DNA from: Oscillospiraceae bacterium
GTDB lineage: Bacteria; Bacillota; Clostridia; Oscillospirales; Oscillospiraceae
Direction: 5' to 3'
Assembly (NCBI GenBank): GCA_902798545.1
Contig: CADBWQ010000003.1
Coordinates: 291,848 to 355,847 of the forward strand
Length of the DNA stretch: 64,000 nt
Of this stretch, positions 1 through 64,000 are shown one piece after another. Position numbers and translations under genes: made by a program. Within the stretch, counting starts at the first letter, position 1, and each line of letters begins with the position of its first letter. The notes below the pieces were generated by a model, which was given only the letters and a program-made list of their open reading frames with translations, was not told where the DNA came from and did not search any database.

Positions 1-2093
1 CCGTTCAGCCAAGGACGAAGAGAACAGCTTTCCCATGTCACGGACTCACTTTTTTTGCTGTACTTTTGACTATCCAAAGCATACCGACTAATCAGAAGGC
101 TTTTGTTTCCCTCATTTGCTAGGACGATCCATTCGATAGCTTCTTTCCCGTTGGCTGTATTGTTATCCTGTTCATAGGTGCCAAAGGTGACAATATTTCC
201 CACATTACGTAGATTCCGACTGTTTGCATATTGCATCTTCGGAATCACGATTTTCGTCACAACAAAAAACGCTGCTACTCCGAACGCTGCCAGAACACAC
301 AAGATCGCCATAGTCCTCTTTTTCTTTGCCGCCGCTTTCCGCTCCTGCTCGGCCTTTTCCCTGCGTTCCCGTTCCTGAATATCCGAGATTGTCTTCTCAC
401 AGGACTGGATCCTCGTCGCCGTGTCCTGGAATCCCGGTGTTCTTTTGAACTCCGCAATCGCCGCCTGATACTCTGCTATTGTCTTTGCCTTTTCCTGCAG
501 GTTGATCGCGCTCTGATAGGCACTTGTCTGCTGCGCGCGGGCTTCTTGGTTCAGGCCGTGGGCTTTCTGATCAGCTTCCTTCAGGAACTTCTCATAATTC
601 TGCTTCACCCGGTTTCGATTCTCTTCTTCCTGTTTCTGGGCATTTTCCACATTCTCCTTCAGCTGGGCATACAAAGTGTTCTTGAATCCATCGATCCGTG
701 TTTTCTCTTCTCCCTGCGCAAAGCGAAGCGCCCGATTCAGATTTCGGTTTGTCTCAATCTGCTGCCTCACCTGATTTTGAATCTCTTTCTGCCCTTTCAG
801 CGTGGAGCTATAACTCAAGTCATAGCGGTACAGGGGTGTGATTTCGCTTTCCTTGAGGAATCCTGTGATAGCATTCTCCGCCACTGCTTTCTGGATATGT
901 GTATTGTCTTCCGGAATACTCAGCTTCTCGGACTTTGGTACCTGGGAGGTCACAACGCGGATATAGCTCTCAGGGTCTTTCGTTCGCAACTCCGCCAGAG
1001 CGATACCGAAGTAGGCTTCCGCACATTCGGCGTCCAGCGACAGCGCCTGATCAAAGTACTGCTTTGCTTTCTCCCATTCGCCGTCTTCCAAAGCGAGACT
1101 GCCGCGTTTGATGGCTGCGTCGGTCTTCATACTTCCTTCGCTCTGTTGTTGGACCACGATTGTTTCTTTCACCGCGTCATGAGTGGTTTCCTTCTGTCGA
1201 TCTGCAGAAAGCACTTTATCAATGCCGCGAATCAAATCCTGAATGAATCCAATCTTCCCCATATCATAGCTCATGAGCACAGAAAGCTGTTCCGGCAGAT
1301 CATACGGATCCATATCCCGATAACACGGAATCAGAAGCTTACTTCTGTCCTTTTTCATCAAGCTGAGGTAACGGCTCCATTCATTTTTAACCCAGACTGC
1401 GCTGAGGTTCTCCTCGCTGGTACCGATTACAACCATTACTTTGGCCGAATTCAGCGCTGCAAAGATATAGGGTTCATATTCCGTCCCAGGAACATCCTCC
1501 AGTGAGATCCGGGAGAAGAAGACCCTCCATCCATGTTCCATGAGTTGATAATAGACATCCTGTGCAAGCACACTGTCCCGTGTTCGTTTTCCATCGCTGT
1601 CAAGTTCTTTATAGCTGATGAACACATCGTAGGGTTCAGTGTTCTGACTTGCTGCAAGTATCCCGCGCTGAACCTCTGCAATCTTCGCAGCATCCTTTTG
1701 ATACTGCCGGCGAGTGATCCCGTCTGAATGTTCGACAGCCGCAAGATAATCTACATCTTCCAGGAAGCTGTCAAAGCTTGCTCTGTGACAGGTCGGCAGC
1801 CATTCATAAGTACTTGGGTCCTCTACATATTCAATTCCAAAGCGGCAGAGTGCGCAGCACCAATGTGCCTCTGCGTCGTTCTCATCTTCCGCCACAATCC
1901 GCTCATAGACCGCAAGCGCTTTATCAAATTCCCCGATCCGGCGAAAATGGTTTCCACGGTTGAATGCGGCTGCCCTTTGCTCATCGCTGACCTTTGGGAA
2001 GGTCATGGTACTTCCGCAGTATTCACAGGTTCCGAAAGTCTTGTCTTTCGAAAGTACGACATCTCCGCCGCACATCTTACATTTGATGATCAT
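1..2093 (-). CDS. TIR-domain protein with zinc ribbon, TM segment and DUF6273 (partial)
   Basis: Partial gene: it starts at 2093 and runs off the left edge (about 697 codons visible). The ATG follows a strong GGAGG and lies 4 bases after the upstream SPFH stop, so the two are co-transcribed. I translated the minus strand by hand. It has an N-terminal zinc ribbon (C5, C8, C23, C26), a TPR-like helical stretch, then a TIR domain from about residue 154 (YDVFISYKE) with a W234-V-K-N-E238 motif matching the catalytic WxxxE glutamate of NADase TIRs such as SARM1. A second TPR-like/coiled-coil region follows, then a single TM segment and the start of a DUF6273 domain (motifs TFGTYEQ, WIVLANE, SLLISRYALD, WESCSLRPWLN). 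TIR proteins with intact glutamate usually cleave NAD+ or make cyclic-ADPR signals. An immune or stress role is inference from family and context. Confidence 0.85.
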   Translation of the reverse strand, partial: MIIKCKMCGGDVVLSKDKTFGTCEYCGSTMTFPKVSDEQRAAAFNRGNHFRRIGEFDKALAVYERIVAEDENDAEAHWCCALCRFGIEYVEDPSTYEWLPTCHRASFDSFLEDVDYLAAVEHSDGITRRQYQKDAAKIAEVQRGILAASQNTEPYDVFISYKELDSDGKRTRDSVLAQDVYYQLMEHGWRVFFSRISLEDVPGTEYEPYIFAALNSAKVMVVIGTSEENLSAVWVKNEWSRYLSLMKKDRSKLLIPCYRDMDPYDLPEQLSVLMSYDMGKIGFIQDLIRGIDKVLSADRQKETTHDAVKETIVVQQQSEGSMKTDAAIKRGSLALEDGEWEKAKQYFDQALSLDAECAEAYFGIALAELRTKDPESYIRVVTSQVPKSEKLSIPEDNTHIQKAVAENAITGFLKESEITPLYRYDLSYSSTLKGQKEIQNQVRQQIETNRNLNRALRFAQGEEKTRIDGFKNTLYAQLKENVENAQKQEEENRNRVKQNYEKFLKEADQKAHGLNQEARAQQTSAYQSAINLQEKAKTIAEYQAAIAEFKRTPGFQDTATRIQSCEKTISDIQERERREKAEQERKAAAKKKRTMAILCVLAAFGVAAFFVVTKIVIPKMQYANSRNLRNVGNIVTFGTYEQDNNTANGKEAIEWIVLANEGNKSLLISRYALDSQKYSKKSESVTWESCSLRPWLN

Positions 2094-2096
2094 GGT

Positions 2097-3518
2097 TTAA
2101 TCCTCCCGCTTACGACCGCAATTGGGGCAAAACTTCGATGTAATTCCCGTACTTCCGCAGTCCGGGCAGCTCCACACGGTTGGTTCCGGTCTTTTACCAC
2201 CGCAGTCGGGGCAAAAACGACTGAGAATTCCGGTTTTGCCGCAGCTTCCGCATGTCCACCCACTCTGAATGACAGAGCCGCTCGGCTCTGCCGGCGATAC
2301 ATTCTGTGCGGCACACGCCCCCTGTGCCGCAGGAGGTTGAAACCCCTGCATCATGTTTCCGATCTGCGGTGCGATTGCCCCTGCCGCCGCAAGGCCCACA
2401 CCAAGTCCCAGCATGTCACCAAGGACTCCGCTTCCTGCTCCGCCCCCGGTGGAGATGGCCGGTCCCATGTTTCCGATACCGGCGGCATAAGCCTTTTGTA
2501 CTTCTGCCTGCAGCACATCCTTTTGATTAAAGCCTTGAGCCTGCATGATCTCCGCCTCCGTCAGGCCGGTCACACGACGAGCGGCGGCATCCGCCTGTGC
2601 GGAAATCACTTTTCTTTCCGCTTCACGTCTGGCGATCTCAGTTTCTGTGGTCTGTTCTTGCATAACCACATCACGGTGTGCCGCAGTAATGGCTGCTTTG
2701 CTCTGTTCCTGCGCCACGCGGTATTGGGCTTCACTTTGCGCTTTGGCGGCCAGGACAGTCGCTTCTGCCTGATAGTAGCGTGTCTGCAGGGTGATCGTAT
2801 GCAGCTCACGGATTCGTTTAAAGTTTGGATCCTCCTCCGGCAGCACCACATTCGATACATAAAACTGTGGAATTGTGAGTCCGTACTCCTCAAAACCAGG
2901 GAGAATTTTCTCCCATAACTTTTCAGAGAGCGTATCCAGCTTGCTGTCAATTTCCAGAATGTCGATCGCTTCGGCAGTGATCGCATTCGGGAGGTTTACT
3001 TTTACTGCATTGGTGATCAGTGGTCGGAAAGACGCCTGAAGAGACTGCGCCAGGTTCACTTTGTCCTCCCAGGCTATTCCGTCCATGGTTCCGACAAGTT
3101 TGATCAGCAGCTTCCTTGAATTCGATACCTGCAGATTGAGCGCTCCGGAAGCACCAAGTTCCAGTGGGACGCCGGTAAGCGGGTCGATGAAACGGATCTT
3201 TTCCGGGGTTCCCCACTTGAGGGCCATTTGGATAGTTCGGTTGATAAAGTAAACCTCAGAATGAAACGCCTGGTCTCCTCCGGTTGGCAGTTTATAGACC
3301 TTCTCCAGGATTGGCAACGCTTGGGTTTCCAGCGTGTACCTTCCGGGGCCAAACAGGTCCAGGGCTTGCCCGTCCCGAAAAAAAATAGCCTCCTGGCTCT
3401 CATGGACAATGAGCTGAGAGCCATACTTGAAATCTTTCGTCGGATGTTTCCAGACCAAAGTATCGTTATTGCCCTCATATTTGATGATGCTGACCAGTCC
3501 GTCTGTTTTCGGTGCCAT
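2097..3518 (-). CDS. SPFH/Band-7 domain protein with two C-terminal zinc ribbons
   Basis: 473 residues, of the COG4260/YdjI-type 'virion core protein-like' SPFH family. I chose the ATG at 3518 (MAPKTDGLVS) because GGAGGG lies 7 bases upstream; an in-frame upstream ATG at 3671 would run back through a structured leader. Residues 1-280 form the SPFH-like part, about 280-345 is an Ala/Glu/Gln-rich helix typical of SPFH oligomers, then comes a Gly/Ala-rich segment (about 370-400), and two zinc ribbons end the protein (CGSCG..FCPDCG and SCPDCG..FCPNCG). The family forms membrane-associated scaffolds. It precedes the TIR protein by 3 bases between stop and start, and that protein begins with the same kind of zinc ribbon, suggesting shared recruitment. 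The exact function is not known to me. Confidence 0.85.
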   Translation of the reverse strand: MAPKTDGLVSIIKYEGNNDTLVWKHPTKDFKYGSQLIVHESQEAIFFRDGQALDLFGPGRYTLETQALPILEKVYKLPTGGDQAFHSEVYFINRTIQMALKWGTPEKIRFIDPLTGVPLELGASGALNLQVSNSRKLLIKLVGTMDGIAWEDKVNLAQSLQASFRPLITNAVKVNLPNAITAEAIDILEIDSKLDTLSEKLWEKILPGFEEYGLTIPQFYVSNVVLPEEDPNFKRIRELHTITLQTRYYQAEATVLAAKAQSEAQYRVAQEQSKAAITAAHRDVVMQEQTTETEIARREAERKVISAQADAAARRVTGLTEAEIMQAQGFNQKDVLQAEVQKAYAAGIGNMGPAISTGGGAGSGVLGDMLGLGVGLAAAGAIAPQIGNMMQGFQPPAAQGACAAQNVSPAEPSGSVIQSGWTCGSCGKTGILSRFCPDCGGKRPEPTVWSCPDCGSTGITSKFCPNCGRKRED

Positions 3519-3544
3519 CGTGTTCCCTCCGATCAAAATGCAAC

Positions 3545-3574
3545 AAAAAAGCGTGACCCCAAACGGAGCCACGC
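3545..3574 (-). terminator. Intrinsic terminator inside the SPFH-TIR leader
   Basis: On the minus strand a 10-bp stem with one mismatch (GCGTGGCTCC / GGGGTCACGC, loop GTTT) is followed directly by six Ts. It ends 27 bases before the SPFH start codon and lies downstream of the predicted promoter, so it must be read through for the operon to be expressed. That implies attenuation, or that a short leader RNA of about 165 nt is the default product. Confidence 0.7.
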
Positions 3575-3585
3575 CGAAAAACGCA

Positions 3586-3721
3586 AAACTCCGATTGTTG
3601 CCACACAATTCTTCGACAAACACAGAGAATGCCAAAGTGGAGAATGCATTTTTACCTTGGTAAAAACACATTCCCTGCGTTTGTCGTTCATCTTTATAGA
3701 ATTATGTGGCAATTGCAGTTT
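3586..3721. repeat. Long imperfect palindrome (about 136 bp)
   Basis: The left arm begins AAACT...GTTGCCACACAATTC...CGACAAACACAGAGAATG and the right arm is its approximate reverse complement (CATTCCCTGCGTTTGTCG...GAATTATGTGGCAATTGCAGTTT). Arms of about 55-60 bp contain a few mismatches and small indels, with a central hairpin TTTTACCTTGGTAAAA. It fits a MITE-like insertion or a long structured leader. The ends coincide with the predicted -10 of the SPFH promoter on one side. Confidence 0.7.
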
Positions 3722-3745
3722 ATCACATCCAATTATGACAAGCAA
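3717..3745 (-). promoter_or_regulatory. Predicted promoter of SPFH-TIR operon
   Basis: On the minus strand TTGCTT (3745-3740), a 17-bp spacer and TAAACT (3722-3717). Transcription would begin near 3710 and enter the palindrome. Both boxes are imperfect, so this is tentative. Confidence 0.4.
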
Positions 3746-3776
3746 CCGTTTTCTGCTGCTCTTTACAAAATATGAA

Positions 3777-3805
3777 TTGACATCTTTACCATTTTCTTCT
3801 ATAAT
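3777..3805 (+). promoter_or_regulatory. Consensus promoter of the antitoxin-toxin operon
   Basis: Exact TTGACA (3777-3782), 17-bp spacer and exact TATAAT (3800-3805). A fully consensus promoter is typical of an autorepressed toxin-antitoxin operon. Confidence 0.85.
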
Positions 3806-3809
3806 TTAG

Positions 3810-3826
3810 TTAGCTAAGTTGGCTAA
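3810..3826 (+). promoter_or_regulatory. Candidate operator over the TA transcription start
   Basis: A 17-bp inverted repeat, TTAGCTAAGTTGGCTAA, with a central base and two mismatched pairs, lies just after the -10 box and immediately before the AAGGAGG of the antitoxin gene. Its position suits autoregulation by the Phd-like antitoxin. Confidence 0.55.
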
Positions 3827-3841
3827 GGAGGGGGTTGAGAG

Positions 3842-4093
3842 ATGACATCTGTCAGCATGTTTGAAGCTAAAACCAATTTATCCAAGTATGTCTCCGCTGT
3901 TTCCAGCAAGCAGGAAGAATATATTATCATCGTCCGAAACGGAAAACCTGTTGCAAAACTCGTTCCTTATGAAAATGAAACCTGCCACAGAATCGGTGTT
4001 GCAAGAGGTTGTCTGCCCATCATGCCTTCCCTTGAAGACTTTAACAGCATTGACACTTCATCCGATTTCTATGGAGACGGTAGTCTGATATGA
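3842..4093 (+). CDS. Phd/YefM-family antitoxin
   Basis: 83 residues. The N-terminal part (MTSVSMFEAKTNLSKYVSAV, then EYIIIVRNGKPVAKLVPY) is the classic Phd/YefM DNA-binding fold. The acidic C-terminus (LEDFNSIDTSSDFYGDGSL) would wrap the toxin. A strong AAGGAGG precedes the ATG at 3842. It overlaps the toxin start by 4 bases (ATGA), the usual translational coupling. Expected role: neutralise the downstream PIN ribonuclease and repress its own promoter. Confidence 0.9.
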   Translation: MTSVSMFEAKTNLSKYVSAVSSKQEEYIIIVRNGKPVAKLVPYENETCHRIGVARGCLPIMPSLEDFNSIDTSSDFYGDGSLI

Positions 4094-4497
4094 AATTACT
4101 GCTTGATACACATATCATTATTTGGGCCCTCACAGACGATCCGCGTCTGTCTCAATCCGCCAGAGAACTGCTCTCTTCACCGGAAAACATCATTCTGTTT
4201 AGTATGGCTTCTCTGTGGGAAATTGCCATCAAAAATCAGAAAGCTCCAGAAAAATGCCCATACCACGAAAATGAGATCTTGCACTACTGTACTCAGGCGG
4301 GGTATCTCCCTCTGGAAATCAAATCCGCACATGTCCTCGGTCTGCGAGAATTGAAGACAAAGCCTGACCGCTATCTCAGCAATTACGATCCGTTTGACCG
4401 TATGCTCATCAGTCAGGCAAAAGCCGAAAACTGTACGGTGCTCTCACATGATACCTCGTTTCAGAATTATGATGAGCCATGTATCATGACAATCTGA
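4090..4497 (+). CDS. PIN-domain ribonuclease toxin (VapC-like)
   Basis: 135 residues, the usual size for a single PIN domain. Acidic metal-binding residues are in place: D6 (LLLDTHIIIWAL), E44 (SLWEIAIK), D100/D103 (DPFDRMLISQA) and D121 (SHDTSF). PIN toxins of this class cleave tRNA or rRNA when the antitoxin is degraded. It starts within the stop of the Phd-like antitoxin and is followed by a terminator, so the pair is a complete two-gene cassette next to rpoBC. Confidence 0.9.
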   Translation: MKLLLDTHIIIWALTDDPRLSQSARELLSSPENIILFSMASLWEIAIKNQKAPEKCPYHENEILHYCTQAGYLPLEIKSAHVLGLRELKTKPDRYLSNYDPFDRMLISQAKAENCTVLSHDTSFQNYDEPCIMTI

Positions 4498-4513
4498 TCC
4501 TGCAGAATAGACA

Positions 4514-4559
4514 AGCCCCGTGAACGGATTATTCCATTCACGGGGCTGCTGTTTTTTAT
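4514..4559 (+). terminator. Terminator after the PIN toxin
   Basis: Stem AGCCCCGTGAA (4514-4524) / TTCACGGGGCT (4537-4547), followed on the plus strand by TGCTGTTTTTTATT. On the minus strand it lies 33 bases beyond the rpoC stop but the T-tract there is weak, so it may serve rpoC less efficiently. Confidence 0.85.
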
Positions 4560-4579
4560 TCTGCTGTCTGGTACGCGGC

Positions 4580-8319
<3,740 letters not shown>

Positions 8320-8323
<4 letters not shown>

Positions 8324-11300
8324 TCATCCTCCTCTGTCTCATCATCGGCGAAATCGCCGCCAAAATCCAGGTCAGCGCCGAGCTCATCGACCGGTACATC
8401 GTCGATGGAGTAGCCCTCAGAGACGATCTCCTCATCGCTGCCCTGATAGAGCTCCTCGCGGACCTCTTCGCTGGGAATGTAATCATCGTCATCGTCGTCC
8501 TTCAGCTCGATCTCGTTGCCCTCTTCGTCGAGAACGCGGACATCAAGGCAGAGGCTCTGCAGTTCCTTGATCAGCACCTTGAAGCTCTCGGGCACACCCG
8601 GCTGTGGGATATTGTTGCCCTTTACAATAGCTTCGTAGGTCTTCACGCGACCGGTGACATCGTCCGACTTCACCGTCAGGATCTCCTGCAGGGTGTAGGC
8701 AGCGCCGTAGGCCTCGAGAGCCCAGACTTCCATTTCACCGAAGCGCTGGCCGCCGAACTGGGCCTTGCCGCCCAGAGGCTGCTGCGTAACCAGGCTGTAG
8801 GGGCCGGTGGAGCGGGCGTGGATCTTGTCGTCGACCAGGTGGTGCAGCTTCAGGAAGTAGACCCAGCCGACCGTGACGTCGTTGTCAAATTTCTCACCGG
8901 TGCGCCCGTCATACATGACGCTCTTGCCGTCCTCGCGGAGGCCGGCCTGCTTCAGGGTATCGCGAATGGTCACTTCGTTAGCGCCGTTGAAAACCGGTGT
9001 CGCGACCTTCCAGCCGAGGGCCTGGGCGGCGTAGCCAAGGTGGACTTCCAGGACCTGACCGATGTTCATACGGGAGGGAACACCCAGGGGGTTCAGGACG
9101 ATGTCCAGCGGTGTGCCATCGGGCAGATAGGGCATATCCTCACGCGGCAGAATGCGGGAGACAACGCCCTTGTTTCCGTGACGGCCGGCCATCTTGTCGC
9201 CGACGGAGATCTTGCGCTTCTGAGCAATATAGACACGGACAACCTGGTTGACACCGGGATTCATCTCATCGCCCGCCTCGCGGGTAAAGACCTTGACATC
9301 GACAATGATGCCGCTCTCGCCGTGGGGCACCTTCAGGGAGGTGTCGCGGACTTCGCGGGCTTTCTCGCCGAAGATGGCACGCAGCAGGCGCTCCTCCGCC
9401 GTGAGATCGGTCTCTCCTTTCGGGGTGACCTTCCCGACGAGAATGTCTCCGGCCGTGACTTCGGCACCAACCATGATGATGCCGCGCTCGTCCAGATATT
9501 TCAAAGCGTCGTCGCCGACACCGGGGATGTCTCTCGTAATCTCCTCAGGGCCGAGCTTGGTGTCACGCGCATCGCACTCATACTCCTCCACGTGGATGGA
9601 GGTAAACACATCCTCCATCACGAGGCGCTCGTTGAGCAGGATGGCGTCTTCATAGTTGTAGCCTTCCCAGTTCATATAGCCGACCAGGATGTTCTTGCCG
9701 AGGGAAATCTCGCCGTTGGAGGTGCTCGGGCCATCAGCAAGCACGTCACCCTTCAGTACGCGGTCACCGGTCGAAACAATCGGGCGCTGGTTGATGCAGG
9801 TGCCCTGGTTGGAACGGGAGAACTTAATGAGCTTGTAGTCTTTGTTGGTGCCGGAGTCATAGTGTACCGTGATATGGGTGGAGTCCACACGCGTCACGAC
9901 GCCGTCTTCCTCCGCCAGGACACAGACACCGGAGTCGACGGCACACTTGTGCTCGATACCCGTGGCAACAATAGGCGCCTGGGTGGTAAGCAGAGGAACA
10001 GCCTGGCGCTGCATGTTCGCGCCCATCAGGGCACGGTTGGCGTCATCGTTCTCCAGGAACGGAATCATGGCCGTCGCGATGGAGACCATCATCTTCGGGC
10101 TCACGTCGATGTAGTCGACATCTTCGCGGTTGACTTCGATGGTGTCGTTGCGATGACGGCAGGTGACACGCCTGTTCAGCAGGCAGCCGTTCTCATCCAC
10201 CGGCTCGGAGGCCTGGGCGACGATGTACTGGTCTTCCATATCGGCCGTCATATAGGTGATCTCATCGGTCAGGCGGCAGGTTCCCTTCTCGACACGGCGG
10301 TAGGGCGCCACGAGGAAGCCGTATTCATTGGCACGGGCATAAGATGCCAGATAGTTGATCAGACCGATGTTCGGACCTTCCGGCGTCTCAATCGGGCACA
10401 GACGGCCGTAGTGGCTGTAGTGCACGTCTCGAACATCAAAGCTTGCGCGCTCACGGCTGAGGCCGCCGGGGCCCAGCGCGGACATACGGCGCTTGTGCGT
10501 CAGTTCGGAGAGCGGGTTTGTCTGGTCCATGAACTGGCTCAGCGGAGAGGAGCCGAAGAATTCCTTAATCGCTGCAGTGACCGGGCGGATATTGATAAGG
10601 CTCTGAGGCGTGACGATGTCAAGATCCTGCAGGGTCATACGCTCGCGAATTACGCGCTCCATTCTGGCAAAGCCGATGCGGAACTGATTCTGCAGCAGTT
10701 CGCCCACACAGCGGACACGGCGGTTGCCCAGGTGGTCGATGTCGTCAGGCTCGCCCATGCCGTGTGCCAGGCAGTTCAGGTAGTTGACAGAAGCGAAGAT
10801 ATCATCGGCAATGATATGTTTCGGGACGAGCTCGTCCATGTGCTCGCGAATGGCATCTTTCAGCGCATCACCGGAGAACTGATCCATGAGCTCGCGCAGG
10901 ATGATGCCGCGAACTTTTTCCTTGACGCCAAGCTCTGCAGGGTCGAAGTCCACATAGTGGGCCATGTTTACCATGCCATTGGAGAAAATGCGGACCTTCT
11001 TGCCGTCAATGACGACGTCCATCATCACAACGCCGGCATCGTCAATCTGGCGTGCCTTCTCGCGGGAGATGACCTCACCCTCTTCGGCGATGATTTCGCC
11101 GGTGGCAGGGTCAGAGACCGTGCAGCCCAGCTCGTAGCCGACAATACGCGGATACAGCGCGAGCTTCTTATTGAACTTATAGCGGCCGACATTCGAGAGC
11201 TCATAGCGGCGGCGGTCATAAAACAGGCCGTCCAGCAGGGTCTCGGCAGACTCCACAGTGGGAGGATCGCCCGGACGCAGCTTGCGGTAGATTTCGATCA

Positions 11301-12054
11301 GGCATTCGTCACGGTCCTGTGCGGTGTCCTTGTCGATGGTGGCGAGCATGCGTTCATCCTCGCCGTAGATCTCCTTCAGGCGCTCGTTTGTAACTGCGCC
11401 GACCGTTTTCTCCGCCACACAGCTGAGCCAGGTGGAGGGACGGTTCTCGTCATAAGCACCCATCGCGCGCAGGAACCAGGTGATTGGGAGCTTGCGGTTC
11501 TTGTCGATGCGGACGTTGAACATGTCGTTGCCGTCGGTCTCGTACTCCAGCCAGGCGCCGTGATACGGGATCACTGTGGAGGAGTAGATGCTCAGCATGG
11601 ACTTATCCACATCGCGGCCGAAATAGACACCGGGAGAGCGGACAATCTGAGAGACAATCACGCGCTCGGCACCGTTGATGATGAAGGTACCGCCGTCTGT
11701 CATCACCGGGAAGTCTCCCATAAAGATTTCCTGTTCCTTGATCTCTTCGGTCTCCTTGTTGCGGAGACGGACACGGACCTTCAGGGGACGGGCATACGTT
11801 GCGTCGCGCGCCTTGCACTCCTCTTCGGAGTACTTCGGTGCGTCGTTCATGGAGTAGTCGATGAAGCTCAGCTCCAGGTTGCCGGAATAGTCCGTGACGG
11901 CATCCACATCCTGGAAAACCTCCTTCAGGCCGGTGTTCAGAAACCACTGATAAGAGCTCTTCTGAATCTCCAGCAGGTTCGGCATGTCCATGATCTCCGG
12001 TGTGCGGGCAAAACTCTTTCGCAGCGTTTTCCCGTAGAGAACATCAGTTGGCAT
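8320..12054 (-). CDS. rpoB: DNA-directed RNA polymerase subunit beta
   Basis: 1244 residues from the ATG at 12054 ([15 protein letters not shown]), chosen because AAGGAG ends 9 bases upstream. An in-frame ATG at 12105 would place that Shine-Dalgarno inside the coding region. It carries the standard beta core, including the rifampicin-pocket stretch ([20 protein letters not shown], then [18 protein letters not shown]) with no evident resistance substitution there. The C-terminus is strongly acidic ([11 protein letters not shown] ... DDETEEDE), a common low-complexity tail in Clostridia. No L7/L12-L10 genes lie upstream in the window; the gene has its own promoter. Confidence 0.98.
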
Positions 12055-12195
12055 TGGCACACTCTCCTTATTCAAGAACGCCCGGGTGAGTTGAAACTTT
12101 TTCAATCCCTTGCGTTGATTTTACTCGCTGATCATGCTATACTGACTTCAGGATGGGGTAGGAGGGTTTTCTTCCCCACGCACAATGAGCAAGGT

Positions 12196-12225
12196 ATTCT
12201 AGCATCAGTGCTTGGCGTTTGTCAA
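12196..12225 (-). promoter_or_regulatory. Promoter of rpoB-rpoC
   Basis: Minus strand TTGACA (12225-12220), 18-bp spacer and TAGAAT (12201-12196), preceded by TG one base upstream (extended -10). The leader is about 135 nt and contains a TGGGG/CCCCA pairing, possibly a leader hairpin. Confidence 0.75.
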
Positions 12226-12318
12226 GCTTTTTTTGTTAAATTTCACTTGGCGGGAGTGACAGCTCCGGCCATTTTCATTTTTTGCGAGATTCTTAGGGAT
12301 ATTTGAGGTATATAATTC

Positions 12319-13575
12319 ATGATAACGGAGATGACTTCGGATTTTATCGTCGTGATCGCGGTCCTCGTTCTGGAAGGTCTTCTGGGACTCTTCCTGCTTT
12401 GGCGTTCCGGCGTTCTTAAGAACAGGGCGGCATGGCTCGTAAGTGTGCTCCTCCTGGTCCTTGCGCTCGGTGCCCGTGCTTATCTGTTCGATTACGAAAC
12501 CCTGGACTACATCAACTTCCTTTCCCGTTGGGTGGAGTTTTTCCGCCAGTACGGCGGCTTCCGGGCGATGAGGTATCCGCTCGGGAACTATAACATCCCC
12601 TATCTGTATTTCCTCGCACTGTTCTCTATCCTGCCCATGGATGACCTCTATCTCATCAAACTCCTGAGCACACTTTCGGATGTTCTCCTGGCCTGGAGTG
12701 TTTTGCTGCTCTGCAGCCGCTTTACCGGAAGCCGTCCGCGTCTGCTGGCTGTGTTCTTTACAACGCTCTTCCTCCCCACCGTCTATCTCAACAGCGCTGT
12801 ATGGGGCCAGTGCGACAGTCTCTATGTAGCTCCTCTTCTCCTCGGAATCTACTGTGCGCTGTCCAACCGGCCCTGGACTTCCGTGATTCTGGCCGCGGTT
12901 GCCTTCGGCTTCAAGCTGCAGGCTGTGTTCATTCTTCCGATCTATGCGGTCTTCCTGATGACAGGGAAACTGAAGTGGAAACACCTGGTCGTCTTTCCTG
13001 CGACATATCTGGTGCTTGTGCTGCCCGCGGTTTTCCTGGGCAGGCCGCTCTGGGAGACGGTAACGCTCTATTTCAGCCAGACCGGAAGCATCGGCAGCGG
13101 CCTCAATTACAATTCTCCCTCTGTCTTTGCATTGTTCACAAAGGTCAAGGATCCGTCGCTCGCCGCAACGGTGGCAATCGTTCTCGCCTTTTTCTATATG
13201 CTGAATCTTCTGGCTGTCACCTGGGTCAACCGGAAGAAGACGAACGACCGTGCTTATCTGGCGCTCTGTCTTCTCTTCGCCATTGGAATTCCTTTTCTTC
13301 TTCCGCACATGCATGAACGATACTTCTATGGTGCGGATATTCTCTCGCTGGTTCTCGCATTTTCCATACCGGTTTATTTTCCCATGGCATTGCTGGTTCA
13401 ATTTGCCTCTCTGCTGGGATACCACGCTTATCTCAGGATGCGTTACCTGCTCCTGATGAACAACGGAGCTGCCGCCCTGATCACCGCATTGGCGCTCTCG
13501 CTGCTGTGCCTGCTTGGTGCGCTGCAGGTCGGCCGTTCCAAAGGGCGAAGGTCCCGCTATCCCTCGCGGAAGTAG
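12319..13575 (+). CDS. Gpi18-like multi-spanning glycosyltransferase (GT-C fold)
   Basis: 418 residues with about ten hydrophobic TM segments. Motifs fit the COG5542 Gpi18-like mannosyltransferase/DUF2029 group: an acidic luminal loop after TM2 (DYETLDYINFLSRW), NSAVWGQCDSLY, GFKLQAVFILP and the late PHMHERYFY. These enzymes move a sugar from a lipid-phosphate donor to an acceptor outside the membrane. The acceptor here cannot be told. The ATG at 12319 has a weak GAGG; a TATAAT at 12311-12316 sits almost on the start codon, so an ATG at 12331 is possible. It stands alone between rpoB (divergent) and a tRNA. Confidence 0.75.
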   Translation: MITEMTSDFIVVIAVLVLEGLLGLFLLWRSGVLKNRAAWLVSVLLLVLALGARAYLFDYETLDYINFLSRWVEFFRQYGGFRAMRYPLGNYNIPYLYFLALFSILPMDDLYLIKLLSTLSDVLLAWSVLLLCSRFTGSRPRLLAVFFTTLFLPTVYLNSAVWGQCDSLYVAPLLLGIYCALSNRPWTSVILAAVAFGFKLQAVFILPIYAVFLMTGKLKWKHLVVFPATYLVLVLPAVFLGRPLWETVTLYFSQTGSIGSGLNYNSPSVFALFTKVKDPSLAATVAIVLAFFYMLNLLAVTWVNRKKTNDRAYLALCLLFAIGIPFLLPHMHERYFYGADILSLVLAFSIPVYFPMALLVQFASLLGYHAYLRMRYLLLMNNGAAALITALALSLLCLLGALQVGRSKGRRSRYPSRK

Positions 13576-13621
13576 CGGAAAGCTGTAAGCCAAAAATGTT
13601 CGTCAGGTCGAAAATTCCTTC

Positions 13622-13650
13622 TTGACAAGTGAGGTTCCCATGTGTATAAT
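13622..13650 (+). promoter_or_regulatory. Consensus promoter of tRNA-Leu
   Basis: Exact TTGACA (13622-13627), 17-bp spacer, exact TATAAT (13645-13650), 23 bases before the mature tRNA. Confidence 0.9.
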
Positions 13651-13673
13651 TGCTTTTGCCTTTAGGGGCAGAT

Positions 13674-13758
13674 GCGAGAGTGCTGGAATAGGTAGACAGG
13701 CACGTTTGAGGTGCGTGTGTCAACCGACGTGTGAGTTCAAGTCTCATCTCTCGCACCA
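13674..13758 (+). tRNA. tRNA-Leu (anticodon GAG)
   Basis: 85 nt including an encoded CCA. Acceptor stem GCGAGAG/CTCTCGC, A discriminator, D-arm TGCTGGAATAGGTAGACAGG, anticodon stem CACGT/GCGTG with loop TTGAGGT (anticodon GAG, U33 and G37 present), a class II variable arm, and T-arm GTTCAAGTC. Reads CUC/CUU codons. Confidence 0.95.
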
Positions 13759-13762
13759 CGGT

Positions 13763-13796
13763 AGCGGCAATTCGTAAGGATTGCCGCTCTTTTTTC
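13763..13796 (+). terminator. Terminator of tRNA-Leu
   Basis: Stem AGCGGCAAT/ATTGCCGCT (9 bp) with an 8-nt loop, followed by CTTTTTT, 5 bases after the tRNA CCA end. Confidence 0.9.
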
Positions 13797-13878
13797 TGCC
13801 TTTGATCATGATCGGCGCTGTACCGCTGCAGTCCGGAAGTGTGGTGGTTTTCGGTTCTGCATTTCTCTCAATTGGGGT

Positions 13879-13907
13879 TTGATTTCTTCCCGGCAGCGCT
13901 GTATAAT
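13879..13907 (+). promoter_or_regulatory. Promoter of the cytidylate-kinase-like gene
   Basis: TTGATT (13879-13884), 17-bp spacer, TATAAT (13902-13907); the start codon is 51 bases further on behind ACAGGAGG. Confidence 0.7.
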
Positions 13908-13958
13908 GAGTTATCTTTTCTTTGGTTCTTCCCTTTTTGACGACAGGAGGTTTCAGCA

Positions 13959-14558
13959 ATGATCATCACCATCAGCAGAGAATACGGTGCCGGCGGACAT
14001 TCCATCGGTAAAAGTGTTGCGAAAGAGCTGGGCATTGAGTTTTATGACAGAGACATCATCAAGGCCGCGGTAAAAGAGAGCGGGCTGGAGATGCCGGAAG
14101 TAGAACGCGTGGAAGAGGAGATCACCCGCACGGGGTTTTTCCTCCGTATGATTGCTCCGGCGGCCTATGTGGATCAGCAGGAAACCATCCGCACAATCGA
14201 GCAGCGCATCATTGTGGAGCTGGCCATGAAGGGCCCCTGTGTCATTCTCGGCCGCTGTGCGGACGACATTCTGGCAAAGGCGAATATTCCCAGTCTGAAT
14301 GTTTTCCTCTATGCCAGCGACATTCACCGCGCTTCCCGCGTCAGCGAACTGATTGGCAGCAAAAATCCAACCGAAATCCAGAAGAAGATGCAGAAAACCG
14401 ACGCCGCGCGGCATACCTACTATGAGCAGTTCACAGGCAGGAAGTGGGGAGACAGCCGGAACTATACCATGTCTCTGGACACCGGCTTTCTGGGCTATGA
14501 TACCTGTGTGCAGGTCATCTGCGAGGCGGCACGCAAGGCCGACGCGCTTCAGGACTGA
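13959..14558 (+). CDS. Cytidylate-kinase-like family protein
   Basis: 199 residues, PF13189-type. The N-terminal SREYGAGGHSIGK is a P-loop-like nucleotide-binding motif, then FYDRDIIKAA and GRCADDILA match the NMP-kinase fold. True CMP kinases (Cmk) are longer and carry a different CMP-binding region, so the substrate is uncertain. An ACAGGAGG is placed 8 bases before the ATG. It ends 6 bases before the YczE-like gene, making a two-gene operon. Confidence 0.85.
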   Translation: MIITISREYGAGGHSIGKSVAKELGIEFYDRDIIKAAVKESGLEMPEVERVEEEITRTGFFLRMIAPAAYVDQQETIRTIEQRIIVELAMKGPCVILGRCADDILAKANIPSLNVFLYASDIHRASRVSELIGSKNPTEIQKKMQKTDAARHTYYEQFTGRKWGDSRNYTMSLDTGFLGYDTCVQVICEAARKADALQD

Positions 14559-14564
14559 TCCGCG

Positions 14565-15251
14565 GTGCTCAAAAATCTTTCGTACAACCGCACGGGCAGC
14601 GCCATTGTTCTGAACATGCTGTTGGCGGCGGTCAGCCTGTTTGTCAACGGTTTTGGGATCTATCTCACCATTCAGGCTAATCTCGGTGCCGCGCCCTGGG
14701 ACGTGCTCAATCTCGGCATCTCAAAGAGCCTCGGCATCCTGTACGGGACCGCGTCCATTGCCGTGTCCTGCTTCATTCTCGGGATTGACATTTTTCTCCG
14801 GGAGCCGATCGGCATCGCCATGTTCATCGACGCCTTTGTCGTAGGAAAATCGGTGGATTTCTTCAATTTCGTTCATGCTGTTCCTGTCGCCTCTTCCCCT
14901 CTCACCGGTATTCCGATGATGCTTCTGGGGCTGGTCATCCTGGCCTATACTCAATACGCCTACATGATTGCCTCTCTGGGCTGCGGGCCCCGCGATACAC
15001 TGCTGGTCGGTTTGACGAAACGGGCCGGTCACATTCCCATAGGTGCCGTCAGCATCGCGCTTTTGAGCTCAGCTACCTTTATCGGCTGGCTGCTGGGAGG
15101 GCCGGTCGGGATCGGAACGCTGATCTGCGCCTTCGGGGCCGGCCCCGTGATGCAGCTGGCTTTTCGGACCGTGCATTTTGACGCCACAGGGATCCATCAT
15201 CAGCATCTGCTGGATTCGTTCAGGATCCTGTTTACGCATTTCGGCGCCTGA
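14565..15251 (+). CDS. YczE/YyaS family integral membrane protein
   Basis: 228 residues, GTG start at 14565 with only a weak AGGA upstream, probably coupled to the preceding stop at 14558. Five or six TM segments are visible with the family motifs NGFGIYLTIQANLGAAPWDVLNLGIS and LGCGPRDTLLVGL. YczE proteins are membrane proteins of poorly defined function. The coupling to a cytidylate-kinase-like protein is the only functional hint. Confidence 0.8.
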   Translation: MLKNLSYNRTGSAIVLNMLLAAVSLFVNGFGIYLTIQANLGAAPWDVLNLGISKSLGILYGTASIAVSCFILGIDIFLREPIGIAMFIDAFVVGKSVDFFNFVHAVPVASSPLTGIPMMLLGLVILAYTQYAYMIASLGCGPRDTLLVGLTKRAGHIPIGAVSIALLSSATFIGWLLGGPVGIGTLICAFGAGPVMQLAFRTVHFDATGIHHQHLLDSFRILFTHFGA

Positions 15252-15278
15252 GGGCAGCGTTGCTCCCTTAAGACGAAA

Positions 15279-15324
15279 CGGCACAGAGTTGGAATTCAAT
15301 TCCTTCTCTGTGCCGTTTTCTGTT
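15279..15324 (+). terminator. Terminator after yczE-like gene
   Basis: Stem ACGGCACAGAG (15279-15289) / CTCTGTGCCGT (15305-15315 region), followed by TTTCTGTTTT on the plus strand. It also faces the convergent ridA gene, where its T-tract is poorer. Confidence 0.8.
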
Positions 15325-15391
15325 TTACCAATGTCTCTTGCTGCTGTTCTCCCGCTCTCCAGCCCGGTTCATCCCGGGCCGGCAGCGCAGA

Positions 15392-15766
15392 TTACTCCGA
15401 CAGTGCGATGGCTTCGATCTCGCAGAGGACCTGCTTGGGGAGTTCCTTTACGGCGACGCAGGAACGCGCCGGCTTGCTGACAAAGTATTTCTCATACACT
15501 GCGTTGAAAGCGCCAAAATCCTTCATGTCGGCGAGGAAGCATGTCGTCTTGATAACCTTGGAGAAGTCGATGCCTGCCGCTTCAAGAATTGCTCCGATGT
15601 TCCTGCAGCACTGCTCTGCCTGCGCTTCGATCCCGGTACCCACAACCATGCCGGTGGCGGGGTCCAGGGCAACCTGACCGGAGGTGAACAGGAATCCATT
15701 TGCTTTATAAGCCTGGGAGTAGGGGCCGATGGCTGCGGGAGCCTTGTCTGTTGCGATAACCTTCAT
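15392..15766 (-). CDS. ridA: RidA family enamine/imine deaminase
   Basis: 124 residues, standard YjgF/RidA length. Carries the signature near the C-terminus, with the carboxylate-binding R101 (KPARSCVAVKELPKQ) and the following CEIEAIA; the N-terminal GPYSQA and FTSGQ motifs are present. RidA hydrolyses 2-aminoacrylate and 2-aminocrotonate to the keto acid, protecting PLP enzymes. It lies 110 bases downstream of ilvA, whose product is exactly this type of intermediate. Confidence 0.95.
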   Translation of the reverse strand: MKVIATDKAPAAIGPYSQAYKANGFLFTSGQVALDPATGMVVGTGIEAQAEQCCRNIGAILEAAGIDFSKVIKTTCFLADMKDFGAFNAVYEKYFVSKPARSCVAVKELPKQVLCEIEAIALSE

Positions 15767-15876
15767 CTGAACGTTACTTCCTTTCTTCAGTCTTCGATGA
15801 CTCGTCTTTCGTTGTATCTATATTCAGCGGCCGGCAGTGTTAAGTGCCGGAGCCGCCGGATATTCTTCTGATCTGA

Positions 15877-17073
15877 TTATTCAAAAAGGTGATAGCCGCG
15901 CTCGGTCAGTTCTTTACGGATCTCTCGGATGTGAGCCTCGTCGCGGGTCTCAAGTGTCATCGTCACGACGCAGGTGTTCACTGAGGTTTTGGCGTCTTCG
16001 CGCTCATGCTCGATGTTCAGGATGTTTGCGCCGCTCTCCGCCACACAGGCGAGCAGCTGGGCCAGGCTCCCCGCCTTATCCGCCAGTTTGGTCGTGATGC
16101 GGACAATTCGGCCGGTCTTCTGCAGGCCCTTCGTAATGATGCGCGAGAGCGTCGTGATATCCACGTTGCCGCCGGAAACCACCACAACCGTTTTGAGTGT
16201 CGGATCAACCTTGCGGAATAGATAGGCTGCAACCGTGGTCGCTCCGGCACCCTCGGCCAGAGTCTTTCTCCCCTCCAGCAGGGCGACAATCGCAGCTGCG
16301 ATCTCATCTTCACTGACGGTCACAATCTCGTCCACATATTCCTGTACCAGACTGAAGGTCAGCTCGCCCGGCGTAAGAACATGGATACCGTCGGCGATGG
16401 TAGGGCCATCCTTGACGGTGGTTATCTCGCCGTTGCGGCAGGAGATGAACATGGAGGGGACCGTAGCCGCCTGCACACCAATGACTTTCACATTCGGCCG
16501 CATGGACTTCACCGCCACGGCGATGCCGCTGATGAGCCCGCCGCCGCCGATGGGGACGATAATCTGCTCCACATCCGGCACCTGGTCCAGGATCTCGAGG
16601 CCAATGGTTCCCTGTCCGGCGATCACATAGGGGTCGTTAAACGGGTGGGCAAACGTGTAGCCCTCTTCTTTGGAAAGCCGCTCCGCTTCTCTCGCAGCGT
16701 CGTCGTAGACTCCGGGGACCAGGACGACCTCGGCACCGTAACCCCGTGTCGCCTCGACTTTGAGAATTGGAGCGCCCTCCGGCATGCAGATTACCGATTT
16801 GATTCCGAGTCGTGTGGCGGACAAGGCAACACCCTGTGCATGGTTTCCCGCGGAACAGGCGATAACGCCGCGGCTTGCCTCTTCAGGAGTGAGATTGCGG
16901 ATCTTGTTATAAGCGCCCCGTATTTTGAAGGAACCGGTCTTCTGCAGGTTTTCGGACTTTATGTAGAGGTTCTTGCCGAGACGGGTGGATGTGACGATGG
17001 GCGTCACTTCGGCAACACCCTTAAGCGCCTCTCTCGCATCGCGGATCATTTCCAGTGTGACGGCGTTGTTCAT
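15877..17073 (-). CDS. ilvA: Threonine ammonia-lyase (threonine dehydratase)
   Basis: 398 residues from the ATG at 17073, behind GGGAGGAG about 9 bases upstream; an ATG at 17094 would overlap that Shine-Dalgarno. Fold-type II PLP enzyme: PLP lysine K50 in KTGSFKIRGAYNK, N-loop SAGNHAQGVA and the glycine-rich phosphate loop IGGGGLISG. A single ACT domain (about residues 325-398) marks the shorter, allosterically controlled form rather than the two-ACT E. coli IlvA. Converts threonine to 2-oxobutanoate for isoleucine synthesis or fermentation. ridA follows. Confidence 0.95.
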   Translation of the reverse strand: MNNAVTLEMIRDAREALKGVAEVTPIVTSTRLGKNLYIKSENLQKTGSFKIRGAYNKIRNLTPEEASRGVIACSAGNHAQGVALSATRLGIKSVICMPEGAPILKVEATRGYGAEVVLVPGVYDDAAREAERLSKEEGYTFAHPFNDPYVIAGQGTIGLEILDQVPDVEQIIVPIGGGGLISGIAVAVKSMRPNVKVIGVQAATVPSMFISCRNGEITTVKDGPTIADGIHVLTPGELTFSLVQEYVDEIVTVSEDEIAAAIVALLEGRKTLAEGAGATTVAAYLFRKVDPTLKTVVVVSGGNVDITTLSRIITKGLQKTGRIVRITTKLADKAGSLAQLLACVAESGANILNIEHEREDAKTSVNTCVVTMTLETRDEAHIREIRKELTERGYHLFE

Positions 17074-17109
17074 AGCGAAGCTCCTCCCTGACACGATATG
17101 GTATTATTT

Positions 17110-17137
17110 ATAATATCACATTTTCAGAATAAATCAA
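17110..17137 (-). promoter_or_regulatory. Promoter of ilvA-ridA
   Basis: Minus strand TTGATT (17137-17132), 16-bp spacer, TATTAT (17115-17110), within 40 bases of the ilvA start. It lies downstream of the two minus-strand terminators at 17162-17256, so ilvA can be expressed independently of the upstream RNA unit. Confidence 0.65.
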
Positions 17138-17161
17138 TTTTCTCTTCCTTTTTCCGGCAAC

Positions 17162-17184
17162 AAAAAAACCGCCCTGACGGCGGT
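17162..17184 (-). terminator. Second terminator upstream of ilvA
   Basis: Minus strand stem ACCGCC/GGCGGT with loop GTCAG, followed by seven Ts. Acts as a backstop to the terminator at 17199-17256. Confidence 0.75.
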
Positions 17185-17198
17185 GCAGCAAAAACAAC

Positions 17199-17256
17199 AA
17201 AAAGAAGTAAGCCCTGACTGCAGCTTCAATCGCTCAACACAATCAGGGCCTACTTC
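17199..17256 (-). terminator. Strong intrinsic terminator of the upstream RNA unit
   Basis: Minus strand stem GAAGTAGGCCCTGATTG (17256-17240) pairing with CAGTCAGGGCTTACTTC (17220-17204), loop of 19, then TTTTTG. The stop codon of a 10-residue leader-like ORF lies inside its 5' arm. Confidence 0.85.
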
Positions 17257-17484
17257 TCTGAATTCTTGATATCTAACATCATATTAACCTCTCTTTCTAC
17301 AGAATCAAACGCACCGCTGCATCATTCACGGAATCCTCTCTCTAACACATCTTTTGCGCCTTCGCGCCTATCTCATAAGTGAGATCATCTTCTCGTTGGA
17401 GCGTTCCCCTACCATGATTCTCAGCGGTACTCACCCGGTCCCACTTACCGGGGAGCTTGGAGTTCTTTACCTCCTTCATTTTCT
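17200..17484 (-). ncRNA. Candidate structured RNA of about 280 nt
   Basis: Bounded by a good minus-strand promoter (17491-17519) and a strong terminator (17199-17256). No protein gene with a ribosome-binding site spans it. Several short stems are visible: GGAG..CTCC just after the 5' end, TCCCC..GGGGA enclosing TACC..GGTA, GATCTCACTTATGAGAT and GGCGCGAAGGCGC. I compared it with T-box, glycine, lysine, SAM, c-di-GMP, ykkC, SRP and tmRNA signatures and found no convincing match. It may be a trans-acting RNA or an attenuator leader of ilvA. Confidence 0.5.
17250..17282 (-). CDS. Possible 10-residue leader peptide
   Basis: ATG at 17282 preceded by AAAGAGAGG with a 5-base gap, reading MMLDIKNSEK then TAG. 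The stop codon lies in the 5' arm of the following terminator, the geometry expected of ribosome-controlled attenuation. The peptide is not enriched in any one amino acid, so a specific signal is not evident, and it may be fortuitous. Confidence 0.3.
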   Translation of the reverse strand: MMLDIKNSEK

Positions 17485-17490
17485 GTCTAT

Positions 17491-17519
17491 ACTATACACG
17501 ATTATTCCGGGAATTGCAA
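17491..17519 (-). promoter_or_regulatory. Promoter of the orphan RNA unit
   Basis: Minus strand TTGCAA (17519-17514), 17-bp spacer, TATAGT (17496-17491); start expected near 17484. The stretch from 17520 to 17704 shows no gene or clear signal on either strand. Confidence 0.65.
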
Positions 17520-17704
17520 GATCGCATCTTGTACAAAAATAACAACTTTGTTTTGTATAACATGCCCATCTCTATTCATTTTTGTATAAACTGCCGGATC
17601 CTTCTCCGGTTGCATTGTTTTCGGGTTACACGACGGCCTGCGCCGGATGCTCAGCCGCCTGTTCCCCCACCCGATCCGCTCGATTCCAAGCCGCCCGAAG
17701 CATC

Positions 17705-17733
17705 TTGACCCTTCCGCTTTTTTATAGTAAACT
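17705..17733 (+). promoter_or_regulatory. Predicted promoter of proBA
   Basis: TTGACC (17705-17710), 17-bp spacer, TAAACT (17728-17733). The -10 is imperfect. Confidence 0.45.
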
Positions 17734-17794
17734 ACAAAAGCAAACGACAGGCTGCTATCGGGCCGGCAGATTGTTGATTGGGGGAAAGAGGATC

Positions 17795-18568
17795 ATGAGA
17801 ATTGTAGTAAAGGTTGGGACTTCGACGCTGACGCACCCGACCGGTCACATGGATATCCGGCATGTGGAGACCCTGTGCAAAGTCCTCAGCGACATCAAAA
17901 ACGCCGGGCACGAGGTTGTCCTGGTTTCCTCGGGCGCCATCGGCATGGGCGTCGGAAAGCTCAACCTCTCCCAGCGGCCTGCCGACATGCCGACCAAGCA
18001 GGCAGCCGCGGCTGTTGGCCAGTGTGAGCTGATGTATGTCTATGACAAGTACTTTGCCTCTTACAATCACACCGTGGCTCAGATCCTCCTGACCGGAGAG
18101 GACCTGCGGGATGAAGTGCGGCATCAGAACTTTGCCAACACCCTGCAGCGTCTTCTGGAGCTTGGTGCCCTGCCCGTCATTAATGAGAACGACACGATCT
18201 CCACCGTCGAAATTGCGGTTGGCGACAACGACACCCTCGGTGCTCTGGTCGCAGTCAGTGTGAAGGCCGATCTTCTGATCGTCCTTTCTGACATTGATGG
18301 GCTCTTTACCGCAGATCCACGCCACGATCCGGATGCGAAGCTCATTCCTGAGGTTCACGAGATCACACCGGAGATGAAGTCCGGTGCGGGAGGCGGTGGG
18401 TCCGCACTTTCCACAGGAGGTATGGCGACGAAACTTGTCGCTGCTGATATCTGCATGCAGGCCGGGACAGATATGGTGATTCTGAACGGCTCGCGCCCTG
18501 CTCTGCTCTATGACGTACTGGAAGGGAAATCCATCGGAACACGCTTTATCGGGAGGGAACAAAAATGA
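17795..18568 (+). CDS. proB: Glutamate 5-kinase (no PUA domain)
   Basis: 257 residues from the ATG at 17795 (MRIVVKVGTSTL). Amino-acid-kinase fold: N-terminal KVGTSTL, VSSGAIGMG, PVINENDTI and the ATP-side DIDGLFTADPR, then GGMATK. The C-terminal PUA domain of the 367-residue E. coli enzyme is absent, as is common in Firmicutes. First step of proline synthesis (glutamyl-5-phosphate). Overlaps proA by 4 bases, consistent with channelling of the labile product. proC is not in the window. Confidence 0.95.
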   Translation: MRIVVKVGTSTLTHPTGHMDIRHVETLCKVLSDIKNAGHEVVLVSSGAIGMGVGKLNLSQRPADMPTKQAAAAVGQCELMYVYDKYFASYNHTVAQILLTGEDLRDEVRHQNFANTLQRLLELGALPVINENDTISTVEIAVGDNDTLGALVAVSVKADLLIVLSDIDGLFTADPRHDPDAKLIPEVHEITPEMKSGAGGGGSALSTGGMATKLVAADICMQAGTDMVILNGSRPALLYDVLEGKSIGTRFIGREQK

Positions 18569-19821
18569 GATCAACCCACGACATTCTTCTGGAAACCAGA
18601 GCAGCACTGCCGACGCTGACCGCCTCCAGAGAGAGGAAAAACGCCGCACTCGCGGCGATCGCAGACCGTCTGCTTTCCGAGCAGGACGACATTCTGGCCG
18701 CCAACCGTGAAGATGTGGAAGCCTCCCGCGGTCGTTACGGTGAGGTCATGCTGGACAGGCTCACGCTGACCCCGGAGCGCATCGCCGGGATGGCGCAGGG
18801 TGTACGCGAAGTTGCGGTTCTGCCCGATCCGGAGGGAAAGGTCCTCCGCCGTGTCGAGCGGCCGAACGGCCTCGTGATAGAGAAGACCTCAGTTCCCCTC
18901 GGGGTTGTTGCCATCATCTATGAGAGCCGCCCGAATGTCACCTCCGACGCCGCTGTCCTCGCCCTGAAATCCGGCAATGCCGTTATTCTCCGCGGCGGCC
19001 GTGAAGCTTTCCGTTCGAATGCCGCCATCGTCAGGGCCATTCACCTTGGGCTTGAGGACGCCGGTCTCCCTTCCGCGCTGGTCGGCTTTGTTGAAGATAC
19101 TGACCACGCCAGCGCTGAAGAGCTCATGAAAGCCGTCGGTCTTGTCGATCTGCTGATACCAAGAGGCGGTGCCGGTCTGATCCGCCGCTGCACCGAGAGT
19201 GCCAAGGTCCCATGCATCCAGACCGGGACAGGGATCTGCCATATCTATGTCGATGCCTCCGCAGATCTGGACAAGGCACTCAATATCATCGAAAACGCAA
19301 AAACCAGTCGTCCCTCTGTCTGCAATGCGGAAGAAGTTCTTCTTGTTCACAAAGATATCGCACCGGTCTTCCTGCCCAGGCTGCATGCCCGCCTGACCGA
19401 AGAACGTCAGGCACGCGGCATGATCCCTGTGGAGCTGCGTCTTGACCCCCGCGCTGCCGCCATCATCCCGGGAACTCCAGCCGGGGATAAGGACTTCGAC
19501 ACGGAGTTTCTCGATTACATTCTTGCTGTCGGCATTGTGGACAGCACTGACGATGCCATTGCCCATATCGGGAAGCATTCCACCGGCCACAGTGACGCAA
19601 TCCTCACCAGGGATGACGAGAGTGCCGCGAAGTTCACTGCTTTGGTCGATTCCGCCGCGGTATATGTGAATGTCTCAACCCGCTTCACCGACGGGGGCGA
19701 ATTCGGTCTCGGCTGTGAAATGGGCATTTCCACGCAGAAGCTGCATGCCCGCGGGCCGATGGGTCTGGAAGAGCTCAACACCTACAAATATATCATCCGC
19801 GGAGATGGTCAGACCCGCTGA
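18565..19821 (+). CDS. proA: Gamma-glutamyl phosphate reductase
   Basis: 418 residues, the normal ProA length. ALDH-like fold with catalytic Cys253 in the conserved SRPSVCNAEE; other family motifs are IYESRPNVTSDA, PRGGAGLI and the C-terminal GPMGLEELNTYKY. NADPH-dependent reduction of glutamyl-5-phosphate to the semialdehyde. Starts inside the proB stop. Confidence 0.96.
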   Translation: MRSTHDILLETRAALPTLTASRERKNAALAAIADRLLSEQDDILAANREDVEASRGRYGEVMLDRLTLTPERIAGMAQGVREVAVLPDPEGKVLRRVERPNGLVIEKTSVPLGVVAIIYESRPNVTSDAAVLALKSGNAVILRGGREAFRSNAAIVRAIHLGLEDAGLPSALVGFVEDTDHASAEELMKAVGLVDLLIPRGGAGLIRRCTESAKVPCIQTGTGICHIYVDASADLDKALNIIENAKTSRPSVCNAEEVLLVHKDIAPVFLPRLHARLTEERQARGMIPVELRLDPRAAAIIPGTPAGDKDFDTEFLDYILAVGIVDSTDDAIAHIGKHSTGHSDAILTRDDESAAKFTALVDSAAVYVNVSTRFTDGGEFGLGCEMGISTQKLHARGPMGLEELNTYKYIIRGDGQTR

Positions 19822-19930
19822 CTGGAAATCGAATGCAGGCTTTCTTTTTAAAAATACACGAAATTTCCGCTTTCTTACCGGAGCATCATGTATAATCATA
19901 CAAAAATGCCCGGTCCGTGCCAGAACGCAC

Positions 19931-19959
19931 TTGAAATGTAAAATTGATCATGCTATAGT
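19931..19959 (+). promoter_or_regulatory. Promoter of riboswitch-symporter unit
   Basis: TTGAAA (19931-19936), 17-bp spacer, TATAGT (19954-19959). Start near 19966, about 245 nt before the symporter ATG. The 110 bases between proA and this site show no gene. Confidence 0.75.
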
Positions 19960-20019
19960 AGCATCACAATTCAATACCAAGGATGCTTTCGGAATCATCT
20001 GAAACCGAAAGCGGAGGAA

Positions 20020-20092
20020 CTCTGGAGATCTCGTTGAATCGAGAGCCGAAGGTGCAAGGCGCAGGCCGAATCTCTCAGGCAAAAGGACAGAG
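20020..20092 (+). promoter_or_regulatory. Glycine riboswitch (single aptamer)
   Basis: Matches the glycine aptamer: closing stem CTCTG/CAGAG, conserved GGAGA, GAGAGCCGAAGG and the diagnostic CTCAGGCAAAAGGACAGAG. Only one aptamer is evident; an extra hairpin (GCTTTCGG/CCGAAAGC, 19985-20012) sits just upstream where a first aptamer would be. Transcript continues into a hairpin (20108-20121) and a terminator, so control is by transcription termination. Glycine riboswitches normally switch expression on. Confidence 0.9.
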
Positions 20093-20140
20093 CGGAAGTC
20101 TTGATTTTCAGCCGTCAGGCTGTCTTTAAGATGTATTCCG

Positions 20141-20169
20141 GAGCTGCTCCTGAGAGCAGCTCTTTTTTA
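20141..20169 (+). terminator. Riboswitch expression-platform terminator
   Basis: Perfect 9-bp stem GAGCTGCTC/GAGCAGCTC with a 4-base loop followed by TTTTTAT, 40 bases before the symporter gene. Confidence 0.85.
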
Positions 20170-20210
20170 TTCTGTGTTGAATTGAATTCTTCATCAAAGG
20201 ACGGAACACT

Positions 20211-21611
20211 ATGAGCAATTTTGTTTCCAAAATCGAAGCCGTTAACGGTGCGGTCAACAGCTTTGCCTGGGGCCCGCTGATGCTACTGCTGCTGGTTGGT
20301 ACGGGCGTCTTCCTGACCATCAAGGTTCACTGGCTTCAGGTCACTCACTTTGGAAGAATAATGAAGAACACCGTCGGCACGCTTTTTAAAAAGCAGGATG
20401 TCAAGGACCACGGCGCGAACATCTCGCCCTTCCAGGCGGTGTCCACCGCCCTGGCAGGAACGGTCGGTACCGGGAACATTGCCGGCGTCACCGGCGCCAT
20501 CTTCACGGGCGGCGCAGGGGCGGTCTTCTGGATGTGGGTCGCGGCTTTCTTCGGTATGGTGACGAAATACGCCGAGATCGTCCTCGCCATGAAGTACCGC
20601 ATCAAGGACGAGAACGGTGTCTATCACGGCGGCCCCATGTACTACATCGAAAACGGCATTGGCAAGGGCTGGAAATGGCTTGCCGTCATCTTCTGTCTTC
20701 TCGGCGGTCTGGCGTCGTTCGGTATTGGCAACATCGCCCAGAGCAGTGAAATTTCCGGCGCGCTGAGCGACCTCTTCCGTCTCCCTCCGCTGGCCTCCGG
20801 CATCCTGATTGCCGTAGTCGTCGCGCTTGTCACGCTGGGCGGCATCAAGCGCATCGGCAAGGTCACCTCGCTGCTGGTCCCCTTCATGTCCGCTTTCTAT
20901 ATCCTCGCCGGTATTGTTCTCATCATCATGCGCATTGGACACATCCCCGCCGTCTTCGGTCAGATCTTTGCCGGTGCATTCTCTTTCAAGAGCGTCGGCG
21001 GCGGTCTTTTCGGCTACACCATCATGATGGCCATGAAGCAGGGCTTTGCCCGCGGTGTATTCTCCAATGAAGCCGGTCTCGGCTCGGCGCCGATCGCGCA
21101 TGCGGCCTCCTCCACAGATGAGCCCTGTGAGCAGGCCATCTGGGGCGTGTTCGAGGTCTTCATCGACACCATCGTCATCTGCAGCATCACCGCGTTCGCA
21201 GTCCTGCTCTCCGGCATTCTCGACACTGAAGGCGGTCTTTCTGCCTTCACCTCCAAGGGCGCCGCTGCCGCCGCCGCGTTCAACACCATCCTGCCCGGCA
21301 CGCTGGGCGGAAAGGTCATTGAGCTTAGCCTTCTTTTCTTCGCGCTCTCCACGATTCTCTCTTGGGCATACTACGGGGAAAACTGCTGGGGCTACCTCAC
21401 GAATAACAACAAACCCTTCCTGCTGATCTACAAGATCATCTTCGCCCTCGTCTGCATCGTCGGCGCCACAGGCTCCGGCACACTCATGTGGGACATTGCG
21501 GACACACTCAATGGCCTGATGGCCATCCCCAACCTGATTGCACTGCTGATGCTCTCCGGTGTTGTGGCGAAACTCACCAAAGACTACTTCTCAAAAAACA
21601 TGCTGAAGTGA
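20211..21611 (+). CDS. Sodium/proton:alanine-glycine symporter (AGCS family)
   Basis: 466 residues with about eleven TM segments. AGCS family motifs: ALAGTVGTGNIAGV in the substrate-site helix, GGPMYYIENG, FSNEAGLGSAPIAHA and STILSWAYYGENC. Transports glycine or alanine with Na+ or H+. The upstream glycine riboswitch points to glycine as the relevant substrate, though direction (scavenging or export) cannot be read from sequence. Start chosen from AAAGGACGG before ATG 20211. Confidence 0.93.
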   Translation: MSNFVSKIEAVNGAVNSFAWGPLMLLLLVGTGVFLTIKVHWLQVTHFGRIMKNTVGTLFKKQDVKDHGANISPFQAVSTALAGTVGTGNIAGVTGAIFTGGAGAVFWMWVAAFFGMVTKYAEIVLAMKYRIKDENGVYHGGPMYYIENGIGKGWKWLAVIFCLLGGLASFGIGNIAQSSEISGALSDLFRLPPLASGILIAVVVALVTLGGIKRIGKVTSLLVPFMSAFYILAGIVLIIMRIGHIPAVFGQIFAGAFSFKSVGGGLFGYTIMMAMKQGFARGVFSNEAGLGSAPIAHAASSTDEPCEQAIWGVFEVFIDTIVICSITAFAVLLSGILDTEGGLSAFTSKGAAAAAAFNTILPGTLGGKVIELSLLFFALSTILSWAYYGENCWGYLTNNNKPFLLIYKIIFALVCIVGATGSGTLMWDIADTLNGLMAIPNLIALLMLSGVVAKLTKDYFSKNMLK

Positions 21612-21651
21612 CCGGACCGGCATCCGCATTTCATTCTCTCCATCTATCCAT

Positions 21652-21716
21652 CAGATCCGTGCTCTTCCATCCGGACGGCACGGATCTGATTCCGTTCCGG
21701 ATGCAGCTCTTTTTTC
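21652..21716 (+). terminator. Probable terminator after symporter
   Basis: Stem CAGATCCGTGC/GCACGGATCTG (11 bp) is followed by a second short pairing and then CTCTTTTTTC about 20 bases later. The spacing to the T-tract is unusual, so this is tentative. Confidence 0.45.
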
Positions 21717-21725
21717 ATTTCTCTC

Positions 21726-21754
21726 TTGCACTTTCGGCTGTTTTCCGCTAAACT
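21726..21754 (+). promoter_or_regulatory. Promoter of FAH-family gene
   Basis: TTGCAC (21726-21731), 17-bp spacer, TAAACT (21749-21754), 38 bases before the ATG. Confidence 0.5.
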
Positions 21755-21792
21755 GTTTCCAATCTTTTTATACACAGGAGTGACAGTCTGTT

Positions 21793-22635
21793 ATGAAACT
21801 TGCCAACATCACGACCAACGACGGCATTCACCTTGCAGCCGAGACCCCGCGCGGCGTTATCGATCTCTCTGCCGCCGGCTGCCCGCTCTCGCTTCAGGAG
21901 CTGATCTGGGATGGCGGCCTGGACTATCTGAAACCGTACATTGAAAATCCAAATATCCGTGTTCTGGAGTCCCCGGTTTTCGGCAATGTCGTGTACCCGG
22001 TCGGGAAGCTTCTCTGCGTCGGCTTCAATTATAAGTCCCACACCCTCGCCACCGGTACCGAACTGCCAAAGTATCCGAATCTCTTCTCCAAGTTCGACAA
22101 CGCCCTTGTTCCCCACAACGCCCAGGTGGAGCTTCCGCCCTGGGAGGTCAGCTATGACTATGAGGCGGAACTCGTCATCGTCATGGGCAAGTCCGCCTGG
22201 GGCGTCAGCGAGGAGGAAGCGATGGGCTGTGTCTTCGGCTACACCTGTGGAAATGACCTCAGCTGCCGCGACAGCCAGATGCGCAGCGGCCAGTGGCTGA
22301 TCGGAAAAACCATGCCCGGCTTCGGCCCCTGTGGCCCGTTTGTCGTGACGGCGGACAGCTTCGACCCGTTCCAGCCCATGAAGATCCGCAGCTACGTCAA
22401 CGGCGAGCTCCGCCAGGACGGTCTCACCACCCAGATGATCTTCAACTGCGCCCAGATCATCAGCTACGCCTCCAGATATGTCCGCCTTGAGCCGGGCGAC
22501 CTGATCTTCACCGGCACGCCCAGCGGGGTCATGCTGGAGAAGAAGGACCCTCAGGAGAAGAAATGGCTGAAAGCCGGCGACGTGGTTGATATTGAAATTG
22601 AAGGCATCGGCACACTGCGCAACACCATGAAGTGA
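21793..22635 (+). CDS. Fumarylacetoacetate hydrolase family protein
   Basis: 280 residues. C-terminal FAH fold: VGFNYKSH (catalytic-type His), the metal ligands in YDYEAELVIVMG (E124, E126), NDLSCRD with an Asp ligand, GKTMPGFGPCGPFVV and the late GDLIFTGTPSGV. Members cleave or decarboxylate 2-keto acids, such as acylpyruvate hydrolysis or oxaloacetate decarboxylation. The substrate cannot be assigned here. It is a single-gene unit, oriented toward but not obviously part of the sugar-sulfonate cluster. Confidence 0.85.
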   Translation: MKLANITTNDGIHLAAETPRGVIDLSAAGCPLSLQELIWDGGLDYLKPYIENPNIRVLESPVFGNVVYPVGKLLCVGFNYKSHTLATGTELPKYPNLFSKFDNALVPHNAQVELPPWEVSYDYEAELVIVMGKSAWGVSEEEAMGCVFGYTCGNDLSCRDSQMRSGQWLIGKTMPGFGPCGPFVVTADSFDPFQPMKIRSYVNGELRQDGLTTQMIFNCAQIISYASRYVRLEPGDLIFTGTPSGVMLEKKDPQEKKWLKAGDVVDIEIEGIGTLRNTMK

Positions 22636-22732
22636 TCATCAGCATCTGATCAGATGGGCGGGATTCTCCGCCGAAATTCCCACCGCAATCGCGCGGAGGC
22701 AATCATTCTGACAGAACTTGTATATGTATAAA

Positions 22733-22776
22733 GGTAATGCCCGTTACCGACTTTCATGTCGGAAACGGGCATTACC
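22733..22776. terminator. Long hairpin between convergent genes
   Basis: 13-bp stem GGTAATGCCCGTT/AACGGGCATTACC enclosing a second 5-bp stem CCGAC/GTCGG with symmetric single As. On the minus strand it is followed by TTTATACATATA. It sits between the ends of the FAH gene and the DUF4867 gene, so a shared terminator is likely although the T-tracts are weak. The rest of 22636-22945 shows no supported gene. Confidence 0.5.
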
Positions 22777-22945
22777 GTCCCCATAGAATTCCGCCTCCGG
22801 CATCAGCCGTCTTACAAGCTCCACTTCTTCCGGGTTCTCCGACAGGTGAGACTGAGGTATATTCCCACGCACAGTCCCTCCCGGCAGACTGCATAAGCAT
22901 TCGGAAGGACCTTCATTTCTCTTCCCTGCGGTGTATACAGCAGTA

Positions 22946-23614
22946 TCAGATTTTCAGGCTCAGATTCTCGCCGCAGATGCCTGCAAAAGCTCCGTTTTTC
23001 TTATGGGGGGAATCGGGGTGGCAGGTCAGCCATTTATTGCGCATCCAGAGCATCTTCTCTTCACCCTCAGCAGTAGTATTTACTGAAGTCAGGGCTTCAT
23101 TCGTGCCCTTCTCGAGAATTACCAGGCAGCGGAAACCGTCTTCGGTGATGCGGCAGGGTGCGAAATGCAGCACCAGGGGGAAGATTTCTACCAGCACACC
23201 GGCCGGCAGATAGAAGCCCACTACATCGGCGCTGTCCAGTCTGCCATCGTCCAGCTGCTCCGGCAGCGCCAGCAGCAGCACCAGCCCGGTGGTAGTGAAG
23301 TTCACTTCACTGCACTTGTGGTACTCCATGGCGTTGAGCTGGAAGCCGCGGCCGTTGCAGTAGCCCGCCTCGATCGGCATATCGCCAAATACAACGCGCT
23401 TCAAATCCTTCATGAGGCCAGCCGCCTCCAGCACAGGCACAGAAGCCTGGTAGCAGTTTCCCTCTGCCGGAATGGCGCAGGTATCCAGGGCGGCTGCAAG
23501 CTCCGCGGTCTCACCAGCCAGAACGCGTCCATAGCGTCGGAACTCCGGGTCCGTCACGCAGTAGAGGGGCAGACCGGGGTTCTTTTTCCGAAGCATTTCC
23601 AATACATTTTCCAT
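22946..23614 (-). CDS. DUF4867 family protein
   Basis: 222 residues, soluble. Resembles DUF4867 (opening MLRKKNPGLPLYCVTDPEFRRYGRV, central EYHKCSEVNF, HFAPCRITEDGFRCLVILEKGTN); function unknown to me, possibly a cupin-like sugar-binding or mutarotase-type fold. It is the last gene of the seven-gene minus-strand operon; its start overlaps the ROK regulator stop by one base (TAATG), behind GGAGG. The position suggests a role with the sulfo-sugar or its regulator. This is inference. Confidence 0.7.
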   Translation of the reverse strand: MENVLEMLRKKNPGLPLYCVTDPEFRRYGRVLAGETAELAAALDTCAIPAEGNCYQASVPVLEAAGLMKDLKRVVFGDMPIEAGYCNGRGFQLNAMEYHKCSEVNFTTTGLVLLLALPEQLDDGRLDSADVVGFYLPAGVLVEIFPLVLHFAPCRITEDGFRCLVILEKGTNEALTSVNTTAEGEEKMLWMRNKWLTCHPDSPHKKNGAFAGICGENLSLKI

Positions 23615-24834
23615 TACCGTATTCCTCCGTTGTCGATATAGTTCTGAACTGCCAGCAGACCGGCTGCTCGATCCTCCAGCTGCTGGTTGTACTTGCTCTT
23701 TTCAACGACCACATCGTGCCGGGTATCTACCCCCTCCTGCAGCTCGCTCATGAGCCTGGAGAGGTAATAGGCGTCCTCAAACAGACTTCCATAGAGGACG
23801 ATCTTCCCGGGGTCCACCAGATAGATCACCGCCTTGATGGCTGTTCCCAGTGCCTGAATCGCACGGTCGACGATCTCAGATGCTCCCTCGTCGCCGTTGC
23901 TTGCGGCAGCAAAGACATCGAATACACTGAGGCTGTCGGTATCCCGGTTCCGGTATTTCCGCCACAGCAACGGTGTCTTCTCCGGCGACAGGATCGCAAT
24001 TGCGTCCTCACGCATGGACCCGGGTGAGGCAATGGTCTCGAGGCAGCCGCTCTTTCCGCAGTGGCAGGGCTTGCCGCCCCGGCGGATCACTGGGATGTGA
24101 CCGATCTCGGCGCACTGTGCTGTTACACCGTGCCAGATTTTGCCATCGATGGAGAGCGCCGCACCGATGCCATAACCGCATCGTACAAAAAACTGGGAGC
24201 CGGATGTCTCGTCTCTGGAGACAAACATCTGCGCCGCAAAAAGCGATCGGACATTGTTCTCCATGATTGTCCGAAACCCGGTCAGTCTTTCGAATTCCTC
24301 ACAGAGTGGATAGTCGGTCTCGGCCAGTGCGCCGAAGCTGTTTCGCACGATACGCCCATCTTCGGACGTGATGCCGCGTACCGCAAGTCCGAGGCCAATC
24401 ACGGACTCTTGTTGAATTCCGTATTCCTTCGTGAGTTCCAGGAGTCGGGCGGAGAGCCGTTCTGCTGTCTCTCTGGCTGCGGCTTTCGGCCCAAGCTCGA
24501 TTTCCTCGGAAAAGATCACATTCCCGTCCAGCCACACCGCTGACAAAATCGCCTGCCTGAGGTTGATGAGCACGCCAAGGCCGCAGGCAGCCTCCGCATT
24601 GATGTCAATCAGGATCTCGCGCCGCCCGGCACCGCTGCTGGAGAGTATCTCTCCTTCTACCAGCAGGCCGTCCGCGATCATCTCGCCGACGATCTTGGTG
24701 ATGGCGGCGGGTGTCAGGTGCATGTTCTCGGCAAGCCGCTTGCGGGACATCGCGCCCTTCTCGTGGAGGATCCGCAGCGCCGCACTCCGGTTGCTGCGTT
24801 TCACACTCATCAAATTGTCACCCTGATAGGACAT
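23614..24834 (-). CDS. ROK-family transcriptional regulator
   Basis: 406 residues. N-terminal winged helix-turn-helix (about 8-70: SNRSAALRILHEKGAMSRKRLAE...TPAAITKIVGEMIADGLLVE) and a C-terminal sugar-kinase-like ROK domain with EIGHIPV and the zinc motif CHCGKSGCLETIAS. NagC/XylR-type regulators bind a sugar and release DNA. Being inside the sugar-sulfonate operon it most likely senses sulfoquinovose or an intermediate and controls the divergent promoters at 29376-29465. Confidence 0.85.
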   Translation of the reverse strand: MSYQGDNLMSVKRSNRSAALRILHEKGAMSRKRLAENMHLTPAAITKIVGEMIADGLLVEGEILSSSGAGRREILIDINAEAACGLGVLINLRQAILSAVWLDGNVIFSEEIELGPKAAARETAERLSARLLELTKEYGIQQESVIGLGLAVRGITSEDGRIVRNSFGALAETDYPLCEEFERLTGFRTIMENNVRSLFAAQMFVSRDETSGSQFFVRCGYGIGAALSIDGKIWHGVTAQCAEIGHIPVIRRGGKPCHCGKSGCLETIASPGSMREDAIAILSPEKTPLLWRKYRNRDTDSLSVFDVFAAASNGDEGASEIVDRAIQALGTAIKAVIYLVDPGKIVLYGSLFEDAYYLSRLMSELQEGVDTRHDVVVEKSKYNQQLEDRAAGLLAVQNYIDNGGIR

Positions 24835-24856
24835 GAACTACCTCTCTTCTGATCTT

Positions 24857-25771
24857 TCAGGTGTCGCGGGTCGGTCTCCCGCTGTGATTGATTCGGCCGC
24901 GCTGCAGGATCACTGCTGCGCCGGCCAGCACCACCAGGATACCCAGGACCTTTTTCACCGTCAGTTCTTCGTTCAGGAAGAATACGCCGATAAAGCAACT
25001 CAGCACCGGCATCAGCAGGAGATACAGCTTGACCAGCCAGACTTCGAAGTGTCTGAGATTGCGGTAGTAGAAGAAATAGATTCCCGTCTGGGCAAGTCCG
25101 CCCAGGATCACCAGCCACCAGAAGCCGCTCCCCATGTTCTGAGGGATACGGAGCTCACCGTGCAGCGCGGCACTGCAGCCGAAAAGGATCAGCACCACAG
25201 CATTGTTGTAGTAGGAGATCATATCCGCGTCTTCATGGTACTTCTCCTGAGCCGCCTTGATGATAAATGCGTTCGCGCTGACGCAGGCTGCGGAGAGCAG
25301 AAAGTAGAGGTCCGTCACATGCAGGGTCATGCCGCCGAAGTCGACACCCAGCACCAGCAGCACGCCGCCCAGCATGATCAAAGTCCCAAGCCAGTCGGAG
25401 ATGTAGAGCCGCTTGTGGTAGAGAATGACCGTGGCAAGGTTCACCATGAGGACATCGGTCTTCAGCAGCGCGGTACCGGTGCTCAGTGAGCCGCCGGCAT
25501 AGCCGAGATTTGCAAACAGATCCAGCAGAAAACCGAACACGCCGATCATGACCAGGATCCGCACCGCCTTGCCCTGGTGGAAAAGGCGGCTGAAGTTCCG
25601 GTCGGCCAGCAGCTGGATCGTCAGAAAGATCAGCGCTGCGCTGCGCAGGAGGAAGCCCGCAAGCCTCGCGGAACCGGTCGCATCCACAACGATTTTGCTT
25701 ACTGCGTAATAGATCGACCAGGAGACCACCATTCCGATCACCATCAGGGTGTATTTCAAGTCATCCTTCAT
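24857..25771 (-). CDS. EamA/DMT-family transporter
   Basis: 304 residues, ten TM segments in two EamA repeats (AVSKIVVDATGSARLAGFLLR in the first; PVLSCFIGVFFLNEELTVKKVLG near the end, the usual second-repeat signature). DMT permeases import or export small metabolites. In a fermentative sulfoglycolysis operon it could take up sulfoquinovose or export DHPS. Preceded by AAGAGGA; separated from the upstream dehydrogenase gene by a perfect GC-rich palindrome. Confidence 0.8.
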   Translation of the reverse strand: MKDDLKYTLMVIGMVVSWSIYYAVSKIVVDATGSARLAGFLLRSAALIFLTIQLLADRNFSRLFHQGKAVRILVMIGVFGFLLDLFANLGYAGGSLSTGTALLKTDVLMVNLATVILYHKRLYISDWLGTLIMLGGVLLVLGVDFGGMTLHVTDLYFLLSAACVSANAFIIKAAQEKYHEDADMISYYNNAVVLILFGCSAALHGELRIPQNMGSGFWWLVILGGLAQTGIYFFYYRNLRHFEVWLVKLYLLLMPVLSCFIGVFFLNEELTVKKVLGILVVLAGAAVILQRGRINHSGRPTRDT

Positions 25772-25790
25772 ACCATCGTCCTCTTGTGAA

Positions 25791-25816
25791 ATCCCCGCCC
25801 GGCCGGGCGGGGATTG
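25791..25816. repeat. Perfect 26-bp palindrome inside the operon
   Basis: AATCCCCGCCCGG followed directly by its reverse complement. No T-tract on either strand, and it lies between the dehydrogenase stop and the EamA start, so it is more likely an mRNA processing or stability element than a terminator. Confidence 0.7.
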
Positions 25817-25863
25817 AATTCTTCACTCCGGCCATCCCGAAGGTATGGCGGTAAAACGGTTTA

Positions 25864-26961
25864 TCAGGCCAGCTTCTCGAACATTGCCCGAAGGGCAGCT
25901 TCGTCCATCTGCACGGGGTTATTGTTCATCAGGCCGTGGACGGCACAGTCATGAGCCAGCTTATCGAGATTGACTTCACCCAGGTCACCCAGGCGGCTGC
26001 GCAGGCCGGCCAGTTTCTTGAGTGCCGCGATGCGCTGAGCGAGTTCTTCGGTTCCGGTGAGACCGACCCGGCGGCAGAGGAGCTCCAGGCGCTCGTCTGC
26101 GTTGATGCGGACAAAGCTGTCCAGCGTGAAGGCGCAGGCCTCGCCGTGGGGCAGATGATAGTCCTCAGACAGAGGATAGCTGCAGGCGTGGCAGCCGGCG
26201 GTTTTCGGCAGGGCGAAGCTCAGGCCGCCAAGCAGAGAGGCATAGGCCATGTTGGAACGCGCTTCCAGGTTGCTGCCATCGGTATAGGCCGTCTCCAGGT
26301 TTTCCAGAATCGTCCGGACGGCTTCCACCGCCATCAGGTCAGAGATCGGCTGGTGGTTCTTGCTCCAGTAGCCTTCGAGTGCGTGTGCCATGGCATCGAG
26401 ACCGGTGTTCATGGTTGTGCGAGGAGGAACAGTACTGCTGAGCACCGGGTCTACGATGGCCACTTTCGGCATGAAGACCGGGTTATTGATGGTCTTCTTC
26501 TCGGTCTCGTGGCTGATGACGGAGACCTGTGTCACCTCGCTGCCGGTTCCGGCCGTTGTCGGAACCGCGATGATGGTCAGGCGCTCTGCCGGGAAGGGCT
26601 TCTCCCCGTGATAGTAGTCGATGGCTTCCCCATCGCTGAGGGCGATAGCAGCGGCGAACTTCGCCGTGTCGATGGCGCTGCCGCCGCCGATGCCGATGAT
26701 GGCGTCAGCCCCGGTCTCACGGGCCAGGCGGGTGGTCTCGATGACACCGGAGAGCTGTGGGTTCTGCTCCACGCCGCCGAATACGGCGACAATACGGCTG
26801 TCATTCCCCTGCATCTCCTTCGCCGTCGGGGCAAAGTGTCTGCCGCAGGCGATGACGCAGCGCTCCAGCCCGAGTTCTTTCAGGACTTCACCGAGCTTTG
26901 CAAACTTTCCCTTGCCGAAATAGATCTTGACCGGCTGGGAATAGATAAAATCATGCGCCAT
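25864..26961 (-). CDS. Iron-type (group III) alcohol dehydrogenase, probable sulfolactaldehyde reductase
   Basis: 365 residues from the ATG at 26961, overlapping the end of the RpiB-like gene by 11 bases with GAGG inside that gene. Family motifs: GIGGGSAIDTAKF (NAD-binding), VPTTAGTGSEVTQ, and metal ligands in the order D (NTGLDAMAHALEGYW) / H (AMAHALE) / H (ACSYPLSEDYHLPHGEACA). In the sulfo-TK pathway this position is taken by the NADH-dependent reductase turning sulfolactaldehyde into 2,3-dihydroxypropane-1-sulfonate. Specificity is inferred from context. It could also be a fermentative ADH. Confidence 0.85.
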   Translation of the reverse strand: MAHDFIYSQPVKIYFGKGKFAKLGEVLKELGLERCVIACGRHFAPTAKEMQGNDSRIVAVFGGVEQNPQLSGVIETTRLARETGADAIIGIGGGSAIDTAKFAAAIALSDGEAIDYYHGEKPFPAERLTIIAVPTTAGTGSEVTQVSVISHETEKKTINNPVFMPKVAIVDPVLSSTVPPRTTMNTGLDAMAHALEGYWSKNHQPISDLMAVEAVRTILENLETAYTDGSNLEARSNMAYASLLGGLSFALPKTAGCHACSYPLSEDYHLPHGEACAFTLDSFVRINADERLELLCRRVGLTGTEELAQRIAALKKLAGLRSRLGDLGEVNLDKLAHDCAVHGLMNNNPVQMDEAALRAMFEKLA

Positions 26962-27427
26962 AGATCTTTGCCTCAATCTCGTCCACCTTGGCGGCAAACT
27001 TGTGCATGTTGGCGGCACGCCAGTCTTCCAGATCCTGACACCAGTCGGTGGCGAGGAAGGTCTTGACCATCTCGACGGCCATTTCCGGTCCGACGATCCA
27101 GCCGCCCATGCAGAGGATGTTCGCATTGTTGATGGCGCGGGCCATCTTGGCGGAATAGACGCCCTCGCAGGCAACCGCGTAAACACCCTTGTACTTGTTG
27201 GAGACAACGGACATGCCGGCGCCGGTGCCGCAGATCAGCACAGCCCTGTCATAGGTGCCGTTCTGGACCAGAGGGGCAACCTCGCTCGCAACCTGATAAT
27301 AGGGATGAACCTGTTCGAGATCGGTGGTGCCAAGATCGTCGAACTCGACACCTGCTTCGGCCAGATATGCTTTGATGGCTTCCTTCGCGGAAAAACCGGA
27401 CTTATCGCTTCCAATGGCAATTTTCAT
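26951..27427 (-). CDS. RpiB/LacAB-family isomerase, probable sulfoerythrose isomerase
   Basis: 158 residues with the RpiB fold: IAIGSDKSGF, ICGTGAGMS containing the proton-transfer C66, and YSAKMARAINNANILCMGG. Compared with E. coli RpiB (recalled from memory), the ring-opening His99 is Ile99, the His after the N-terminal Asp is Lys9, and the GIR and GSRVVG arginines are replaced (GVY, GGWIVG). Losing ring-opening and phosphate-binding residues fits an open-chain sulfonated tetrose rather than ribose 5-phosphate. It lies between the split transketolase and the dehydrogenase, matching the sulfo-TK isomerase usually called SqwI. Confidence 0.85.
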   Translation of the reverse strand: MKIAIGSDKSGFSAKEAIKAYLAEAGVEFDDLGTTDLEQVHPYYQVASEVAPLVQNGTYDRAVLICGTGAGMSVVSNKYKGVYAVACEGVYSAKMARAINNANILCMGGWIVGPEMAVEMVKTFLATDWCQDLEDWRAANMHKFAAKVDEIEAKIYGA

Positions 27428-27485
27428 CTTTTTTCTCCTTTATTCTCCGCAATTCCGGACAGAATCGGATATCAGTCAAAAGTAT

Positions 27486-27509
27486 GATCCCGCCCCGCAG
27501 GGCGGGATC
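27486..27509. repeat. GC-rich hairpin inside the operon
   Basis: GATCCCGCCC, a 4-base loop and GGGCGGGATC. On the minus strand no real T-tract follows (CATACTTTTG). It sits between the transketolase B gene and the RpiB-like gene, like the palindrome at 25791-25816. Confidence 0.6.
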
Positions 27510-27525
27510 TTTCATGTTGGAATGA

Positions 27526-28449
27526 TTACTTCAGGGTGACTGCCTTTCTGGCGCTGGCGAGGATGTTCTCGACCGTGAGGCCGGTGGCTTCGCGCAGATA
27601 CGGAAGCTTCCCGACTTCGCCAAAGTGATCCTGGACACCGACGGCGACAACGGGGATCTTCTCCATTGCGAGGGCTTCGAGGACTGCCGATTGCAGGCCG
27701 CCGATGACATTGTGGTTCTCCACGGTCAGAACCGCGCCGGTCTTGCGGGCGGAGGCGACAACCGTTCCCTTGTCGATGGGCTTGATGGTGTGGACGTTGA
27801 TGATCTCGGCATCGATGCCTTCCTCGGCGAGCTTTTTGGAGGCCTCAACAACGTCGGCGGTCAGCATGCCACTGACAAAGATGGTGAGATCCTTGCCCTC
27901 CTTGATGGTGTCGGCCTTGAAAAGATCAAACTTGTAGTCCTCTCCGAAGACGACAGGAAGCTGCTTGCGGAACAGGCGGACATAGACCGGACCGTCATAC
28001 TCGTTCAGGACTGGCATCGCGGCACGGAGCTGAACCTCGTCCACGGGCTCGAAGATGACCATGCCGGGGATGGAGCGGATGACACCAATGTCTTCCATGC
28101 TCATGTGGGTACCGCCGTTGAGTTCGGCAGAGATGCCGGGGTCGGTGCCGACAATCTTGACGTTGCGCTTGGCATAGGAGATGGAGATGGCGATCTGGTC
28201 GCAGATGCGGCGGGTTGCAAACGGAGTGAAGCTCTCAATCCAGGGCTTGAAGCCGTAGCTGGAAAGGCCGGCAGCGATGGAGGCCATGTCCTGCTCGGCA
28301 ACGCCGCAGTCAAAGCTCTGCTCGGGGAACTTGGCGCGGAGGCTCAGGGTACCGCTAGCCTTGCCCAGGTCGGCGTCCAGAATGACAACGTGTTTGTCCT
28401 TTTCCATCATTTCCGCGAGGCACGCGGCATAAACAGCTCTCATTTCCAT
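27526..28449 (-). CDS. Transketolase, C-terminal (pyrimidine-binding) subunit
   Basis: 307 residues. Pyr-binding domain with the catalytic Glu motif FDCGVAEQDMASIAAGLSSYG, then the C-terminal TK domain (NVHTIKPIDKGTV, VENHNVIGGLQSAVLEALA). Functions as a heterotetramer with the N-terminal subunit encoded 3 bases upstream. In the sulfo-TK route the pair removes C1-C2 of sulfofructose onto an acceptor, leaving 4-deoxy-4-sulfoerythrose. A strong GGGGAGGA precedes ATG 28449. Confidence 0.88.
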   Translation of the reverse strand: MEMRAVYAACLAEMMEKDKHVVILDADLGKASGTLSLRAKFPEQSFDCGVAEQDMASIAAGLSSYGFKPWIESFTPFATRRICDQIAISISYAKRNVKIVGTDPGISAELNGGTHMSMEDIGVIRSIPGMVIFEPVDEVQLRAAMPVLNEYDGPVYVRLFRKQLPVVFGEDYKFDLFKADTIKEGKDLTIFVSGMLTADVVEASKKLAEEGIDAEIINVHTIKPIDKGTVVASARKTGAVLTVENHNVIGGLQSAVLEALAMEKIPVVAVGVQDHFGEVGKLPYLREATGLTVENILASARKAVTLK

Positions 28450-28452
28450 GGA

Positions 28453-29280
28453 TTAGTCCTCCCCTCTGATTTCACGGATGGCTGCCTCAGCCTGCTCCTC
28501 GCTGACCGGGCAGTTGTGGTTGCCGGAACCCATGTCTTCAATCCACTTGACACCGCAGCCTTTCAGGGTGTTGAGGATGATCATGGTGGGCTTGCCGCTG
28601 TCGCGGCCGAGCTTGGCATGCTCAACAGCCTTTTCGACCTGCTCGACATCGTTGCCGTCTTCCACGTCGATGACGTTCCATCCGAAGGCCGCCCACTTCT
28701 CAGCGAGAGGAGCGATGTCGTTAACCTCGGCGACCGTGCCGTCGATCTGCTGCTTATTGTAGTCTGTGAAAGCGATGAGGTTGTCCAGCTTCTTGGCAGC
28801 GGCGAACATGGCCGCCTCCCAGATCTGGCCTTCCTGGCTCTCGCCGTCGCCGATCATGGCATAGATCGTCGCGCCGTCTTTCTCGAGCTTGGAGCCCAGT
28901 GCCACGCCGACAGCGCAGCTGAAGCCCTGGCCGAGGGAGCCAGTGGTCATATCGATGCCGATGGTGCGGTTCATATCGCAGTGGGACGGGAGATTGGTGC
29001 CTCCCTGGTTGAGGGTGAGCAGCTCTTTCTTATCAAAGTATCCGCGGTTTGCCAGTGTCGCATAGACGGCGGGGCCCGCATGACCCTTGGAGCAGATGAA
29101 ACGGTCGCGGCCTTCCATCTTCGGGTTGGCCGGGTCAATATTCATTTCCTTAAAATACAGGACTGCAAGTGCCTCGACAACGGACAGGCAGCCGCCGATA
29201 TGCCCGACGCCCAGGTGGCCGATGCAGGTCATGATATCGCAGCGGATATCTTTGCAGACTTCTTTCAGATCATAGTTCAA
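28453..29280 (-). CDS. Transketolase, N-terminal (TPP-binding) subunit
   Basis: 275 residues using a TTG start at 29280, because AAAGGAGGAGG lies 8 bases before it. An in-frame ATG at 29349 would add 23 residues but leaves that ideal Shine-Dalgarno inside the gene. TPP domain: HLGVGHIGGCLS, SKGHAGPAVYA, TGSLGQGFSCAVGVALG and the GDGESQEGQIWEA...DYN metal/TPP motif. First gene of the minus-strand operon, directly followed by its partner subunit. A housekeeping role is possible, but the gene context argues for sulfofructose. Confidence 0.88.
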   Translation of the reverse strand: MNYDLKEVCKDIRCDIMTCIGHLGVGHIGGCLSVVEALAVLYFKEMNIDPANPKMEGRDRFICSKGHAGPAVYATLANRGYFDKKELLTLNQGGTNLPSHCDMNRTIGIDMTTGSLGQGFSCAVGVALGSKLEKDGATIYAMIGDGESQEGQIWEAAMFAAAKKLDNLIAFTDYNKQQIDGTVAEVNDIAPLAEKWAAFGWNVIDVEDGNDVEQVEKAVEHAKLGRDSGKPTMIILNTLKGCGVKWIEDMGSGNHNCPVSEEQAEAAIREIRGED

Positions 29281-29375
29281 TGGTATGTCCTCCTCCTTTA
29301 TAAGTACCTCATAGAAGATGAAAATGGAAAATAACTTTGGAAGCTTCATTTAATTAAAACTTCTAAACAACTGAC

Positions 29376-29404
29376 AGTGTAACCCTAATTGCTGTGTTTG
29401 TCAA
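29376..29404 (-). promoter_or_regulatory. Promoter of the minus-strand sulfo-sugar operon
   Basis: Minus strand TTGACA (29404-29399), 17-bp spacer, TACACT (29381-29376). Back-to-back with the plus-strand promoter at 29437-29465, giving a shared control region. Confidence 0.75.
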
Positions 29405-29436
29405 TAGTGTATTCACTTCGCCCGGGAAATTAGATC

Positions 29437-29465
29437 TTGACATATCCCTGCTTTATGGTTATTAT
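29437..29465 (+). promoter_or_regulatory. Promoter of the plus-strand sulfo-sugar genes
   Basis: TTGACA (29437-29442), 17-bp spacer, TATTAT (29460-29465). The 32 bases between the two divergent -35 boxes leave room for the ROK operator, but I see no clean dyad I would assign to it. Confidence 0.8.
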
Positions 29466-29501
29466 GTTTTACGCTGTTAAGCAATTTTAGGAGGTATCAT
29501 G

Positions 29502-30839
29502 ATGAGCTTCTGTTCTGTCTATATTCCCGTGGGAGTTCCCACCTATCACCTCGAGACTGCCCAGGATCAGTTTGAGCGCTCCTGCAGCATGCTCCGCAGC
29601 GTGGACGCCAACTTTGTCTGCCCGGATGAGATGCTGCTGACGCTGGACAAGCTGCGCGCATTTCTTGACGGCTTGCAGCCGGACCTGATTGTGTTCCAGA
29701 ACCTGACCTTTGCCAACGCCGCCTATATGGCCGAGGTGCTCCGCCGCTATGACTGCCCGCTGCTGCTCTGGACTCTGCGTGAGCCGGTCATCGACGGCGG
29801 CAGGCTGCGTCTCAACTCTCTGACCGGCGCATACTCTGCCGCGAACACCCTTGCCGCCTTTGACAGCCGGGCATTCAACTGGTGCTTCGGTGCGCCGGAA
29901 GAGGACTCTGTCGTCGCCGCTGTGAAATCCACCGTCGAAGCCGCGAAGGTCAGGAAAGCAATGCACAGCCTCACCATGGCCGCCATCGGCCATACGCCTC
30001 AGGGCTTTGGGTTCGGCCGCGCGTTGGACAGCGAGCTGATGAACACCTTCGGTGTTGAGCTGGAGTCCATCGAGGCCCGTGAGCTGATTGACATGGCAAA
30101 GTCCTATACCGATGAAGACTGTGCCAAATACCTGCGGGATACCGAGAAGTGCACCTGCGGGCTGGACAGGACGCCCGAGAACAACCGGAACGACCATGCC
30201 CGCCTGCTGAAAGCCTATCGCGACTATGTCACTTCCCATCATATCGGTGCCCTGGCCTCTCGCTGCTGGCCTGATTTCTTTACCTCATTCGGCACTCCGG
30301 TCTGCACCGTGCTCAGCATGCTGAACGACGAGGGCGTCGCCGCAGCCTGTGAGGCAGATGTCTACGGTGCGCTCTCCATGTGGATCGGCATGCAGCTGTC
30401 CAATGAGCCCGTCTTCTTCGGAGATCCGGTCGCGATAGATGAAGCCGAGAGCAGCATCACCTACTGGCACTGTGGCGCCGCGGCATGCAGTCTGGCGCGC
30501 AAGGATACCGGCGCTGTCGTCGGTGTACACCCCAACCGCAAAATCGGCCCCGCCATGGACTTTGGCTGCGAAGCATTCCCCGAGGCCACCATCTTCCGTA
30601 TCGGCCGCAAGCCAGACGGCAGCTTTCGTTTCTTTATCGCTGAGGGTTCCGTTCTTGACAAGCCCAAGCAGTTCATCGGCACGTCCATCGTCGTAAAGAC
30701 CGACCGCAACAGTCGTGAAGTCGTCGAGGAGAGTATCCGCTCCGGCTTCGAGCCCCACTTTGCCATTGTCAAAGGCCATCACGCCGAGACCCTGAAGGTT
30801 CTGGCGGAGATGTTCGGTTTTGAAGTCTGCAAGTATTGA
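29502..30839 (+). CDS. L-fucose/L-arabinose isomerase-like protein, probable sulfoquinovose isomerase
   Basis: 445 residues from the second of two tandem ATGs (29502), 7 bases after TAGGAGG; the first ATG (29499) is 4 bases away. COG2407-like C-terminal signature: SRCWPDFFTSFGTPVC, NDEGVAAACEADVYGALSM (metal Glu and Asp) and YWHCGAAACSLA (metal His). Ketol isomerases of this group use Mn2+. Divergent from the split transketolase and upstream of a sulfoquinovosidase, so the natural reaction is sulfoquinovose to sulfofructose, the role of SqwD/SqvD in published pathways. The substrate is inferred. Confidence 0.8.
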   Translation: MSFCSVYIPVGVPTYHLETAQDQFERSCSMLRSVDANFVCPDEMLLTLDKLRAFLDGLQPDLIVFQNLTFANAAYMAEVLRRYDCPLLLWTLREPVIDGGRLRLNSLTGAYSAANTLAAFDSRAFNWCFGAPEEDSVVAAVKSTVEAAKVRKAMHSLTMAAIGHTPQGFGFGRALDSELMNTFGVELESIEARELIDMAKSYTDEDCAKYLRDTEKCTCGLDRTPENNRNDHARLLKAYRDYVTSHHIGALASRCWPDFFTSFGTPVCTVLSMLNDEGVAAACEADVYGALSMWIGMQLSNEPVFFGDPVAIDEAESSITYWHCGAAACSLARKDTGAVVGVHPNRKIGPAMDFGCEAFPEATIFRIGRKPDGSFRFFIAEGSVLDKPKQFIGTSIVVKTDRNSREVVEESIRSGFEPHFAIVKGHHAETLKVLAEMFGFEVCKY

Positions 30840-30911
30840 TTTGATGTTCCGGCCGTTCTCCCCTCTCGCGGGAGAGCGTTCCAATATCACCTCTGGAAAA
30901 GGGAGCCTTTT

Positions 30912-32921
30912 ATGAAACTAATCAATAATCTTTCCGACTGGTGCCTGGAGCGTCACGGCGAAACCCTTCTGCGCTCCTCCGCGTCCTTCCCGATGATCTA
31001 CGTCGGCTGCGGCCGGGAGAACTTCAAGATCGAGGACTATGTCATCGAACGCCGGGCACTTTCCCCCACTTCCTTCACGGAGCAGCCGGACGGCGCCGTC
31101 GTCGAATACGGCGAGGATCTCAGTCTCCGTCTGACACTTGACGGTGACTGCGCTGTGCTTCGCTTTACGCAGAAGAATCCCGCGATCAACCGCGTCTGGC
31201 TCCGCGTCCCCGCAGAACAGGACGAGAGCTGCTGGGGCTGCGGCGAACAGATGTCCTATTTCAACCTGCGAGGCAGACATTTCCCGCTCTGGACCTCCGA
31301 ACCCGGTGTCGGTCGTGACAAGACCACCTATGTCACATGGCGTTCGGACGTGGAAAACAGGGCCGGCGGCGATTATTACAATACGAACTTCCCTCAGCCG
31401 ACCTTTGTATCCAGCCGTCATTACTATCTGCATGCGGACACCACCGCCTATGCCGATTTCGATTTCCGCCATCCTGACTTTCACGAGCTGCAGTTCTGGG
31501 AGGTTCCCGCCTCCGTTCGGATCGAGGCGGCGGACAGCTTCCTCGACCTGCTGCGGAAAGAGACCGCGTTCTTCGGTCGTCAGCCGGAACTCCCCGACTG
31601 GATCTATAACGGTCTGATTATAGGAGTTCAGGGCGGAAATGAGCGCTCATTCGGCCTGCTGGAAAAGACCCTGCAGCATAACATCAGGGTCTCCGCCGTC
31701 TGGTGCCAGGACTGGTGCGGCAAGCGCGTTACATCCTTCGGCAAACGCCTGCAGTGGGACTGGCATTACCATCCCGGGATGTACCCCGATCTCCCCGCAG
31801 AGATTCGTAAGCTGCATGACCGCGGGATCCGGTTTCTGGGTTATATCAATCCTTATCTGGTCGAGGGCGGGGAGCTCTATCAGGAAGGACTGGAAGCCGA
31901 TGCGTTTGCCCGCCGCAGCGATGGAAGCATCTATCTCGTTGATTTCGGCGAGTTCAACTGCGGCGTCATCGACCTCACCAATCCAAAGGCCTACCGCTGG
32001 TTCAAGGACGAGGTCATAAAAAAGTACAGCCTCGACATCGGTATTGACGGCTGGATGGCCGACTTCGGGGAATATCTCCCGACGGATGATATCGTCCTCC
32101 ACAGCGGCAGAAGTCCCATGATCGAGCACAACCACTGGCCAGCGCTTTGGGCGAAGTGCAACTACGACGCTGTTTCGGAGTCCGGCAGGCTCGGTGATGT
32201 AGTCTATTTCATGCGTGCCGGCTTCACGGGCAGTCAGAAGTACTGCACACTGCTCTGGGCAGGTGATCAGAGCGTGGACTTCTCACGCCACGACGGGCTC
32301 TGCACCGTCATCTGTGCAGCGTTGAGTGCCGGAATGAGCGGCTGCGGGCTGACCCACAGCGATATCGGCGGTTATACCAGTCTATTTGACAATACCCGCA
32401 CAAAGGAAGTCCTTCTCCGCTGGGCAGAGATGGCAGCCTTTACGCCGGTCATGCGTACCCACGAGGGCAACCGGCCGGACACCAACTTCCAGTATTACGA
32501 CGATGAGGACTGTATGGACCGGCTTGCCCGTCTGGTAGATATACATATTGCGCTTGCCCCCCTGCTCAGGGCGCTGGTAAAAGAAAATGCGGATCAGGGC
32601 ATCCCTGTACAGCGCCCGCTCTTCCTGCATCACGAGGATGATCCGCGCTGCTATTCGGAACAGTTTGAGTATCTTCTCGGCGAAGATGTTCTCGTCGCCC
32701 CTGTCTGGCAGGCAAATCAGAGTGTGTGTACTGTCTATCTTCCCAGAGGGGAATGGATTCACCTCTGGACCGGGAAAGCCTGGGCGCAGGGTGATCATAC
32801 CGTCCCCGCCCCACTGGGCGACACCCCCGTCTTCTATCGGAGTGACTCACGCTGGGCAGAGCTGATGGAGGACATCCGTGCCCGCTTTGCGCAGCAGCAT
32901 GGAACAGGGAACTGTCTCTGA
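30912..32921 (+). CDS. Sulfoquinovosidase (GH31, YihQ-like)
   Basis: 669 residues. Closely follows E. coli YihQ as I remember it: WCQDWCGKRVTSFGKRLQWDW, GEFNCGVIDLTNPKAYRWFK, GWMADFGEYLPTD and WAGDQSVDF. Nucleophile D384 (MADFGEY), acid/base D452 (AGDQ), and all three sulfonate contacts of YihQ are present: R279 and W282 (equivalent to R301 and W304) and Y488 (equivalent to Y508). These separate sulfoquinovosidases from ordinary alpha-glucosidases, so the assignment is strong. No signal peptide: cytoplasmic hydrolysis of imported SQ-glycosides such as sulfoquinovosyl glycerol. Gap to the isomerase is 72 bases; a terminator follows. Confidence 0.93.
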   Translation: MKLINNLSDWCLERHGETLLRSSASFPMIYVGCGRENFKIEDYVIERRALSPTSFTEQPDGAVVEYGEDLSLRLTLDGDCAVLRFTQKNPAINRVWLRVPAEQDESCWGCGEQMSYFNLRGRHFPLWTSEPGVGRDKTTYVTWRSDVENRAGGDYYNTNFPQPTFVSSRHYYLHADTTAYADFDFRHPDFHELQFWEVPASVRIEAADSFLDLLRKETAFFGRQPELPDWIYNGLIIGVQGGNERSFGLLEKTLQHNIRVSAVWCQDWCGKRVTSFGKRLQWDWHYHPGMYPDLPAEIRKLHDRGIRFLGYINPYLVEGGELYQEGLEADAFARRSDGSIYLVDFGEFNCGVIDLTNPKAYRWFKDEVIKKYSLDIGIDGWMADFGEYLPTDDIVLHSGRSPMIEHNHWPALWAKCNYDAVSESGRLGDVVYFMRAGFTGSQKYCTLLWAGDQSVDFSRHDGLCTVICAALSAGMSGCGLTHSDIGGYTSLFDNTRTKEVLLRWAEMAAFTPVMRTHEGNRPDTNFQYYDDEDCMDRLARLVDIHIALAPLLRALVKENADQGIPVQRPLFLHHEDDPRCYSEQFEYLLGEDVLVAPVWQANQSVCTVYLPRGEWIHLWTGKAWAQGDHTVPAPLGDTPVFYRSDSRWAELMEDIRARFAQQHGTGNCL

Positions 32922-32982
32922 CTGCCGCAATCCCGGATATTGATAACACGCTGCCCGGCATGAGCAAATGGCTTATGCCAAA

Positions 32983-33036
32983 GACGCCGTCAGAGCGGTG
33001 GAAGCCGTCTACCGCTCTGACGGCGTTTGTTTCTCC
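32983..33036 (+). terminator. Terminator after the sulfoquinovosidase
   Basis: Stem ACGCCGTCAGAGCGGT / ACCGCTCTGACGGCGT of 16 bp with an 11-base loop, followed by TTGTTTCTCC. Separates the sulfo-sugar genes from the deaminase gene. Confidence 0.85.
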
Positions 33037-33089
33037 CCTGAACGACACTCACACAAGCCTGCCAGGCCATATTCCGAAGAAGATTGCGC

Positions 33090-33118
33090 TTGCCTGGAAT
33101 CGGCAAATCGCATATACT
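33090..33118 (+). promoter_or_regulatory. Promoter of the adenosine-deaminase-like gene
   Basis: TTGCCT (33090-33095), 17-bp spacer, TATACT (33113-33118); start near 33125. Confidence 0.7.
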
Positions 33119-33153
33119 TAAGAAAACGGGTATCGGCATCCGTCAGGAGAAGG

Positions 33154-35634
33154 ATGGATGAACAGAACGACGGGAGGTGTGTTGCCATCGTATTCTTTCA
33201 GCAGTTTTATCTGGACCGGGAAAAGGATATTGTTGTTGACCTCTATATGGAAGGTGAGCGGATGCATTACATCATGCGTACGCCCAACCACCGCACAGGA
33301 AACCTGATCCGGAATCTGGCCAGTCTCTTCGATCTCGCAGCGGCACAGGATGAGAGCGGTCTGCTCGTGATCCGTGGAGAAGTTCCCTGCTATTTTGACG
33401 GTGCAAACCGTCGTATGTATATTCTGCGCCTCGGCGGGACAAAGGTTGCAAACATTTTCCCGGACGGAAGCGTTGAACTCAAGGCGTCCATTCCTGCCAT
33501 ATCCAAAACACTGATGAGTCAGACCAAGGACTACCGGCTGGGTGTAGAAAAGACCCTGGTTAAGACCTATATCCGCAGCGAGTGCAAGTTCCATACCGAT
33601 CTGCATACACACATGAACGGAAATCTTCCACCCGAGCTTCTGATTGCACTTGGCGTGATGCACCAGATCCGCTATCCCTATTATTACATAAAAAAGCTTG
33701 GTCTGCACTGTACGCCGGAGCAGCACGGGCGGCTGGAAGCGGCCAGGGAGAAGGCGGAGCGGGAACTGGGTGATCTTCCGATGACTGGGAAACACCGGGA
33801 ACGGCGAATTGATGATTTCACCTTTATCAATTTTGCCGATCTCATTCTCGGCAATCCCGCAGACGCAGCGTCCAATATCGCACGCATACGCAATTCCCTG
33901 ACCATCCCGAAGGATGGGCAGGCTGTCTTTGCCGATCTGGAAAAAGTCTATCTTTACCGCTACATCTTCACGAAAGGGATCGCGGCAGAAAAGCAGTTTC
34001 CTGCCCTCAGCATTGAGCAGATTCCCAACCATGAAGTCCGCAACTATGCCTCCCGGATCCGGGATGACCGGGGGGATATACGCTATCGCCGGAACACGCT
34101 CTTTCAGGATTTGCTGCTCTGGATCGCAAGAGAATACCGGCGCTATGGAATTGAGTATGCCGAGATCACGGATACTTCGCTGCTCAATGCGGCGGAATTC
34201 CCGGCAAAACTGCGGCAGATTCACGAGGTCATGCCGAATATAACGCGGGAGACCGGGGTACTGCTGCGCTTTCTGGCGGGTATCCGTCGTACGCCTCTGA
34301 CCATAGTACGCGATCAGGTAACACCCGGCGACTATCTGGCGGAGAACTTACGCTGTCTCGGCATCACGGCGCGCGACCCCTATGTGGCTGGCGCGGATAT
34401 CATCGGCGAGGAGATCAACGATATTCTTGAGCTGCGCGGTGTGATCGGGGAACTTGTCAGAATTGCGGATGAAAACAGCGGTTTCGTCATCCGTATTCAC
34501 GCCGGCGAGAACGACAGTCTGCGTGACAATGTGGCCAATGCCATTCGCTGTGTTAAGGACGCGCTGCACGAAGGACAGGAATTCCCAACACTGCGTATCG
34601 GCCATGGCCTGTACACCTGCGACCTGAGAAGCGCCAAAGGGGCGCGCCTGCTTGAGGAGCTCCGTGACAACAGGGTCACGCTGGAGTTTCAGATCAGCTC
34701 CAATGTAAGGCTCAACAATCTCAGCAGTCTGGAGCACCACCCCCTGCGGCAGTATCTTGATGCCGGGGTTCGCTGCGTACAGGGTACGGACGGCGGCGCC
34801 CTGTACGGCACAAACTCCATCGATGAGGAATTGAGCCTTGAAAAACTGCTCGGCATGCGGTTTGAAGAGCTCTGCCGCATGCGTCAGAGCGAAGATGAGA
34901 TTCTTGTGAGCAGCCGGCAGGTTTTTGAAGAGAAATCCGAACAGTTTCAACGGGAGTTCCAATCCGGAGATCCGGAACGTTATTACCGCACACTTCTGGA
35001 ACAGACAACGCAGAACAGCAGAATTCTCTGGCAGGTATCTGAGAAACTGAACGCTGAGGAAGTACTCCGGGATCAGCTTTCTGAGCTGCCGGAGGATGGG
35101 TTCCCGATCATTATTGCAGGTGGAAGCTTCAACAACAGCAGCCACCGCAGCAGGCTCCGCGCGGATGACCGGGAATTCCTCGAAGCGCTTCTTGAGAATG
35201 CGAACCCGGAAAAGGCTTTTTTTGTGATTGGCCACAGTCTGACCGGGCAGGAAGCCTTTCTTGTACAGCAGGCGGCAGGCCGATTTCGGATCTTTGCCAT
35301 CGTGCCCCGCCTGATCAGCCGTGCAGAGAAGACACGGCTGCAAAAATCAGGGGTCCGTGTGCTGCTGAGCATTGAGAGTTCTCCCATGGGACTGTACAAG
35401 AGCTTCGCCTATGAGATTTTCAAGCGCAGGCCATCGGCACTTCTGGCATTCGACGGGAATTCGGCCGCCCTGAATCTGATTCAGGAAGCCAGGAACGGGC
35501 GGGAGAAATGCCGTATCTACATCAATCCCCGCTCACGCGGTCTTGCCGTGAAGGTCAGGACCCTTGAAGGCTATGTGCAGCCTCTGCGTAACGCCGTGGC
35601 AATTCTGAATGCGCTGGGAATTGAAAGAGCCTGA
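33154..35634 (+). CDS. Large adenosine-deaminase-like protein with N- and C-terminal extensions
   Basis: 826 residues from ATG 33154, behind AGGAGAAGG; an in-frame ATG at 32968 lies before the upstream terminator and promoter and is rejected. Residues 1-140 are an unrecognised domain. The deaminase barrel runs from about 145 with a full active site: H151 and H153 (LHTHMNGNLPPE), H449-A-G-E452, H484 (RIGHGLYT) and D546 (QGTDGG). About 640-826 is a Rossmann-like domain (PIIIAGGSFN, AFFVIGHSLTG, ALLAFDGNSAAL). Ordinary ADA is about 340 residues. Size and layout recall RdrB of the RADAR anti-phage system, but no RdrA ATPase is adjacent. Stand-alone transcription unit. Confidence 0.8.
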   Translation: MDEQNDGRCVAIVFFQQFYLDREKDIVVDLYMEGERMHYIMRTPNHRTGNLIRNLASLFDLAAAQDESGLLVIRGEVPCYFDGANRRMYILRLGGTKVANIFPDGSVELKASIPAISKTLMSQTKDYRLGVEKTLVKTYIRSECKFHTDLHTHMNGNLPPELLIALGVMHQIRYPYYYIKKLGLHCTPEQHGRLEAAREKAERELGDLPMTGKHRERRIDDFTFINFADLILGNPADAASNIARIRNSLTIPKDGQAVFADLEKVYLYRYIFTKGIAAEKQFPALSIEQIPNHEVRNYASRIRDDRGDIRYRRNTLFQDLLLWIAREYRRYGIEYAEITDTSLLNAAEFPAKLRQIHEVMPNITRETGVLLRFLAGIRRTPLTIVRDQVTPGDYLAENLRCLGITARDPYVAGADIIGEEINDILELRGVIGELVRIADENSGFVIRIHAGENDSLRDNVANAIRCVKDALHEGQEFPTLRIGHGLYTCDLRSAKGARLLEELRDNRVTLEFQISSNVRLNNLSSLEHHPLRQYLDAGVRCVQGTDGGALYGTNSIDEELSLEKLLGMRFEELCRMRQSEDEILVSSRQVFEEKSEQFQREFQSGDPERYYRTLLEQTTQNSRILWQVSEKLNAEEVLRDQLSELPEDGFPIIIAGGSFNNSSHRSRLRADDREFLEALLENANPEKAFFVIGHSLTGQEAFLVQQAAGRFRIFAIVPRLISRAEKTRLQKSGVRVLLSIESSPMGLYKSFAYEIFKRRPSALLAFDGNSAALNLIQEARNGREKCRIYINPRSRGLAVKVRTLEGYVQPLRNAVAILNALGIERA

Positions 35635-35686
35635 AATCCGTCCCTGATGTTGTTATGCTCATACAGAAAACTGTGTAAAATGCCAC

Positions 35687-35714
35687 TTGACGAGTTCTTT
35701 ATTGCAGATATAAT
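35687..35714 (+). promoter_or_regulatory. Promoter of the MFS gene
   Basis: TTGACG (35687-35692), 16-bp spacer, TATAAT (35709-35714). Confidence 0.75.
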
Positions 35715-35749
35715 AATCACCGCATTTTTATAATAAAGCGGTGATTTCG

Positions 35750-36970
35750 ATGCATGAGTCTTCCCGTCTGCTCCGTGTCGCAAATTTGGAATACGCCCTG
35801 ATTCAGGGGCTTTACTGGGGCAGCTTCTGCGGCATTGTAAGCTTTGCCTCCGTCTATCTGCAAGCCCGCGGGTACAGCAACACCGGGCTCGGCCAGATCC
35901 TCGCAGCCGGCTACATTCTGGGGTTTCTGATCCCTCAGCAGCTGGCAGCGCTGGTTGATCGCTCTGAGAAGGTCACGGTCTACCGATGCCAGTGGCTGCT
36001 GCTCATCCTTCAGGTGGTTCTGGTTCTCCTGCTGCGGCAGCTCCCCGGCAGAAGCCTGGCCGTCTCGCTGCTGACCACTCTGCTCATCGGTGTCGAAATC
36101 ACTCTGAATCCCATGAACACGGAGATCAGTGTCGACCTGGGTCTTCGCATCGGCCATATCAATTACGGAGCGGCCAGAGGAACCGGTTCCCTTGCCTTTG
36201 CGCCGGTTTCCGTGCTGATCGGTCATCTGCTTGAAATGATCGGTCCTCAGATCCTGCCGGCGGTGTTTCTCACCGGCATCGGACTGCAGGCGGCGGCGCT
36301 GCTTCTGCTCTGTCTCAGTATGCGGAAAGTCGAAGGAGATGCAGATCTTCGCCGCAGGAACAAGTCCGCCTCCAGCAGCTTCCCGCAGTTTTACCGGGAG
36401 AACCGCCGCTTCTTCGGTGTGCTCGCCGGGGTCGCGCTGCTTTTCTTCACCCACAACCTGGTAAACAACTATCTGATCAACGTGGTGCGGAACGTCCATG
36501 GCGACACCTCGGACATGGGCCTGATCAGCGGCTTTACCGCCGTCATGGAGATCCCCATGATGTTTCTGTATGATCGCCTGCTCCGCCGTTTCAGCTGTGC
36601 CTCTACTGTCTGCTTTGCCTCCTCGATGTTTGTGTTCAAGGCGGTGGCGATCGCTCTGGCTCCCAGTATGGGCGGTCTGTATGCAGCCAATGTTCTGCAG
36701 CTGGTCTCCTTCGCCATGATCACCCCGGCGATGGTCGAGTATGTCATTCTGAACATTGATCCCAAGGATTCCGCCAAGGGTCAGGCACTCGCCTTTGGAA
36801 TGGTGACTCTGGGGAACATTCTCTCCAGCGCCATCGGCGGTCCGCTCTATGACGCGCTGCCGGTGCGCACGGTCCTTCTGATCGGCGCCGGCGCGTCACT
36901 CGCGGGCGCCCTTCTCTGCCATGTTTTCACCCGTCCCGCTGTGCGTGCTGCAGTCTCTGCTGCCTGCTGA
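35750..36970 (+). CDS. MFS transporter (MFS_1-like)
   Basis: 406 residues, twelve TM segments, resembling the phenylpropionate/nucleoside-permease-like MFS group (N-terminal LEYALIQGLYWGSFCGIVSFASVYLQARGYSNTGLGQIL; central loop with GAARGTGSLAFAP). I prefer ATG 35750 with GGTGA upstream; GTG 35741 is also possible. The substrate is unknown. It lies 115 bases after the deaminase-like gene with its own promoter, so the link is only positional. Confidence 0.8.
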   Translation: MHESSRLLRVANLEYALIQGLYWGSFCGIVSFASVYLQARGYSNTGLGQILAAGYILGFLIPQQLAALVDRSEKVTVYRCQWLLLILQVVLVLLLRQLPGRSLAVSLLTTLLIGVEITLNPMNTEISVDLGLRIGHINYGAARGTGSLAFAPVSVLIGHLLEMIGPQILPAVFLTGIGLQAAALLLLCLSMRKVEGDADLRRRNKSASSSFPQFYRENRRFFGVLAGVALLFFTHNLVNNYLINVVRNVHGDTSDMGLISGFTAVMEIPMMFLYDRLLRRFSCASTVCFASSMFVFKAVAIALAPSMGGLYAANVLQLVSFAMITPAMVEYVILNIDPKDSAKGQALAFGMVTLGNILSSAIGGPLYDALPVRTVLLIGAGASLAGALLCHVFTRPAVRAAVSAAC

Positions 36971-36996
36971 TCCCTCACAATCCCCTCATCCGTTAT

Positions 36997-37052
36997 GAAA
37001 AACCTCACGCTGGTCACGGAACTTCCGTTTCCTGCGTGAGGTTTTCTTGTTT
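36997..37052. terminator. Bidirectional terminator between MFS gene and iron operon
   Basis: Stem AAAACCTCACGC/GCGTGAGGTTTT, loop of about 23 bases. T-rich on both exits (TTTTCTTGTTT plus; TTTTTC minus). Serves the MFS gene and the last iron-operon gene, which ends at 37058. Confidence 0.85.
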
Positions 37053-37057
37053 CTCCG

Positions 37058-37732
37058 TCAGCTCAGGGTACTCAGCTGTCCCCCGTCCATCCGAAAAGCC
37101 ACGTCTGCGTTGTTCAGAGCATCGATTTCGTGGCTGACGATCAGGACCGCAGCTCCCTCCTCCGCTGCCTTTCGGAAGCAGCCGAAAACCAGCTGTGTGT
37201 TCTCATCGTCCAGGTCTCCGGTGGGTTCGTCCGCCAGAATCACCGGCGGATGCATACAGAGCGTCCGTGCGATGGCCGTCCGCCGGAGTTCACCGCCGGA
37301 AAGCTCGGATGCCCGGGAATCTGCCAGTCCGTCGATGTGCAGAGTGTCCATCCAGTGCGCCGCCTCTTCGGATCGGTCTTCTGTCCCGTAGAGCAACGAG
37401 GGCAGCAGGATGTTTTCTTTCACAGTCAGGGTGTCGAGGACGCTCCGTGCCTGCGGCACAACGCCGATGGACGCGTTTCTGAGTTTTGAAAGCTCCTTGT
37501 CCGATAAGCTGTAGAGGTCCGTCTCCCCCAGCAGCACCCTTCCCTCCGTCGGCGTCAGCAGGCCGGAGAGTATGTGCAGCAGCGTCGTCTTCCCTGAACC
37601 GCTTCTTCCGCACAGGACGGTTACGGTTCCGGGCCTCAGCATCAGGTTCAGGGGCTTCACGGCGTAGAAGTGATTGGCTTCGCCGGATTTGCGGAAGTAC
37701 CGCTTGCTGATCTGTTCTGCAGATAAGATCAT
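37058..37732 (-). CDS. ABC transporter ATP-binding protein (second pair of the iron operon)
   Basis: 224 residues, MacB/LolD-like. Walker A GRSGSGKTT, Q-loop VPQARS, signature LSGGELRR, Walker [13 protein letters not shown] and switch His (VSHEID). Ends the nine-gene operon and starts 2 bases after the FtsX permease stop. Probably energises mechanical work of that permease rather than classic import. Confidence 0.9.
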   Translation of the reverse strand: MILSAEQISKRYFRKSGEANHFYAVKPLNLMLRPGTVTVLCGRSGSGKTTLLHILSGLLTPTEGRVLLGETDLYSLSDKELSKLRNASIGVVPQARSVLDTLTVKENILLPSLLYGTEDRSEEAAHWMDTLHIDGLADSRASELSGGELRRTAIARTLCMHPPVILADEPTGDLDDENTQLVFGCFRKAAEEGAAVLIVSHEIDALNNADVAFRMDGGQLSTLS

Positions 37733-37733
37733 C

Positions 37734-38939
37734 TCAGTTTCCCTCCCGCAATACCGTGCCCGGATCGACCCGGCTCAGCCGAAACGATGCCCAGGAGGAT
37801 GCCAGCGAACCCACCATGACGGTGGCCGCCAGGGCCGCCAGGGCAAGCGCAGTGATTGTCCCGGCAGAGGGTCTCAGATACGGAAGACCAAGTCTCGTCT
37901 CGATCAGCGTCGTGAACGGGAAAACCAGCATCGACGCCGTCAGCACGCCAAGTGCGCCGCCCGCCAGGCTGCACAGCGCTGATTCCTTCAGGATCATGCC
38001 GCCCAGCATCGCCCGTGAGGTTCCCAGCAGACGCAGCACCGCAAATTCCCTCTTCCGCTCATTGGCGATCATCACGAAGGCCACCACCAGGATCACCAGA
38101 GACAGCAGCCAGATGGCTCCGATCAGGGTCGCCACCGTGCCCGAGATCGCCGACAGGCTGTCGGAGACGTCGGTCAGCATGCTCTTGGTCCTGACCGCAC
38201 TGCACTTTCTGGTGTGGCCCTGGATCTCACTGTTGACCGCCCCGATATCATAACCGTCTTTCACCTTGACATAGATGGCTGAGATCCGGTCATCCGACTC
38301 GTCACTGCTGACCTTGTGGGAGACGCCCTTTTCCTCTGCTGCTGTCAGCAGCATTTTCATGGTGCTCAGATTGCAGTAGACCGCGGTGTCCAGTCCGGTT
38401 CCGGTCGCTGCGAGGCGGCCGACCACCTTGCAGCGCTCATCATAGATGCGGATGATCTCGCCTACACCGGATTCCACCTTGCTCCCCACCACCACGTCCA
38501 GATCACCGAGCTGTCTTGTGTAGCTCTGTTCGATCCACGGCCGGACAAAGAAGTCTGTCTCCGGATCAAACCCAATGACCTGGATTTTCACCGAGCAGCA
38601 GTCCGCCTTCAGAGACGCAAGAAACACCTGCGGCGCGGCAAGTTCCACACCTGCCACCTCCCGCACTCGATCCAGGTTTTTTCCGTCCATGTAGAACGCG
38701 CCGTTCGTTCCCTGCAGCAGCATGTTCTGGAAGCTCACTTTTGACTGGGCTGAGGACGGCACCACAATGATATCCGCTCCGAGCCTGGACTCCAGGCTGC
38801 GAAAGCCCTGCCGCAGAGATCCCACCACCACCGAGCCGCCAAACACCGATAGTGCCAGCAACGCCGTCAGAATCACCAGGGCGGAGGTTCGACCGGGTTT
38901 CCTCAGCAGATTTTTGACTGCAAGACTTCTGCGCTTCAT
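37734..38939 (-). CDS. FtsX-family ABC permease (third in the operon)
   Basis: 401 residues from ATG 38939, which overlaps the DUF4418 stop by 4 bases. MacB-type layout: TM1 (about 18-42), a large extracytoplasmic domain with several Cys (including DCCSVK), and three C-terminal TMs with the FtsX motif ERKREFAVLRLLGTSR. Paired with the ATPase that follows. Confidence 0.88.
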   Translation of the reverse strand: MKRRSLAVKNLLRKPGRTSALVILTALLALSVFGGSVVVGSLRQGFRSLESRLGADIIVVPSSAQSKVSFQNMLLQGTNGAFYMDGKNLDRVREVAGVELAAPQVFLASLKADCCSVKIQVIGFDPETDFFVRPWIEQSYTRQLGDLDVVVGSKVESGVGEIIRIYDERCKVVGRLAATGTGLDTAVYCNLSTMKMLLTAAEEKGVSHKVSSDESDDRISAIYVKVKDGYDIGAVNSEIQGHTRKCSAVRTKSMLTDVSDSLSAISGTVATLIGAIWLLSLVILVVAFVMIANERKREFAVLRLLGTSRAMLGGMILKESALCSLAGGALGVLTASMLVFPFTTLIETRLGLPYLRPSAGTITALALAALAATVMVGSLASSWASFRLSRVDPGTVLREGN

Positions 38940-39343
38940 TTTTCGCTGCCGGCCTTTCTGTACGCTGCGATCCCACCTGTCAGGCAGGAGAGTGCCGTGA
39001 GCGCACAGAGCAGGGTCATCGCCGGCCGCATTACTGCGCGGCAGCGCATGGTCGCCATGCCGCACAGGTGAATCAGCGTTCCGGGAACAAAGATCCCCAG
39101 GATCGCGGCCGCAGCTGCAGCGAAGAGCATCCCCGCCCGCAGTCTGCCGTCTTTCACCAGCAGCGCCGCGAGGCTCAGCACCGCGAGAAGCAGGCCGATG
39201 CCCAACAGCGCCTGGCCCGCCCAGTGGCAGGAGCCGAAGCTTCCGTCCTCATGGACACAGGGGCCGAGGAGGCTCACGCTTCCGACGGTGATCACGGCAG
39301 ACAGCGCCAGCGCGGCGGCTGCTCCCGGAGAGAATCGTTTCAT
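38936..39343 (-). CDS. DUF4418 family small membrane protein
   Basis: 135 residues, four TM segments. Conserved Cys/His positions outside the helices: GPCVHEDGSFGSCHWAGQ after TM1 and HLCGMATMRCRAVMRP between TM3 and TM4, suggesting metal or heme/thiol chemistry on the outer face. I chose ATG 39343 (MKRFSPG), which has only a weak GGGGGC upstream. Lies between the two ATPase-permease modules and is coupled to the downstream permease. Function unknown. Confidence 0.75.
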   Translation of the reverse strand: MKRFSPGAAAALALSAVITVGSVSLLGPCVHEDGSFGSCHWAGQALLGIGLLLAVLSLAALLVKDGRLRAGMLFAAAAAAILGIFVPGTLIHLCGMATMRCRAVMRPAMTLLCALTALSCLTGGIAAYRKAGSEK

Positions 39344-39362
39344 ATCGAGCGCCCCCGTTTCT

Positions 39363-40037
39363 TTACTTTCCGAAGTTCTCGTTGATGACTTCCCTTGCCA
39401 CACGGCCGTGCTCCAGCACGATGGTGCGCTGTGCCGCCTCGGCGACCTCGGGGTCGTGGGTGACGACGATCAGGGTCGTCCCCTCGTCATGGAGCTGACG
39501 GAAGAGATCCAGCACGATGTTCTCGTTGGTCTCGTCCAGGTTGCCGGTGGGCTCGTCCGCCAGGATCAGCTCCGGGTGGTTGATCAGCGCCCGCGCCACG
39601 CAGACACGCTGCTGCTCACCGCCGGAGAGCTGGCTCGGAAGGTGTTTGGCTCTCTCCCGCAGTCCGACGCGGCCCAGGGCTTCCAGCGCCTCCTCCTCGT
39701 CCGGCATGGAGTGATAGTACTGGCTTACCATCACGTTTTCCACTGCCGTCAGGTAATTGACCATATGGAACTGCTGGAACACCAGGCCGATCTTATCCCG
39801 ACGGATGTCCGTCAGAGCCTTGCTGCTTTCCTTTGAGATGTCCACGCCGTCCAGAAGCACTTCCCCGGTGCTCGGCTTGTCCATGCAGCCGATGATGTTC
39901 ATCATTGTGCTCTTGCCTGAGCCGGAAGGCCCCATGATCGCCACCCATTCTCCCTTATCCACATGGATGTTTACATTGTCGAGCGCCTTCAGCTCCCCGT
40001 ATATTTTGGAAACGCCTTTCAATTCCAGAAGACTCAT
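39363..40037 (-). CDS. ABC transporter ATP-binding protein (first pair)
   Basis: 224 residues. Walker [11 protein letters not shown]-loop FQQFHMV, signature LSGGEQQR, Walker [14 protein letters not shown] and switch His (VTHDPEV): a LolD/MacB-class ATPase. It follows two FtsX permeases, as in the Campylobacter Ftr1-P19 locus, where an ATPase of this type is found with two permeases. Confidence 0.92.
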
Positions 40038-40055
40038 TGCATTTTCCTCCTAAAC

Positions 40056-41519
40056 TTATTCACCCTTGAGCACCAGAGCCGGGTCGATGGCAACCGCGCG
40101 CTTGATGGGCAACAGGCACGAAACCGCCGCGATCATCATGGAGATCAGCAGCGTGATTGGCAGAAGCAGCGGTTGGAACGTAATGGAAGAGCCGAACACA
40201 TTCACGCTGACCACCTGTGCAAACACAAAGCCCAGCAGGCCGCCCAGCAGGCCGCCGAGGCCGCCAAGGAACATGCCCTCACCCAGAAATTCCGCACGGA
40301 TGGAGCTGTCCGGCGCGCCAAGCGCCTTACGCAGACCGATTTCACGCCTGCGCTCCGATACTACAGCCATCATCGTGGTGGATACGCAGATCATCGTGAG
40401 CAGCAGCACAACCACCGTCACCAGGAAGACCAGCGCCTGGAGTTTACCAAGGACGGCGGTCTCCGAGCGGGTCACCCGCTTGACAAGCCGTGCCGTGATG
40501 CCGGCATCAGAACCATCGATGGCTCTTGCGTATTCCTCCAGCTGTTCGGCGTTGGCAGACACGCTGAGTTCCGCCACATCCAGCAGCTTGTCGTTCGTGA
40601 GTCCCTCCAGGTCTTCCAGATTCATGTAGATATAGGACTCTTCCTCTCCGCCGGTGACCAGAATGCCCGTCACGTTGAAGTAGTCGGAGCGCTCTGCCGC
40701 GGCACCTCCCTTTTCGGTGCTGCGGGCATTGTTCAGGGCGTCCACCACCGCCTGAGAGCTGATCGTCGCACCGGAGACAGCATCCACATCCTCACCCAGG
40801 GTCACCGGCAGCGTCTGTCCGATGAAACGGGATATGAAGTTCCGGTCCGTTTCCACCTGGCCGCCGATCTCCGGAGTCTGGGAAGAAGCATCAATCTCCA
40901 GCGAGGCAATTTTCCCTTCGTCGTCGAGGCTGGCTTCCACCACCACGATTCCGGCGTTAAAGCCCTCCGCGCTGCCGCTGAGCCTGGCGTTCGGCACCCA
41001 GTCGTCAGAGGCATTTTCGTGGATGGTCACCACAGGCCGCCAGGTCAGCTGGATATAGCTTCCGACCTTGGCCCCGATGGTATCGGCGATTTCCTTTCCA
41101 AGGAGGATTTCCTTCTCCGCCTGCGGATATTCGCCCTCCACGCTGAAGTAGGGGCTGGTTTTTTGTACCTCGGCAAAATCGGTTCCGGCCGTCGTGAAGG
41201 ACTGCTGGCGGCTGGTCATGTCAAGGCGAACATAGCGGTAGGGTGTCGCACCCACCAGCTGATCCTCCGGGATGGCTCTGAGCGCATCCTGCAGCGTATC
41301 GGTGGTGAGGCTCTCTCCCTCTTTTGCCAGAAGAATCATGTTTGCTCCGTAGGAGCGGAACTGCGCGCCCATCTGCCGTGGCACGTCATAATAGATGGTC
41401 ACAAGCCCGGAGAGAATCGTCGCGCCGATGGCGATCGACAGCAGTGCGATCAGCATGCGGGAACGGCGTCTCAAAAGAGAGGCAGTGATCATCCGCAGGA
41501 ACATTTTTCTCTTAGACAT
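40056..41519 (-). CDS. FtsX-family permease with an inserted FMN-binding domain
   Basis: 487 residues. TM1 at about 22-44, an extracytoplasmic domain, then three TMs from about 360 with the FtsX motif SERRREIGLRKALGAPDSS. Residues about 183-266 look like an FMN_bind domain: AGIVVVEASLDDEGKIASLEI, then EDVDAVSGATISSQAVVDALNNA. D246-A-V-S249-G-A-T252 matches the Dxx(S/T)GAT motif at which ApbE attaches FMN through a phosphoester, with T252 the expected acceptor. This would put a covalent flavin on the outside of an iron-uptake permease. No apbE is in the window. Confidence 0.85.
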   Translation of the reverse strand: MSKRKMFLRMITASLLRRRSRMLIALLSIAIGATILSGLVTIYYDVPRQMGAQFRSYGANMILLAKEGESLTTDTLQDALRAIPEDQLVGATPYRYVRLDMTSRQQSFTTAGTDFAEVQKTSPYFSVEGEYPQAEKEILLGKEIADTIGAKVGSYIQLTWRPVVTIHENASDDWVPNARLSGSAEGFNAGIVVVEASLDDEGKIASLEIDASSQTPEIGGQVETDRNFISRFIGQTLPVTLGEDVDAVSGATISSQAVVDALNNARSTEKGGAAAERSDYFNVTGILVTGGEEESYIYMNLEDLEGLTNDKLLDVAELSVSANAEQLEEYARAIDGSDAGITARLVKRVTRSETAVLGKLQALVFLVTVVVLLLTMICVSTTMMAVVSERRREIGLRKALGAPDSSIRAEFLGEGMFLGGLGGLLGGLLGFVFAQVVSVNVFGSSITFQPLLLPITLLISMMIAAVSCLLPIKRAVAIDPALVLKGE

Positions 41520-41537
41520 CAGACTGTTCCTCCCTTC

Positions 41538-42836
41538 TCAGTGCCCGCCGTGGAGCACTTCCGCCGGGCGGAGGCGCAGTACCGTGCGGATGGCCGGAAG
41601 GCTTCCCGCCATGGTGACCAATGCGATCAGAGCAGCAACAATCGGGATCACCTTCAGCTTCATCTCCACCGCGGAGCCAAACACACTGTGTCCGATCAGC
41701 TGGGCGAAGCCGAAGCCCATAAAGTATCCGATCACACCGCCGATCAGCGCGGTGATCAGGATTTCGACAATAATGACGCCGGTGATGGAGCGGTCCTTTG
41801 CACCGATGGCTTTCAGCAGGCCGATCTCCTGGGCGCGTTCCATGACGCTGGCCGTCACAAGATTGGAGATACCAAGAGCCGAGCCCACCAGACTCAACGC
41901 CGTAATAAGGATCATCAGCAGCTGGGTTTTTTCAAGGATGGTGCCTTCGCTCTCTGCCACCTGGCGTATCGCCGAGGCGACGCAGTTGGGGATTGCCTCC
42001 TGAATCTGATAGCAGATGGCGCTCACATATGCGGTGCAGTACCAGGTCTCATAGTCCCTGCTGCTGAGCGCCTGTGGATTCTTGGCTGCGCGGCGTGCCA
42101 GGTCGTTGTCCGGAGTGGTGATGGCGGAAACCTCGATGGAGGCCACCTTGTCTTCCCTTCCGGTCAGCTCCTGCACCAGGTCAAGCACCGCGAAGATCTG
42201 CGAGTCCTCATCGCCGCCGGCGTCATAAATCCCCGCAATCTCGACTTCTCTGCTGCCCTGGGAGGCAGACAGCGTCACCCTTTCGCCGGGCTTCCAGCCC
42301 TGCTGCTGTGCAAGCGCAGTACCGACCATAATCTCATCCAGAACGTTTCCGTCATTCTCATCGAGCCACTTGCCTTCGGTCACATCCCACCAGGAGCGCA
42401 TGCCGACCACGCCGGCATCCAGTTCCTCGCCCGTCGGGAGGGAGAGATGGTGATTGAACCAGGTCCCCACCAGCTTGGCAGCACTGCCGTCCGGAAGCGT
42501 CACGTTCGTATCCAGAAACGGGGTAAAGTCCACAATATTGAACGCCCAGAAGATTGTCTTCAGCTTTCCGAGGTCGCTCTCTTCCAGATAGGAGGCGTTC
42601 AGCTCCTCCTCTCCTTCTTCCAGGTTATAGATGTCCGAAAGCAGGGAGGAGTCTTTCGGTTTGACGGTGATATTGGCCCCATAGGTCTTCAGTTCCTGGT
42701 TGACCTTGTCGCCGACATCCATCATGACGTTCAGCATGCCCGTCGCAAGGGATGCACCCAGTGCAATCGTGAATGCAATCAGCAGCATTTTACCTCTCTG
42801 ATGGAACAGCACACCGCGTATCATTTTGAAAAGCAT
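41538..42836 (-). CDS. FtsX-family ABC permease (first in the operon)
   Basis: 432 residues: TM1 about 15-38, a large extracytoplasmic domain (about 45-300), three C-terminal TMs and the cytoplasmic motif MERAQEIGLLKAIGAKDRSI. Pairs with the FMN-carrying permease and the ATPase downstream to form an asymmetric heterodimeric MacB-like unit. Eighteen bases separate it from each neighbour. Confidence 0.88.
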   Translation of the reverse strand: MLFKMIRGVLFHQRGKMLLIAFTIALGASLATGMLNVMMDVGDKVNQELKTYGANITVKPKDSSLLSDIYNLEEGEEELNASYLEESDLGKLKTIFWAFNIVDFTPFLDTNVTLPDGSAAKLVGTWFNHHLSLPTGEELDAGVVGMRSWWDVTEGKWLDENDGNVLDEIMVGTALAQQQGWKPGERVTLSASQGSREVEIAGIYDAGGDEDSQIFAVLDLVQELTGREDKVASIEVSAITTPDNDLARRAAKNPQALSSRDYETWYCTAYVSAICYQIQEAIPNCVASAIRQVAESEGTILEKTQLLMILITALSLVGSALGISNLVTASVMERAQEIGLLKAIGAKDRSITGVIIVEILITALIGGVIGYFMGFGFAQLIGHSVFGSAVEMKLKVIPIVAALIALVTMAGSLPAIRTVLRLRPAEVLHGGH

Positions 42837-42853
42837 CTGTTCTCAGCCCTCCT

Positions 42854-44149
42854 TTACCGGAACTCCCGCTCACCGGCGAGAATATCCGCCAGCCCGAACA
42901 CGAGATTTCCGTCACGCACCTCATAGCTGAGCGGAATCGGGTTGCACCCGCCCTTGAAGCCGATGGTGTTGATGTTCATGACGACGTCGCAGCGGCGGCA
43001 GACCACCTGCCCGTTACGCTCAAAGTATCCGGCATTGCCGCAGACCTCGCAGGCATCCAAGCCCGTGCCGAAGCTTGCCGAACCTGGCTTCTTCACCACG
43101 ATCCAGCGGACGCTGATGTTGTTTTCGGTCTGGTACTCAAAGCGGTGCAGATGCCCGTCCGAAACCGACTCCATCGGCACCAGGATCTCTTCGCCCTCGA
43201 CGCTGTAGGTCTCAGGAGGCGAGAGCTCGATCACGCGGGTGTCATACTTCTTGACCGGGCTCAGAATCACGATGACCGCCGCGAGAAAGATCCCGGTCGC
43301 TGCGGCGAGTCTTCTGTGCAGCCGGTTGCGTGCGCGGAGTTTTCGGTGCTGCGCGGGGTTTTCATAGGGATCCGTGACCTTTGTGTTCTCCGCAAAGAAC
43401 GCCACAGCCAGGATCAGCACCAGCACGGCCACCGTCCAGATGAAAAGCATGAAATTTTTGGAGCCGAACTGCGTCAGCTTTCGGATCCAGCCGTATTCCT
43501 CCGCTGTATAGCGGATCGGCCACTTCAGCCACTTGGCGCGGCTGACAAAGGGCACAAAGAAGTAGCAGAAGCAGTAGAAGGCGTTCCAAAGCGTGCCGAG
43601 CACCAGAACCAGTCTGGGAAGCATCGCTCTCTTTATCTGCAATGCGCATTCAAACAGCAGATGCGCATATATCACCAAAATAACCAGTGCGAGCGCCCAG
43701 CCGATCAGGCGCTGCATGTAATACCAGGACCAGTAACCGTTGCCCATGGTATTGAAATTGAACGGATAGCCCATGACGCCGGGCAGCTTGAAGAAGATCC
43801 AGCTCGCAGAGAGTCCGGCACCCGCCAGGCACAGCAGTCCCTCACCGAAGCCGAAGATCGCTGCATCCGGCTTTTTCCGGCCGAAAAACAGCAGAAACAG
43901 AACAAAAGCCAGCGTGAAGCCCATGATGACCGCGTAGATCACATGGTTCCAGTGGCTTGAGATAATGAGATTCGATGTGTTTTTGTAATAGGCCAGCACC
44001 AGTGATGCGAGGTTGCCCAGAATAATGCCCGTTCGATGGAACGCGCGCCCTTTTTTCCCGAACTGTCTTCCGAGTACTGCGTGCATCAGCGATACGAAGG
44101 TAACCGGCAGGAACAGATCCTGCGTTACCATCCAGAGATATTTCAGCAT
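42854..44149 (-). CDS. DUF2318 membrane protein of P19-type iron uptake
   Basis: 431 residues from ATG 44149 behind GGAGG. About eight N-terminal TMs, then the C-terminal DUF2318 domain with its Cys pairs (DACEVCGNAGYF and VVCRRCDVVMN) followed by GFKGGCNPIPLSYEV. The domain is thought to bind an Fe-S or metal site and to pass electrons or iron to P19/Ftr1. This is the usual third partner of Ftr1 and P19. Confidence 0.9.
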   Translation of the reverse strand: MLKYLWMVTQDLFLPVTFVSLMHAVLGRQFGKKGRAFHRTGIILGNLASLVLAYYKNTSNLIISSHWNHVIYAVIMGFTLAFVLFLLFFGRKKPDAAIFGFGEGLLCLAGAGLSASWIFFKLPGVMGYPFNFNTMGNGYWSWYYMQRLIGWALALVILVIYAHLLFECALQIKRAMLPRLVLVLGTLWNAFYCFCYFFVPFVSRAKWLKWPIRYTAEEYGWIRKLTQFGSKNFMLFIWTVAVLVLILAVAFFAENTKVTDPYENPAQHRKLRARNRLHRRLAAATGIFLAAVIVILSPVKKYDTRVIELSPPETYSVEGEEILVPMESVSDGHLHRFEYQTENNISVRWIVVKKPGSASFGTGLDACEVCGNAGYFERNGQVVCRRCDVVMNINTIGFKGGCNPIPLSYEVRDGNLVFGLADILAGEREFR

Positions 44150-44186
44150 AGAATCATGCCTCCAGATACGACTTGTAAACGCGCTT

Positions 44187-44227
44187 ACTGCTGACAAACA
44201 ATACCCCGCGTATTGTTTGTCAGCAGT
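44187..44227. repeat. Perfect 18-bp inverted repeat between P19 and DUF2318 genes
   Basis: ACTGCTGACAAACAATAC (44187-44204), 5-base loop, GTATTGTTTGTCAGCAGT (44210-44227). No T-tract on either strand. Within an operon this may be an RNase-limiting hairpin that sets different levels of the abundant periplasmic P19 and the membrane proteins downstream. Confidence 0.75.
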
Positions 44228-44268
44228 GAAGCCTTAAGTTTTTGTGATGTCAGGGATTGCCGCAGCAA

Positions 44269-44823
44269 TTACCACTGTTTGACAAACTCCCATTCAGTCC
44301 AGGTTGCGGTCAGGGGTTCGGTCCAGAACTCGTCAGCCTCAACACCGGTCTCGTCGTCAACATGAAGCAGATAGCCGTTCTCGGCCGGGCTCTTGATGGA
44401 GAGGGTAATGTCATACAGACCGTCGGCCAGTGCGATGTTGTTGCCGTAGTGCGGGCCGTCGGAGGCGGCCATCGGCATCATGGAACCATCGAGAACCTTT
44501 TCGCCGGTCGCGTGATCATAGATCACATAGTCAATGCTCAGATAGGGAACCCAGCCATCCACGGGGAAGCTGTAGGGGTTCTCATTGGCGGTGAGGTCAA
44601 CCTCGATATGCAGGTCAGAGCCCTCTTTCGGGGTCGCGCTCTCAACCGGAGCCATATCAACAGGCTGGAAGTAGACCATGCTCATGGTCATGAATCCGAC
44701 TTCCTGTTCGCCTTCCTTACCCAGTTCGAACTCGTCGAAACCAGCCTCATCCTCAGCAAAAGCGACGACGCCAACGCTGAGAACCATCATGACAGCCAGC
44801 AGAACTGCAAGAAGCTTTTTCAT
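44269..44823 (-). CDS. P19/Tpd-type periplasmic iron-transport protein
   Basis: 184 residues from ATG 44823 behind GGAGG. Signal peptide MKKLLAVLLAVMMVLSVGVVAFA, cleaved near residue 23. The metal ligands of P19 (His, Met, His, His) appear as H72 (LHIEVDL), M118 and H125 (MPMAASDGPHYGNN; seven-residue spacing as in Campylobacter P19) and H154 (LLHVDDE). Binds Cu and Fe at the cell surface and hands iron to Ftr1. Follows the ftr1 gene by 104 bases. Confidence 0.93.
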   Translation of the reverse strand: MKKLLAVLLAVMMVLSVGVVAFAEDEAGFDEFELGKEGEQEVGFMTMSMVYFQPVDMAPVESATPKEGSDLHIEVDLTANENPYSFPVDGWVPYLSIDYVIYDHATGEKVLDGSMMPMAASDGPHYGNNIALADGLYDITLSIKSPAENGYLLHVDDETGVEADEFWTEPLTATWTEWEFVKQW

Positions 44824-44927
44824 TAGAAGATCCTCCAATAATACATTTTACTTTACCCCTTCCAGGGGCAGTTCTATTGTCGGAGCGGCATACCGCGGGG
44901 GAATACCGCCCGAAACAGCAGATCGGA

Positions 44928-46706
44928 TCAGGCTTTTGCTCCTTCATATTTTGCGGTGAGCTCCGCCCGCAGCGCGTCCATCTTGCCGCGATAGTGAGCT
45001 ACCAGGAAGGTCACCAGCAGGATGACGGAGAGGATCAGCTGCGGGACCAGGGTCTCCAGCCATGGATAAATGCCGAAGATCTGAATCACATCATTTTCGG
45101 GGATGCCCGGCACGTTCATGGTCAGGTCGAAGACATTGCCTTCGGCCAGTTCCTTGATGCCGCTGCCCAGGAAGCTGACGCACATGACCGCCATCAGGAT
45201 GCTGGTCGCAGTGAAGAAGACCTTGATCGGCAGACGGATAGAGAGCTTTGTAATCGCCAGGTAGACAAACACCAGCAGCACGCAGCCCGCGGCAAAGCCT
45301 GCCCAGACCATGCCCGGATTGCCTTCGGACAGCATCGGCTGATAGAAGAGCACCACCTCGGCGCCCTCGCGGAAAACACTGAGGAACGCGGTGAAGGCCA
45401 GGGCGAAGCTGCTGCCTGTCTCTACAGAAGAGTGAACCTTGTCGTCGATATAGCGGCTCCATGACGCTGCTTCGGATTTCGAGATCATCCAGTTGCTTAC
45501 GTAGAAGAGTACGCAGACCGCGATCAGGGCTGTGATGCCCTCGATGACCTCCTGGCTCTGTCCAGCCCCTGTCCACACGCGCTTGAGGTAAGAGAGCAGC
45601 CAAGCCGCAATGAAGCTCGCGACAATGCCGAGGACCGAGCCGATGTAAACGTTGCGCAGAGTCTTCTGATTTCCGCTCTTGACCAGGTATGCGATCATAC
45701 CGGCGATGACCAGAATCGCCTCCAGGCCCTCGCGCACGATGATTCCGAACGCGCCGAGGAAGGTCAGCAGACGCGGATCGCTCTGCTTTGTGCTTTCTGC
45801 TTCTGGCTCCCCGGCCTGTGCTTCAGCCGCGGCGGCGACTTCCGCCGCCTTCGCTTCCTCTTCCTTGGTGTCCAGCGCCTTTGCCATCTTCAGGATGTCG
45901 TTTTTCGCACTGTCGGTGCTGGTGCGGTACTTGTTCTTCTGATATTTTTCCTCTGCCGAAGATATCAGGCTGTGCAGTGTGGTGAAGTGTCCGTCCATCT
46001 TCTGGCGGTCCTTCAGGGAGAGGTCGGTATAAATCGCGTGATTCAGGCCGGACTCCTCATACACGGTATAATAGGCAGTGTTGATGTTGTCCTCGGCAGC
46101 TTCAAAGTCCTTGTCCAGATAGCCCATATACGCCGTATCAAGCAGTTCCTTGACCAGCGTCGCCGCTTCATACCAATTCTCGTACTTTGCGGCTGCGCCG
46201 GGGTCCGCAGAGAAGTCTGCATACGGGTCGGAGGAAACCAGTTCTCCGCGCAGATAGTACTTCATCTCGCTCTGCACGCCGCCCTGCAGCGCCGCAAGCT
46301 TGTTTCCGTCTTCGCGGATCATGCTTTTGAGCTTGGTCAGGGCTGAACGGACCTTGACCTTGGTCTCCAGATCGGTGTTATCCTTCTTTACCGCCGCCTT
46401 ACAGGTTGAAAACTGCATCTCCACCGCATTTTTACGGTTGCCGGAGACATAGCTCATGGTCTGCCGCTCAAAGCCGGTCGTCTCATAAACACGGAAATAT
46501 GCATTACTGACGTTGTCGTATGCCGTTTTCGCGTCTCCGTCCAGATAGCTCTCAAACGCAGCATCGAGGTATTTGTCGATTTCATCCGCCGCATCCGCCC
46601 AGCGGGTGGAAGCGCTGTCTCCCGCAAATGCAGCGATACCTGTAAACGCGGAAACCAGCAGAGCAAGCATCAGCATGGCACTGAAACTTCTTTTCAGCAG
46701 GTTCAT
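44928..46706 (-). CDS. FTR1-family iron permease with duplicated N-terminal domain
   Basis: 592 residues. Signal-like N-terminus, then two similar helical repeats (about 35-110 and 177-250; both contain a Y(L)D-D/K..A..N(V/I)..AY..VYE pattern), a Glu/Ala-rich linker, and seven TMs from about 312. The two iron-handling motifs are REGLEA (325-330) and REGAEV (446-451). The N-terminal repeats resemble the imelysin-like/EfeO-type extracellular domains fused to Gram-positive Ftr1. First gene of the operon. Confidence 0.94.
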   Translation of the reverse strand: MNLLKRSFSAMLMLALLVSAFTGIAAFAGDSASTRWADAADEIDKYLDAAFESYLDGDAKTAYDNVSNAYFRVYETTGFERQTMSYVSGNRKNAVEMQFSTCKAAVKKDNTDLETKVKVRSALTKLKSMIREDGNKLAALQGGVQSEMKYYLRGELVSSDPYADFSADPGAAAKYENWYEAATLVKELLDTAYMGYLDKDFEAAEDNINTAYYTVYEESGLNHAIYTDLSLKDRQKMDGHFTTLHSLISSAEEKYQKNKYRTSTDSAKNDILKMAKALDTKEEEAKAAEVAAAAEAQAGEPEAESTKQSDPRLLTFLGAFGIIVREGLEAILVIAGMIAYLVKSGNQKTLRNVYIGSVLGIVASFIAAWLLSYLKRVWTGAGQSQEVIEGITALIAVCVLFYVSNWMISKSEAASWSRYIDDKVHSSVETGSSFALAFTAFLSVFREGAEVVLFYQPMLSEGNPGMVWAGFAAGCVLLVFVYLAITKLSIRLPIKVFFTATSILMAVMCVSFLGSGIKELAEGNVFDLTMNVPGIPENDVIQIFGIYPWLETLVPQLILSVILLVTFLVAHYRGKMDALRAELTAKYEGAKA

Positions 46707-46943
46707 TGCTGTCCTTCTTTCTTTCCGGCTGTTTTGGGGCCCGATTTAGTAGGCAAAGCTAATTATTCTGGCCTAAAGTATATTAGAAACCTCTAATCCG
46801 CCGTCAAATATAAACCGCACAGTCGACCCGTTTTTCGGTATCTTCCATGCGCTCTCGCCGTTCCGATCGGTTAAACTGTTTTTATTTAAATTAAAATTGT
46901 TTAACTCTCTGCTAAAAAAATTAGACCTCTTTAATTCGGAACT
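46707..46943 (-). promoter_or_regulatory. Long AT-rich leader of the iron operon with repeated TTAG/CTAA dyads
   Basis: About 235 nt, far more AT-rich than its surroundings. It contains a perfect dyad ATTAGA-AACC-TCTAAT (46782-46797), a related ATTAGACCTCTTTAAT (46920-46935) just after the transcription start, TTAG-N9-CTAA (46746-46762) and GTTAAAC..GTTTAAC arms. These resemble DtxR/IdeR-type half sites (TTAG..CTAA), suiting iron repression. I see no gene here. Confidence 0.5.
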
Positions 46944-46949
46944 GTCTGG

Positions 46950-46978
46950 ATTATAGTCGTTCATTCTGCGCTTGTCAA
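46950..46978 (-). promoter_or_regulatory. Consensus promoter of the iron-uptake operon
   Basis: Minus strand exact TTGACA (46978-46973), 17-bp spacer, exact TATAAT (46955-46950). A perfect promoter implies tight repression, consistent with the dyads downstream. Confidence 0.88.
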
Positions 46979-47065
46979 GTATTTTTCTCACTTTCTGTTT
47001 TTCTCCAACTTTTCTCCAAAATCCGCTCCCCGCGATCCATCCGGCTCCTTCATGCCGCAGGCAGA

Positions 47066-47106
47066 AAGAGCCCGCAGGACGCGGGCGAACCGTGTTCTGC
47101 GGGCTG
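47066..47106 (-). terminator. Terminator after TAXI receptor gene
   Basis: Minus strand stem AGCCCGCAG/CTGCGGGCT followed by CTTTCTGCC. The T-tract is modest. The rest of 46979-47251 shows no gene. Confidence 0.6.
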
Positions 47107-47251
47107 TTATTCCCTTTGTGGTCTTGTTGCTCATTGTTGTTTCCTTCTTTCTTGTCTGACGACAATGTGCAGCAGATCCAAAAAGAGAAAACCGCCATGT
47201 GCAGGTCTCACAATTACTGGTTCAGGACTGCACGCTTTGACGGCACGGCGC

Positions 47252-48208
47252 TTAGTCGATGAGGCCGATCTCGCGGTAGTAGCGCTCGACGCCAGGATGC
47301 AGGGGCACGCCGGCGAGATCCTCACAGGCCTTTTCCGGGTCGGCCGCTTTCAGTGCGGCGAAGTTCTCCGTCAGGCTGTCCCAGTTCTCCCAGAAGACCT
47401 TCGCCATCTGGTAGGCGGTCTCCTCGTCGACATCGGGCGTGAGGAAGAGCGTAAGCTTTACCGCGGAAGTGGGGACATCCTCATCCTGTCCGGCATAGGT
47501 TCCTGCCGGGATCGTATAGGCGGCATACCAGGGATAATCTTCCTGCAGAGCTTTTACGGTCTCCTCCGGGATGGCAAGAAGGTGCGCATCGCTGCTCGTG
47601 AGAATCTGTGTCACACCGGCATTTGGTACGCCGGCCATGACCCAGGCACCGTCCAGCTGCTTGTTCTGGATCGCATCCGCGGAGGATGCCACATCCATAT
47701 ACTCCGTCTTCATGTCGTCCAGGGTCAGATCCGCAGTGGCCAGGTGATGCACCGCCTCGTCGATGGTGGTGGATCCGGCTGCACCAACAGAGAAGTGGGC
47801 ATCTTTGAGATCGGCAATGGTCTCGATACCGCTGGCATCCGTCACAACGACCTGATTCGGATTATAATACAGCCCGGCGAAGATCCTGATATCGGGATTG
47901 GCGTCACCGTCAAATGCATCCGTGCCCATCATGGACTGATAGACCAGATTTGCATTCGCGATGCCGATCTGTGCCTCCCCATCCCTGGCCTGATTCAGGT
48001 TGTCCACACCGCCGCCGGAGGGTGTCGCCACGGCGCGCATTCCTTCGATGTTCTCGTTCCAGAGCTTCGCCACCTCCACGCTGATGGCATAGAAGGTGCC
48101 CGAGGTACCGGCGGTGACAAAGTTGATGTCCGCGGCCGCGCTCGCACTGGCAGGAATTGCCGCAGACAGGAGCACCACGCACAGCATCATCGCAAGCAGT
48201 TTCTTCAT
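47252..48208 (-). CDS. TAXI-family TRAP solute-binding protein
   Basis: 318 residues from ATG 48208 (MKKLLAMMLCVVLLSAAIPASASAA signal peptide). TAXI signature at the mature N-terminus: INFVTAGTSGTFYAISVEVAKLWNE, then IGIANANLVYQS and ISVGAAGSTT-like SVGAAGSTTIDEA. Captures an anionic substrate outside the cell for the fused permease. Substrate unknown. Encoded 68 bases after the permease. Confidence 0.92.
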   Translation of the reverse strand: MKKLLAMMLCVVLLSAAIPASASAAADINFVTAGTSGTFYAISVEVAKLWNENIEGMRAVATPSGGGVDNLNQARDGEAQIGIANANLVYQSMMGTDAFDGDANPDIRIFAGLYYNPNQVVVTDASGIETIADLKDAHFSVGAAGSTTIDEAVHHLATADLTLDDMKTEYMDVASSADAIQNKQLDGAWVMAGVPNAGVTQILTSSDAHLLAIPEETVKALQEDYPWYAAYTIPAGTYAGQDEDVPTSAVKLTLFLTPDVDEETAYQMAKVFWENWDSLTENFAALKAADPEKACEDLAGVPLHPGVERYYREIGLID

Positions 48209-48276
48209 GTTGTTTTCCGTCCTTTCTTCTGTATGGTACCGAATATGAATCAACGCCCTCGGCGTCTCATCCGTTC

Positions 48277-50256
48277 TCAGGCCGGTGAAGCCGGCGCCGC
48301 TCTCCGGAGAAAAACCCTCTCCAGCAGAGCCTGCAGCACAATCAGCCCGGCTGCAGCTGCGTCTGTCGCAAGACTTGGGCTCACAAACAGGATCCCGGCT
48401 GTCATCAGCAGTCCCCGGCAGCAGAGCCGCAGAGTCCTCACCTTTCCCCGTTCTTCCCCAGGCGAAAGGCCTGCCAGCCCGGAAGCAAGCGCCAGCACTC
48501 CGACAGAGGCCGTGAGGAAGGCATAGAGCGTCGTTCCCGCCGCAACTCCTTCGGTGCTCCCGTAGAGCAGCACCGGATTGTCAAGGAAGAAGAAGGGGAC
48601 GATAAAGCCCGCGATCCCCAGCTTGATGGCAATCAGGCTCGTTTTTGTCATGTCGCTGTCCGCGATGCCGCTCGCGACATAGGAGCTCATCGCGACCGGC
48701 GGTGTGATGTTGCTGAGGCAGGCGTAGATCAGGCAGAACATATTGGCCGCCATCTCGGTCGCGCCCACGCCCCGCAGGACCGGGACGGCCACTGCGTAGA
48801 CGATCACATAGGCCGCCACCCCGGGAACCCCCATGCCCAGGATGATGGACATGATCATCACCATAAGCCCGCCGAGGAAGAGCTGTCCCTCCCCGACCAC
48901 CTTGAGGATCAGACTGCCAAAGTTGACGCCGAGACCGGTCATGTTTACCGAGCCGATAATCACACCGATGATCACACAGCTCACACCGACACCGATGGCG
49001 CCTCTGGTTCCCTCCAGAATCGCCTGAAGAATGATCTTCGGTGTCATGCGGGTCTCCTTCCGCAGCCAGGACACCGGAACCGTCATGAAGATAGCGAAAA
49101 TCGCCGCATACAGCGGTGTATAGCCAGCAAACATCATCCCCAGCAACAGAACAAGCGGAATCAGGAGATGGCCTCGTGCCTTCATCACTTCACATGCCTT
49201 TGGAATATTCTCCGGGGAGAGGCCGGAGAGGCCGAGGCGTTTTGCCTCCAGATGGACAGACCAGAGCAGACCGAGATAATACAGGAAAGCCGGAATCGCC
49301 GCTGCAAGCATCACATTTGTATAGCTGACAGACATGAATTCCGCCATCACAAAGCCCACAGCCCCCATGATGGGTGGGGTGAACTGCCCGCCGGTGGATG
49401 CAACCGCCTCCACGGCTCCCGCGAATTCTTTTTGATAGCCCGTCTTTTTCATCAGGGGGATCGTGATGGTCCCGGTGGTTGCAACATTTGCAACCGCAGA
49501 GCCGTTGATCATGCCCATCAGGGCAGAGGCGATGACGGCCACCTTGGCAGGCCCGCCCGGAGACCGCCCCACCAGTGTCAGAGAGATATCGTTAATGAAC
49601 TGAGAAAAGCCGCTGTACTTCAGGAAAGCCCCGAACAGGACAAAGATGAAGATATAGGTGGCGGAAACGCCGCTGCCCGTTCCCAGGAGTCCAATGGTAT
49701 CCCAGACCAGCGATTTGATCACCCGTTTCAGCGTAAATGCCGCCGTGCCGAAGGTCCCGGGAACGTAACGTCCCCACAGGGCAAAATAGGAGAGAAAAAT
49801 CAGGGCAATCACGGCAAGGTTCCCGCTGGTCCGGCGCGCCGCCTCAAAGGAGACGATCAGGCACACGATCCCGACCCACACATCGGTGTGATTAAGCCGG
49901 CCGGTCCTGGCCAGCGCATCATAGCGATACAGGATATATCCGAAACAGAAGATCGCCGCCGCACACAGCAGCACGTCCCAGACCGGCGGCATTCTGCGGC
50001 GGCGCCGCTCCGAGCGGTATGTTGGATAAAGCATAAAGGCGAGCGGCAGCAGGATCATAATATGCGCAGTGCGGAGCTTCACAGCGCCGAGCCTTCCGGT
50101 CAGATTCGCCCACAGCTCAAAGAGTGCAAATCCAGCCAGAACCACGGTGAGTGCCATTTCCATCCAGCCGGTATAGACCCTGGTGCGGCTGTCAGAGTCG
50201 GTTTCTTCCATCAGTTCCTTCGCTTTCCGGTCCATCTCCGCGCTCTTCTCCGCCAC
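48277..50256 (-). CDS. TRAP transporter fused DctQ-DctM (4TM/12TM) permease
   Basis: About 659 residues using GTG 50256 behind AGGGGGTG; GTG 50265 is an alternative, and the ATG further upstream overlaps the promoter. N-terminal DctQ-like part, then DctM motifs GSGVSATYIFIFVLFGAFLKYSG, GMINGSAVANVATTGTITIPLMKK, ASTGGQFTPPIMGAVGFVMAEF and SNITPPVAMSSYVASGIA. Na+-coupled import with the TAXI receptor. Confidence 0.92.
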   Translation of the reverse strand: MAEKSAEMDRKAKELMEETDSDSRTRVYTGWMEMALTVVLAGFALFELWANLTGRLGAVKLRTAHIMILLPLAFMLYPTYRSERRRRRMPPVWDVLLCAAAIFCFGYILYRYDALARTGRLNHTDVWVGIVCLIVSFEAARRTSGNLAVIALIFLSYFALWGRYVPGTFGTAAFTLKRVIKSLVWDTIGLLGTGSGVSATYIFIFVLFGAFLKYSGFSQFINDISLTLVGRSPGGPAKVAVIASALMGMINGSAVANVATTGTITIPLMKKTGYQKEFAGAVEAVASTGGQFTPPIMGAVGFVMAEFMSVSYTNVMLAAAIPAFLYYLGLLWSVHLEAKRLGLSGLSPENIPKACEVMKARGHLLIPLVLLLGMMFAGYTPLYAAIFAIFMTVPVSWLRKETRMTPKIILQAILEGTRGAIGVGVSCVIIGVIIGSVNMTGLGVNFGSLILKVVGEGQLFLGGLMVMIMSIILGMGVPGVAAYVIVYAVAVPVLRGVGATEMAANMFCLIYACLSNITPPVAMSSYVASGIADSDMTKTSLIAIKLGIAGFIVPFFFLDNPVLLYGSTEGVAAGTTLYAFLTASVGVLALASGLAGLSPGEERGKVRTLRLCCRGLLMTAGILFVSPSLATDAAAAGLIVLQALLERVFLRRAAPASPA

Positions 50257-50304
50257 GCTGTTCACCCCCTTCTTGCCCTCTTCTTTAGCGGAATAATTTG
50301 CAAA

Positions 50305-50333
50305 AGTATACAGAAGAAACAGCCTTCTGTCAA
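50305..50333 (-). promoter_or_regulatory. Promoter of the TRAP-TAXI operon
   Basis: Minus strand TTGACA (50333-50328), 17-bp spacer, TATACT (50310-50305). Confidence 0.85.
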
Positions 50334-50370
50334 GAAAATACCGCCGGAAATACAGCCGAAATCGCACCTG

Positions 50371-50412
50371 AAAAAACTCCCGCAGAACCCGGACGGTTCC
50401 GGGTTCTGCGGG
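50371..50412 (-). terminator. Terminator after the GLUG protein gene
   Basis: Minus strand 14-bp perfect stem CCCGCAGAACCCGG/CCGGGTTCTGCGGG with a 6-base loop, followed by AGTTTTTTC. Confidence 0.92.
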
Positions 50413-50421
50413 ATCGTTCTG

Positions 50422-53400
50422 TCAGGCAGCGGGAAGGCCCAGGCTCTGCCTGACGTAAAACGGAATCTGATGTTCCTTTGCCTCGGTATATTGGAGCTTT
50501 ACATCCAGATGTGTCTCAAGATCATGCGCAACCATACGCAGACTGCCTCCACAGTGCAGTTCAATGCCGGACAGCTGATTGTTCCGCAGGATGATCCGGA
50601 TCCGGCAGTCCTCATACGTGATCTGCAGGTTTTCCAGGTCCGGTACAAGCTGAACGGCGATATTCTCTGCCTCGCCGGCGTCCAGCAGAATCGTGAATTC
50701 TTTCTGTTCCCCGGCTGTCAGGCAGTCAAAGTTTCCCTTCATGCAGAGCTCCTTTGCAACCGGGACCAGCTGCGCCACGTCCAGGAGACGATTCTCCGCA
50801 GAGCTGAGATTCACGCCTTTCGACGTGCATGCGGCAGAATCGGTGAAATACACCGTAAAGAGATTGTTCCCGACACAGGAGACCGTCCCCCCGTCCACCT
50901 TCTTCCTGAAATAGTCATAATCCGAATTCAGGTTCAGGACACCGCATTCCGCATCGAGGGCGATTTTTCCGTCAACTGTCTCTGACATCTCATTGCGGAC
51001 CCAGGCGGAGAGCAGGATCAGGAAATCATCTGAAAACGCCTCTGCCTCTGTCTTCCCGTCGGATATGGCAGTGAGAACTGCATTCGGGATCGCCGGGCGT
51101 TCTGTCATCGCCTGTGGTTTCAGATCTGCGTCCAGAACGAAGGCTGTCCCGTCCGGTTCTGTGTGCTCGCTGGCAAACGCCAGCTCTGTGAGTTTCCCGT
51201 CTGCCTCGGTCATCCGCACCGTCACGTTGTCCAGTTGCCCCACGCCAAGTAGCGCTTCCGTGCTGTTGCCCAGCAGGATTGACACGATTTGTCTTGCCTG
51301 ATCGCCGTGGATGTCGATCTCATACGTATTCCCTTCATCACCTTGACTTTTCTCGATCCGGTTGCTCTGGAACAGTTTCAGAACCAGATTCAGGATTGCA
51401 CTCTGATCCAGGCGGTTCAGCCCGATGGAAAAGGCTCGTCCGTTATCCAGATAGGCGATTCCATCGTGTACATAAAGCGTGATGCCGTACTGCTGAACAC
51501 AGCTGATCATATGTCCGTCCTGCTGAACCCGCTGTATGGTAGTAGAAACTTCGTTCTTCTTATCTCCGGATTCTGTCCGTACCTCCGCAAGGATATCCGT
51601 CTCCTCACGGACAAACTGCTTGAGCAGCCGGTAGGTCTCCAGACTGGTTGTGATGCTGGTATGCCGTGTGACGCCGACGGTGACCAATGTGGCAGTCAGG
51701 ACTGCGGCCACACCAATGATCAGGGGCTTTCTGTGCGCTCTTACCCAGTGTCTCCGCGCTCCCTTCCTGTGTCTCTTCAGTTCGCCGGTCCTCTGCGCAT
51801 TGTGTCGCTGTTTCATCCCCCTGATGAAAAGCACAAGGATCCATATCAGCGCCGGGATCAGCAGCAGACCTTCGATCAGGAACACCAGGATCCACCAGGA
51901 CTGTATTGTTTCTACAAGCGCAATCTCTGCACTAGTTCCAGGTACCGTAAACCGGGTATAGCTGCCGAAGGAATCTTTCTCCAGTTCTTCCCATCCACTG
52001 TCAGTCCTTCGATAAATACGGAAGTCATTCTGGTCCTCATAGCCTGTGAGGTAGCGTACGGTGTGCTCCTTGAGTCCGTCATCCGGGAAAACCAGTTCCA
52101 GCTTCTCCGCAACGCCGACACAGACGGACCAGTCCGGCTTGTGCTCCTGAAAGATCGATCGCAGCTGTTCCCGGAAGATTTCGGACCATGAACTCTGAAA
52201 GTACTCTGTATCAGCTTCTTCGACAGGCAATACCGTCGTGGTGAGGCTGTCACCCTCCTGGAATTCTCCGTCCACATAGATCAGTGCCCGACCATCAGCC
52301 CGATTCAGTTCCGAGCGCAGAACGGTCTCGTGCATCCGATATTCTGCAGTTACGACTGTATCAAACCGGAGATCCGTCAAGTCCGTCCGATCCCAGACCG
52401 CGTAGGCTCCGTCTTTCTTTGCAACTTCCGGAAATACACTCCTGTCGAAGGACGCCCCATACTCAAACGGCACCGTCTTGACTGTCTCTCCGTCCACGAC
52501 GAATCGTAGCGTGAAGTGCTTGCATTCCTCCGGAATCCCTTCCACTCCGCTGAATGTCTCGAAGCTGATGGGTTCTGCATATCCGTGCACGCTCAGGCGG
52601 TCAATCCCGGCAAAACCACTCTGGACAAAGTAGTTTCCATAGAAATTTCCCTCGCTCCCGCCGGAAATCGCACCCGCGTACTGTGGCCGGTCCGCGATTT
52701 CCACAAGGCTGAAGCAGCCGGAAACCGTGCTGGAATTCTCTCCCTCTCCTTTACCGGTATAGCCGTTTCCGACAATACCGCCGACATACTTATTCCCGCT
52801 GAGGCTGCACTTGGCGCAGGAGTTCTGGATCGTTCCGTAGCATAGGCCGCAGATGCCGCCGGCATAGCTTCCGTCTTCCAGAGAGATGGACCCATAGGCC
52901 GCGCAATTGGTGATGTATCCCAGATCTGCCCTGCCGCAGATGCCGCCGGCGCACTCCCGTTTTGCCTCTGCCTCTCCGCGGTTGACACACTGGACAAGGA
53001 CCGCATGGAAGCTGTAGCGGTTCTGGATCAGGCTGTTTCCGGAGCTTGTGAGGTCACTCTCCGGATCCAGTTCATTCTCCAGCGAGATCGCGCCTGCGAT
53101 CCCGCCCACGTCGCTGTCTCCCGACACCGTTCCCTCATTGATGCAGGCGTTCGCTTTTCCCAGGATGATGGTATCCGCCACACTGCTTCCCGAGGCATCG
53201 GTGAGAATGCTCTCATAGGATTCCTCACTGGAGAGGATATAGACCGTCTGCATTACGGTACCGGAGAGAGCATTGAGGTTATCCGAGATATCCTGCAGAT
53301 CACCCTCCAGGACGCCGGAATTTCCGTCGATATTTCCGGCAATGCGCTGGATCTCATTGGACATGCCGAACACCGTATCCTCCATGGCCATGCGCAGGGC

Positions 53401-54660
53401 ATCCAGCGTATCCGGGAGCTGATCGATGACCTGGCCCTGGAACTGGTCAGGAAGCTGGTCCGGGATTTGCTCCGGCCAGTCCTCCGAGGAAAAATCCGGC
53501 AGCTCAATGGGCTGTGTGAGGTCTGGAAGCTGCGAAAAATCCAGACTGCTGAATGCATTTCTGATCGGCGCCATGAAATTCGGAAGTCCTGAGAGATCGG
53601 ATACCAGATCGCTCGACAGGCCGTTTGCATCCGCAATCGCATTGTTGATCGACTGGTTCAGCGCGTCCATCCGGTAGCTCAGGCTGTCCAGAAGGTTCTG
53701 CGCTGCTTCCACCTCAATAAAGGGTTCCGCCTGTCCGACGATTCCGCCTGCGTCCTTACGTCCGTAGACCTCCCCGAAGTTGGTGCAGCTGTTCAGGTAT
53801 CCGCTGGAGCGTCCGGCGATCCCGCCGACGTTGTAGCCCAGATGCTGATACCCCACGGTCGCATTGTTGATGCAGTGCTCGACAAAGCCCTTGTTGTTTC
53901 CGACCACACCGCCGATATCTGTGGTGACCCCGGCATTGTCCGTAGTCAGGCTCCGAAGAAAATTCAAAATGCTGCTGGTGTCGATGGCATCCAGACGGAG
54001 CGACGGGTCTACGCTCTCGGTATTCACATAGCTGTTGTTTTCGCAGGCAAACAGCGTCCCCTCATTCAGGCCGGCGATCCCGCCGGTGTTTCCGAGGCCG
54101 CTGACCGTTCCGGCGCTGCGGCAGGCAGTGATCAGGCCGGTCGCTTCATTCTTCCCTGCGATGCCGCCGACCTGATCCACCGCAGCCACCTGTCCGTTAA
54201 AGCTGCAGTTGGAGAGCATGCCCGCATTTTTTCCCACGATTCCGCCGACCTGACTGTCATCACCCTGTGTCAGAACCGCGCCATCAACGTTCAGGTCATA
54301 GATCATCGCGTCTTTTCCCGTCTCCAGGAACAGGCCGCAGGGAGACTGCGCATCCTCGATCGCCACATCAAAGATGGTATATCCGTTTCCGTTGAAGCTG
54401 CCGTTAAAGTACGGGATCGGCGTGAAAGCGGCTCCGGACAGCGAGATATCGTTGTCCAGTGCAACCTTGACGCCATCGGACCATGTGTTCAGCGAACAGC
54501 GTGCGGCAAATGTCATCAGATCCCGCGCATCTCTGATATGCAGGATGTCATCGCTGTCTCCGACTTCTTCCAGGTTTTCCCCAAAAACCATCGGCACTGC
54601 TGACAGGATCAGCATCAGTGCAAGAAATACACAGATGATACGTTTTGTCAGACTGCTCAC
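50422..54660 (-). CDS. Giant GLUG-repeat surface protein with two extracytoplasmic regions
   Basis: 1412 residues. Signal peptide (about 1-27), then repeated GLUG-type units (GGIVGKN, GGIAGKNE, GGIAGLNEG, GGVVGNNKG, GGIAGRSSG, GGIVGQAE, later GGIAGAI, GGICGRADL, GGICGLCYG, GGIVGNGYTG) in two blocks separated by a helical, Asp/Pro/Gln-rich insertion (about 320-480). Near 920-948 and 979-998 are two TMs with a basic cytoplasmic loop (KRHRKGARRHW), so a C-terminal 410-residue domain is again outside. GLUG repeats form beta-solenoid adhesin-like structures. Start overlaps the RND transporter stop by 4 bases, so the pair is co-translated. Confidence 0.85.
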   Translation of the reverse strand: MSSLTKRIICVFLALMLILSAVPMVFGENLEEVGDSDDILHIRDARDLMTFAARCSLNTWSDGVKVALDNDISLSGAAFTPIPYFNGSFNGNGYTIFDVAIEDAQSPCGLFLETGKDAMIYDLNVDGAVLTQGDDSQVGGIVGKNAGMLSNCSFNGQVAAVDQVGGIAGKNEATGLITACRSAGTVSGLGNTGGIAGLNEGTLFACENNSYVNTESVDPSLRLDAIDTSSILNFLRSLTTDNAGVTTDIGGVVGNNKGFVEHCINNATVGYQHLGYNVGGIAGRSSGYLNSCTNFGEVYGRKDAGGIVGQAEPFIEVEAAQNLLDSLSYRMDALNQSINNAIADANGLSSDLVSDLSGLPNFMAPIRNAFSSLDFSQLPDLTQPIELPDFSSEDWPEQIPDQLPDQFQGQVIDQLPDTLDALRMAMEDTVFGMSNEIQRIAGNIDGNSGVLEGDLQDISDNLNALSGTVMQTVYILSSEESYESILTDASGSSVADTIILGKANACINEGTVSGDSDVGGIAGAISLENELDPESDLTSSGNSLIQNRYSFHAVLVQCVNRGEAEAKRECAGGICGRADLGYITNCAAYGSISLEDGSYAGGICGLCYGTIQNSCAKCSLSGNKYVGGIVGNGYTGKGEGENSSTVSGCFSLVEIADRPQYAGAISGGSEGNFYGNYFVQSGFAGIDRLSVHGYAEPISFETFSGVEGIPEECKHFTLRFVVDGETVKTVPFEYGASFDRSVFPEVAKKDGAYAVWDRTDLTDLRFDTVVTAEYRMHETVLRSELNRADGRALIYVDGEFQEGDSLTTTVLPVEEADTEYFQSSWSEIFREQLRSIFQEHKPDWSVCVGVAEKLELVFPDDGLKEHTVRYLTGYEDQNDFRIYRRTDSGWEELEKDSFGSYTRFTVPGTSAEIALVETIQSWWILVFLIEGLLLIPALIWILVLFIRGMKQRHNAQRTGELKRHRKGARRHWVRAHRKPLIIGVAAVLTATLVTVGVTRHTSITTSLETYRLLKQFVREETDILAEVRTESGDKKNEVSTTIQRVQQDGHMISCVQQYGITLYVHDGIAYLDNGRAFSIGLNRLDQSAILNLVLKLFQSNRIEKSQGDEGNTYEIDIHGDQARQIVSILLGNSTEALLGVGQLDNVTVRMTEADGKLTELAFASEHTEPDGTAFVLDADLKPQAMTERPAIPNAVLTAISDGKTEAEAFSDDFLILLSAWVRNEMSETVDGKIALDAECGVLNLNSDYDYFRKKVDGGTVSCVGNNLFTVYFTDSAACTSKGVNLSSAENRLLDVAQLVPVAKELCMKGNFDCLTAGEQKEFTILLDAGEAENIAVQLVPDLENLQITYEDCRIRIILRNNQLSGIELHCGGSLRMVAHDLETHLDVKLQYTEAKEHQIPFYVRQSLGLPAA

Positions 54661-57131
54661 GTCTGGTCCCCTTCTTTCTTTTCATGCTCCGGCAGCAGAG
54701 GGCTTCCCTCCATCTTGCCGGACACCAGCTGCACATTCACATCTCCGTTGATCGTCCCTCTGAAGACGCCATAGACCGTTCCGCGGATTTCTCCGTGGAT
54801 CAGGCCGTCCACAGCGACCAGACCACTGGCCTGACGCTCTCTGCTGACGCTTGGCATGGCAAAAGAAGTCTTTGCAATGATTTTCCCCCCGACGAGCAGG
54901 ATCTGCGGCAGCACAAACATGACCAGGGCAATCGAAATCATGGTGCCGCGTCCGATGGCCTCTCCGATCCCGTTGATCGTACAGTCTGTTGTGATGATGC
55001 TGATAAGCAGCCCGGAGGCAGCCAGAATTGTACCGGAGGTAAGGATCGTCGGAAAAGCGAAGTTCATCGCCTCGATGATGGCCTCTTTTCGATCCATGGT
55101 CTTTGTGTTGTCGGTATATCGATTGGCGATAACAATGGCATAGTCGATGTTGGCGCCCATCTGGATGGAGCTGACCACCAGCTGCGTCATAAAGAACACG
55201 TCCTCATGCACCAGTGCGGGATACCCGAAATTCATCCAGATTGCGCCCTGGATGACTGCGATCAGCAGGACCGGCATTCCGGCGGAGTTGAAGGTAAAGA
55301 GAAGCACAACAAGAACGATCAGAATCGAAACCACACTGACCACTATATTATCGATCTCGAAGGACTTCTTGAATTCGTACTGGTTGGTGGAGTTGCCCAC
55401 CACATAGACATCACCCTTCGGGTAATGCTGTTGGGCGACCTGACGGATCGTATCCGTAAAACGGAAGGTCTCGTCGCCGGATTCGGGCAAGGTCAGATAG
55501 ACCAGCATCCGGTCATAGTTTTCACCCTCCAGCTGTCGTTTGCCCACCAGCATCTGGGTTCTCGCGTTTTCAAGGGTCTCGGCCTGTTCTCCTTCGAGGT
55601 TGATATATCCTTCATCCACCTTATCCCCGACATAAAGGAGTACATCGATCAGAGGGATACGGTATTTTGAGATTCCGCTGACCAGCTTGTCATAGCTGCC
55701 TCCCTGGATTGCATACACCGAATAGAGCAGTTCCGCCGTCTCATAGTCGAGCTTCAGCAGATCGGCAAATTCCCGCGGAGACAGCTTGTCCGCCAGTTTG
55801 TATCCGCCAATTGCGTCGATTCCCGCAATGGCTGTCACGGAATCCACCTGGGAGAAAGCTTCCAGCTCATCCACCAGGCTCTTCTCTTCGCTGTAATCGC
55901 CGCCGGGTATCACTACTGCCAGCATGGCACGTGAAGAGAATGTTTCACTGATCATATTCTGTGCAATCTGGTCTTTGTTCTGTCGCGGGGTGGTCAGTGT
56001 GTCATAGCCGTAGACATAGGGGCAGCGGTTGGACAGCAGGAAGGCTGCGACCACCAGCGCGACAAAAACCGGAGGGATCAGGGCACGGGTCGCCCAGGCA
56101 AAGCGACCGACAAACGGAATCTTTGGCACAAAAGTCCTGTGCTTTGTTTTCTCCATGAGATTGCCGAAAATCATCAGGAGTCCCGGCATAACCAGGAAAA
56201 CCGAGAGCAGGGAGAACATGATGGCCTTGATCAGGCAGATGGCCATATCCGGCCCCAGCTTAAACTGCATGAACATCATGGCGATCAGGCCACCGACGGT
56301 AGTCAGGCTGCTTGCACCAATCTCCGGAATTGCCTTGGACAGAGAGATGATGACGGCCTCTCTGCGTTCGTGCGTCTCATATTCTTCCTTAAAACGGTTG
56401 CTGTAGATGACCGCATAGTCCAGTGCCAGAGCCAATTGCAGGATGGTAGTCACCGAGTCCGAAACAAAGGAAATCTTTCCCAGCAGAAAGTTGGTGCCCG
56501 TGTTCAGAATCGCTGCGACAATGAACGTGAGGCCGATGACAGCCACATCTGCATAGGTATCCGTTGTGAAAGCCAGAACCGCCACCACAATCACCGCCAC
56601 GAATGCCGTGATCATGTTGACTTCTTTCTTGATCGTCTCCGCCATTGTATCGATTACAGTGGTGGAGATGAAGGTATCATAATCCGAGAGTATCCCCTGG
56701 ATGGTATTCAGAGCGTCAACACAGCGCGGATCCGTCTGTTCATAGTCAAATGTGACAGAAAACAGTGCAGATGCGTCGTTATAGTGTTCGGTGGTGTTGT
56801 TGAATTCCGCCATCTGGACGCCTTCCACCTGCTTGATCTCTTCAAAAAGGGCCTCTGCCTCTTCATAGGAGATATTCCCAACCATAAAGCTAGCGGTCCC
56901 ATAGGTAATAAACTCCCGCTCCATCACATCCAGCCCGATCTTGGTGGAGGAATCTGACGGCAGATAGGCCGTCAGGTCGTTCTCCACGGTGACCCAGTTC
57001 ATCGCGACCGCAGAAAAGATGATACTGATAATCAGAATCAGGAAAATCAAACTGCGCTTGTCGACAATGAATGTTGCCAGCTTCAACATGAAACTGTTCT
57101 GTTTTTTCTTGCTCTTTTCCATTGGCACCAT
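54657..57131 (-). CDS. RND/MMPL-family transporter
   Basis: 824 residues from ATG 57131; a TTG at 57167 and an ATG at 57122 are alternatives, and no site has a strong Shine-Dalgarno. Two RND halves, each with one TM, a large outer loop and five TMs: ALALDYAVIYSNRFKEEYE and SSIQMGANIDYAIVIANRY are the paired proton-relay helices, with GASSLTTVGG and LTSGTILAASG. The tail (about 775-810) has a short repeat of G-x-I/V turns (VDGLIHGEIRGTVYGVFRG) like a bactofilin-type beta-helix. MMPL proteins export lipids or siderophore-like molecules. Here it may export or assemble a partner of the GLUG protein. Confidence 0.88.
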   Translation of the reverse strand: MVPMEKSKKKQNSFMLKLATFIVDKRSLIFLILIISIIFSAVAMNWVTVENDLTAYLPSDSSTKIGLDVMEREFITYGTASFMVGNISYEEAEALFEEIKQVEGVQMAEFNNTTEHYNDASALFSVTFDYEQTDPRCVDALNTIQGILSDYDTFISTTVIDTMAETIKKEVNMITAFVAVIVVAVLAFTTDTYADVAVIGLTFIVAAILNTGTNFLLGKISFVSDSVTTILQLALALDYAVIYSNRFKEEYETHERREAVIISLSKAIPEIGASSLTTVGGLIAMMFMQFKLGPDMAICLIKAIMFSLLSVFLVMPGLLMIFGNLMEKTKHRTFVPKIPFVGRFAWATRALIPPVFVALVVAAFLLSNRCPYVYGYDTLTTPRQNKDQIAQNMISETFSSRAMLAVVIPGGDYSEEKSLVDELEAFSQVDSVTAIAGIDAIGGYKLADKLSPREFADLLKLDYETAELLYSVYAIQGGSYDKLVSGISKYRIPLIDVLLYVGDKVDEGYINLEGEQAETLENARTQMLVGKRQLEGENYDRMLVYLTLPESGDETFRFTDTIRQVAQQHYPKGDVYVVGNSTNQYEFKKSFEIDNIVVSVVSILIVLVVLLFTFNSAGMPVLLIAVIQGAIWMNFGYPALVHEDVFFMTQLVVSSIQMGANIDYAIVIANRYTDNTKTMDRKEAIIEAMNFAFPTILTSGTILAASGLLISIITTDCTINGIGEAIGRGTMISIALVMFVLPQILLVGGKIIAKTSFAMPSVSRERQASGLVAVDGLIHGEIRGTVYGVFRGTINGDVNVQLVSGKMEGSPLLPEHEKKEGDQT

Positions 57132-57279
57132 AGCTTTCTGTTTGAATCTATTTGAGGATGATACCAAATCAGCATAAACAGAGAAGAAACAAGATTCTTT
57201 TCTGCCCTGATTCAGCAGGAAGAGCCCCCGACCAACCGATGTCAGGAGCTCAACTCTGTTCTGTTATTCGCGTCGCGGT

Positions 57280-58164
57280 TTACTCCGGCTGGCGACTCTC
57301 ACAGAGGTAGAAGACCGTAAGCAGTCCGGGGCCGCAGTGGGCGCCGATCACAACACCAAGGCTCGTGATCGTGATCTCACCGACCTGGGGATACGCTTTC
57401 CTGATTTCGTCACGAACGTATTCGGCATCCGCCCTGCAGTCTGCATGAAGAATATGAAATGTCGTCCCGGTGCAGTCGATCTTACTCAGATCGTGCAGGA
57501 CACTGTCAATGATCGTTCGCAGGGCTGCTTTCCGTCCTCTTGCCTTCTTGACCACATCAAGCGTTCCCCGGTCCGGCACATACAGGACCGGCTTGATAGA
57601 AAGCAGCGATCCCACCAGAGCAGAAGCGTTCGACACCCGACCGCCGGCTTTCAGGTAATTGAGATCATCCACGGTAAAGCGGTGAGCAATTTTCAGCTTG
57701 TTTTCCTCACCCCAGGCAATTACTTCATCGAAACCCGCTCCCGCTTCCATGCGCTGGACCATTTTTTCCACCAGCAGACCAAGCCCGCCGGAGATGCAGT
57801 AGGTGTCCATCACATAGAGCTTCTGCTTGGGATATTCCGGACGGATCCGTTCTGCAGCCTTGTTGGCATTCACAAAAGAGACAGACATCTCTCTGGACAT
57901 ATCGAGGAAGATGACATCTTTTCCGGTATCCAGCAGCTGCTTGAAGAAATCGTAGTAGACGAACTCATTGATCATGGAGGTTTTAAGCCGGTCTCCCGCT
58001 CTCATTCCGGTGTACACGGCAGCGCGGGATTCTTCCCGGCAGTCATCCTCGCGGAGCTCGTCATTCACGGTGTAGGTATAGGGAATAAACGGAACATTGT
58101 GACCATCCAGCCAGGTCCTCGGAAGATCCGAAGTGGAAGATGTCGCAATGAGGTAGTCAGGCAT
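57280..58164 (-). CDS. DegV family fatty-acid-binding protein
   Basis: 294 residues, standard size. DegV motifs: ATSSTSDLP at the start, MINEFVYYDFFKQ, SREMSVSFVNANKA (with the ligand-binding Ser region), DTYCISGGLGLLVEK and the C-terminal GAHCGPG. DegV/FakB proteins bind a fatty acid for phosphorylation by FakA. The usual TS/T-x-S pocket appears as KTSMINE. Its own promoter precedes it. Confidence 0.92.
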   Translation of the reverse strand: MPDYLIATSSTSDLPRTWLDGHNVPFIPYTYTVNDELREDDCREESRAAVYTGMRAGDRLKTSMINEFVYYDFFKQLLDTGKDVIFLDMSREMSVSFVNANKAAERIRPEYPKQKLYVMDTYCISGGLGLLVEKMVQRMEAGAGFDEVIAWGEENKLKIAHRFTVDDLNYLKAGGRVSNASALVGSLLSIKPVLYVPDRGTLDVVKKARGRKAALRTIIDSVLHDLSKIDCTGTTFHILHADCRADAEYVRDEIRKAYPQVGEITITSLGVVIGAHCGPGLLTVFYLCESRQPE

Positions 58165-58201
58165 GTATTTATTCTCTCCTTCAGTTTTCTTTCATTTTCG
58201 T

Positions 58202-58230
58202 ATTATATCACCGTTTCCTTTCGGTAACAA
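58202..58230 (-). promoter_or_regulatory. Promoter of degV-like gene
   Basis: Minus strand TTGTTA (58230-58225), 17-bp spacer, TATAAT (58207-58202). Confidence 0.75.
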
Positions 58231-58252
58231 TAGACAAACTGCCATATTTGCC

Positions 58253-58290
58253 TCAAAAGCCCCGGCCATTCAGCGGCTGGGAGCTTTTGA
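58253..58290 (-). terminator. Probable terminator after ftsH
   Basis: Minus strand AAAAGCTCCCAGCC..GGCCGGGGCTTTT, an interrupted stem with a terminal TTTTG. Lies 27 bases after the ftsH stop. Confidence 0.6.
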
Positions 58291-58316
58291 TACAGGATAG
58301 AAGGAATGCGGCCGAG

Positions 58317-60146
58317 TCAGTCTTCTGTACGATTCAGGATTCCCATAAACTCTTCGCCGGTAATGGTCTCATGTTCGTAGAGATACGTCGCCAGCTCGTC
58401 CAGTTTTGGCCTGTTGTCTTTGAGAATCTGCAGCGCCTTCTCATGCTGTTTCTTTACCAAGGCGACAACCTGTTCATCGATCTTGTTCTGTGTGTCCGCC
58501 GAACAGGCCAGGCTCGTATCGCCCCCAAGATACTGGTTATTGACCGTCTCCAGTGCTACCATGTCGAAATCATCACTCATGCCGTAACGGGTGATCATCG
58601 CCCGTGCGAGCTTTGTTGCCTGCTCGATATCATTGGCGGCGCCGGTGGTAATGGATCCGAAGATCAGCTCTTCTGCCGCGCGGCCGCCGGTGTAGGTGGC
58701 GATCTTGTTCTCCAGTTCCTCCCTGTTCATCAGATAGTGATCGTTCTCCTCCACCTGGAGCGTGTATCCCAGCGCTCCGGATGTGCGCGGAACAATCGTA
58801 ATTTTCTGTACCGGAGCAGAGTTGGTCTGTTTTGCCGCCACAAGTGCGTGGCCGATCTCATGATAGGCAACGATCTTCTTCTCGTGGTCGGTGAGGATGG
58901 CGTTTTTCTTCTGGTAGCCGGCGATAACCACTTCGATGCTCTCCTCGAGATCTGCCTGTGTCGCAAACTTCCGTCCGTCACGTACTGCCCGCAGCGCGGC
59001 CTCGTTGACAATGTTGGCCAGTTCCGCGCCGGAAGCGCCCGCCGCCATACGCGCGACCTGCAGGAAGTCCACGTCATCCGCGATCTTGATTTTCTTCGCA
59101 TGCACCTTCAGGATGGCTTCACGCCCTTTTAGATCCGGCAGCTCCACAGGGACGCGGCGGTCAAATCGTCCGGGACGGGTCAGTGCCGGGTCCAGGGACT
59201 CCGGCCGGTTGGTCGCTGCCAGAATGATGACGCCGGTGTTGCCGTCGAAGCCGTCCATCTCTGTCAGAAGCTGATTGAGCGTCTGCTCCCGTTCGTCATT
59301 TCCGCCGATGTGACTGCCGCCGCTGCGCTTCTGGCCGATGGCGTCGATTTCGTCGATAAAGACGATGCAGGGAGCTTTCTCCTTGGCCTGGCGGAACAGG
59401 TCGCGAACTTTCGACGCGCCCATACCGACGAACATCTCAACGAATTCAGAGCCGGACATGGAGAAGAATGGCACGTTCGCTTCGCCCGCAACGGCCTTGG
59501 CAAGCATGGTCTTACCGGTTCCCGGAGGGCCGACCAGCAGAACGCCCTTTGGCATCTGAGCCCCGATCTCGCTGTATTTCTGAGGATTCTCCAGATACTC
59601 GACGATCTCCTGCAGGTTTTCTTCCGCCTCGTCCACGCCTTCCACATCGCTGAAGCGGATACCGTCAGAAGATTTCACATAGACCTTTGCGTTGGATTTG
59701 CCCATGTTGAACATCAGTGAGCCCGGTCCGCCGCCGGCCTTGTCCATCATCTTTTTCGACAGGAACTGACCGAGCATGACGAACACCCCGATCGGCAGAA
59801 GCCAGGAGAGCAGGAAAGTGGCCAGTGGAGACGCCTGTTCCACGATCTCGCTTGTAAACTCGGCGCCGGAGGCATGGAGCCTTTCGACCAGGCCGGGGTC
59901 TTCCATCAGTCCTGTTCTGTAGAGCTGGGATTCCTCTTTATCGGTAAAGATGATCTGATTGCTCTGGATCTGGACCTTGCCGATCTCCTGATTCTCCGTC
60001 ATGGACATGAACGTTCCGTAGTCTACTTCGCTGATCGCCTTCTGCGCAATTCTCGGTGCGATCAGCGCATTGAACAGGAAAAGCAGCAACAGTACGATCA
60101 GGTAGAAATATGCCAACGGCAGTTTCGGTTGTTTTACTTCTTTCAT
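58317..60146 (-). CDS. ftsH: ATP-dependent zinc metalloprotease FtsH
   Basis: 609 residues. Two N-terminal TMs (about 10-30 and 108-128), AAA domain with Walker A GPPGTGKT (206-213), Walker [11 protein letters not shown] (261-270), SRH region [20 protein letters not shown], and zinc protease motif H429-E-I-G-H433. Degrades membrane and regulatory proteins. Start ATG 60146 behind GGAGA. A single-gene unit here; the usual neighbours tilS and hpt are absent. Confidence 0.97.
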
Positions 60147-60375
60147 AGCGAGTTTCTCTCCGATTCTTGTTTTATTTCTTCATGTGCAAAGATATCTCTG
60201 GCATGACCCTTTGTATTTATAATACTGCATCAAACAAAAAAAGAAACAGGATATCTGTTAACTTTCGATATCATGTTGTGAACGATGGCAGGGCAGATGC
60301 TGCTTTCCTCAGTGGCATGGAATGGGGATGAGGACCTTCCTTCTCTTTGGTTTCAGTCTGCGCTTCTCCCCCCTA

Positions 60376-60404
60376 TTGTAAGAAGCAGAAAAATAGTGTA
60401 AAAT
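60376..60404 (+). promoter_or_regulatory. Promoter of the Hsp70-like pair
   Basis: TTGTAA (60376-60381), 17-bp spacer, TAAAAT (60399-60404). Confidence 0.65.
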
Positions 60405-60434
60405 ATGTTTAAACAGAGAATTGAGGTGCTTTAC

Positions 60435-61277
60435 ATGGACACTGTAAGCATGAACAGTCTGCTGCAGGCGGAGGAAGACAAGCTCCGGACGGAACTGCAG
60501 GCGGATTCGGTCATTGACCAGAACCGGAAACAGAGCGTAGACCGTCTGACCGCCGCGCTGGACCGCATACTGCTGCGCTACAACGCGGCCAACACCGGTG
60601 ACCGCAGCCGCCAGGCCATCGCCGACTGTGAAGCGGCAGGTGTCCGGGATATGCTGGGACTCCTGCTCGCAGGCACTGCGCGAAAGGAGATTACAAAACG
60701 TCGTCTGCGGGCAGGTGCAGTCATTTCGCTTCTTCTCGCGGTGATCTGCGGACTGGTTTCCGCACTTCTGATTCGGGATTACTTTCTCGTCGGCTGTATT
60801 ATGATCGCCGCCGCCGCGATCTTCGCGTTTGCATCCGGCCGTCTCTGGTACGGGGAGCGCGAGGTCCGTGTACATGCGGAACTGGATCCGGAAGTCATCT
60901 GGCGAACCCTGAGGAAAACCGCCGAGACCATGGATCGGAAGACCGAGGAGTTCCTCGCCCAGCAGGAGGCCTGGCTTCAGGATACCGCGCCTGTCGCGGC
61001 TCATACAGACCGTGCCCTCAATCCTGACGAACTGAAGCTGTTCAGCGAGCTTCTGGAAGCACTCTACGGAAACAACGGGGAGTTCGCCCTGCGCCAGCTG
61101 AAGCGAGTCCAGCCCTGGCTGCGCCAGCACGGTGTCGAGACCGTGGACTACAGCCCGGAGACACGGGAATATTTTGAACTGCTGCCTACCAGGCGGGACT
61201 CCTTCACGCAGAAGCCCGCCCTGCTTTCGGGCGACACGCTGCTGGTTCCCGGTAAGGCAACCGAGCATGTTGACTGA
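60435..61277 (+). CDS. Unrecognised membrane protein partner of the Hsp70-like ATPase
   Basis: 280 residues from ATG 60435, behind GAGGTG; the ATG at 60405 lies at the predicted transcription start and is rejected. Residues 1-90 are charged helices (QAEEDKLRTELQAD, DRLTAALDRILLRY), two TMs at about 94-113 and 116-134, then a mixed charged C-terminal half (about 140-280). Both ends are probably cytoplasmic. I recognise no family. It lies 52 bases upstream of the Hsp70-like gene on the same transcript and may be its nucleotide-exchange or client-docking partner. That is a guess. Confidence 0.7.
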   Translation: MDTVSMNSLLQAEEDKLRTELQADSVIDQNRKQSVDRLTAALDRILLRYNAANTGDRSRQAIADCEAAGVRDMLGLLLAGTARKEITKRRLRAGAVISLLLAVICGLVSALLIRDYFLVGCIMIAAAAIFAFASGRLWYGEREVRVHAELDPEVIWRTLRKTAETMDRKTEEFLAQQEAWLQDTAPVAAHTDRALNPDELKLFSELLEALYGNNGEFALRQLKRVQPWLRQHGVETVDYSPETREYFELLPTRRDSFTQKPALLSGDTLLVPGKATEHVD

Positions 61278-61329
61278 CTGAGAGAGATTTTCTGAAATCA
61301 GTGATCGTCTATCACAAGGAGATCATTCC

Positions 61330-63456
61330 ATGATGAATTATTGGGGATTTGACCTCGGCGACGGGGAGAGCACTCTCGCCCGCGTCCGCGGGGAGGGCTC
61401 GAGCTATCCCGAGATTATCGATGTTGACGGGAAAAAAGTGACCATCACCGTCTGGGCGGTCATGCGCAACGGTGAAGTCCGCATCGGCGAAAACGCAGCA
61501 CGTTCTGCCGCAGCAGCGGTACGCAGCGCAGCGCGATTCAAGCGGCGTTTTCTGGACGCGCAGTCTGACAGTGCCGCTCTGATCCGCGATTTTTCCGCCA
61601 GAGTTTTCGAATCGCTGCGCGACAGCGGAGCCCTCGTCGGCGGAGAAAAAAGCAACAGCGTCTATGTCGGCTGCCCCGCCGGCTGGGATGCCGAGAACCG
61701 TGCCAGGTACCAGCGCATCTTTGAGACCATCGGCTTTCCGACACCTCATGTTGTGTCGGAATCAAGGGCTGTCATGGTTGGCGCCATCCAGTCCAACTCT
61801 GTGCGGGACTATGTCGACCTCCGCTCCAAATCCGTTCTGGTCATCGACATCGGCTCCTCCACCACTGACTTCGCCTACATCAACAAGGGCAAGGAGACGG
61901 AGATCCATACCGGCGGAGAAGTAGCCCTCGGCGGCGGCGTGATGGATGAAGTGCTGCTGGAGGCCTGTGTCAATGCCTCTCCAAATGCCGCCCGGATCCG
62001 ACAGGTGCTGGAAGAGAGTGAGAGCTGGCTGGTCGACTGTGAGCTGCACGCCCGTCATCTGAAGGAGCAGTACTACTCCCAGCCCATTGAAGAACGTGAG
62101 AGCGAGTGCTCCGAGTCTCTACTTATCACCTATGATGAACCTCTGATTCTCGACCTCGTGATGAACCCGGCCATGTCTCAGCTTCTGACAGACAGTACCT
62201 GCGCACAGCTGAACGGGAAGTCCTTCCGTGAGGTTTTCACCGCCGGTCTTCGTGAAGTCCGTGACAGCATCGGAGAGGTGCAGCCGGAACTGCTCTTCCT
62301 CACCGGTGGTGTCTCACGCATGGAAGAAGTCCGACGCTGGTGCCAGGATGTCTTTCCGGACGCTGTCATCTACAATGACAGGGAACCGGAGTTCAGTGTC
62401 GCGCGCGGTCTCGCCTGGTGCGGAAAGATTGATAACGAGCTCATCCGGTTCCGTTCTGAAGTGGATCAGCTGATCTATTCCAACACCGTCGAGGCCATCG
62501 TCTCCGGACATCTGAATGATCTCTACCGCTCTGCGCTGGACAATCTGCTCGACCCCCTGCTGGAGCGTGCGGTCAAACCCGTCCTCGTCGACTGGAGGGA
62601 TGGGAAGATTGAGCGTCTGAAAGACATGGAAAGCGCACTGCAGGAGCGTATCAAGCTCTATCTCTACAGCGAAGAGGCCAAAGCCTGTCTCTACCAGCCG
62701 GTGAGCGACTGGCTGTTGAAGATCTCGGACGAGCTGGAACCCTATACCTCTCAGATCTGTCGAAAGTACCATGTTCCTGACCGGTCTCTTGAGATTTCTT
62801 CCGCCCTCTCCGCCAGCGACTTTCACCTTCTGGAGAAACTGGACGCCAGGGATGTTCTGTCCGCCGATTCTCTCACCTGGACCGCGGTATTCGTGGAGTC
62901 CATCATTTCCATTCTGATTGCAATGCTCTGCGGCGGCAGCGGTGTTGTGCTCGTCAGTGAAGGCCCTGTCGGCATGCTGATCGGATTCATTGTCTCCTTT
63001 CTGATTCTGCTGGTCAGCCACGCCATGGGCAAGAAAGCCATCGACGAAAAACTCATGAATGCGCGGATTCCTCTCCCGATCCGCAGGATGGCGCTCTCCG
63101 GCTCTTCTCTGCACATCGAAGGGCCCTCTCTCGGGCTCTCAAACCTGTTCAAGGACAACAAACTGACCCGCACGTTCTCCGAAGCAGGTGGGAAGGCCCC
63201 GGCTGCTTCATCTGAAGAGAAGAAATCGAAAAAAACGCACCTTCTCCCCCATATCAGTATTATCCGCGAGGATGATATCTCCGACCGGCGCATGCAGACC
63301 ATTCGCAGCAAGATCCTCTCCAGCTATGAAAAGCTCCTGAACAGTGCCGACAGTGAGGAACTCAACGCACTCAACGCCCGGATGAGCCGCGACATCTCCC
63401 AGCAGATCGAAACCCGACTGAAGGAACTCGCCGAACAGGTGGAGATCCCGCTGTAA
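61330..63456 (+). CDS. Membrane-anchored Hsp70-like ATPase
   Basis: 708 residues; AAGGAG is placed 8 bases before ATG 61330. Actin/Hsp70 ATPase motifs: phosphate-1 GFDLGDGESTLARV (about 6-19), phosphate-2 VLVIDIGSSTTDFAYI (169-184) and adenosine motif LLFLTGGVSRM (321-331). No DnaK substrate-binding domain: instead a helical region (about 370-510), a TM hairpin (about 517-535 and 547-565), and a charged tail with KKSKKTH and a terminal helix. So the ATPase head and tail both face the cytoplasm. Not DnaK; its role is unknown. Forms a pair with the preceding gene. Confidence 0.78.
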   Translation: MMNYWGFDLGDGESTLARVRGEGSSYPEIIDVDGKKVTITVWAVMRNGEVRIGENAARSAAAAVRSAARFKRRFLDAQSDSAALIRDFSARVFESLRDSGALVGGEKSNSVYVGCPAGWDAENRARYQRIFETIGFPTPHVVSESRAVMVGAIQSNSVRDYVDLRSKSVLVIDIGSSTTDFAYINKGKETEIHTGGEVALGGGVMDEVLLEACVNASPNAARIRQVLEESESWLVDCELHARHLKEQYYSQPIEERESECSESLLITYDEPLILDLVMNPAMSQLLTDSTCAQLNGKSFREVFTAGLREVRDSIGEVQPELLFLTGGVSRMEEVRRWCQDVFPDAVIYNDREPEFSVARGLAWCGKIDNELIRFRSEVDQLIYSNTVEAIVSGHLNDLYRSALDNLLDPLLERAVKPVLVDWRDGKIERLKDMESALQERIKLYLYSEEAKACLYQPVSDWLLKISDELEPYTSQICRKYHVPDRSLEISSALSASDFHLLEKLDARDVLSADSLTWTAVFVESIISILIAMLCGGSGVVLVSEGPVGMLIGFIVSFLILLVSHAMGKKAIDEKLMNARIPLPIRRMALSGSSLHIEGPSLGLSNLFKDNKLTRTFSEAGGKAPAASSEEKKSKKTHLLPHISIIREDDISDRRMQTIRSKILSSYEKLLNSADSEELNALNARMSRDISQQIETRLKELAEQVEIPL

Positions 63457-63500
63457 CACCTTTATGATTCTCCCCAGCCTGGGAACGTACCTGAGAAAGC

Positions 63501-63540
63501 ACATAAAAAAATCACTCCCGAAGGAGTGATTTTTTTATGT
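63501..63540. terminator. Bidirectional terminator
   Basis: Perfect 18-bp stem ACATAAAAAAATCACTCC/GGAGTGATTTTTTTATGT around CGAA, giving T-tracts on both strands. Ends the Hsp70-like unit (plus) and the cstA-like gene (minus). Confidence 0.92.
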
Positions 63541-63559
63541 TTGATTGTAAGCCTCAGGC

Positions 63560-64000
63560 TTAGGCCTTCTTCTTGGCCTGCTCAGACAGAGTCTTGAAAG
63601 CAGTGACAGCAAGAATCACAGCCAGGATGACCAGAACGATGGACCAGATCACCTGGAAGTAGGTGCCCCACTGAGCACCGGCAGCGATGGTCTTGAAGCC
63701 GTTGATGATCGTGAAGCAGAGAGCCGTGATGGTGGCGCAGAGCATGAAGACCATCGGGAAGAAGAACATCTTGTTGTTGCGGCCGATCTTGCCGAGCCAG
63801 GTGCAGACAGCGAGCATTGCAACGCCGGCGAGCAGCTGGTTGGCGGAACCGAACACGCTCCAGATCTGGCTCAGGCCCATGAAGCCCATGCCGCAGCCGA
63901 TGACGACCATGATCAGGGTGGAGACGATCGGGGTGCTGAAGAACTTCGCAGCGCCGGTCAGATCCTCGTGGGTCTTTCCTTCCGGAGTGAGGAGCTCAGC
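63560..64000 (-). CDS. CstA-family carbon-starvation/peptide transporter, C-terminal part
   Basis: Partial: open at the right edge, about 147 codons visible. Matches the CstA C-terminus: GLSQIWSVFGSANQLLAGVAMLAVCTWLGKIGR, then two more TM segments and a Lys-rich end (EQAKKKA). The upstream frame stays open to base 64000 (AELLTPEGKTHEDLTGAAKFF). CstA-like proteins import peptides or pyruvate. Confidence 0.85.
   Translation of the reverse strand, partial: AELLTPEGKTHEDLTGAAKFFSTPIVSTLIMVVIGCGMGFMGLSQIWSVFGSANQLLAGVAMLAVCTWLGKIGRNNKMFFFPMVFMLCATITALCFTIINGFKTIAAGAQWGTYFQVIWSIVLVILAVILAVTAFKTLSEQAKKKA

Follow-up and report, generated by a model that had tools for sequence, protein, structure and literature searches.

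The sulfoglycolytic transketolase (sulfo-TK) pathway for the breakdown of sulfoquinovose (SQ) ends in isethionate, through a branch with SqwF, or in sulfoacetate, through a branch with SqwD/SqwKL; DHPS is the product of the sulfo-EMP and sulfo-TAL pathways (as outlined in PMC9594981, PMC11659671 and PMC12890257). The archetype is that of Clostridium sp. MSTE9, which, compared by its description in the same three papers, shares SqvB, SqvD, SqwGH, SqwI, SqwF and the reductive isethionate branch with the locus reported here, and whose cluster was likewise found through YihQ. Its gene numbers suggest a linked ABC permease (PMC11659671), of which our cluster has none, and its SqwE is a sulfite/sulfonate transporter (PMC12890257), the counterpart here being an EamA permease. 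Faecalicatena sp. DSM22707, whose main product is isethionate, has a split transketolase with RAFDR, SqwI, an SAA reductase and a drug/metabolite permease, all features with a likeness here, but its cluster is described with a linked ABC transporter as well, together with two candidate transaldolases and a candidate NAD-dependent SQase, none of which occurs in our cluster, where YihQ is used (PMC11659671). The rumen setting is shared with Ca. Limivicinus sp900317375 and other rumen bacteria, whose clusters hold, by the gene names in a legend, YihQ, SftI, SqwGH, SqwI, SqwF, SqwE and SftX/DUF4867; Smo-type ABC transporters are among those drawn, unlike in our window (PMC13219744). Of 313 Ca. Limivicinus genomes, 35.5% are reported in this 2026 study to encode sulfo-TK, so the preliminary description of the present DNA, which called the pathway known from few organisms, is outdated on that point (PMC13219744; also PMC11659671). 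Eubacterium rectale, with its sulfo-SFT pathway, resembles the locus in SftX/DUF4867 and in its SQase structure 6pnr, the best solved match of our YihQ, but is described as cleaving sulfofructose by a transaldolase-type route, not a transketolase (PMC11968277). The E. coli yih cassette (sulfo-EMP) shares yihQ and also has the MFS transporters YihO and YihP, but its described route is a kinase/aldolase one with a sulfolactaldehyde reductase and DHPS as product (PMC12608037).

The window, a stretch of 64,000 nucleotides from an Oscillospiraceae genome that is 91.8% complete and close to ruminant-gut Oscillospiraceae MAGs (goat, deer and cattle guts), carries at 22946-32921 nine genes, all intact, in two divergent groups (Table 1). 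Every gene named in the preliminary description is present there; the DUF4867 gene lies within the same span and had gone unnamed. The sulfo-TK gene content is borne out by family, residue and neighbourhood tests, and from context and sequence we consider the cluster very probably one for reductive, isethionate-forming sulfo-TK catabolism of SQ. It is one more well-preserved instance of a pathway already described in rumen bacteria. The gene order is found again in relatives, so the arrangement is not due to chance. Of 240 relatives confirmed by scan, the best 80 make up the nearest named loci; among these, SqwG occurs in 79, SqwI in 74, SqvD in 72 and SqwF in 67; four loci (L119, L124, L161 and L170) have SqwG and SqwH only.

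Table 1 Features of the predicted SQ cluster and a neighbouring permease gene, in window coordinates
Feature	Position	Strand	Family match
DUF4867 cupin gene, sqvB/sftX-like	22946..23614	-	PF16161, 219.9 bits
ROK-family regulator (HTH + ROK)	23614..24834	-	PF00480, 126 bits; N-terminal MarR, HTH_24
EamA (DMT) permease	24857..25771	-	PF00892
sqwF-like iron-containing alcohol dehydrogenase (Fe-ADH)	25864..26964	-	PF00465/PF25137
sqwI-like RpiB/LacAB isomerase	26951..27427	-	PF02502, 147 bits
sqwH, C-terminal half of split transketolase	27526..28449	-	PF02779/PF02780
sqwG, N-terminal half of split transketolase	28453..29280 (longest ORF to 29349)	-	PF00456
Promoter of sqwG operon, TTGACA-17-TACACT	29376..29404	-	
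Promoter of sqvD-yihQ, TTGACA-17-TATTAT	29437..29465	+	
sqvD/sftI-like sulfoquinovose isomerase (FucI-like)	29499..30839	+	NF048012 SftI, PF02952
yihQ, GH31 sulfoquinovosidase	30912..32921	+	NF007746, 929.6 bits
MFS_1_like permease, weak candidate part	35741..36970	+	PF12832

The score of YihQ against its NCBIfam profile compares with a cut-off of 553 bits, and its solved matches are 6pnr (the best, 1070 bits) and 5aed (764 bits). The former was deposited in the E. rectale paper with its proven SQase SftG (PMC11968277). The window's protein carries Q240, Q266, R279, W282 and Y488 (QQRWY) together with D384 and D452; R279, W282 and Y488, singled out in the preliminary description, are indeed in place and correspond, in the alignment, to the R..W and Y of YihQ-type proteins with solved structures. 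We take these three to be the sulfonate residues, with an Asp nucleophile and an Asp acid/base alongside (D384, D452). The enzyme would release SQ from sulfoquinovosyl glycerol. A second GH31 group in relatives has Q in place of R279.

The next step, from SQ to sulfofructose, would fall to the isomerase, which matches the SftI profile over residues 7-445 with 387 bits (E 7.6e-116). An SQ isomerase of the SqvD/SftI type, which belongs to a sulfo-TK pathway, is present on this match, though under the curated cut-off of 700; a sequence search at E 0.001 returned no solved relative. The DUF4867 protein matches the solved DUF4867 protein 9gyy (E 5e-51), and its E/H/E/H metal site (E97, H99, E103, H150) is also found in 34 of 34 relatives located among the 80 named loci. 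Metal ligands have been reported for DUF4867, in a paper whose account also includes failed activity tests (PMC11968277). The protein is a putative SQ/SF mutarotase or ring-opening protein and could speed ring opening.

An R-A-F-D-R motif is reported for the split sulfofructose transketolase; that of Faecalicatena has RAFDR, as against RSFHR (PMC11659671). At the R, A, D and R positions, sqwH has R4, A31, D103 and R161, residues found in all 80 named loci and in 102 of 103 homologous rows at ≥60% identity, with the window counted in and some genomes counted twice, once as an unnamed and once as a named record. The four residues are not exclusive, as L086 (50.5% identical) has them without a recognised SqwI, SqwF or SqvD alongside. 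The best solved match of sqwH is the split transketolase 6yaj of C. hydrogenoformans. The sqwG half probably starts at TTG 29280 rather than ATG 29349, because AAGGAGG precedes the TTG and relatives have TTG at the same place. The neighbouring SqwI, whose position beside the transketolase is that of sulfo-TK, has counterparts at 55-100% identity in at least 65 of the 102 genomes of the genus, separate from RpiB-like matches of 36-46%. The window's genome holds two further split transketolases, with S/H on contig 8 and A/N on contig 9, and a second RpiB-like match besides SqwI, which rules out a housekeeping transketolase/RpiB set. SqwGH is predicted to transfer two C2 units, one after the other, onto glyceraldehyde-3-phosphate to give two xylulose-5-phosphate, and SqwI, the presumed 4-deoxy-4-sulfoerythrose isomerase, would act on the sulfoerythrose between the two transfers.

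For the Fe-ADH, the best NCBIfam match is TIGR03405 (PsrA), below cut-off, and the NF050025 sulfoacetaldehyde reductase profile gives 175 of 700 bits. Because the protein falls below every curated cut-off, the sulfoacetaldehyde step rests on context. Its metal ligands D190, H194, H259, H270 and H273 are kept in 66 of 66 relatives at ≥60% identity. The cut-offs missed by both isomerase and Fe-ADH could point to some other acidic or sulfonated sugar handled by the same steps, with SQ not the main substrate, and DUF4867 and fucose-isomerase-family proteins are also reported from ordinary ketose pathways (PMC11968277). Such a substrate is very unlikely: the transketolase has R-A-D-R, YihQ is close to solved SQases and has the presumed sulfonate residues, and sqwG, sqwH and sqwI of rumen relatives are highly transcribed during conversion of SQ to isethionate.

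With SQ as substrate of a reductive sulfo-TK pathway, the SqwF-type Fe-ADH (PF00465) is the presumed sulfoacetaldehyde reductase and would turn the leftover sulfoacetaldehyde into isethionate. An oxidative variant, leading from sulfoacetaldehyde to sulfoacetate, is described for Acholeplasma (PMC11659671, PMC9594981), but we give it very little weight here, with SqwD/SqwKL absent from the nine genes and an Fe-ADH present with its metal ligands. The preliminary description had instead named DHPS as the end product. Bifurcated TK/TAL clusters are known from Faecalicatena and Caproiciproducens, and a route of that kind, or sulfo-TAL, could yield DHPS via sulfolactaldehyde. The nine genes, however, include no transaldolase, so that none for sulfofructose accompanies SqwGH, and no SF kinase, aldolase or SLA reductase; nor did the genome, 91.8% complete, yield a match to a sulfo-TAL transaldolase in a search without positive control (the query, a confirmed TAL_FSA from a sulfo-TAL cluster, groups with ORFs of three other loci). 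A C2 sulfonate, moreover, is what sulfo-TK chemistry leaves, and a sulfolactaldehyde route is extremely improbable. Gene content and pathway literature speak against DHPS, and the product is most likely isethionate because the Fe-ADH is of the SqwF type. The EamA permease, found in 60 of the 80 named loci, is the presumed isethionate exporter, possibly of another family than the SqwE of MSTE9; a drug/metabolite permease is also listed for the Faecalicatena cluster (PMC11659671).

The two gene groups are read from divergent, near-consensus promoters, as had been claimed, and these are conserved in relatives. Two such sites compare with 0.8 ± 1.1 in shuffles, which taken alone is no proof. We hand-picked 22 relatives among the 80 named loci and aligned them with the window. 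Of the resulting 23 rows, all keep the -35 on the sqwG side (TTTGTCAA, the reverse of the -35) and 22 keep that on the sqvD side, L123 differing in the aligned column. A ROK gene is found in 49 of the 80 named loci, a count that takes in loci at contig ends, and its product, the presumed repressor of the pathway, would control both promoters. The window's spacer contains no convincing inverted repeat as a ROK operator. A TTAAgcAATT-like stretch, judged by eye, recurs in relatives.

The cluster had also been called complete-looking, which holds for the enzymes but not for transport, as no SQ importer was recognised inside it. At that place, the clusters of relatives hold ABC, GPH or TctABC-type importers: of 57 loci, 16 have ABC, 3 ABC and GPH, 18 GPH, 3 TctABC and 1 MFS, and 16 none recognised, some of these with fragments (23 of the 80 named loci, with <6 kb beyond sqvD or with sqvD missing, were left out). 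A linked importer in the window was dropped as a candidate, since the best matches that its own genome offers to an ABC binding protein and to TctA are distant (29% and 37%), and the neighbouring MFS gene was demoted. The genome does encode an unlinked GPH symporter (G000:C14:37444-38856), which is 62-81% identical to 16 cluster-linked GPH proteins selected from the 23 named loci having one. Among 102 genus genomes, 38 of the 40 carriers of this GPH are SqwI-positive (Fisher p 4e-8, a value that overstates independence given kinship), and 27 of 65 SqwI-positive genomes lack the GPH; cut-offs were 55% identity for SqwI and 64% for GPH, with fragments counted. Judged by eye, the GPH gene lies within 1 kb of a yihQ-like GH31 gene in at least 15 of the 40 and within about 8 kb in at least 2 more. 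Given this statistical link, SQ or SQ-glycerol probably enters through the unlinked GPH symporter. The GH31 group with Q for R279 often adjoins GPH in relatives, and because it is so frequent a neighbour the GPH might carry another glycoside.

Alternatively, the MFS gene of Table 1 could be the importer in place of the GPH. Downstream of yihQ, no other sugar-type transporter lies nearer. A homologue shares a cluster with yihQ in L216 and in the single genome recorded as both L215 and L177, follows yihQ in G474 (with an epimerase remnant between) and follows yihQ-tctCBA-epimerase in G483. In the window, however, an 888-aa deaminase-domain gene divides the two; homologue and cluster lie on different contigs in G010, G053, G054 and G466, and in G466 the contig collinear with window positions 33169-44999 is not the one that carries the cluster. 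We therefore regard the MFS gene as an unlikely importer.

TctA (≥76% identity) occurs in 5 of the 102 genus genomes, beside yihQ in all 5. For example, a diverged cluster in G493 has TctA at 76-77% identity, YihQ at 67%, SqvD at 63% and SqwG/I/H/F at 58/55/47/40%. In a limited literature search, TctABC-type transporters (tripartite tricarboxylate family) were not found named as importers of SQ or SQ-glycerol. We tentatively suggest, at a little under an even chance, that the SQ importer of this clade is a swappable module, one form being TctABC-type, on a fixed sulfo-TK core, and that the window's genome, without a linked module, relies on the remote GPH.

The locus is a further example of an isethionate-forming route for sulfosugar breakdown, in a lineage that neighbours ruminant-gut MAGs. 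With the product corrected from DHPS, cross-feeding of H2S producers via isethionate is plausible, and the partner would need an isethionate-cleaving enzyme. Users of SQ with a transporter gene elsewhere in the genome would escape a search for linked importers only, and the TctABC and GPH modules are transport candidates open to direct testing.

ORF calls and Pfam/NCBIfam scans bear out the sulfoglycolytic transketolase (sulfo-TK) cluster proposed in the preliminary description, dividing it into nine genes, all of them intact. On the minus strand, outward from the divergent spacer, lie the N-half and C-half of a split transketolase (SqwG/SqwH), an RpiB/LacAB isomerase (SqwI), an iron-type alcohol dehydrogenase (Fe-ADH, SqwF), an EamA permease, a ROK regulator and a DUF4867 protein (SqvB), and the plus strand carries a FucI-like isomerase (SqvD) and a GH31 protein (YihQ). 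The GH31 protein scores 929.6 bits against the NCBIfam YihQ model (cut-off 553), and the sole NCBIfam match of the FucI-like isomerase at E 0.001 is the sulfoquinovose (SQ) isomerase SftI (E 7.6e-116; 387 bits, below the 700-bit cut-off). Downstream of the start of its longest ORF, the transketolase N-half has an alternative TTG start that is preceded by AAGGAGG and aligned with TTG in 22 relatives. Both cluster promoters come close to consensus and are kept in aligned relatives. A TTAAgcAATT-like stretch recurs next to both and may be a ROK site; no convincing inverted repeat was seen in the window.

Coordinates of the cluster and of other features discussed
Feature	Sequence	Position
Nine-gene sulfo-TK cluster	window	22946-32921
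Transketolase N-half, start of longest ORF	window	29349
Transketolase N-half, alternative TTG start	window	29280
Alanine-symporter and FAA-hydrolase-type genes	window	20211-22635
888-aa gene	window	32968-35634
End of match to G466 cluster contig	window	32900
Start of match to different G466 contig	window	33169
Third split transketolase-like pair, window genome contig 9	L004	611-2424
DUF624 membrane protein (example)	L069	6050-6667
Distinct TctA beside sqwG	L172	5795-8852 (with TctB/TctC-like ORFs)
Distinct TctA beside sqwG	L176	near 5.9 kb

Active-site residues can be compared for most of these enzymes. R279, W282 and Y488, named earlier as the sulfonate contacts of the GH31 protein, are correct and are matched in alignment by the corresponding residues of YihQ and of 6pnr, the solved structure most like it. 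All four metal ligands given for the B. megaterium DUF4867 protein (PMC11968277) are kept in the window. In the transketolase C-half, A31 and D103 occupy the positions of S and H in ordinary transketolases, and a Faecalicatena study likewise sets RAFDR against RSFHR and proposes altered substrate specificity (PMC11659671). Among homologous rows at ≥60% identity, R-A-D-R is found in 102 of 103 (some genomes being present twice, as unnamed and named records), the remaining row, L084, having R-S-D-R; below 60% identity the pocket residues vary, and one locus, L086, has R-A-D-R without other sqw genes. The window's genome holds two further split transketolase pairs, with S/H on contig 8 and A/N at the two pocket positions on contig 9. 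The Fe-ADH residues D190, H194, H259, H270 and H273 are conserved in 66 of 66 relatives. Its top NCBIfam match, under cut-off, is TIGR03405 (PsrA, named as a phosphonate-associated Fe-ADH); a phosphonate aldehyde would presumably resemble sulfoacetaldehyde.

The preliminary description had the pathway ending in DHPS, a claim that is not supported. According to three papers (PMC9594981, PMC11659671, PMC12890257), DHPS is the product of sulfo-EMP and sulfo-TAL, and sulfo-TK leaves a C2 sulfonate, either isethionate with SqwF or sulfoacetate with SqwD/SqwKL. None of the nine genes encodes a transaldolase, and a search of the window's genome (91.8% complete) with the TAL_FSA transaldolase of a sulfo-TAL cluster, run without a positive control, gave no match. 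Isethionate, not DHPS, is therefore the supported end product.

A SqwH scan of named species genomes confirmed 240 relatives. In the best 80 of these, where counts are partly depressed by contig ends, SqwH (the query) occurs in 80, SqwG in 79, SqwI in 74, SqvD in 72, SqwF in 67, EamA in 60, ROK in 49 and SqvB in 34. SqwG and SqwH alone are recognised, without SqwI, SqvD or SqwF, at L119, L124, L161, L170 and L084 (the last with S for A31); by eye, unrelated small genes come next at L119.

The slot beside sqvD/yihQ in relatives is often filled by an importer whose type varies around a constant core. Among the 57 of the 80 loci with sufficient flank, the tally is ABC 16, ABC plus GPH 3, GPH 18, TctABC 3, MFS 1 and none recognised 16. 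A DUF624 membrane protein occurs in 23 of the 80 loci, chiefly those with ABC-importer genes. In the window no importer is recognised in this slot, and searches of its genome for the ABC binding protein and TctA gave no close match to either. The genome encodes three GPH-type proteins, the best of which, on contig 14, exceeds the TIGR00792 cut-off and is 62–81% identical to 16 cluster-linked GPH proteins (≥77% to seven), which themselves share a median of 69%. Full-length GPH matches across the 102 genomes of the genus fall into two classes, ≥64% or ≤48%. The upper class is present in 40 genomes, 38 of them SqwI-positive, whereas the remaining 62 include 27 that are (Fisher p 4e-8, a value inflated by shared ancestry); in the two exceptions, G025 and G480, a yihQ-like gene adjoins the GPH gene. 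By eye, a yihQ-like gene lies no more than 1 kb from the GPH gene in at least 15 of the 40 carriers; such neighbours frequently belong to a group that has Q at the R279 position. Because of this closeness, co-occurrence and adjacency, the contig-14 symporter is the best candidate importer, and the importer of the window's pathway is probably unlinked.

TctA at ≥76% identity occurs in five of the 102 genomes, beside yihQ in all five; the next match is at 39%, and partial matches reach at most 42%. The sulfo-TK clusters of these genomes carry TctC-TctB-TctA next to yihQ (L065, L067, L111, L118, L120, L216, L224, L228), followed by an aldose-1-epimerase gene at L111/L224 and L216; TctA passes Pfam, TctC is slightly under cut-off and TctB was assigned by eye and position. 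One of them, G493, has a diverged cluster (TctA 76–77%, YihQ 67%, SqvD 63%, TctC 60%, SqwG 58%, SqwI 55%, SqwH 47%, SqwF 40% identity). A distinct TctA, 42–44% identical to the yihQ-linked one, adjoins sqwG at L172 and L176, two loci with no recognised sqvD or yihQ; TctB/TctC-like ORFs were seen by eye at L172. Searches of open-licence papers for a tripartite tricarboxylate or TctA transporter in connection with SQ gave none that, judged by title and abstract opening, concerns SQ import.

The second YihQ-like GH31 group has Q at the position of the sulfonate arginine. The 74 aligned rows, in which some genomes count twice, comprise QQRWY (36), QQQWF (26; L070, L123, L142, L155, L163, L181 and 20 more), QQQWY (7; L091–L097) and five others. 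One QQQWF and one QQQWY member pass the YihQ cut-off. The QQQWY genes lie close to sqvB/sqvD-like genes, and in several cases a gene of transaldolase type is also there. Ca. Limivicinus is described with yihQ in two copies and with several clades of YihQ, the R279/Q difference going unmentioned in the accessible text (PMC13219744).

Downstream of yihQ, the window has first an 888-aa gene bearing an adenosine-deaminase domain and then an MFS gene. The window matches two different contigs of G466, the cluster contig up to 32900 and another from 33169, and a junction therefore lies between the two matches. The 888-aa gene, which separates yihQ from the MFS gene, has long N- and C-terminal parts outside its domain (386–638) and an 89% identical copy in G466 (L211). 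The alanine-symporter and FAA-hydrolase-type genes adjoining sqvB are common to the window and G465 and are not recognised next to the G466 cluster, though the G466 core is closer; among L225, L227 and L121, L227 has the FAA-hydrolase-type gene on the far side of yihQ instead. From these differences, the cluster appears to have changed genomic site.

By title, the 80 relatives are Oscillospiraceae, Ruminococcaceae, Clostridiales, Clostridia and a small number of other taxa; those titled RGIG give gut sites of goat, sheep, roe deer, yak, water buffalo and dairy cattle. SqwI orthologues occur in at least 65 of the 102 genomes of the genus. Sulfo-TK is reported from Ca. Limivicinus (35.5% of 313 genomes) and others, with high transcription of sqwG, sqwH and sqwI during conversion of SQ to isethionate (PMC13219744), and we infer that the window's genome belongs to Ca. 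Limivicinus. The cluster is real, intact and conserved; its pathway is known, and clusters of this kind have already been described in rumen bacteria.
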